IMG/VR virus record: IMGVR_UViG_3300033978_000195
Location: 1-23,998 of that record
DNA from: a virus
Length of the DNA: 23,998 nucleotides
Direction: 5' to 3' (one strand)
Part shown: one piece after another, positions 1 to 23,998 of the stretch
Layout: each line of letters opens with the position of its first letter
Numbering within the stretch: position 1 is the first letter of the stretch
The notes under the pieces: generated by a model
What the model was told of the DNA's origin: nothing
Seen by the model: only the letters and a program-made list of their open reading frames with translations
The model's database searches: none
Program-made: the position numbers and the translations under genes

Positions 1-482
1 TAACTGGTAATGCTGCTGCTAGCACTAACGAATATTACAATTTACCATTAACAGGCGGAAATCTAACAATTAGTAATAATGTTAGCTATTTAACACCAGC
101 TAATCTTGGTACAGTTAATACTCCTGTTACATATTTTGCTGGTACACGCGCTATTAGTGGTAGTTTAACAGCATATTTACGTAGCGGTACTGCAGATGGT
201 TCAGACAATAGTACTAATCGTAAACAAACAGCGCAATTACTAGGTGATATGCTTAATGCAAGTGCAACTGATGTAGATCCAGCATTTCGTATGCTTATAA
301 CTGTTGGTGGTAGTAATACTGATAAAGTTGAACTCAATATGCCTGGCGTAGTATTAACTATTCCTACTATTGCTACGGAACAAGTTATTAGTACTACAAT
401 TAATTTTACAGCTCAAGGAACTGATAACGCCGACTTTAAGCTTGAACAAACCAACGAATTAGACGTTACATATTACGCATAA
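1..482 (+). CDS. Major tail tube protein, 5' end missing
   Basis: The frame is open from the first complete codon at position 3 to TAA at 480-482, about 159 residues, so the true start lies upstream of the window. The visible part is Ser/Thr/Asn-rich and beta-type. It ends in a segment running from DPAFRMLITVGG through NMPGVVLTIPTIAT and INFTAQGT to TNELDVTYYA. Alternating beta strands with a closing TNEL.V.Y strand are typical of siphovirus tail tube subunits of the T5 pb6 / Phage_tube_2 type, which stack as hexameric rings to form the tail tube. Its position directly before the frameshifted chaperone pair and tape measure is the conserved position of the major tail protein. Arg codons here are CGT/CGC rather than the AGA common downstream, which fits a highly expressed gene. 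The family name is inferred from pattern and context, not from a search. Confidence 0.75.
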   Translation, partial: TGNAAASTNEYYNLPLTGGNLTISNNVSYLTPANLGTVNTPVTYFAGTRAISGSLTAYLRSGTADGSDNSTNRKQTAQLLGDMLNASATDVDPAFRMLITVGGSNTDKVELNMPGVVLTIPTIATEQVISTTINFTAQGTDNADFKLEQTNELDVTYYA

Positions 483-495
483 AGTTTTATCAACC

Positions 496-516
496 GGGGC
501 TAGTTAAGCTAGCCCC
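496..516 (+). terminator. GC-rich hairpin after tube gene (terminator or attenuator)
   Basis: A perfect 8-bp stem, GGGGCTAG (496-503) with CTAGCCCC (509-516), has a 5-nt loop and starts 14 nt after the tube gene stop. The following tract (517-530) is A/T-rich but has no continuous T run. It may be a leaky terminator or a 3'-end stabiliser that lowers expression of the chaperone gene relative to the tube gene. Confidence 0.6.
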
Positions 517-533
517 ATTATTAATTATTTCAC

Positions 534-953
534 ATGACAGATATTAGTTTAAAATCCCTATTAGTACCCTCTAAAAGCGTAGAGGTAGAGTTTCCTGGCA
601 TGCCGGGCTTTAAAATTGATGTAGCCTTTTTAAGCCGTGAAACACTTGTGAATATTCGCAAAAAAGCAACAAAGACTACATTTAAAAATCGTCAGCCTGT
701 AGAAGAATTAAATGACGAACTATTCTTACAACTATATGTTGAAAATGCTGTACGCGGCTGGACAGGATTAAAAATTAGCTATCTTGAACAGTTAGCTCCA
801 GTAGACGTTAGTAGTTTGAATCCTGACGACGAATTAAAATATAACGCAGAAAACGCTCTTTACTTAATGAAAAACAGCACTGATTTCGACAGCTTTATTA
901 GCGAACAGGTTAGTGACTTGGGAAACTTTTCGAAGAGCAGCTTAAAGCGGTAG
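534..953 (+). CDS. Tail assembly chaperone (lambda gpG-like), zero-frame product
   Basis: A 139-residue protein in the position of lambda gpG, between tail tube and tape measure. Such chaperones coat and solubilise the tape measure during tail assembly and are absent from the mature virion. The N-terminal half is beta-rich (VEVEFPGMPGFKIDVAFLSRE), and the middle is helical and acidic. The zero frame ends at TAG 951-953, soon after the slippery heptamer GGGAAAC (920-926), phased as ttG GGA AAC. The ATG at 534 has no recognisable Shine-Dalgarno sequence (the upstream bases are all A/T plus CAC), suggesting weak or coupled initiation. Sequence similarity to known chaperones is not obvious by eye. 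The call rests on position, size and the frameshift signal. Confidence 0.8.
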   Translation: MTDISLKSLLVPSKSVEVEFPGMPGFKIDVAFLSRETLVNIRKKATKTTFKNRQPVEELNDELFLQLYVENAVRGWTGLKISYLEQLAPVDVSSLNPDDELKYNAENALYLMKNSTDFDSFISEQVSDLGNFSKSSLKR

Positions 954-1312
954 AAGAACAAATACGTAACTATTTTGCTAATCAGCAAGTAGGTATGACA
1001 AAAGACACATATTTTGAAATGTGTGAATTATTAGGTAATACTCCTATAGCTAGCGAAATACCAGTAGATTTTGATGACTTTCCCTTAGAAGTTCAACAAG
1101 CATTTACAGTATATAGAATGTTACGTGATGACTGGGAAGGTTTTGGCGGAAACTACTTAGGAAAAAGTTTCGTAGGTTTAATAGAAATATTAGACTTTGC
1201 GGAAATAGACCAGGAAGATAGAAAATTAATATTGCTAATTATTAAAATGATTGACAATATTAGAATAGATGAATTAGTTAAAAAACGCAAAAACGAAAAG
1301 CCTGCTGATTAA
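534..1312 (+). CDS. Tail assembly chaperone frameshift fusion (lambda gpGT-like)
   Basis: The join is 534-926 followed by 926-1312, giving 131 zero-frame codons plus 128 codons in the -1 frame, 259 residues. The extension begins LFEEQLKAVEEQIRNYFANQ and continues through the reading frame holding the ATG at 995 to the end (ELVKKRKNEKPAD). The extension is helical and acidic/aromatic (MTKDTYFEMCELLG, DFDDFPLEVQQAFTVY), ending in a Lys-rich tail. In lambda the T extension recruits the tube subunit to the gpG-coated tape measure, and a fixed G:GT ratio set by the frameshift is needed for assembly. The stop codon falls inside the 1297-1330 terminator region. The second half could in principle also start independently at ATG 995, but there is no good ribosome binding site there. 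Confidence 0.8.
920..926 (+). other. Programmed -1 ribosomal frameshift site GGGAAAC
   Basis: The heptamer fits the X XXY YYZ rule in the zero frame (G GGA AAC). Slippage into -1 places the ribosome on codons beginning at 926 (CTT TTC GAA GAG), and this frame stays open to TAA at 1310-1312. Lambda uses GGGAAAG at the equivalent place to make gpGT. I see no strong downstream stem or pseudoknot by eye. An AGG lies about 10 nt upstream (907-909) and could act as an internal Shine-Dalgarno-like stimulator. Confidence 0.85.
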
Positions 1313-1330
1313 AAACTAGCAGGCTTTTTT
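1297..1330 (+). terminator. Rho-independent terminator after chaperone genes
   Basis: The stem AAAGCCTGCT (1297-1306) pairs with AGCAGGCTTT (1318-1327) around an 11-nt loop, and T residues run to 1330. The ascending arm lies inside the last codons of the chaperone extension and the stop codon is in the loop. Very good match to an intrinsic terminator. It separates early tail genes from the tape measure operon. Confidence 0.88.
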
Positions 1331-1350
1331 ATTACTCAAAATTTTTACTA

Positions 1351-1379
1351 TTGACATTTTAAAACCCTTGTGGTATACT
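1351..1379 (+). promoter_or_regulatory. Sigma70-type extended -10 promoter for the tape measure/tail tip operon (P1)
   Basis: TTGACA (1351-1356), a 17-nt spacer and TATACT (1374-1379), with TGG directly before the -10 giving an extended -10. The spacer contains CCCTTGTG (1365-1372), which recurs at the same distance in the promoter at 21631. It lies about 20 nt after the terminator T run and about 50 nt before the tape measure ATG. No other convincing promoter was seen before 21631, so it probably drives roughly 20 kb of genes. Confidence 0.85.
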
Positions 1380-1431
1380 TGGTGTAATCTCGCTAAAAAT
1401 ATGCGACTAGAAAAATTGATCTGGAGTCCCT
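1380..1431 (+). promoter_or_regulatory. Leader and ribosome binding site of the tape measure gene
   Basis: A short A/T-rich 5' leader with a GGAG Shine-Dalgarno core at 1423-1426, 5 nt before ATG 1432. No riboswitch-like structure was seen. Confidence 0.6.
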
Positions 1432-4400
1432 ATGTCTAATAACATAGATTTAAATATATCGGTACTGGATAAAGGTAATACCTTAAAACAGAGAAATAAT
1501 GAAGCCGATAAACTTGGTAAGACAATAGAGCGTGTTAATCAGCTAACTGCAGCCAGTGGTACTAAATCCGGAGCGCAAGCTATGCGCAGAGCAGGATTTG
1601 ATCCAGACGGCGGCGAAGTTGCTGATTACAATAGAGCCCGTGGTGCTGCTGGTGCCGGCGGGGCTAGTGCTCGTGATTTTGCAGATCAGGCTCGTGGCTT
1701 AGGCGGTTTAGTCAGACTGTATGCTACTTGGGCAGCAAATATATTTGCTGTAACTGCTGCATTTAACGCACTTCGTGATGCAATGCAAACTGAAGTTATG
1801 ATGAAGAGCCTAAATCAACTAGGCGCTTCAACAGGCATAAGTTTAGGTGGTATTGCAAAAGAATTTGCTAACGCTACTGATGGTATGATTAGTTTACGTG
1901 AAGCTGCAGAAGCTACAGCTAAAGCTATGAGTAGTGGCATGACACGGGATCAATTTTTACAACTAGGCCAAGTAGCTAAAGGTGCAGCCCAAGCACTAGG
2001 TTTAAATATGAGCGATGCCGTTAGTCGATTAACTCGTGGTATTACAAAATTAGAACCAGAACTATTAGACGAATTAGGTTTATTTACTAAAGTAGGTAAA
2101 GCTGCAGAAGATTATGCTCGTAAAGTTGGTAAAGCAGAAAGTCAATTGACTGATTTTGAACGCCGTCAAGCTTTTGCTAATGCAGTTATTGCCGAAGGCC
2201 AGAAAAAATTTGGAGATATAGCACAAACCGGTAATCCTTACGATCAACTACTAGCAGAATTAAAGAATACTGCCCAAGATATTTTATCTGTTATAAATAC
2301 TATAGTATCACCTATAGCAAAACTATTAGCTGATAATACTGGATTAATTGGAGCAGCGATTTTAGGTGCTGCATATAAGATTACTAGGCAAGCATTACCT
2401 GAATTAGCTAAATGGAATAAAGGTTTAAAAGATAGTGCTGATCAAGCTAAAGCTCGTGCAGGAGAAATTAACGAGCAATTTCAATTTGCATTTTCAAAGA
2501 AGGTAGCTAGTGGATTAGGAATACCAAACTTAGAAGCTAATGTAGCCGCAGCTAAAAAGCAACTAAAAGATGCGCAAGCAGAATTAGCAAAAGTTGCTAG
2601 CGGCGAAGGCATGGATAAGCGTGTTGCACAAAGCAAATGGTTTGGTAAAGCAACCAGCGAAGATGTTATTAATGAAAAATCTATAAGTAAGCTTAATGAG
2701 TTAAATGCTAAATATGCTAATGATGAAGCTGGAGCCAAACAAAAAGTTGCACAAGCAGCTCAAAAAGTACTAGATGCTCAAAAACAATTAGTAACAGCTA
2801 GTACGGCGTTAGAACAAAAAGATGAAAAATTACAAGACGTACTACAAGAACGTAGCAGACTGCTATCTGGGTTATGGCAGCGTGAAGAAATACTGCGTAG
2901 AGCCAGAGCAAAAGCAGCAGATCTAGATATTAGAAGTCGTGTAGGAGAGAATGTTGATAGACTAGGTGTACTTGGCGGAATAGGGGAATTATACAAAGAA
3001 GCCCAAGCTAGTAAAGATTTAAGTAATCTTGGTAAGATTAGAACAGTTGGACTAGGTACTTTCCAAGCACTAGCTAGAGGAGCTGACATATTAGTAAGCT
3101 CATTATCACGAATAACTAGTTGGATAGCTGGAGCTTATATTGTATTTCAGTTATTAGATGGCATATTTAATTCAAATGCTAAACAAGTAAAAATATTAAG
3201 TAATTCTTTAGATCAATTAGAAGAAACAGCTAATACCTCTTTAGAAACACTACAAAAGTGGAGCGGAAGTATAAGCGCAGAAGCTGTTATAGCCAGAGCC
3301 AATAGTTTTGATGGATTAACTCTAGCACTTAAAAATGTTAGTCAAGGTTTTGAAGAAGCTAGAAAGGCATCTGGATTATGGGATCGTTTTTGGGACGGTT
3401 TAGCAGAAATTACTCCATTTGTAGACAGTCTGCAAGAAAAAACTAGTAAACAGGTTGGAGCCGCTTTAGCACAAAGTATTAAAAATTTACCTGCTGGTCA
3501 AACCAAGAGTGAATTCCAAACAAAACTAAGACAAATACTAGAAATCGATCCTAAAAAGACTTTAGACGCAGATACATTAATTGCAGCCTTAGAGAGTATA
3601 GATAGCGGAAAAATTAAAGGTAAATTGCGAGAATTAGCCGAACAACAGTCTAAGACTAATGAAAAATTTCAAGAAGCTAATGTATACTTAAAAGGTTTAA
3701 AAGATAGTGAAGAGCAGGCTGAAAAAGCTATGACTAGTTTTATGAACAGTTTAAAAAATACCAGCCCATTAAGCCAATTTTTTGAAACTAGTATAAAATA
3801 TAGTGTAGAATTAGGCAAAGCACTTGGTGCGCCAGATTTTGACGCCGTTGCAGGCGCTATGGATAAACTATCAAAAACAGACTTGTCTAGATTTGGATCA
3901 CAAGCACTAGCATTAAATGATATTGCTAGAGAGTTTAAAGAAATACAGCCCAGATACGAACAACTTAGAAAAGTAGCAGAAGGAGCGCAAGCTCAAGTTG
4001 ATCAGCTTAAAAAGAGCTTTGATGGAACTTGGAGAGATGCAGGTGTTGCTCCAGCGATTAAAGAAAAATTAAAAGAACAGCAACAAATTCTCAATAATGC
4101 AAATCAGCAACTAGCGGATATAGAAGATAGAATATCACAAATTGCAAATACAGCAAAAGATCTCATTACTAAAAGTACGCTTGAACAGGTAAAGTTAGCT
4201 ACAAAAGAATTTGACTCAAAGATGCGTGAAATATCAAATAATACTTTACGCGAAATTATGAGTAAATTACCTGTAACTACGGTAGAAGGAGCACGTCTAG
4301 AAAATGAGCTAAATAAGCGACAGATAGATATTGAAACTGAGATGATAAAAAGCCAAGCGGCTTTAGGAGACTCAATAGATCTATTACGAATACAAATTAG

Positions 4401-6537
4401 TTTATCTAATGATATAGCTGAGCGCGATAGATTAGATAGGGCATTATTCAAAAGTGAAGCAACTCAAAAACGTATTCAAAACCTTGATAAGAAAATTGCC
4501 ATCGGTCAAAATGTAGAGCAGCTGATTTCTAGTGGTACAAAAGATCAACTAGAAGCCGCAGCAGCTGAATTACCAGGATTATTTAGTATTATTCAACGTA
4601 GGCTATCAACTCAAGTCCGATTAGCGAGCCAAGAGCAAAAACGCGCATTAAATGATTATACTAGCTTATTAAAAGAATTAGATATAACTGTTAAACAAGA
4701 TTTAGACAGATTACGCTTTCAATTAGAGTCACTAAATCAAGCTATCAGCACAATTGGTAGTGATACTCCTGAAAAATTATCAGCTCAAATAAATTTAACT
4801 AGATTTGCAGTTCAGCGTGAACGCGAAATAATTATACAAGAAGAAAAGAAATTATTAGACCAACAAGTATTACAGCGTGATACTATGTTAAAGCAGGCTA
4901 AAGATGGTAAAGCCCGTGGTCTAATTGAAGAAACTTTTGCGGCCAATACTAATTTAATAAAAACCGAAGCAGATAGAAAGAAGCTTTTATTAGATCAAAA
5001 ATCGATCTATAACGAGCAAGTTCGCGTTGCTGAACAAATAGAAATGGTTGAAAAACGTTCACAAGAGTTAGCTATCAAACGTCTAGAAGCTCAAAAAACC
5101 ACTACACTAGGTTCAGGTATAGAAGCAGAAAAAGCAAGAGCAGGCTTAGAAGCTAAAATTAGAGATGCTCAAGATAAAATTGCAGCCGCTGCTGACAAGA
5201 AAGCTCTTAAACAAGCAGAAGATAGGTTACAATCTTTTAGAGCCACTATTCTTAAAACGCAAGGTGATCAGCCATTAACTCCTGAACAAGATGCAACTTT
5301 AACAGAGCTAACAAACCTTGTAGATAGTACCAAACAATTAAACAAAGAACAAGACGATTTAAGAAGTACTATTAGTGGAGCTGCTGGAAAAGCTAGCGAT
5401 TTTAATATTTCGTTAAAAGAAGCAGCTAATATTACAGCACAAATAAATGCACAACAAAATGCAGCTAGAATATTAGACGATCAGTATTTTCAAAAACGTA
5501 TGTCTGGGTTAGATTTTGAAAAACAAAGACTAGATATTTTAAATAATTTAGGAATGTTAACTGCTGATGAGATAAAGCAACAACAAGTAGCTTTAGATAT
5601 AAGACGCATCGAGTTAGATTTAGATCAAAATTTAGCTAATTTAGATAGAGAACGCATTTTATTAACACGACAATTAACTGTAGCTAAATTAGAAGCAGGG
5701 GCTGCTGAAGGTAGAAATGTTAGCGGCGATGCAGGCGTAATTGCAGCTCAACAGGCAATCGACACACTAGACGCAAACCGTAGAAGTGCTATAAGCAGGG
5801 CAAGAGATGCAGTTGATATGGCAAGCAACCAGTTACTAGTAAGTGACAGGTTTGAAAATTACGCAAAAGAGTTTAAAGAATTATTTGATGGTATGGCTGA
5901 TTCTATTGTTCAATTTTCGAAGACAGGCAAGTTTGAATTCAAGAGCTTAATAAATAGTTTCTTAGACGATATATTGCGCTATGAATTACGACTACAGATG
6001 CATGCCTTATATGTTCAAACCTTGCGTCCTTTACTTAGCGGAGTGTTAAGTGCTTTAGGATTGGGCGGCAGTGCAATTAGTATAGGTGCTGGCAGTATAG
6101 GAGATTATGGCTTTACAGATGTTAATGCAATGGGTAATGTATACGATGCAGGTTTACGCAAGTATGCCAAAGGCGGTATGTTTACTAACGATATAGTTGC
6201 TAGTCCTACTTTATTTAAGTACGCTAAAGGTGGCTTACCTGGTAGAGGCTTAGGTCTAATGGGAGAGGCAGGGCCAGAAGCTATTATGCCGCTAAGACGA
6301 GATAGTCAAGGTAATTTAGGTGTTATAGGAGCCCAACAAGGTAATGTAGAAATTGTTGTTAATAACTATACTTCACAGAAGGCGGAAACTAAGGAAACAG
6401 TTGATGCACGAGGTAATCGTAGAGTTGAAGTAGTTATTGGAGACATAGTAGCTGATCAAATGACGTCCAATAATAGTAGTGTTCAACAAGCTATGTTAGC
6501 AGGATTTGGAGCCAAACCAAGAATGGTTAGGAGATAA
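1432..6537 (+). CDS. Tail length tape measure protein (lambda gpH-like)
   Basis: A 1701-residue, largely helical protein that spans the tail lumen, fixes tail length and is later ejected with the DNA. The start is supported by GGAG at 1423-1426. Hydrophobic stretches lie near residues 89-117 (LYATWAANIFAVTAAF), 302-322 (TGLIGAAILGAAYKITR), 552-580 (ITSWIAGAYIVFQLLDGIF) and 1533-1558. They could cross the host inner membrane during injection. Between and after them are long Lys/Glu/Gln-rich coiled-coil segments, especially residues 350-500 and 850-1480. The C terminus carries the lambda-family signature near 1609-1633 (GEAGPEAIMPLRRDSQG, then NLGV) preceded by two YAKGG motifs. At about 0.15 nm per residue it predicts a tail near 250 nm. 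It lies directly downstream of the chaperone pair that would fold it. No peptidase or lytic transglycosylase motif was recognised inside it. Confidence 0.95.
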   Translation: MSNNIDLNISVLDKGNTLKQRNNEADKLGKTIERVNQLTAASGTKSGAQAMRRAGFDPDGGEVADYNRARGAAGAGGASARDFADQARGLGGLVRLYATWAANIFAVTAAFNALRDAMQTEVMMKSLNQLGASTGISLGGIAKEFANATDGMISLREAAEATAKAMSSGMTRDQFLQLGQVAKGAAQALGLNMSDAVSRLTRGITKLEPELLDELGLFTKVGKAAEDYARKVGKAESQLTDFERRQAFANAVIAEGQKKFGDIAQTGNPYDQLLAELKNTAQDILSVINTIVSPIAKLLADNTGLIGAAILGAAYKITRQALPELAKWNKGLKDSADQAKARAGEINEQFQFAFSKKVASGLGIPNLEANVAAAKKQLKDAQAELAKVASGEGMDKRVAQSKWFGKATSEDVINEKSISKLNELNAKYANDEAGAKQKVAQAAQKVLDAQKQLVTASTALEQKDEKLQDVLQERSRLLSGLWQREEILRRARAKAADLDIRSRVGENVDRLGVLGGIGELYKEAQASKDLSNLGKIRTVGLGTFQALARGADILVSSLSRITSWIAGAYIVFQLLDGIFNSNAKQVKILSNSLDQLEETANTSLETLQKWSGSISAEAVIARANSFDGLTLALKNVSQGFEEARKASGLWDRFWDGLAEITPFVDSLQEKTSKQVGAALAQSIKNLPAGQTKSEFQTKLRQILEIDPKKTLDADTLIAALESIDSGKIKGKLRELAEQQSKTNEKFQEANVYLKGLKDSEEQAEKAMTSFMNSLKNTSPLSQFFETSIKYSVELGKALGAPDFDAVAGAMDKLSKTDLSRFGSQALALNDIAREFKEIQPRYEQLRKVAEGAQAQVDQLKKSFDGTWRDAGVAPAIKEKLKEQQQILNNANQQLADIEDRISQIANTAKDLITKSTLEQVKLATKEFDSKMREISNNTLREIMSKLPVTTVEGARLENELNKRQIDIETEMIKSQAALGDSIDLLRIQISLSNDIAERDRLDRALFKSEATQKRIQNLDKKIAIGQNVEQLISSGTKDQLEAAAAELPGLFSIIQRRLSTQVRLASQEQKRALNDYTSLLKELDITVKQDLDRLRFQLESLNQAISTIGSDTPEKLSAQINLTRFAVQREREIIIQEEKKLLDQQVLQRDTMLKQAKDGKARGLIEETFAANTNLIKTEADRKKLLLDQKSIYNEQVRVAEQIEMVEKRSQELAIKRLEAQKTTTLGSGIEAEKARAGLEAKIRDAQDKIAAAADKKALKQAEDRLQSFRATILKTQGDQPLTPEQDATLTELTNLVDSTKQLNKEQDDLRSTISGAAGKASDFNISLKEAANITAQINAQQNAARILDDQYFQKRMSGLDFEKQRLDILNNLGMLTADEIKQQQVALDIRRIELDLDQNLANLDRERILLTRQLTVAKLEAGAAEGRNVSGDAGVIAAQQAIDTLDANRRSAISRARDAVDMASNQLLVSDRFENYAKEFKELFDGMADSIVQFSKTGKFEFKSLINSFLDDILRYELRLQMHALYVQTLRPLLSGVLSALGLGGSAISIGAGSIGDYGFTDVNAMGNVYDAGLRKYAKGGMFTNDIVASPTLFKYAKGGLPGRGLGLMGEAGPEAIMPLRRDSQGNLGVIGAQQGNVEIVVNNYTSQKAETKETVDARGNRRVEVVIGDIVADQMTSNNSSVQQAMLAGFGAKPRMVRR

Positions 6538-6539
6538 TT

Positions 6540-6902
6540 ATGGTAGGATTACCTTGGGATTCTAGTTTACCACAAAGTCCTCAAAAAGACTTTCAAGAAA
6601 CTATTGGTATAAATATAGTTAGAAGTAGTATGGACAGCGGGCCCGCTAAACAGCGGGTTCGTGGTAAAAGACCTACACAATTATCGCTTAGTTTTATAAT
6701 GACTACTGCCCAAACAAATACATTAGAGTCTTTTATATTAAATACGCTAAAGGGTACAAAGCGATTTGATTTTACCCACCCTAGAACTGGAGCAGCAATA
6801 GAATGTAGAGTTGTTCCACAAGGTGATGGAGAATTTTATACTCTTATTTACAAAGCCCCAGGATATTGGCAGGCTAACTTAAAGTTTGAAATATTACCAT
6901 GA
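6540..6902 (+). CDS. Minor tail protein, gpM-like by position
   Basis: A 120-residue protein in the slot of lambda gpM (109 aa), between tape measure and gpL-like gene. gpM-type proteins bind the tape measure end and help form the tail tip on which the tube polymerises. The fold looks beta-rich: LSLSFIMTT, an RFDFTHP turn motif, IECRVVP, and a closing YKAPGYWQANLKFEILP strand. The FxF.HP..G pattern and the terminal aromatic strand are common in small tail-terminator and minor tail proteins. The Shine-Dalgarno AGGAGA (6529-6534) is made from the last two Arg codons of the tape measure gene, so the two are probably translationally coupled. It overlaps the next gene by ATGA. Assignment to the Phage_min_tail family is moderate only. 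Confidence 0.7.
   Translation: MVGLPWDSSLPQSPQKDFQETIGINIVRSSMDSGPAKQRVRGKRPTQLSLSFIMTTAQTNTLESFILNTLKGTKRFDFTHPRTGAAIECRVVPQGDGEFYTLIYKAPGYWQANLKFEILP
6636..6657 (+). repeat. GC-rich palindrome and hairpin inside the gpM-like gene
   Basis: AGCGGGCCCGCT (6636-6647) is a perfect 12-bp palindrome. Its right half CCCGCT (6642-6647) also pairs with AGCGGG (6652-6657) over an AAAC loop. The octamer ACAGCGGG occurs twice (6634-6641 and 6650-6657). This GC-rich block stands out in an AT-rich gene. It encodes SGPAKQRV and may be only coding sequence. Confidence 0.5.
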
Positions 6903-7666
6903 GTAGATTAAATAGGTTATCAGCATCCGCTATTCGTTCTATGTTTTCGTCAGAAACAGACGAAAGCATAATTATGTTAATTGAGATAGAAGACCCAGTA
7001 ACTAATACTGTTAGTGAAATGTTTGCTACTAGTGACGAAGTAAGATTAGTAAATATTACAAACTATAATATTGATGACAATCTTATATTTAGTAGTACAT
7101 ATGGTGGTTTAACTGCTGGTAGAACCTATTATGTTGTCAATATTAACTATAGTACTAGTAGAGTTCAATTAAGTACAACTCCTAGAGGTTCTGTGGTTAA
7201 TATTACAGCAACTGGCTCTGTATCTAATATTACAGCTAAGCGTGTAATAAGAATCGCCGACTCATGGTTAGAGCGACTAGATTATACAACTACTGATGAA
7301 GTAATATATGGCGTAAAAAGCACTATTAGTAGTTTTGAGCGCCAATTTATTTTTATACCAGTCGAAGTTCAATTGCCACAGGAGTCTGAAAGCGGTGAAA
7401 CTAGTTGTAGACTGGTAGTCAATTATGTTACTTCTGAAATGATAGAGCTTATTAGATCATCATTAAATAAGCCTGCAAGTACAAAAATAGAATTAGTATT
7501 GAGTAGTTCACCCAATTATGTAGAAGCAGAATTTAGTAACTTTTTTATAAGTAATGTAAGCTATAATGCTACTCAAATAACTTTTGAACTAAATATGATT
7601 AGTTATAGTAGAGAGCCGTTTCCAGCTTTTAATTTTACGCCAATTTATTTTCCAGGACTATTTTAA
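6899..7666 (+). CDS. DUF1833-type minor tail protein (gpL position) with inserted YYV domain
   Basis: 255 residues, start ATG overlapping the previous stop (ATGA), so probably translated by coupling. The N terminus (residues 1-40, ASAIRSMFSSETDESIIMLI) and the C-terminal half (about 120-255: RIADSWLERLDYTT through PVEVQLPQ to EPFPAFNFTPIYFPGLF) match what I know of DUF1833 tail proteins, which occupy the gpL position at the tail tip. Between them, about residues 42-118, is an extra beta module with DDNLIFSSTYGGLTAG, RTYYVVNI, VQLSTTPRGS and TATGS. This pattern resembles a YYV-type beta module common in cyanophage and marine phage structural proteins. Only one Cys is present (SCRLV), so the C-terminal Fe-S cluster of lambda gpL is absent. 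Function at the tip is inferred from context. Confidence 0.78.
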   Translation: MSRLNRLSASAIRSMFSSETDESIIMLIEIEDPVTNTVSEMFATSDEVRLVNITNYNIDDNLIFSSTYGGLTAGRTYYVVNINYSTSRVQLSTTPRGSVVNITATGSVSNITAKRVIRIADSWLERLDYTTTDEVIYGVKSTISSFERQFIFIPVEVQLPQESESGETSCRLVVNYVTSEMIELIRSSLNKPASTKIELVLSSSPNYVEAEFSNFFISNVSYNATQITFELNMISYSREPFPAFNFTPIYFPGLF

Positions 7667-7668
7667 TT

Positions 7669-10600
7669 ATGTATGATAAATATATTGGAATACCGTATAA
7701 AGAAAACGGTAGAACAGATGACGGCTTAGACTGCTGGGGATTAGTACGCCTATTTTATAAGCAAGAATTTAATATAGATTTACCTAGTTATGAAGATGAG
7801 TATGTTGGCAGCTACGACCCTAAAGTGCCGCAAACTATAAATTATTATAAAGATAGCTGGTCTAAAACAATGTCTCCTAAACTAGGAGACATTTGTTTGT
7901 TTAATATACTAGGCGAACCAACTCATGTTGGTATATACTTTGAAAATAACAAGTTTTTGCACGCTCGCGACGGTCATAGTACAGTTATTGAGTCATTATT
8001 ACGACCAGCTTGGAAAAATAGACTAGAAGGTATCTATAGTTATGCTCCAAAGAGCAGCATAATTCAATTAACCGGTAGCCCGCACCCGTTTAAAACGCAC
8101 AGAATTTTAGATTATGCTGCCGCAGGTTTAACTGTAAAACAGTGCGTAGATTATATATGTGAAAAATATAAGGTTAGTGAGAAACTATTTAAACAAATAA
8201 TTGTAGCTGTTGATGGCATAGCTGTACCAAAAGATCGCTGGCAATCTACAATTTTATCAGCTGGTCAAACTGTTACCTATAAAACTATACCACAAGGTAG
8301 AAATGGTTTAAGAACTCTGCTATTTATAGCAGTTGTAATATTTGCCACCGAATATGCCCCTGAAGCCGCAAAAGCAATATTTGGAGCAGAAGTTGGTGCT
8401 AGTTCATTCGCTATTGCAGCAACTAAGGTAGCTATTAGCGCTGCAGGTATTGCACTAGTTAATGCCCTAGTACCTATTAGACCTCCAAAGCTAGAAAATG
8501 CTGACACCGGCCGCCAGTTAAATCTTTTTAATGGTGCTAGTAATAGAGCAAATCAATATGGAGCTATACCAGTAGTGTTGGGCAGAGTTCGTATGACGCC
8601 ACCCCTAGGCAGCGTACCATATGTAGACACACAAACTACTACTAGCTATATGAATCTACAACTAGTTTGGGGCTTTGGACCACTAAATGTAGACATGAAT
8701 GAAATGTATATTGGTGCTAATAAGCTAGATTATTACTACCAAAGTAATAATGCTGATGCTATACCAAAACCAGTAACTATTGCTGGATATGTTAATACTA
8801 GTGGCACAGAATCCGAAACAGATAAGATTACGGAGTTTAACAAACTATACCCAAATATAGTAGAGCAGCAATTTAAAAATGTTGAGCTAGAAAATGACGC
8901 TAGTGGTAATAATGAAGAAACCGTAACCTTTGCAGAAACACAGGCAACTAGAGTACAGGCTATTGTTAGTTTTCCAGAAGGTTTAAGAAAAATTAGTACT
9001 AAAGACGGTAAAAGCAGTTCGTCCGAGGTAACTATTCAAGCTGTATTAGAGAAAGTTAGTGGCGGTAATGCTACAATTATTAATAATTGGACAAGCAGTG
9101 TAGTGTTCGAAGATACGCTTACTGGTCAATCTGTAACAGAATATGATGTAGATGGACAGGGTACAACATATAAATTATATCAAAAAACTGCATATTGCAT
9201 AACCGAAAAAAATGGTATTAAAGCAATTAGAGGTTCTGTTAGTACTACCAAAGGAAATCCTAATAGTACAATTATAGAACTATTAAAACGTAATCAATTA
9301 AGCGAATTATTAAATATACAAAACAATTATTCTTTTGAGCCTGTAATACCTGATGGGCATAAAGTTATTCGCACAGTTATAAATTACAGCACTGACCCAC
9401 TAGATACTACAGATGTTATAACTAATACATATATTTATAATGGGTGGTTATTTACTGCTACAGCCGTACAAGACATGGCATATGATAGTAGTGGTCTTGC
9501 CCTTGGACCAACAGATACAGGCAGATGGAAAATTACTATTGGTCCTGGATCATTAGGCAGTTTAAAATCAGGTGTAACTAGCGAACTAGCACCTACTGCT
9601 GGTGGAGGACTACCAAGCAGAATCACAGTTTGGACTAGTAGACAATTTACCAATGTAATTAATACTACTAATAATGGAGCATGGGGGCCAACTACAGGAA
9701 ACGACCAAAGTTTTATGAATGCTTTTGCTGTATGGAAAGGCACTACTAATACCTTTGATGAACAAATGGTTGTTAATTTTCCATATGAAGGCACTTATAC
9801 TATTCAAGCTAGTATAGACAACTATGCTGGTCAAATAATAATTGGTGATACAGTTATTAATATACCTGACAACTGCTATAGAGCTAAAACAACACTAGCA
9901 TCCGGCAGTGCAGACTATACTACCACAGAATTTTTTAGTGCTGGTAATAAAGTAGTTAGAGTAAAAGCTAGTAATAATGCTGATGAACAAACTGTTACTA
10001 CTGCTGGTAGTAGTAATTGTGGAGTAGCTGTAAGAATACTGTTTATACCAGATAATATAGTTAATTTTGTACCTGGAGCAAATTATATTACTCTAGGAGA
10101 TAATGAATTTAGTAACTACAAAGATGGTTTTAATTATCCTATAACCTGGGATAATCTAGAACCAGGCCAGTACAGAGTAAAATTACGGCGTACAAGCACA
10201 AGCGATCCAGATCATCAAAACGATTATAGACATAACTTTAGGTCGCAATTTTTATCAGCAGCAGCTTTTAAAACTGGTACAACAATAGCACCTCCACCAG
10301 GTATAGGCATTTGTAGAACTGGTATTGTTATTGAAAGTAGTGGCAAAGTTAACGGCAGTGTTGACGGCATAAATGCACTAGTGCAAACAAAAGGTCTAGA
10401 TTATACAACTATTCCAGGTAGTACATCTAAGGGATGGATAGCAGATCAATTAATAGATAATCCCGCTAGTTTATTTGTATATGTCTTAACACATCCTGCT
10501 AATGCCTATAGGGTAGACCCTAGCGATCCATGGAAATATATTGATAGCACAGCAATTACAGAATGGCATCAGTATTGTGACACTCCAGTAGCAGGAGTTA

Positions 10601-12249
10601 GACCAAGGCTAACATATAATGGAGTAGTAACAGATACAACAAGTATATTAAGTATACTTCAAGATATTTGTGCTGCTGGTATGGCTAGCCCTGTATTTAT
10701 TGATGGTAAATGGTCTGTGGTTATCGATAAAGTTCGACCACATGTTATACAGCACTTTACACCACACAATAGTTGGGGATTTGACGCAACAAAAAATTTA
10801 CCAAAGTTACCTGATGCTTTTAGAATAAGTTTTCCTGATGAACGTAATAGTTTTCAAACTACAGAAGTATTGGTAGCAAATTTTAATAAAACTGTTAACA
10901 CCGCAAAAGTAATAGAAGAATTACAGTTACCTGGCATAACAAAAATTGAACAAGTTAGATATTTTGCACGTTGGCATTTTGCTCAGTTACAGTATCGTCC
11001 AGAAGTATTTACTATAAACACAGATTTTGAGTATTTGGTAAGTACCAGAGGCGATAGAGTAAAAGTTACACATGATATTCCTCTATGGGGAAATGGTAGT
11101 GGAAGAATACGCGAAATAAGTACTAATAAATTAGTATTAACTTTAACAGAAGACATAATACTTGAAGCTGGTAAATCATATCAAATAAGAATTAGAACAG
11201 ACAATATTTCAGCAACTATAGGTAGTGGTAGCATAGAAAGAACACTTACAGCTATACCAACAACCGCATCTTATAATTCTATAACCTTAGCATCAGCAGT
11301 TGATAGTACAGTTAAAGTTGGCGATTTATTTATGCTAGGCGAAGTTAATAAAGTTAGCCAAGATTTATTGATTCAAAGCATAGAGACCACCAGTAATACT
11401 TCAGCTAAATTAACTTTAGTAGAATATACTGAAAGTTTATATAATTTTTCTTTTGATCCGTTTAACGATGCAACACCTTCTATGCCAAGTTATACACCCA
11501 TAATAACAAAGCGCATAGCCAGTGAAGCTGTTCAAAATACTATTGTTGGTACACCTAAAATAATTAGCATGTCTAGTGATAGTTCTTTAAGCGAAGAAAT
11601 TGCAACTGGCAGCTATCAGAACATAACTATTGTTACTTGGGAAAATGCTGCAAATTTACCTGTAATAGCTGAGCAAGTAGAGTTTCAAATCGTTTTAGGC
11701 AATGAGAGTTTTACTGACACTAAACAAGTAGGTGTTTATACTACAAGAAAAGATGCTGTAAGTATTACTATTAAAGGCCTAGAAACAGATAAAGTATATA
11801 AGGCACGGGCTAGATATAAGAATGGGTCAGGATCTATAGCAGGTCCGTGGAGTGATGAATTTGGCAGCACTATTACTGGAAAAACTACAAATTCATTTAC
11901 ACCAAATGATGTTATGATAACATTACAGGGAACAAATATTATTGTTAAGCCTATTCTAAGCACTGGAAATAGTGAGCCTAGCGATCATAAAACCTATGAA
12001 TTTAGACTCTACAGAAATACTGGTACCGGAGATTTTTGGACAGCTACTTGGGACAGTACTAATATGTTAAAAGCTCAAAGCAGAACCCAAGCCGTATTTA
12101 ACTTGCTAGATTTACCAAGTACTAATGGTAATAGACGTATTAGTCAAACCGGAATAAATTATAGAGTAGCTTGCAGAGCCCTTAGTAACACAAATAGTTA
12201 TAGTTCAACTAGTGTTTTAGGTAGTATATTAATTAAGACGATTCAGTAA
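7669..12249 (+). CDS. Tail tip fusion: NlpC/P60 peptidase + gpI-like + gpJ-like host specificity protein
   Basis: A 1526-residue protein that combines three lambda functions. Residues 1-128 are an NlpC/P60 cysteine peptidase (gpK C-terminal type): Cys22 in LDCWGLV, His86 in PTHVGIYF and a third polar residue His98 in FLHARDG. It would cut peptidoglycan stem peptides during injection or assembly. No JAMM metalloprotease domain of gpK is visible. Residues 130-207 look like the gpI beta-grasp region, followed by hydrophobic helices at about 214-227 and 240-265. From about 276 (GRQLNLFNGASNRANQYGAIPVVLGRVR) it reads as a gpJ-type central tip protein, with the gpJ-like segment GDRVKVTHDIPLWGNGSGRI near 1125-1145. 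A lectin-like insertion spans about 648-800. The C terminus (about 1315-1526) has fibronectin type III-like sequence. It starts 2 nt after the gpL-like stop; AGGA at 7654-7657 is a weak ribosome site. Confidence 0.9.
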   Translation: MYDKYIGIPYKENGRTDDGLDCWGLVRLFYKQEFNIDLPSYEDEYVGSYDPKVPQTINYYKDSWSKTMSPKLGDICLFNILGEPTHVGIYFENNKFLHARDGHSTVIESLLRPAWKNRLEGIYSYAPKSSIIQLTGSPHPFKTHRILDYAAAGLTVKQCVDYICEKYKVSEKLFKQIIVAVDGIAVPKDRWQSTILSAGQTVTYKTIPQGRNGLRTLLFIAVVIFATEYAPEAAKAIFGAEVGASSFAIAATKVAISAAGIALVNALVPIRPPKLENADTGRQLNLFNGASNRANQYGAIPVVLGRVRMTPPLGSVPYVDTQTTTSYMNLQLVWGFGPLNVDMNEMYIGANKLDYYYQSNNADAIPKPVTIAGYVNTSGTESETDKITEFNKLYPNIVEQQFKNVELENDASGNNEETVTFAETQATRVQAIVSFPEGLRKISTKDGKSSSSEVTIQAVLEKVSGGNATIINNWTSSVVFEDTLTGQSVTEYDVDGQGTTYKLYQKTAYCITEKNGIKAIRGSVSTTKGNPNSTIIELLKRNQLSELLNIQNNYSFEPVIPDGHKVIRTVINYSTDPLDTTDVITNTYIYNGWLFTATAVQDMAYDSSGLALGPTDTGRWKITIGPGSLGSLKSGVTSELAPTAGGGLPSRITVWTSRQFTNVINTTNNGAWGPTTGNDQSFMNAFAVWKGTTNTFDEQMVVNFPYEGTYTIQASIDNYAGQIIIGDTVINIPDNCYRAKTTLASGSADYTTTEFFSAGNKVVRVKASNNADEQTVTTAGSSNCGVAVRILFIPDNIVNFVPGANYITLGDNEFSNYKDGFNYPITWDNLEPGQYRVKLRRTSTSDPDHQNDYRHNFRSQFLSAAAFKTGTTIAPPPGIGICRTGIVIESSGKVNGSVDGINALVQTKGLDYTTIPGSTSKGWIADQLIDNPASLFVYVLTHPANAYRVDPSDPWKYIDSTAITEWHQYCDTPVAGVRPRLTYNGVVTDTTSILSILQDICAAGMASPVFIDGKWSVVIDKVRPHVIQHFTPHNSWGFDATKNLPKLPDAFRISFPDERNSFQTTEVLVANFNKTVNTAKVIEELQLPGITKIEQVRYFARWHFAQLQYRPEVFTINTDFEYLVSTRGDRVKVTHDIPLWGNGSGRIREISTNKLVLTLTEDIILEAGKSYQIRIRTDNISATIGSGSIERTLTAIPTTASYNSITLASAVDSTVKVGDLFMLGEVNKVSQDLLIQSIETTSNTSAKLTLVEYTESLYNFSFDPFNDATPSMPSYTPIITKRIASEAVQNTIVGTPKIISMSSDSSLSEEIATGSYQNITIVTWENAANLPVIAEQVEFQIVLGNESFTDTKQVGVYTTRKDAVSITIKGLETDKVYKARARYKNGSGSIAGPWSDEFGSTITGKTTNSFTPNDVMITLQGTNIIVKPILSTGNSEPSDHKTYEFRLYRNTGTGDFWTATWDSTNMLKAQSRTQAVFNLLDLPSTNGNRRISQTGINYRVACRALSNTNSYSSTSVLGSILIKTIQ

Positions 12250-12255
12250 GGAAGG
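12248..12255 (+). promoter_or_regulatory. Strong Shine-Dalgarno of the fibre gene
   Basis: AAGGAAGG begins inside the stop codon of the tip protein and sits 3 nt before ATG 12259. It is the strongest ribosome site in this operon and suggests the fibre is made at higher level than the tip protein. Confidence 0.6.
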
Positions 12256-12258
12256 TAT

Positions 12259-15200
12259 ATGTCACTAACAGTAAATAGCGGCCCAAAAGCCTTATACCTT
12301 TATTTTACGCAGCCTTTTAACGCTGTTGACATTGATGATAATTCCACTACCGGCACACTGCAGGTAGCGGACGTCTCTGTTCGTGATGATTTGCAGGGTT
12401 TAAAGGTATGGATAAGTGAAACTAGTGGCTTTACTCCTGCAGCAGGCAATTTAGTATTTGATGCTGGTTTTCAAAGCATAGTACCACTAACTGATCTTAA
12501 AAATAATACTACATATTATATTAAATATGCTTTTGTTAGTAAAATAGATCCAGATGAGTACACTACGTCAGCACAAATTACTGCTACAACATTAGATACT
12601 GCACTACCTATTAGTGGGTTTTTAAATCGCGATCCTATTCAAATACCTACAGATAGTGATGGTAATAATGCTGTATTTACTAATGCTACAGGAACCTTTG
12701 TTGTTTACAATTTGAGCACAAATGTTACTGGAACAGCAGCTGTAACATATAGTGTTGTTAGCGGTAGTTCAGTAGGTGGAGTATCTGCTACTATAGCTAG
12801 TACAGGTGTGTATACGATTACAGGTATTACCGATTTAGTAGGTACTATTACCCTACGTGCAGTTTATACAAATCCGCAAAATAATAGCGAAACATATTCT
12901 ATAGATCTAGTATTAAATGTTAGTAAACAGCGTCCAGGTAGTACTGCACCTATTGTATTATTAACTAGTACAGGACAAGCATTTGTAAAAGCAAAAAATA
13001 ATGGTACAATTAGTCCTAGTAGTATTACTTTTGATGCTACAATAGCTAATATAGCTGGCGCAACTTATAAATGGTATGCAGATGGCGTATTAATTAATGG
13101 TGCAACTAGTTCAACATATACACTAAGTAGTTTTAGTAATACAAGCACAAAGCTAATAAAGGTACGAGTACAAAGTACTGTAGTCGCTACCATTGACGTG
13201 TTCGATCAAATGAGTGTATATTATCTCGAAGAAGGTAGTGATGCACTCAATGCTGCACTTGTAAATGAGAATCAAACTGTTACATTAAATGCAGCCGGTA
13301 CTGTACTTAGCGGACTACCTGTTTCTAGTCAAATGGTAGTAGCTAGAGGTAGTACTATATTAACTAGTGGAGTTACTTATAGTTTGGTTAGTAGTAGTAA
13401 TTTAACTAATCCAACAATAGATAGCTCTACTGGTATAATTTCAATACCAACAATTGCCAATCTTGCCCTTGATACTGCTAGCGCAACTTTTAAAGCTACT
13501 GTGGGTACTGCCGAGTTAACTAAAACTCTTAGTATCAGTATTGTACAAGATGGTAGAGCCGCAGTTATTAATATAGGCACTGTTACTACGAGTAATCCCG
13601 GCTCAGCTGCTACTGTTACAAATAATGTAACAGATGGCGGAGCTACAAATACTATAGACATAAGTATACCTAGAGGTAATACAGGTGCTCCTGCAAAAGG
13701 TATAGATATACTTGGAGCTACTGCAGTTAGTTTTAAACGTAGCTCAGCAGGAGTATACACTCCTGCTAATTCTGGAACCTTAACAGCTAGTCCTCAGAAC
13801 TTAGTTAGCCCCACATATAATTGGACAGTTAGTGGAGGAAGTTTTAGTAGTAGCAGTGCAGTTACTAGTAGTAGTGCTACTAGTGTAACAGTATATCCTA
13901 TGGATACAAGTAGCGTTATCGTAACACTGCAAGCCACAGCTGAAAGTATAGTCTACAATAAAACATTATACTATAGCATAGTAGCTGATGGTGTAGGCAC
14001 TAATGGGAAAAGAACAGCTACTGGTGTTGTTTATAAAACCGCTTATACAACTGATGATACAGTTCCAGCAACTCCCACAGCTACCAGCTTTACTTTTAGT
14101 ACAGCAGTATTTACTGGAGGAACTATTGGAGATGGTACTTGGAGTAAGGCTGCACCAACATTTGTGGCTAATAATACCTACAGATATTGGGTAGCATCAT
14201 TTACAGCCTTAGAAGGTGATACTGATACAACTACTGGAACTGGTGGTAGTCTTACTTTTGGTACACCTACAAAAGCAGTCGGATTTAGTGGACTAGTTAC
14301 GTTTAGTAGCGGTACGCAAGTAACGGATGGTACTAATACTATTGCTGGGTTCAATAATCAAACACAGATTGATGGCGGGCAGATAACCACAGGAAGCATT
14401 TTAGCAGCAAGAATAGATACCAGAAATTTAACTATTAAAGATACTAATGGTAATATACTATTTGGATCGGGTACAGCACTTGACTGGAGTAATATAAGTA
14501 GTAGTTATCCTAGTGCAATAGATAATAGTAGCGTTACAGCTACTAGTCTAGGAGCAGTTAAAACTGATTTAACTAATGCTCCGGCAGAAATATTAAATAG
14601 TAATATTACCGCTACTAGTCTAGGTGCAGTCAAAGTTGATCTAAGCAATGCTCCAGCAGGAATATTAAATAGTAATATTACTGCCGTTACTATAGGTGCA
14701 GTTAAAACTGATTTAACTAATGCTCCAGCAGGAATATTAAATAATAATTTATATATTAGTAAAACAGGTGCAGTTTATTCACTACAAGGTGGTGGTACAA
14801 GCACCTCTATTGATGCCGTAGGGTTAGCGGCAGTAAAAACTGATCTAACTAATGCCCCATCAGACATATTAAATAGTAATGTGACAGCAACTAGTATTGG
14901 TGCAGTTAAAACTGATTTAAGTAATGCACCTGTGGGAATACTTAATGGACAAATTAGTATAACAGAGACTAATGGCGTAGTAACATTAAGCAATGCTGGT
15001 ACTGGATCTTTTACTACTATTACTTCGAATAATAAAATTAGTTCTACTAATGTAGCTACTTTTATGCAAGAAGCAGCAATAGGAGAAGCATATATTGGAA
15101 GTATTAGCGCCGGAAAAATAACTACAGGAACATTAGATGCAGCTAGAATTGGAGCAGGTAGTATAGATGCCGGAAAATTAGTTATTGGTAGTACTGGCAG

Positions 15201-15282
15201 CGGAAGTTATATGAGATTGTTTAATAATAAAATAGAAGTATATGACGGTAATGTTTTACGCGTTAAAATAGGATTATTATAA
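12259..15282 (+). CDS. Tail fibre protein, FN3/Ig-like with 24-residue repeats
   Basis: A 1007-residue acidic, Thr/Ser/Asn-rich fibre. Residues 1-118 are fibronectin type III-like (GLKVWISETSG through NNTTYYIKYAFVS). Cadherin/Ig-like beta domains follow at about 120-225 and 228-335. A short collagen-like linker (ISIPRGNTGAPAKG) lies near 468-482, then another Ig-like domain with YPMDTSSVIVTLQATAES. Near 703-735 is GGQITTGSILAARIDTRNLT, and 24-residue repeats fill about 759-898. The end (about 950-1007) repeats the same theme (KITTGTLDAARIGAGSIDAG, then KIEVYDGNVLRVKIGLL). This C-terminal pattern is common at the distal part of gpJ-type central fibres. The gene probably represents distal gpJ sequence encoded as a separate protein that joins the tip. 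It overlaps the next gene by one base (TAATG). Receptor specificity is inferred, not visible. Confidence 0.82.
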   Translation: MSLTVNSGPKALYLYFTQPFNAVDIDDNSTTGTLQVADVSVRDDLQGLKVWISETSGFTPAAGNLVFDAGFQSIVPLTDLKNNTTYYIKYAFVSKIDPDEYTTSAQITATTLDTALPISGFLNRDPIQIPTDSDGNNAVFTNATGTFVVYNLSTNVTGTAAVTYSVVSGSSVGGVSATIASTGVYTITGITDLVGTITLRAVYTNPQNNSETYSIDLVLNVSKQRPGSTAPIVLLTSTGQAFVKAKNNGTISPSSITFDATIANIAGATYKWYADGVLINGATSSTYTLSSFSNTSTKLIKVRVQSTVVATIDVFDQMSVYYLEEGSDALNAALVNENQTVTLNAAGTVLSGLPVSSQMVVARGSTILTSGVTYSLVSSSNLTNPTIDSSTGIISIPTIANLALDTASATFKATVGTAELTKTLSISIVQDGRAAVINIGTVTTSNPGSAATVTNNVTDGGATNTIDISIPRGNTGAPAKGIDILGATAVSFKRSSAGVYTPANSGTLTASPQNLVSPTYNWTVSGGSFSSSSAVTSSSATSVTVYPMDTSSVIVTLQATAESIVYNKTLYYSIVADGVGTNGKRTATGVVYKTAYTTDDTVPATPTATSFTFSTAVFTGGTIGDGTWSKAAPTFVANNTYRYWVASFTALEGDTDTTTGTGGSLTFGTPTKAVGFSGLVTFSSGTQVTDGTNTIAGFNNQTQIDGGQITTGSILAARIDTRNLTIKDTNGNILFGSGTALDWSNISSSYPSAIDNSSVTATSLGAVKTDLTNAPAEILNSNITATSLGAVKVDLSNAPAGILNSNITAVTIGAVKTDLTNAPAGILNNNLYISKTGAVYSLQGGGTSTSIDAVGLAAVKTDLTNAPSDILNSNVTATSIGAVKTDLSNAPVGILNGQISITETNGVVTLSNAGTGSFTTITSNNKISSTNVATFMQEAAIGEAYIGSISAGKITTGTLDAARIGAGSIDAGKLVIGSTGSGSYMRLFNNKIEVYDGNVLRVKIGLL
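14533..14952 (+). repeat. Five 72-bp (24-residue) coding repeats in the fibre gene
   Basis: Units at 14533-14604, 14605-14676, 14677-14748, 14809-14880 and 14881-14952, with a 60-bp unrelated insert at 14749-14808. The protein consensus is xTATSxGAVKTDLTNAPAGI plus LNSN. The DNA of the units is also close, mainly third-base changes, pointing to duplication. Such short repeats usually form repetitive trimeric beta shafts. Confidence 0.85.
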
Positions 15283-15617
15283 TGGCTACAACATATGGCC
15301 TACAATTATTTGATACTGCAGGATTACTAGAACTGGATTCTAGTTCTAGTATAAATGCTGGAGTATTTGTTAGAAGTATAACAATACCTTCAACTGGTAA
15401 CAGTACAATACTTTTTAATGGACAGGCACAAGGATCTTTTGGTACTCTGCCTAATCTAGTTAACAGAACAATATTTTGGATAACGTTATTAAATGGAGAC
15501 CAGGATATTAGACTATATACTAGTCCAGAATCATATCCTGGCATACAATATTCTCAGTTAAGTAGCTCAGATTTAGGAACAAGGAGAACAAGTACTATAC
15601 TTGTTTTTGTAAGATAA
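15282..15617 (+). CDS. Small YGLQ-type tail protein
   Basis: 111 residues, beginning MATTYGLQLFDTAGLLELDS. The YGLQxF(N/D)xxGxxxxD start is shared with the N terminus of the following giant fibre and with an internal segment of it, so the three copies are paralogous. The rest is beta-rich (VFVRSITIPS, FWITLLNGDQDIRLY, TSTILVFVR). I associate this opening with small phage minor tail or fibre-attachment proteins, but no function is established from sequence. It overlaps both neighbours by one base (TAATG at 15280-15284 and 15615-15619), so the three genes are translationally coupled. It could be a cap or adaptor between the fibre at 12259 and the Calx-beta fibre. Confidence 0.65.
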   Translation: MATTYGLQLFDTAGLLELDSSSSINAGVFVRSITIPSTGNSTILFNGQAQGSFGTLPNLVNRTIFWITLLNGDQDIRLYTSPESYPGIQYSQLSSSDLGTRRTSTILVFVR

Positions 15618-18600
15618 TGGCATACGGATTACAAAGTTTTAATAACGCTAACGAATATTTATTAGATAGCGACTACCCTAAACCGTGGTTTCATGCAAAA
15701 GCTACACTATATGGGCCTACAACAACAGGCCCATATACTGTTAAGTTTAGAGAAGGTGACGGTAGCGGTGGCTCTACACAGTTAGAGTTTAGAGCTTATA
15801 CATTAAATTATACTGCACCTAATCACGGCGTTAATCAAAAAACTGGATTTGCACTAATAACCATGCCAAATACTGAAATTTGGTATGCATGCGATAATTA
15901 TTGGCAATCTGGAATTAATGGTGCTTTTACAATATATGCATTAGTTCCTAGTACATATAATAATCCAGACGGTAGTTATAAAGAAGGCAGTAGTGATATA
16001 CCAGAAGTATATCTATTTTGTCACGAACATATTAATTTAACTAGTAGCAGTGGTACTTATGGTATGCAGATGTTTAATGCTGCAGGCCTATGCACGTTTG
16101 ATACAGGTCAAAAAATATTTAGACCTGTTGAAGGACAGCTATTGTATCATCCATATCCTAGTTTACGTGCAAGTATAGCTACGGCCAATCCTATTATTGA
16201 TACAGTATTTCCATATGTGCCTGGTGGTACACCTACTAGTTTTAATTTTGGTTATACCTTTTCAAAACCAATATTTTATTTACCTAAACTGTATTCTACT
16301 ATTAGTGCACCAGCAGTTGGTGGCAGAGCTAATCAGTATCAGGTGCAAGTAGGAGATCCTTATTTTATTTTTGAGGCAATGTCATTTTATAGACGTACTA
16401 GCGCCACACAAGTTGCTATAAAGCCTTATCTTAGAAATATTATATTTGAACAGGAATCCATAGGAACATTTCAATATTCTGTAGATGGTGCTGGCCAAGG
16501 ATTTATTATTATTTCTGATGGTAATAGGTATCCTGTTACTAGCGGCGGAACTTTTCCTTCTGCTACCTATAATATTACTGCTACTCCTAGTTCACCTAGT
16601 GAAGGCACACCGTTTACTATAACTATAAGTACTACTAATGTTCCAGCCGGTACAACATTTAATTATATGATGACAGGTAGTACTCTACTATCTATAGATC
16701 TTAATGTACCGCTAACAGGCACAATTACTATTGGTTCAAATGGACAAGCTACAATTACTCCTATAACAGCACTAATAGATGAATTTGATGACACAGAGCA
16801 AGTTGATTTTGTTCTTAAAGATAGTGTAACAGACGAAATAGTTAAAATATTTACTTTTACACTTACAAATACTCCAGCTCCAGCTGCTAGCTATGTATTG
16901 TCAAAGACTCCAGCTACTGGTGCTATTAGTGAAGGTAGTAGTTTTACTATTAGAGTAGATACTACATATGTTGCTGTAGGAACTCAATTAGGTTATACTG
17001 TTAGCGGATTGGATAGTTTAGATGGTAGTAATGTAGCTACTAGTGGAACATTTCCTGCCATACAAGGTACATTTCAGAGTGGTTATACAGAGAAAACTTT
17101 TTATACTACAGCAGATAATAGAACAGACGGTCAAAAAACTTTTACACTTATACTAACCGCAACTGGTCAAACAATACAAATAGTTATTAATGACACTAGC
17201 CAGTTTCCTACACAGGGAACTATGGTTAATTTAACAACTGCTACTTCTAGCAGAGACGAGGGACAAACAGCTACTGTTAGAGGCGATTGGGATTTCAATC
17301 AGTATACTTATGATAATAGGACCTTTAAATTACAAATAGCTAGTGGTAGTACAGCTAATAGTAGTGATGTAACAATTAGTCCAAGTGGATTTGTAACTCT
17401 TACTACCGTTTATAGTGGTGGAGAAATATTATCTATTTTTAGAAATTGGTCAGTTAGCATAACTAACGACTTAACTACTGAAGCTGGTAGCCCAGAAACA
17501 TTATTGCTTGAATTAGTAGACGCTAATGGTAGTGTTTATGATACACAAAGTATTACAATAAATGATACTAGTCAAACTCCTGCACCTACAGTATCGCTAT
17601 ATAGTGCGAGTCCTAGTGTTGATAGTGGTACTGGTTTAATATACTTAAATGAAACTACTACTAAAACTTTAAGCTTAACAGTTACATTAGATTTTACCGT
17701 AGCCAATGTACCAGTTTACTGGAAAACAAATGGCAGCGCAAACTTTACTAGTGCAGATGTAGATACTAGTTTAAGTGGAACTATTTATACTGTTGTAGGG
17801 CAAGTACAAAGAACACTACCAGATATTACAATTAAAACCGATTATACAACTGAAATTACAGCAGAAAGTTTTAGTATAGGATTTTATAGTGATAGCAGTT
17901 ACACTACACTATTATATCAAAGCCCAACAGTAAGTGTTAATGACACTAGCCAAACGCCAACATTAAATATATCCAATGTTTCAATAACGCCTAATCCCGT
18001 AGACGAGGGAAATAGTACTAGTATTGTATTTACTATACAAGATAGCGTAGTTCAAAGTATTTACTTTAAAATAGTAGGCGGAGCTGGTTTTAGCACAGGA
18101 GATGTATCTAGCTATACGCCAGCAACGAACACTTTTCAAAGTGCTACCGGGGCGGGAGCGCAACAAACAATTACAGTAACATTAAATGCCGATGCTACAA
18201 CAGAGGGCACAGAGCAATTTTATATTTATTTCTTTACTGCAGGTACTTGGAATAGTGGCAGCCCTGTAGACTCTAATCGTTGGGGGCTAATAGGACCAAT
18301 AAATGTTAACGATACTAGTACAACTCCTATAGTTAGAACATTTACCCGCAGCGTTAGCGAAGTAAATGAAGGAGGTAGTTTTAGTATAACATTTACAACT
18401 AACCAGGCTGGTAGCTTTAATTATAGTATTCTTGGAGTAAGTAGTGCAGATATAGGTGGTGCTAGCTTAACTGGTACAGTTAGTAATGGTACAGTATTAA
18501 ACTATACAGCTAGTTCTGATAGTGCAACTGAAGGCGACGAAACCTTTACTATTAGATTAGATTCGTATACTGATGTAAATACTAGTGTAATAATTAGAGA

Positions 18601-21478
18601 TACTAGTTTAACACCAGCACCTAGCGCAGCATCAATATCACTAAATACTCTTGGACAAAGTTTAAGTGGTGGTTATATAAGCAGTGGAGTCTATTGGGTA
18701 ACATGGACCCTAAGCAGCCAAACTACTATAATCTTTAGTACTGAACATGAACTACCCATAGGTGCAACTGGTGTAGATACCAGTATAGCTGTATATAATA
18801 GCAGTGGAATATTGCAGCACACATCTGGAGCAGGTGATGACGATGGTATAGACAATCGCGGCGTTAATTATAGTAGTAGATTATCGCTAACACTAGCAGC
18901 TGGAACTTACTATGGTGCTATAGGAGTTTACTCTGGATCCTATACTTTTAGTAATTATTGGACAGTGTCAGGATTTTCTGCAACAACCCTAAACAATAAT
19001 ATTAGTAATATACGTGTTAGTTTATGGACTGGTACCCCTCAGCCACAATTACAAGGTGTTAGTGCGCCTAGTAGCGTTAATGAAGGTGATACCGCCACAT
19101 TTAGTTTCACGCTATTAGATACCACAGACAGAACACTATACTGGAGAATTGTTGGTACTAATACTAGTGCCGGTGATTTTACCAGCAGTACTAGTGGCAG
19201 TTGGGCTAATCAGTGGCCTAGAAGCTCACAAAATCTTAGTGTTAGTATAGCAGCAGATTCTACAACTGAGTCTACTGCAGAAAGCTTTAAGTGGCAACTA
19301 TCAACTACTAGTAATTTTAGCGATATATTTTATGATACAGCCAGTTCAGCAACTAGTACAACTATAAATGATACCAGTCAAACACCAGTACCTTCCTGGA
19401 GTTTTGGTACACCACCTGCAGAAATACATGAAGGCGTTACATATGGTATAGCCTTTTTTGCAAGTAATTGGTCTGGAAATACAGCATACTTTTACTTAGT
19501 TGGTCCTAGCAGTGGTACAAATGCTAGTGGTGAAGTTAGCTTACTAACTAGCAGCACGTATGTTAATTCTAACTATATAGATGTGCAAGTAAACTTTACA
19601 GCAACACAAGACTATAACACAGAAGCTGACGAATTTTTTAGAATAGAAGCTAGAAACAGTGCAGGAACAGTTTTGGCTACTAGTAGTAATATTAAAATTA
19701 TTGCTAAAGGTGCACCTAATTATTACTTTGGAGCTATTCCAGATCCAATGAATGAGGGCACCACTTATAGCGTAACATTTACAGCTGAAAATATTAGAAA
19801 CACTACTTTTACGTTTCAAACAATAGCTCCTACAAGCGGAACAAATGCTAGTGCTGAGGTAAGTATTAGCCCCTCAAGCTGGACTTCATCTAGTAGCAGC
19901 GATAGTAGTAGCGTTACGCTTAGTATTACACCAACAGCAGATGGAGTAATAGAATTAGACGAATATTTTAGATTTGGTGCCTATATTGGTGGGTCACTTG
20001 CCACAGGCACAGGAAATATTAGAATACCAGGAGATGGAGCAGCACCTAGTGGAACATTTAGTGTTAGCCCTAGTACCCATACTGGTGTAGCAAATATTTA
20101 TGGTGATTGGTCTATTAGCGGTAATCCTACGCCGTCTGTAAGAATTGACAGCGATCAAGGCTATCAGGCAACTAGCTTAGGTACACAAGGAAGCAGTTTA
20201 TTAGAAACTAACGTAGCTCAAACTACTACTTATACACTTACAGCAACTAATGCATTTGGTACACTTACTATTAATAGTACTTCAACAGTACCAGGTGTTA
20301 GCGCTACCCTAAGTGCAAGTCCTAGTACAATTACTGCTGGTCAATCTAGTACACTAAGCTATACAACTACAAATGCTACATATGCAAACATTAATAATGG
20401 TGTAGGCGGGATTACTGTAGGAAGTGGCAGTGTTGTTGTATATCCTACTTCAACTACAACTTATACCCTTAGTGCTTTTAATGCTCAAAATAGTGGCAGC
20501 GCTCAAGCAACGGTTACAGTAAATCCTGCTAGTGGTACCTACTTAAGTCAATACTGTAGTGGTTATACACTGTACTATCGCTATGCTAATGGCTCTGGTG
20601 GATATTATGATCAGGTTCAGGAATACAACAGCCCAACTTGTGGATATGTAGCACCTCCACCTCCTCCGCCGCCACCTCCACCTCCTCCGCCACCTCCACC
20701 TGCGCTAAGTACTAGTAATTCGTATGTAAGCCCAGCTAACCCAACTAGTCAATATTTTAGTATTATAGTAGGATTAGATCAGCCAGCAACTACAACAGTA
20801 TATTTAAATGCTAGTATTACATTTAGAAATAGTGGCGGCGGTATAACTGCAGGTCCAAATAATGTGTCTAATATTGGACAAATTAATCCAGGATCTCAGA
20901 CGTTTACCTATACTGCAAATGGTGCAGATGGTTGGACAAATGCAGATAGTACTGGTTGGTATAACCGTATTGATTGGACTTCTAATGAGGCACCAGGTAC
21001 GGCAACAACAACTTTTTACTACTATTGGGCACCACCTCCTCCACCACCTCCACCACCTCCTCCAGCACCACCACCGCCAGCTCCACCACCCCCTCCACCG
21101 CCTCCTCCACCACCTCCACCCCCACCTCCGCCACCTGCAAGTGGCCCAGTATATGTAAGCTATAATATTACTGGAGGCGATAACGCTACTAATAATACTG
21201 TTAATGTAAGTCTATTTTTAGTAGCTGGACAAACGTTGCAGGCAGGTACTGGACCAACTGGTGCAAGCTGGGCTCCTGGTATAGTGTGGAATGGTACTGA
21301 TAGTTATATAAGACTAGTAAACGGTTCTGGTACTACTGTTATTGTTGATGATGACGCCGCTGGTGGCTTAGCATCTTATTTTTCTTATAGTGTGTCAAGT
21401 ACTGGTAATTATACACTAAAATTTGGTGCATATAATAATAGTAATGCTAGCGGTACAGGAGCATATAGAATCACTTAA
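15617..21478 (+). CDS. Giant modular fibre/adhesin with Calx-beta-like repeats and polyproline hinges
   Basis: 1953 residues. Residues 1-315 hold two YGLQ-type units (AYGLQSFNNANEYLLDS; TYGMQMFNAAGLCTFDTG near 148), likely the virion attachment end. From about 318 to 1470 there are about nine Calx-beta-like domains of roughly 100-125 residues, each with an SEG or NEG turn at the start (PSEGTPFTI, ISEGSSFTI, VDEGNSTSI, VNEGGSFSI, VNEGDTATF, MNEGTTYSV), a late TTEG/TTES acidic turn, and often ending NDTSQTP. A different domain sits at about 1000-1145 (GDDDGIDNRGVNYSS, LAAGTYYGAIG), PPC/DVUA0089-like. Then come two Ig/PKD-like domains (about 1475-1642), a Cys-pair module (YCSGYTLYYR to SPTCGY), 16 prolines (1680-1695), a roughly 110-residue beta domain, a Pro/Ala tract (1806-1840), and a terminal PPC-like domain. 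No signal peptide, so it is virion-borne, probably a side fibre. Calx-beta folds often bind calcium, which is plausible here but unproven. Confidence 0.82.
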   Translation: MAYGLQSFNNANEYLLDSDYPKPWFHAKATLYGPTTTGPYTVKFREGDGSGGSTQLEFRAYTLNYTAPNHGVNQKTGFALITMPNTEIWYACDNYWQSGINGAFTIYALVPSTYNNPDGSYKEGSSDIPEVYLFCHEHINLTSSSGTYGMQMFNAAGLCTFDTGQKIFRPVEGQLLYHPYPSLRASIATANPIIDTVFPYVPGGTPTSFNFGYTFSKPIFYLPKLYSTISAPAVGGRANQYQVQVGDPYFIFEAMSFYRRTSATQVAIKPYLRNIIFEQESIGTFQYSVDGAGQGFIIISDGNRYPVTSGGTFPSATYNITATPSSPSEGTPFTITISTTNVPAGTTFNYMMTGSTLLSIDLNVPLTGTITIGSNGQATITPITALIDEFDDTEQVDFVLKDSVTDEIVKIFTFTLTNTPAPAASYVLSKTPATGAISEGSSFTIRVDTTYVAVGTQLGYTVSGLDSLDGSNVATSGTFPAIQGTFQSGYTEKTFYTTADNRTDGQKTFTLILTATGQTIQIVINDTSQFPTQGTMVNLTTATSSRDEGQTATVRGDWDFNQYTYDNRTFKLQIASGSTANSSDVTISPSGFVTLTTVYSGGEILSIFRNWSVSITNDLTTEAGSPETLLLELVDANGSVYDTQSITINDTSQTPAPTVSLYSASPSVDSGTGLIYLNETTTKTLSLTVTLDFTVANVPVYWKTNGSANFTSADVDTSLSGTIYTVVGQVQRTLPDITIKTDYTTEITAESFSIGFYSDSSYTTLLYQSPTVSVNDTSQTPTLNISNVSITPNPVDEGNSTSIVFTIQDSVVQSIYFKIVGGAGFSTGDVSSYTPATNTFQSATGAGAQQTITVTLNADATTEGTEQFYIYFFTAGTWNSGSPVDSNRWGLIGPINVNDTSTTPIVRTFTRSVSEVNEGGSFSITFTTNQAGSFNYSILGVSSADIGGASLTGTVSNGTVLNYTASSDSATEGDETFTIRLDSYTDVNTSVIIRDTSLTPAPSAASISLNTLGQSLSGGYISSGVYWVTWTLSSQTTIIFSTEHELPIGATGVDTSIAVYNSSGILQHTSGAGDDDGIDNRGVNYSSRLSLTLAAGTYYGAIGVYSGSYTFSNYWTVSGFSATTLNNNISNIRVSLWTGTPQPQLQGVSAPSSVNEGDTATFSFTLLDTTDRTLYWRIVGTNTSAGDFTSSTSGSWANQWPRSSQNLSVSIAADSTTESTAESFKWQLSTTSNFSDIFYDTASSATSTTINDTSQTPVPSWSFGTPPAEIHEGVTYGIAFFASNWSGNTAYFYLVGPSSGTNASGEVSLLTSSTYVNSNYIDVQVNFTATQDYNTEADEFFRIEARNSAGTVLATSSNIKIIAKGAPNYYFGAIPDPMNEGTTYSVTFTAENIRNTTFTFQTIAPTSGTNASAEVSISPSSWTSSSSSDSSSVTLSITPTADGVIELDEYFRFGAYIGGSLATGTGNIRIPGDGAAPSGTFSVSPSTHTGVANIYGDWSISGNPTPSVRIDSDQGYQATSLGTQGSSLLETNVAQTTTYTLTATNAFGTLTINSTSTVPGVSATLSASPSTITAGQSSTLSYTTTNATYANINNGVGGITVGSGSVVVYPTSTTTYTLSAFNAQNSGSAQATVTVNPASGTYLSQYCSGYTLYYRYANGSGGYYDQVQEYNSPTCGYVAPPPPPPPPPPPPPPPPALSTSNSYVSPANPTSQYFSIIVGLDQPATTTVYLNASITFRNSGGGITAGPNNVSNIGQINPGSQTFTYTANGADGWTNADSTGWYNRIDWTSNEAPGTATTTFYYYWAPPPPPPPPPPPAPPPPAPPPPPPPPPPPPPPPPPPASGPVYVSYNITGGDNATNNTVNVSLFLVAGQTLQAGTGPTGASWAPGIVWNGTDSYIRLVNGSGTTVIVDDDAAGGLASYFSYSVSSTGNYTLKFGAYNNSNASGTGAYRIT
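20654..20701 (+). repeat. Polyproline tract 1 (16 Pro codons)
   Basis: Sixteen consecutive CCN codons (CCT, CCA and CCG mixed) encode residues 1680-1695 of the giant fibre, directly after the Cys-pair module. Mixed codons limit replication slippage. The template strand is a GGN repeat. Confidence 0.95.
21032..21136 (+). repeat. Polyproline tract 2 (11P-A-4P-A-18P)
   Basis: Thirty-five codons encode residues 1806-1840, 33 prolines with two alanines. It links the penultimate beta domain to the terminal PPC-like domain. It is in the same codon phase as the tract at 20654, so recombination between them would delete the domain in between in frame. Confidence 0.95.
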
Positions 21479-21494
21479 CTTGTTAAGTGATTTT
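21469..21494 (+). terminator. Intrinsic terminator overlapping the giant fibre stop codon
   Basis: A 10-bp stem AATCACTTAA (21469-21478) / TTAAGTGATT (21483-21492) has a CTTG loop, and the T tract runs through 21494. The TAA stop forms the end of the ascending arm. The stem is AT-rich, so it may be leaky, which would explain the second terminator at 21589. Confidence 0.75.
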
Positions 21495-21588
21495 AGATCG
21501 ACAAATCTACCCCGACCTGGCGACCGAGCTGACTAAACCAACTTGGAAACCACAGGTCGACTAACAAAGAACTCAAAAAGTTCCGCTC
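21495..21588 (+). other. GC-rich intergenic segment with potential RNA structure
   Basis: This is noncoding and lies between two terminators. Positions 21511-21560 contain 29 G/C of 50, well above the surrounding genes. A 7-bp arm pair CGACCTG (21513-21519) / CAGGTCG (21553-21559) encloses a 33-nt loop. A second CGACC (21521-21525) could compete for GGTCG. Smaller hairpins are AGAT (21495-21498) / ATCT (21504-21507) and GAACT (21569-21573) / AGTTC (21579-21583). It is not a tRNA: there is no T-loop or CCA end. It may be a small RNA, a 3'-UTR element, or a remnant of acquired DNA. No promoter of its own is evident. Confidence 0.4.
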
Positions 21589-21626
21589 AATGCCCTGCTC
21601 AATAACGATTGAGCAGGGCATTTTTT
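21589..21626 (+). terminator. Strong intrinsic terminator before the second fibre operon
   Basis: A perfect 15-bp stem AATGCCCTGCTCAAT (21589-21603) / ATTGAGCAGGGCATT (21608-21622) has an AACG loop, and T residues continue to 21626. It is the strongest terminator in the window. It ends only 4 nt before the -35 box of the next promoter. Confidence 0.92.
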
Positions 21627-21630
21627 ATAG

Positions 21631-21659
21631 TTGACAAGTCTTTGCCCTTGTGATATAAT
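21631..21659 (+). promoter_or_regulatory. Sigma70-type extended -10 promoter for the second fibre operon (P2)
   Basis: Perfect TTGACA (21631-21636) and TATAAT (21654-21659) with a 17-nt spacer and TGA directly before the -10. The spacer contains CCCTTGTG (21645-21652) at exactly the same offset as the promoter at 1351. Expected to be very strong. It has no obvious operator. Confidence 0.9.
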
Positions 21660-21781
21660 ATACAAGAGTTGAGAAAGGTTTAAATATTTTTACTTGACAA
21701 CAGCGGAGCCACTAAAATTAGTTGGCAGACTAGCTACAATTAAACCTGTATGTTAACCACTGCTAACAAAGAGGAGCTGCA
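21660..21781 (+). promoter_or_regulatory. Long 5' leader with ribosome binding site for the coiled-coil protein gene
   Basis: A roughly 115-nt untranslated leader, longer than any other in the window. It contains a potential stem CCACTAA / TTAGTTGG (21709-21724, one mismatch or bulge). The ribosome site is GAGGAG at 21771-21776, 5 nt before ATG 21782. A 14-codon reading frame (21750-21794) overlaps this start but has no good ribosome site of its own. Confidence 0.5.
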
Positions 21782-22126
21782 ATGGATGCTGTAGAGAATA
21801 ACAGCCTGATACAAACTATTAGTGTAGCAGGAATGGCCTTAATTGCCCTAGGCGTAGGTATACAAAAATTAGTAAAAGAGTGGCGTAGTACCGATGCAGA
21901 AACCAGTGTTATTAAAATGATGCACGAGGAGTTAGAGCGTATGGGTACACAAAATGCTAAGCTCACTGAGGAACTAACTAAGTTGCAAAATGAGATTGTA
22001 GAGCTAAACACTCAGCTAACTAAGTTAAGTATAGAAAATAATAAACTTCAACAAGATATAGCAGCACTAACAACTGAACTTAACAGTTTTAAGAAGTTAG
22101 CAGCAATAAGAAAGGTAAAGGTGTAA
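21782..22126 (+). CDS. Membrane-anchored coiled-coil protein, unknown function
   Basis: 114 residues. Residues 9-29 form one hydrophobic helix (LIQTISVAGMALIALGVGI) after a short acidic N terminus, followed by a basic stop (QKLVKEWR). Residues 44-105 are a long coiled coil with Leu/Ile spacing (LTEELTKLQNEIVELNTQLT) and a basic tail (AAIRKVKV). The predicted topology is a single N-terminal membrane anchor with a cytoplasmic or periplasmic coiled coil. It is the first gene of the operon driven by the 21631 promoter and is preceded by GAGGAG. Its place ahead of fibre genes is unlike a lysis cassette, and no partner holin, endolysin or lipobox is seen, so spanin or holin calls are not supported. 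It may aid tail fibre assembly or act at the membrane. I do not recognise a named family. Confidence 0.75.
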   Translation: MDAVENNSLIQTISVAGMALIALGVGIQKLVKEWRSTDAETSVIKMMHEELERMGTQNAKLTEELTKLQNEIVELNTQLTKLSIENNKLQQDIAALTTELNSFKKLAAIRKVKV

Positions 22127-22127
22127 C

Positions 22128-22727
22128 ATGACAATGACACCTGCTAAAATTAATTATAAGATTTATCAGGGTAGTACTTTTAAAGAAGTCTATCGCTGGG
22201 AATCGCAAACTAAACAGTATGCTAACATTAGTGCTATTACAAAAGCAGCACCTTGTGTAATTACTACTAGTGCAAATCACGGTATTCCTAGTGGTTGGCG
22301 TGTGCGCGTTACAGGTGCAGGCGGCATGAAAGAAATTAACATGACTGCTGAAGATAGTTACTATATTGCTACTGGTGCAGGCAATAATACTATAACCCTA
22401 AACCAAGTAAATAGTGCAGGCTATACAACTTATACTAGCGGCGGTGTTGTAGAGTGGAATACTCCAATACCACTAACAGGTTTTACAGCTAAAATGCAAC
22501 TACGTGAAACTATTGATAGTTCAGTAATACTAGAACTTACACACCTAAATGGTGGTATATCAATAGATACCGCAAACTATACAATTACAGTAACAATGAC
22601 CAGCGCACAAACTGCGCTATTTAATTTTCCCACAGCAATTTATAGCCTAGAACTAACTGATAGCAACGGCGACGTAACAACATTTATTCAAGGCAACCTA
22701 ACCTTAATACAGGAGGTTACACGATGA
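22128..22727 (+). CDS. BppU-like tail/baseplate protein with an inserted E1-FCCH-like domain
   Basis: 199 residues, starting 1 nt after the previous stop. ATG 22134 is an alternative start two codons later. The outer parts, residues 1-30 (KINYKIYQGSTFKEVYRWES) and 111-199 (PIPLTGFTAKMQLRETIDSS, then IYSLELTDSNGDVTTFIQGN and LIQEVTR), fit the BppU N-terminal-like fold of phage upper baseplate or fibre adaptor proteins. Residues 31-110 interrupt it with an independent module: ITTSANHGI, VRVTGAGGMKEIN, NTITLNQVNSAGYTTYTSGG. This is the pattern I associate with the ubiquitin-activating E1 FCCH-like domain frequently found in phage tail proteins. It probably links the fibre at 22977 to the tail. 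It overlaps the next gene by ATGA. The family names come from motif memory, not a search. Confidence 0.75.
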   Translation: MTMTPAKINYKIYQGSTFKEVYRWESQTKQYANISAITKAAPCVITTSANHGIPSGWRVRVTGAGGMKEINMTAEDSYYIATGAGNNTITLNQVNSAGYTTYTSGGVVEWNTPIPLTGFTAKMQLRETIDSSVILELTHLNGGISIDTANYTITVTMTSAQTALFNFPTAIYSLELTDSNGDVTTFIQGNLTLIQEVTR

Positions 22728-22963
22728 CAACTGAGGTAATTGTCACCGAGAAAAACAATCAAGTAGTTATTGAACGTAAAGAGCCTCAGGTTGTAGTTGC
22801 CGGTTTAATGGGTCCCGCTGGTGCTACGACTATACAGGCTATGACTGACATAGATTTAACTAACTTAACAAATGGCGGACTCTTAGTATATCAAACCTTA
22901 GTACAAAAATGGGTAGCAACCACAACGCTTGATGCCCAGAATATGGAAGGTGGCTATTATTAA
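22724..22963 (+). CDS. Small fibre-associated protein with collagen-like turn
   Basis: 79 residues, overlapping the previous gene by ATGA. The N terminus has two beta strands (EVIVTEKNNQVVIERKEPQV) and then a short GPAG collagen-like turn. The C-terminal half, DIDLTNLTNGGLLVYQTLVQ followed by KWVATTTLDAQNMEGGYY, resembles the conserved tail of small proteins placed just before fibre genes in many phages. It is probably a trimerisation or joining piece between the BppU-like adaptor and the large fibre. There is no catalytic motif. The GGAG at 22966-22969 just after its stop serves the next gene. Confidence 0.7.
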   Translation: MTTEVIVTEKNNQVVIERKEPQVVVAGLMGPAGATTIQAMTDIDLTNLTNGGLLVYQTLVQKWVATTTLDAQNMEGGYY

Positions 22964-22976
22964 TCGGAGATAAGAA

Positions 22977-23998
22977 ATGGCTTCAATTATTCGTATCAAG
23001 CGTTCTAGTACTGCCCTAGCTCCCTCACTAGCAAATGGTGAATTAGCTTATAGTGCAGGTACTGGTACACAAGCAAACGGCGGTGACAGACTATATTTTG
23101 GTTTTGGAAACGAAACCAATGGTATTGCTGCTAGCCAGTATGTAATCGGTGGTAAATACTTTACTGACCTGTTAGATCACGTACACGGTACAGTCACAGC
23201 AAGCAGTGCTGTTATTGTTGATAGTAGCAAAAAGGTTGATGAGTGGAATGTTGACAACATTACCATCAATGCCAATACTATTAGCAGTACAGATACTAAT
23301 GGAAATATCGTACTTACACCTAATGGCACAGGATATGTTAGCGTATCTGGTACAAATGGTTTAAAGATACCTGTTGGTACAACTGCTCAGCGCAGCCCAG
23401 CAGTGCAGGGCACTGTTAGATATAACACAGATACTTCAAGTTTTGAAGGTTACAATGGTGCTCAGTGGGGTTCACTAGGCGGCGTAAAATCTGTAGATGG
23501 TTATACCTATATTATAGCAGAAACTACACCAGGTGCTAGTGATGGTGTCCTACACTTCTATGCAGAAAATGCTGCTGGCAATGCTGCTGTAGAGGTTGCT
23601 CAACTAGATCGTACAAAATTAAATGTACTACCAATTACAGCAAGCACAAGCACAACAACTGGTGCACTTACAGTGGGTGGTGGTGTTGGTATTGCTGGTG
23701 CAGTATTTGCTGGCGGTGTCTTAACAATTACAGATGCAACTAATGCTGGCCCTACAGTACAAACTGGCGCCCTAGTAGTCAATAATGGTGGTGCCTATAT
23801 TATGGGCAACATGCGTGTTGGTGGCACACTATACGCAACACTTAGTGGCAGTGTAATTAATAATACTAGTATTGGTAGTACCGCAGCTAGTACAGGCGCA
23901 TTTACAACACTAACAGCTAACGACAGCGTAACTTTTACTAAGAACGCTGGCAGTACAAGCTCAACTAGTGGTACGCTAGTAGTTACTGGTGGTGTTGG
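22977..23998 (+). CDS. Repetitive tail fibre protein, 3' end beyond the window
   Basis: Open from ATG 22977 (GGAG at 22966-22969) to the last base, 340 codons and no stop. The N terminus MASIIRIKRSSTALAPSLAN is followed by GELAYSAG, a frequent start of phage fibres that attach to the tail. Near residues 115-170 are TPNGTGYVSVSG and TVRYNTDTSSFEGYNGAQWG, a common fibre motif. From about residue 222 a module repeats: STSTTTGALTVGGGVGIAG (from about 23639), a weaker copy around QTGALVVNNGGAYIMGNMRV, then STAASTGAFTTLTAND, and GSTSSTSGTLVVTGGVG at the window edge. I know this repeat from T4-like cyanophage and other marine phage fibres, which can be very long. It is probably a receptor-contacting or structural fibre. 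The full length cannot be judged. Confidence 0.85.
   Translation, partial: MASIIRIKRSSTALAPSLANGELAYSAGTGTQANGGDRLYFGFGNETNGIAASQYVIGGKYFTDLLDHVHGTVTASSAVIVDSSKKVDEWNVDNITINANTISSTDTNGNIVLTPNGTGYVSVSGTNGLKIPVGTTAQRSPAVQGTVRYNTDTSSFEGYNGAQWGSLGGVKSVDGYTYIIAETTPGASDGVLHFYAENAAGNAAVEVAQLDRTKLNVLPITASTSTTTGALTVGGGVGIAGAVFAGGVLTITDATNAGPTVQTGALVVNNGGAYIMGNMRVGGTLYATLSGSVINNTSIGSTAASTGAFTTLTANDSVTFTKNAGSTSSTSGTLVVTGGV

Follow-up and report, generated by a model that had tools for sequence, protein, structure and literature searches.

A predicted phage tail fibre with nine tandem Calx-beta-like domains of a distinct subfamily

The window analysed here, 23,998 bases that make up a complete IMG/VR virus record, encodes a protein of 1953 residues (fibre B) in which nine Calx-beta-like domains form an array interrupted by one foreign module. 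Taking the evidence as a whole, we consider it likely that fibre B is a tail fibre of a lambda-like (siphovirus-type) phage, that the array would form a calcium-binding stalk made of DTS-type Calx-beta domains of a phage subfamily, and that the fibre block moves between phages as a cassette.

Fibre B and its tail gene setting

The plus strand carries, in order, the end of a major tail protein gene, tail chaperone genes, a tape measure gene (1432-6537), two minor tail genes, a gene that joins NlpC/P60 and lambda tail I domains to a J-like tail tip protein (7669-12249; Pfam), the fibre A gene (12259-15282), a gene for 111 residues, the fibre B gene (15617-21478), a gene for a coiled protein of 114 residues, a PHROG 1084 gene and another virion gene. 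No RNA families or tRNAs were found in the window. The position of fibre B in a tail module, near the tail tip gene, is that of a tail fibre, and the protein is presumably located on the virion.

Several observations concern the neighbouring genes. The NlpC/P60 peptidase, lambda tail I and J-like tip domains make up one ORF of 1526 residues; in phage lambda, K, I and J are separate genes. The nearest cultured relative of this gene is in Curvibacter phage P26059A (35% identity over 68%). Fibre A, a central-fibre-like protein of 1007 residues encoded directly 3′ of the J-like gene, has an N-terminus that is kept in related phages, and at 14524-14965 it contains tandem repeats of about 24 residues, of the N(I/V)TATSLGAVKTDLTNAPAGILNS type, which show as multiple self-overlapping matches. 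The PHROG 1084 protein (22128-22727) matched the E1_FCCH domain below threshold (E = 0.0023) and also the PHROG 584 major tail protein (2.6e-6).

Fibre B is read in a single frame and consists of an N-terminal region, the nine Calx-beta-like domains with one DVUA0089-like interruption, two Ig-like domains and C-terminal domains linked by poly-proline. The N-terminal region (residues 1-314; 15617-16558), the presumed virion attachment part, opens with MAYGLQ, and a similar start recurs at residue 146, which resembles the product of the 111-residue upstream gene (phmmer, iE 1.7e-4). This region had no database matches, and neither it nor full-length fibre B found a match among 50,697 phage records (tblastn). 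Searching the PDB with the sequence of the whole fibre returned only proline-rich chance hits, which were rejected. In agreement with an earlier note on this DNA, no signal peptide was seen when the N-terminus, MAYGLQSFNNANEYLLDSDYPK..., was judged by eye, and the start lacks a hydrophobic stretch. Beyond the array lie two Ig-like domains of another kind, d11 and d12 (20039-20530; phmmer; I-set E = 0.12), d12 having three counterparts in the fibre of locus L013 (3.1e-22, 8.9e-14 and 1.1e-12). A first poly-proline linker of 16 Pro (20654-20701) is followed by a C-terminal domain with no Pfam match (20708-21028), a second linker of 11 Pro, Ala/Pro and 18 Pro (21032-21136) and a C-terminal DVUA0089-like domain (21161-21475; NF038127 E = 0.017), a candidate tip domain that is shared with the C-terminus of the L013 fibre (phmmer 5.1e-13). 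The three proline runs (16, 11 and 18 Pro) use mixed CCN codons, and their length is unchanged in the related locus L001.

The domain array and its Calx-beta kinship

We derived the domain boundaries from the sequence by start and linker motifs. The array covers 16559-20038 and comprises d1 (16559-16879), d2 (16880-17203), d3 (17204-17581), d4 (17582-17959), d5 (17960-18328), d6 (18329-18616), d8 (19040-19387), d9 (19388-19711) and d10 (19712-20038), all on the plus strand and 96-126 residues long. Between d6 and d8 lies d7 (18617-19039), a DVUA0089 (FDP)-like module (NCBIfam NF038127, E = 1.4e-4, below cut-off) with a homologous segment in the fibre of locus L012 (phmmer 6e-5). The earlier note had described a long array of about nine Calx-beta-like domains over this span; the number was borne out, and the array turned out not to be continuous. 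A start of the (S/N/D/H)EG type was present in 8 of the 9 domains (d4 has NET), and the acidic turn of the D-x-(T)TE type was intact in six (d3-d6, d8 and d9) and changed in d1, d2 and d10. Only d3, d4 and d8 are followed by the exact NDTSQTP linker, with the variants NDTSQFP after d2, NDTSTTP after d5 and RDTSLTP after d6, and linkers of this type are missing from d1, d9 and d10. Across the aligned array domains, E15 (of EG) and D74 (of the turn; d1 numbering) are invariant.

A test HMM built without any sequence from the window or from its near-identical copies L001 and L002 recovered all nine domains, with independent E-values of 1.7e-18 to 5e-7 (Z = 1000). The same HMM matched none of the other window ORFs tested, nor d7, d11 or d12, and gave 0 matches when the array was shuffled 1,000 times with its composition preserved. 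These results confirm that the nine-domain array is not a product of chance. Compared to this profile, Pfam was weak: Calx-beta matched fibre B with E = 8.4e-5 and 23 bits, below the gathering cut-off of 27, no window domain reached the gathering score, and the PF03160 search of the virus record gave no match above threshold. A profile made of the nine domains alone matched antibody chains, and the wider phage family was used in its place.

This family, gathered by two motif scans of IMG/VR and an iterated profile, holds 600 domains in 194 ORFs of 173 fetched loci, with 1-33 domains per ORF and the consensus PTYSLTPSATSVNEGSSVTFTVTTTNVANGTTLYWTITGTTVSSADFSASLSGSFTINSNTGSFTVTIAADSTTEGTETFTVSLRTGSASGTIVATSSSVTINDTSTTP; as a set collected by motif, it shows wide spread and not how common the domain is. 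It probably represents a phage Calx-beta subfamily marked by a C-terminal edge and linker of the form I-N-D-T-S-x-T-P. Family domains occur in the cultured cyanophages P-SSM2 and Sf-FP1, in proteins annotated as virion structural or hypothetical, with 34-42% identity of the repeats of this type to a family member from locus L021, and PHROG 1922 (baseplate hub/tail lysozyme) was matched by 27 of 78 family tandems. A far larger array was seen in locus L173, where an open frame of 4131 residues (1-12393) that starts or ends at the end of the locus contains 33 family domains.

The kinship of the family with Calx-beta was supported by profiles, and consecutive domains were predicted to fold as beta-sandwiches; both are among the checks that the earlier note had called for. 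Against the PDB, the family profile found Drosophila CALX CBD12 (3rb7 and 3rb5; E 0.004) and NCX1 (E 0.015 and weaker), with alignments that stay in register between about profile position 20 and the D of 'ILD'; the best PDB match (0.0015) was another Ig-repeat protein, poorly aligned. PF03160 was matched by 20 of the 78 phage-family tandems (E ≤ 0.01), the best at 6.5e-9. Of the bacterial genomes sampled, 68 of 399 from Pseudomonadota and 37 of 198 from Bacteroidota also had ORFs that the profile matched. Eight of these ORFs were checked: by Pfam, six contain 6-10 Calx-beta domains (E down to 1e-160), and two (L213 and L232) had a phage-like DTS ending and no Pfam Calx-beta. AlphaFold2 predicted confident beta-sandwiches for both a tandem (pLDDT 89.4) and a single domain (90.4). 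With the tandem, Foldseek placed NCX1 CBD12 (3us9) second among PDB matches (4.5e-7), other Ig-like proteins scoring similarly; two-domain TM-scores to CBD12 were only 0.29-0.36, so that the relative orientation of the domains differs or is uncertain. For the single domain, the best two-way TM-scores among the matches listed were those of NCX CBD1 (0.57/0.57 and 0.56/0.53), with an E-value that is not significant; the PDB structure search with this domain gave no significant match, and other Ig folds outranked CBD1 by E-value.

On the strength of profile homology to accepted Calx-beta members (the NCX/CALX CBDs and bacterial proteins), we conclude that the window domains are members of the Calx-beta superfamily, within a distinct subfamily. 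With Calx-beta (PF03160; CBD1-CBD2 of NCX1/CALX and bacterial surface proteins) they share this homology, the beta-sandwich model, tandems with short linkers, and the order and spacing of the equivalents of NCX1 E385, D421, D447, E451, E454 and D498. They differ in scoring below the Pfam cut-off and in having DTS in place of the C-terminal D(N/D)D, without the D499/D500 interface pair.

Origin and exchange of the fibre block

The earlier note had found the array more like a bacterial giant adhesin than a typical phage fibre, and had thought the capture of adhesin modules from a host plausible. The first idea is not upheld by the wide occurrence of the domain in phage contigs and the tail-module setting; the marks of a giant adhesin (a signal peptide or an RTX/T1SS C-terminus, in a bacterial genome) were not found in this virus record with tail genes, the signal peptide being looked for by eye, and no RTX match was obtained in the window (Pfam and NCBIfam). 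That the phage took a bacterial adhesin array from its host has on its side the existence of bacterial Calx-beta arrays, which the same profile detects in Pseudomonadota and Bacteroidota, and yet phage relatives were nearer for all nine domains: outside near-identical copies, the best match of each was a phage domain (22-115 bits, the top one being d6 to L021 with 114.5 bits), compared to at most 22 bits for the sampled bacterial domains. The closest sequences found are thus in phages, within a limited bacterial sample. The DTS linker speaks against capture as a phage signature, the INDTxQTP pattern lying inside a family domain in 60 of the 64 viral loci that have it and giving, in 84,980 bacterial and archaeal genomes, 17 matches, none of them inside a family domain. 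A further point against it is that L021, which belongs to the same phage group as the window by its downstream PHROG 1084-type gene, has an array with several near-identical successive domains, pointing to duplication. We give the capture of an array from the host hardly any credence.

A sharp junction marks the left edge of the fibre block. Similarity steps of 30 nt place a recombination junction inside the J-like gene at 11889-11890, at about codon 1407 of 1526. To its left the sequence is L012-like (87-100% per 30 nt) and to its right L015/L002-like (mostly 83-100% per 30 nt). Over longer stretches, similarity between L012 and the window is 91-98% per 500 bases from position 1 as far as about 11,950; past this point L012 carries another fibre A and B, in which there are two Calx-like domains and a C-terminus of a different kind. 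L001 and L015 reach at most about 78% before 11,890 and then 91-100% to about 22,000, and in L002 and L015 this cassette sits on a different backbone. Every record here is a metagenome assembly and the similarity flips abruptly, within 30 nt, as an assembly chimera would have it; such an artefact is nonetheless highly unlikely, since L005, an independent assembly from a separate metagenome record, reaches about 1 kb past the junction in a stretch (6189-12901) of 99.985% identity, and since the cassette recurs on the other backbone in L002 and L015. The fibre block, along with the final ~120 codons of the J-like gene, has been swapped between phages with different tail tips.

The cassette is itself uneven. 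Similarity to L001 falls to 78-85% over about 1 kb (22001-23000) and returns to 97% after 23,001, which indicates that the right cassette edge is itself mosaic. Within fibre B, a tract in d5-d6 (18001-18500) has 94% identity to L001, the rest being 99-100% identical. This tract, with 19 synonymous and 9 non-synonymous codons, is a second, internal exchange; outside d5-d6 the two fibres are set apart by the deletion of one residue and by two changed codons, one synonymous and one non-synonymous. Compared to L002, changes occur throughout fibre B (140 synonymous to 31 non-synonymous codons), and their mostly synonymous nature indicates that fibre B is under purifying selection.

Calcium-ligand positions and the predicted stalk

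In NCX1 CBD1, the calcium ligands are E385, D421, D446, D447, I449, E451, D498, D499 and D500, and E454 belongs to the Ca1 site (PMC3386913). Two of these residues, D499 and D500, serve in the interdomain lock (PMC4746289, PMC3386913): the pair binds R532 in the domain that follows and makes the link between calcium and rigidity (PMC4746289). We compared the phage family at the equivalent positions and found acidic residues at E385 in 99%, D421 in 96%, D447 in 98%, E451 in 97%, E454 in 89% and D498 in 99% of the domains (profile positions E14, D46, D71, E75, E78 and D104), with the D+4E+3E+2F spacing being the same in the family and in NCX1. The D446 equivalent is mostly A, D499 is T in 87% and D500 is S in 98%; in the sampled bacterial domains, D446 is acidic in 32%, D499 is N or D in 75%, and D500 is D in 58% of the few that extend to this position. 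In the window, all six acids are present in five of the nine domains (d3, d4, d5, d6 and d8), and the set is incomplete in d1, d2, d9 and d10, the last two lacking the C-terminal Asp motif. Judged by these residues, calcium binding within the domains is plausible, and by analogy with NCX1 sites Ca1-Ca3 may be filled and Ca4 empty.

The earlier note had suggested calcium-dependent stiffening of the fibre, and had named acidic residues at the interdomain calcium positions as the feature that should be present. The six ligand-equivalent acids agree with this and the interface does not: the D498 equivalent stays Asp in 98% of the family, and D499/D500 are replaced by T/S. With this pair missing, NCX-type stiffening is not supported by the sequence, and an interdomain effect of that style is at most weakly suggested; another linker mechanism is possible.

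Two other accounts of the acids have to be weighed, and each of them strikes us as possible but rather unlikely. The fibre could be a calcium-switched rigid rod, as in NCX CBD12 and RTX adhesins, with calcium at the domain ends locking neighbours and with both stiffness and adsorption depending on calcium. The conserved acids and the very short interdomain linkers argue for it, as do the NCX calcium sites, which adjoin the interdomain linker and through which calcium rigidifies CBD12 (PMC4746289), and the RTX adhesin extenders, which use linker calcium for the same end (PMC7493085). The T/S residues at the interface positions, the four window domains with part of the acid set lacking and the non-Calx module that breaks the array all count against such a rod. 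The domains might equally be plain Ig-like spacers or weak carbohydrate-binding decorations that bind no calcium, the acids playing a structural part through hydrogen bonds or salt bridges. Ig-like domains of many types serve as spacers in phages, and part of the acid set has been lost from d1, d9 and d10. The CBD2 sites of NCX can be stabilised without calcium, with K585 at the E454 position (PMC4746289), but K stands at that position in only 4% of the phage family, and an acid cluster kept at 89-99% in very diverse phage domains would repel itself without a cation.

We favour a stalk of calcium-stabilised domains. The N-terminus of fibre B would dock to the tail tip, and nine tandem Ig-like beta-sandwiches would bridge the distance to the cell. 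In most of them, the conserved E...D...D-xxx-E-xx-E...D cluster would probably bind one to three calcium ions, calcium mainly stabilising each domain and perhaps also restricting the linkers, though the NCX residues that do so are not kept. The poly-proline linkers would space the C-terminal domains, the putative receptor-facing end that would touch the receptor. Such a stalk could grow, shrink and diversify by domain duplication and replacement, and the exchange of the fibre block is as expected of a host-range cassette.

Several known systems resemble this arrangement. The cyanophage virion repeats (Prochlorococcus phage P-SSM2, Synechococcus phage Sf-FP1 and PHROG 1922) belong to the same domain family but come from other phages and hosts, the full window fibre being without counterpart in the phage records searched. 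The extenders of RTX adhesins (MpIBP, MhLap and SiiE) are alike in principle, as strings of beta-sandwiches with short linkers that present distal domains (PMC7493085), whereas the window fibre is encoded by a phage, has no RTX/T1SS part, and has a putative role for calcium. T4 Hoc-type Ig-like fibres and crAss-like BACON arrays also string Ig-like domains on phage proteins (PMC10385173, PMC6949934), but of other domain families and at other virion positions. In the open literature, searched by title and abstract, no description of Calx-beta in phage proteins was found, and the phage DTS subfamily is, provisionally, apparently undescribed.

The domain type, the Ig-like stalk role and mosaic or swapped fibres are already known in kind, and existing ideas on Ig-like stalks and fibre swapping are not overturned. 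What the results add is that many phage contigs have this domain in unnamed proteins, for which the Calx-beta kinship and the acid cluster provide a testable role, that of a calcium-stabilised stalk, and that the sharp cassette junction offers a natural experiment for asking which part of the tail determines host range. A broader proposal, which we put forward as speculative and doubtful, is that aquatic phages widely use the phage-specific DTS-type Calx-beta subfamily as calcium-loaded extendable stalks that grow by duplication and travel as cassettes. If this were true, calcium in the environment would adjust how far the adsorption apparatus of many uncultured phages reaches and how stiff it is.

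Follow-up and report, generated by a model that had tools for sequence, protein, structure and literature searches.

A Conserved Spacer Box in a Promoter Behind the Tail-Fibre Genes

The promoter at position 21631 of the phage DNA analysed here follows a strong terminator and carries a six-base box, GCCCTT, in its spacer. Judged by its record of change in related phages, GCCCTT is a real, constrained box that is strictly kept at this promoter. Our best explanation, put forward tentatively, is that a terminator and a strong sigma70 promoter adjoin here and that GCCCTT is most likely read by a protein acting with the polymerase.

The whole stretch analysed, the window, is the 23,998-base virus record IMGVR_UViG_3300033978_000195 (positions 1 to 23,998, one strand). 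It contains a siphophage tail module, in which two tail assembly chaperone genes are followed by the tape measure, minor tail proteins, the tip protein J and long fibre-like proteins, and then by a 114-aa and a 199-aa gene. The fibre-like protein encoded directly upstream of the second promoter cassette (15617-21478, 1953 aa) has polyproline runs near its end. No DNA similar to the window was found among 50,697 phages. Judged by its tape measure and J protein, the window has its nearest isolate in a phage of Curvibacter, and the 199-aa protein has a distant match in a Limnohabitans phage, which together suggest a freshwater betaproteobacterial host. A search of the whole window against Rfam gave no RNA family at gathering score, and sub-threshold matches lay only around the second site.

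Two Sites Share the Promoter Motif

The motif TTGACA-N8-CCCTTGTG-N-TATAMT occurs exactly at 1351-1379 (TTGACATTTTAAAACCCTTGTGGTATACT) and 21631-21659 (TTGACAAGTCTTTGCCCTTGTGATATAAT), so the observation behind the original prediction, two promoters with an identical 8-mer at identical spacing, is confirmed. The exact motif appeared in none of 100 dinucleotide shuffles; within the window there was no further copy with up to 3 mismatches, and CCCTTGTG was not found elsewhere on either strand. The first site and the genes downstream of the two promoters are as follows.

1351..1379, plus strand: first promoter, TTGACA-TTTTAAAACCCTTGTGG-TATACT, upstream of the tape-measure gene, with the A/T-rich, UP-like AAAATTTTT before it
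1432..6537, plus strand: tail length tape-measure protein gene (PHROGs tape measure), downstream of the first promoter
21782..22727, plus strand: genes of the 114-aa protein (weak family matches only) and the 199-aa tail-module protein (phrog_1084), the first of the second unit

Taking an extended -10 promoter as the two hexamers, a 16-18 bp spacer and TGN before the -10, both sites are of this sigma70 type, with 12/12 and 11/12 hexamer matches, a 17-bp spacer and TG. They are the only window promoters with at least 11/12 hexamer matches and a TG extended -10, save one on the minus strand at 17940, whose spacer is 18 bp long. The shared 8-mer consists of two pieces, TGTG, which is an ordinary extended -10 (TRTG), and CCCT, which is the special part. 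The claim that the 8-mer goes beyond sigma70 expectation therefore stands for CCCT and falls for TGTG. The TG was invariant in the orthologues of both sites. Outside the hexamers and the 8-mer, the two window sites have nothing in common, and their flanks are unrelated.

A collection-wide scan found the motif in at least 118 viral stretches. Of the further 76 loci that were read completely, the majority lay upstream of the tape-measure gene or of the 114/199-aa genes, and the remainder belonged to other phages. Relatives carried one or two sites per contig, and the notion of a phage promoter family did not hold up. Five matches in other phages (L105, L115, L120, L148 and L149) had the form GGGG(C)TTGACA-N-CAA(G)CCCCTTGTG, an inverted repeat around the -35 in which the same letters are arranged differently.

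Terminator and Promoter Form a Fixed Unit

Both promoters follow intrinsic terminators, as had been noticed before, and the second terminator is preceded by a conserved block in the 3'-UTR.

about 1295..1330, plus strand: intrinsic terminator that overlaps the chaperone gene at its end; fold -17.7 kcal/mol, z -5.6
21491..21588, plus strand: conserved 3'-UTR block of ~95 nt that separates the fibre stop codon from the terminator and is confined to the window subclade
21589..21627, plus strand: intrinsic terminator found by the scan, 15-bp stem, T6, hairpin and T-run at 21589-21622 with fold -25.3 kcal/mol, z -8.7, predicted to end the tail-fibre transcript

Because of its long loop the first terminator escaped the simple scan, and folding was used to verify it; hairpins were present at the tape-measure site of L271, L309 and L313 too. 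The second shows compensatory pairs in its stem (alignment A1), and with a GC-rich stem, a U-tract and compensatory change it has the attributes of an intrinsic terminator.

In the window the U-tract of the second terminator ends 4 nt ahead of the -35. The distance was 3 nt in 52 and 4 nt in 9 of the post-fibre loci (61/61), and the terminator stems across these 61 loci were of several unrelated sequences with the same U-tract. Since the spacing is fixed while the stems differ, terminator and promoter constitute one fixed punctuation unit. The unit persisted with an unrelated fibre gene upstream and with a different gene downstream (L001, L002 and L019), and it was missing from loci whose 199-aa protein has less than about 47% identity. 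Fused at 3-4 nt, terminator and promoter would make a compact natural insulator bordering the variable tail-fibre module. RNA pairing between the box and a terminator arm was rejected, since GCCCTT stays while the stems become unrelated sequences.

The 3'-UTR block, represented by 11 distinct sequences, contains small hairpins and a GGCGACC core that hardly varies. Block and terminator together fold with z -7.6, with weak pairing support outside the terminator, and the block had no match in Rfam. A coding role was rejected: the one peptide-like frame has stops in several members and lacks a start codon, and the identity reaches third positions too.

The Box Is Conserved at the Post-Fibre Site

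Post-fibre loci were fetched through the 199-aa protein, so that the motif was not used for sampling, and 50 of them were placed on the tree of that protein. The promoter finder demanded the hexamers in this set; neither the TG nor the rest of the spacer was demanded. The elements of the site are listed below with their behaviour on the tree.

21631..21636, plus strand: -35 hexamer TTGACA, first five positions constant in 50 loci, the sixth changing twice
21638..21643, plus strand: freely varying 5' part of the spacer (positions 2-7), 6-14 changes per position
21644..21649, plus strand: conserved spacer box GCCCTT (positions 8-13), 0-3 changes per position in 50 loci
21650..21653, plus strand: extended -10 element (R)TG-N, here GTGA, TG constant at both orthologous sites
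21654..21659, plus strand: -10 hexamer TATAAT, never changing in 50 loci
21664..21781, plus strand: transcript leader to the 114-aa gene (alignment A2)

Spacer positions 8 to 13 changed 1, 0, 3, 1, 0 and 0 times, respectively. Compared with the 6-14 changes at each of positions 2-7, this indicates that the box is under selection. Position 14 was G or A and changed 5 times, and position 17 changed 7 times. No inverted repeat of the kind that marks a classic dimer site was found around GCCCTT. In the leader, no shared RNA fold was detected (RNAalifold, 0 pairs). The leader also holds a conserved segment at about 21688-21702, TTTTTACTTGACAA. At these positions, and in nearly all relatives aligned (A2), it bears a second conserved TTTTTnCTTGACAA, whose TTGACA lies 64 bp after the first TTGACA and is without any -10.

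A Possible Role for the Box and the Basal Alternative

By sequence, each site is a terminator followed by a very strong sigma70-type promoter, with a perfect -35, a 17-bp spacer, an extended -10 and a perfect or near-perfect -10. One late unit would thereby end and the next restart at a fresh level, from chaperone to tape measure at 1351 and from the variable fibre to the conserved tail genes at 21631; such stopping and restarting would insulate both the tape-measure gene and the conserved tail genes from whatever precedes them. Host RNA polymerase would read the -35, the TG and the -10, with TRTG as its extended -10. At 21631, GCCCTT is proposed to be a second, promoter-specific recognition element, most likely contacted by a sequence-specific protein together with the polymerase.

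A serious rival to this proposal requires no regulator: contacts of polymerase or sigma with the spacer would favour CCCTTRTG, and selection for late output would keep it. We regard this as possible, on the doubtful side. It agrees with the rest of the promoter being at sigma70 consensus and with TRTG being a polymerase-level motif. The tape-measure site also favours C at spacer position 9 (25/30) and T at position 13 (22/30). Against a general optimum, CCCTT at the same offset was found in 0/28 other perfect TTGACA-N17-TATAAT promoters of the same contigs, a control set from which a few tape-measure promoters of other lineages and the near-variant GCCCTCGTG (G012) were not removed; 17/28 had the TG. 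It is this specificity of the box to one promoter, rather than to strong promoters in general, for which we prefer a box-reading protein.

Bacterial genomes bear on the same alternative. The exact pattern had 69 matches in 84,980 species genomes, mostly in Clostridia, and some of these loci precede tRNA-like genes, which speaks for a polymerase-level preference; base counting alone would yield about one match. Clostridial genomes, however, each hold dozens of perfect extended -10 promoters with varied spacers, and with so many promoters the 69 matches need no special explanation. Gammaproteobacteria, as a GTDB class, include Burkholderiales. None of 273 gammaproteobacterial genomes carried the pattern, and a 274th that did had been picked for having one. 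Together with the mostly clostridial matches, this led us to reject a host promoter motif.

A third recurrent promoter, upstream of a PhoH-like gene, has a fixed 3' spacer half of its own, GGTCTG, which pairs with CAGACC beyond the -10; 21/32 of these promoters have at least 6 pairs, compared with 0.6 expected. As this half is conserved for a different cause, a conserved spacer half is, in these phages, specific to its promoter. The PhoH -10 is enclosed in the loop of an inverted repeat of 4-11 bp (GGTCTGC...GCAGACC; L334-L399, for example L396; G001:42708-42736), with compensatory changes GGCCTG/CAGGCC and a loop length of mostly 13-16. This repeat may serve as an operator, or it may form a terminator-like hairpin whose loop harbours the promoter. 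No inverted repeat centred on the -10 was present at the 1351 and 21631 sites.

The Tape-Measure Site Does Not Follow the Post-Fibre Site

The original prediction would fail if spacers varied freely at orthologous promoters. It does not fail on this count at the post-fibre site, where GCCCTT-R-TG is conserved and the rest of the spacer drifts; the tape-measure site varies and does not follow it. In tape-measure loci, which were sampled through the chaperone protein, the TG was fixed and the C at spacer position 9 changed only twice. Positions 10-14 changed 4-6 times each, a rate close to that of the remaining spacer, and orthologues outside the CCCTT branches read CCATATGTG, GGTCACATG or GCCTATRTG. 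These data would fit another serious reading, that the identity of the 8-mers is mostly coincidence: TGTG is expected, and the tape-measure CCCT arose without shared function. We consider this somewhat unlikely; it addresses nothing but the sharing and can hold alongside the other explanations. It is opposed by the near-constant C and by the presence of CCCTT on three distinct branches of the tape-measure tree, those of the window clade, L295 and L313, which is more often than expected of a 5-mer with a 1-in-1000 chance.

Contigs such as G006, G010 and G016 had CCATATGTG at the tape-measure site and GCCCTTGTG after the fibre. That a contig can keep the box after the fibre and have another spacer at the tape measure indicates that the two sites are not tightly coupled. 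Because the box is not maintained at the tape-measure site and mixed contigs exist, a single regulator for both sites is doubtful. The earlier interpretation holds in part, and a regulator is possible.

Antitermination Loading and Mobile Cassettes

Q and AlpA use a conserved protein-binding element within the promoter, which for Q lies between -35 and -10 (PMC6606751, PMC9371919). Because the Q element occupies the same promoter place (PMC6606751), we considered a phage protein that would dock on the spacer and attach to a polymerase paused early, so that later terminators are read through. The long late units after each promoter would suit such loading, but we judge it improbable. A strong terminator closes the unit of the first promoter, and a polymerase under antitermination would pass it by. 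Unlike the Q/AlpA systems, the sequence here is another one, there are two sites instead of one, and no PF06530 protein was found. The Q family (PF06530, Phage_antitermQ) matched 0/8 relative records, which may be incomplete. No clear pause element emerged: in the initial transcribed region, the tape-measure set averaged 3.8 matches to a -10-like element, compared with 3.0 elsewhere.

The view that both sites are copies of one mobile terminator-promoter cassette, which had also been suggested, draws on the block staying together while flanking genes change, but it is largely refuted and very improbable, since the sites have only the hexamers and the 8-mer in common, each sits at its own orthologous position across divergent phages with one copy per contig, and the 3'-UTR block motif occurs once per contig, save for one 2-mismatch match in unrelated sequence.

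T5-Like Relatives and Candidate Box Readers

For the preferred reading, in which a protein reads GCCCTT together with the polymerase, the D5-like helix-turn-helix (HTH) proteins of these phages would be the best candidates, perhaps setting late timing. The 99.7-kb relative G001 has T5-like genes, namely NAD-dependent DNA ligase genes, DNA polymerase A and D5-like regulators. Five D5-like HTH proteins are encoded there: a 248-aa regulator whose HTH resembles sigma region 4, together with four small paralogues of ~106-132 aa (L332:6395-13049, L331:3888-4631). They are candidates because the T5 record annotates D5 as DNA-binding and as necessary for DNA replication and for late transcription.

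T5 relies on host polymerase with sigma70 for all three of its gene classes, and how the switch from one class to the next works has been reported as unknown (PMC7472727). The T5 promoters P-G25 and P-J5 are likewise strong late sigma70 promoters of host polymerase in the tail region, and P-G25 stands directly after a terminator, beside the tape-measure gene, with an A/T-rich stretch upstream of its -35 (PMC7472727). In contrast to the window promoters, P-G25 and P-J5 are without the TG extended -10 and without CCCTT. Sigma70 late promoters adjoining terminators are already known from T5 (PMC7472727). The post-fibre promoter resembles extended -10 (TRTG/TGN) sigma70 promoters in TTGACA-N17-TATAAT and TG-N before the -10, and differs in the conserved GCCCTT directly upstream of RTG. 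A limited literature search found no description of this conserved spacer box.

More broadly, T5-like freshwater phages might mark late sigma70 promoters with promoter-specific spacer boxes read by a D5-like HTH paralogue and polymerase. We rate this extension as unlikely; if true, regulator-read boxes would fill a gap in the unexplained passage from early to late transcription in T5-like phages. A box in the spacer of an otherwise perfect tail-gene promoter offers a concrete 6-bp target for a test.

In G001, heme oxygenase and ferredoxin-dependent bilin reductase domains were also seen downstream of the tail module, reminiscent of cyanophage auxiliary genes; from their sequence, the corresponding ORFs may be L329:18181-18714 and L329:18698-19381.
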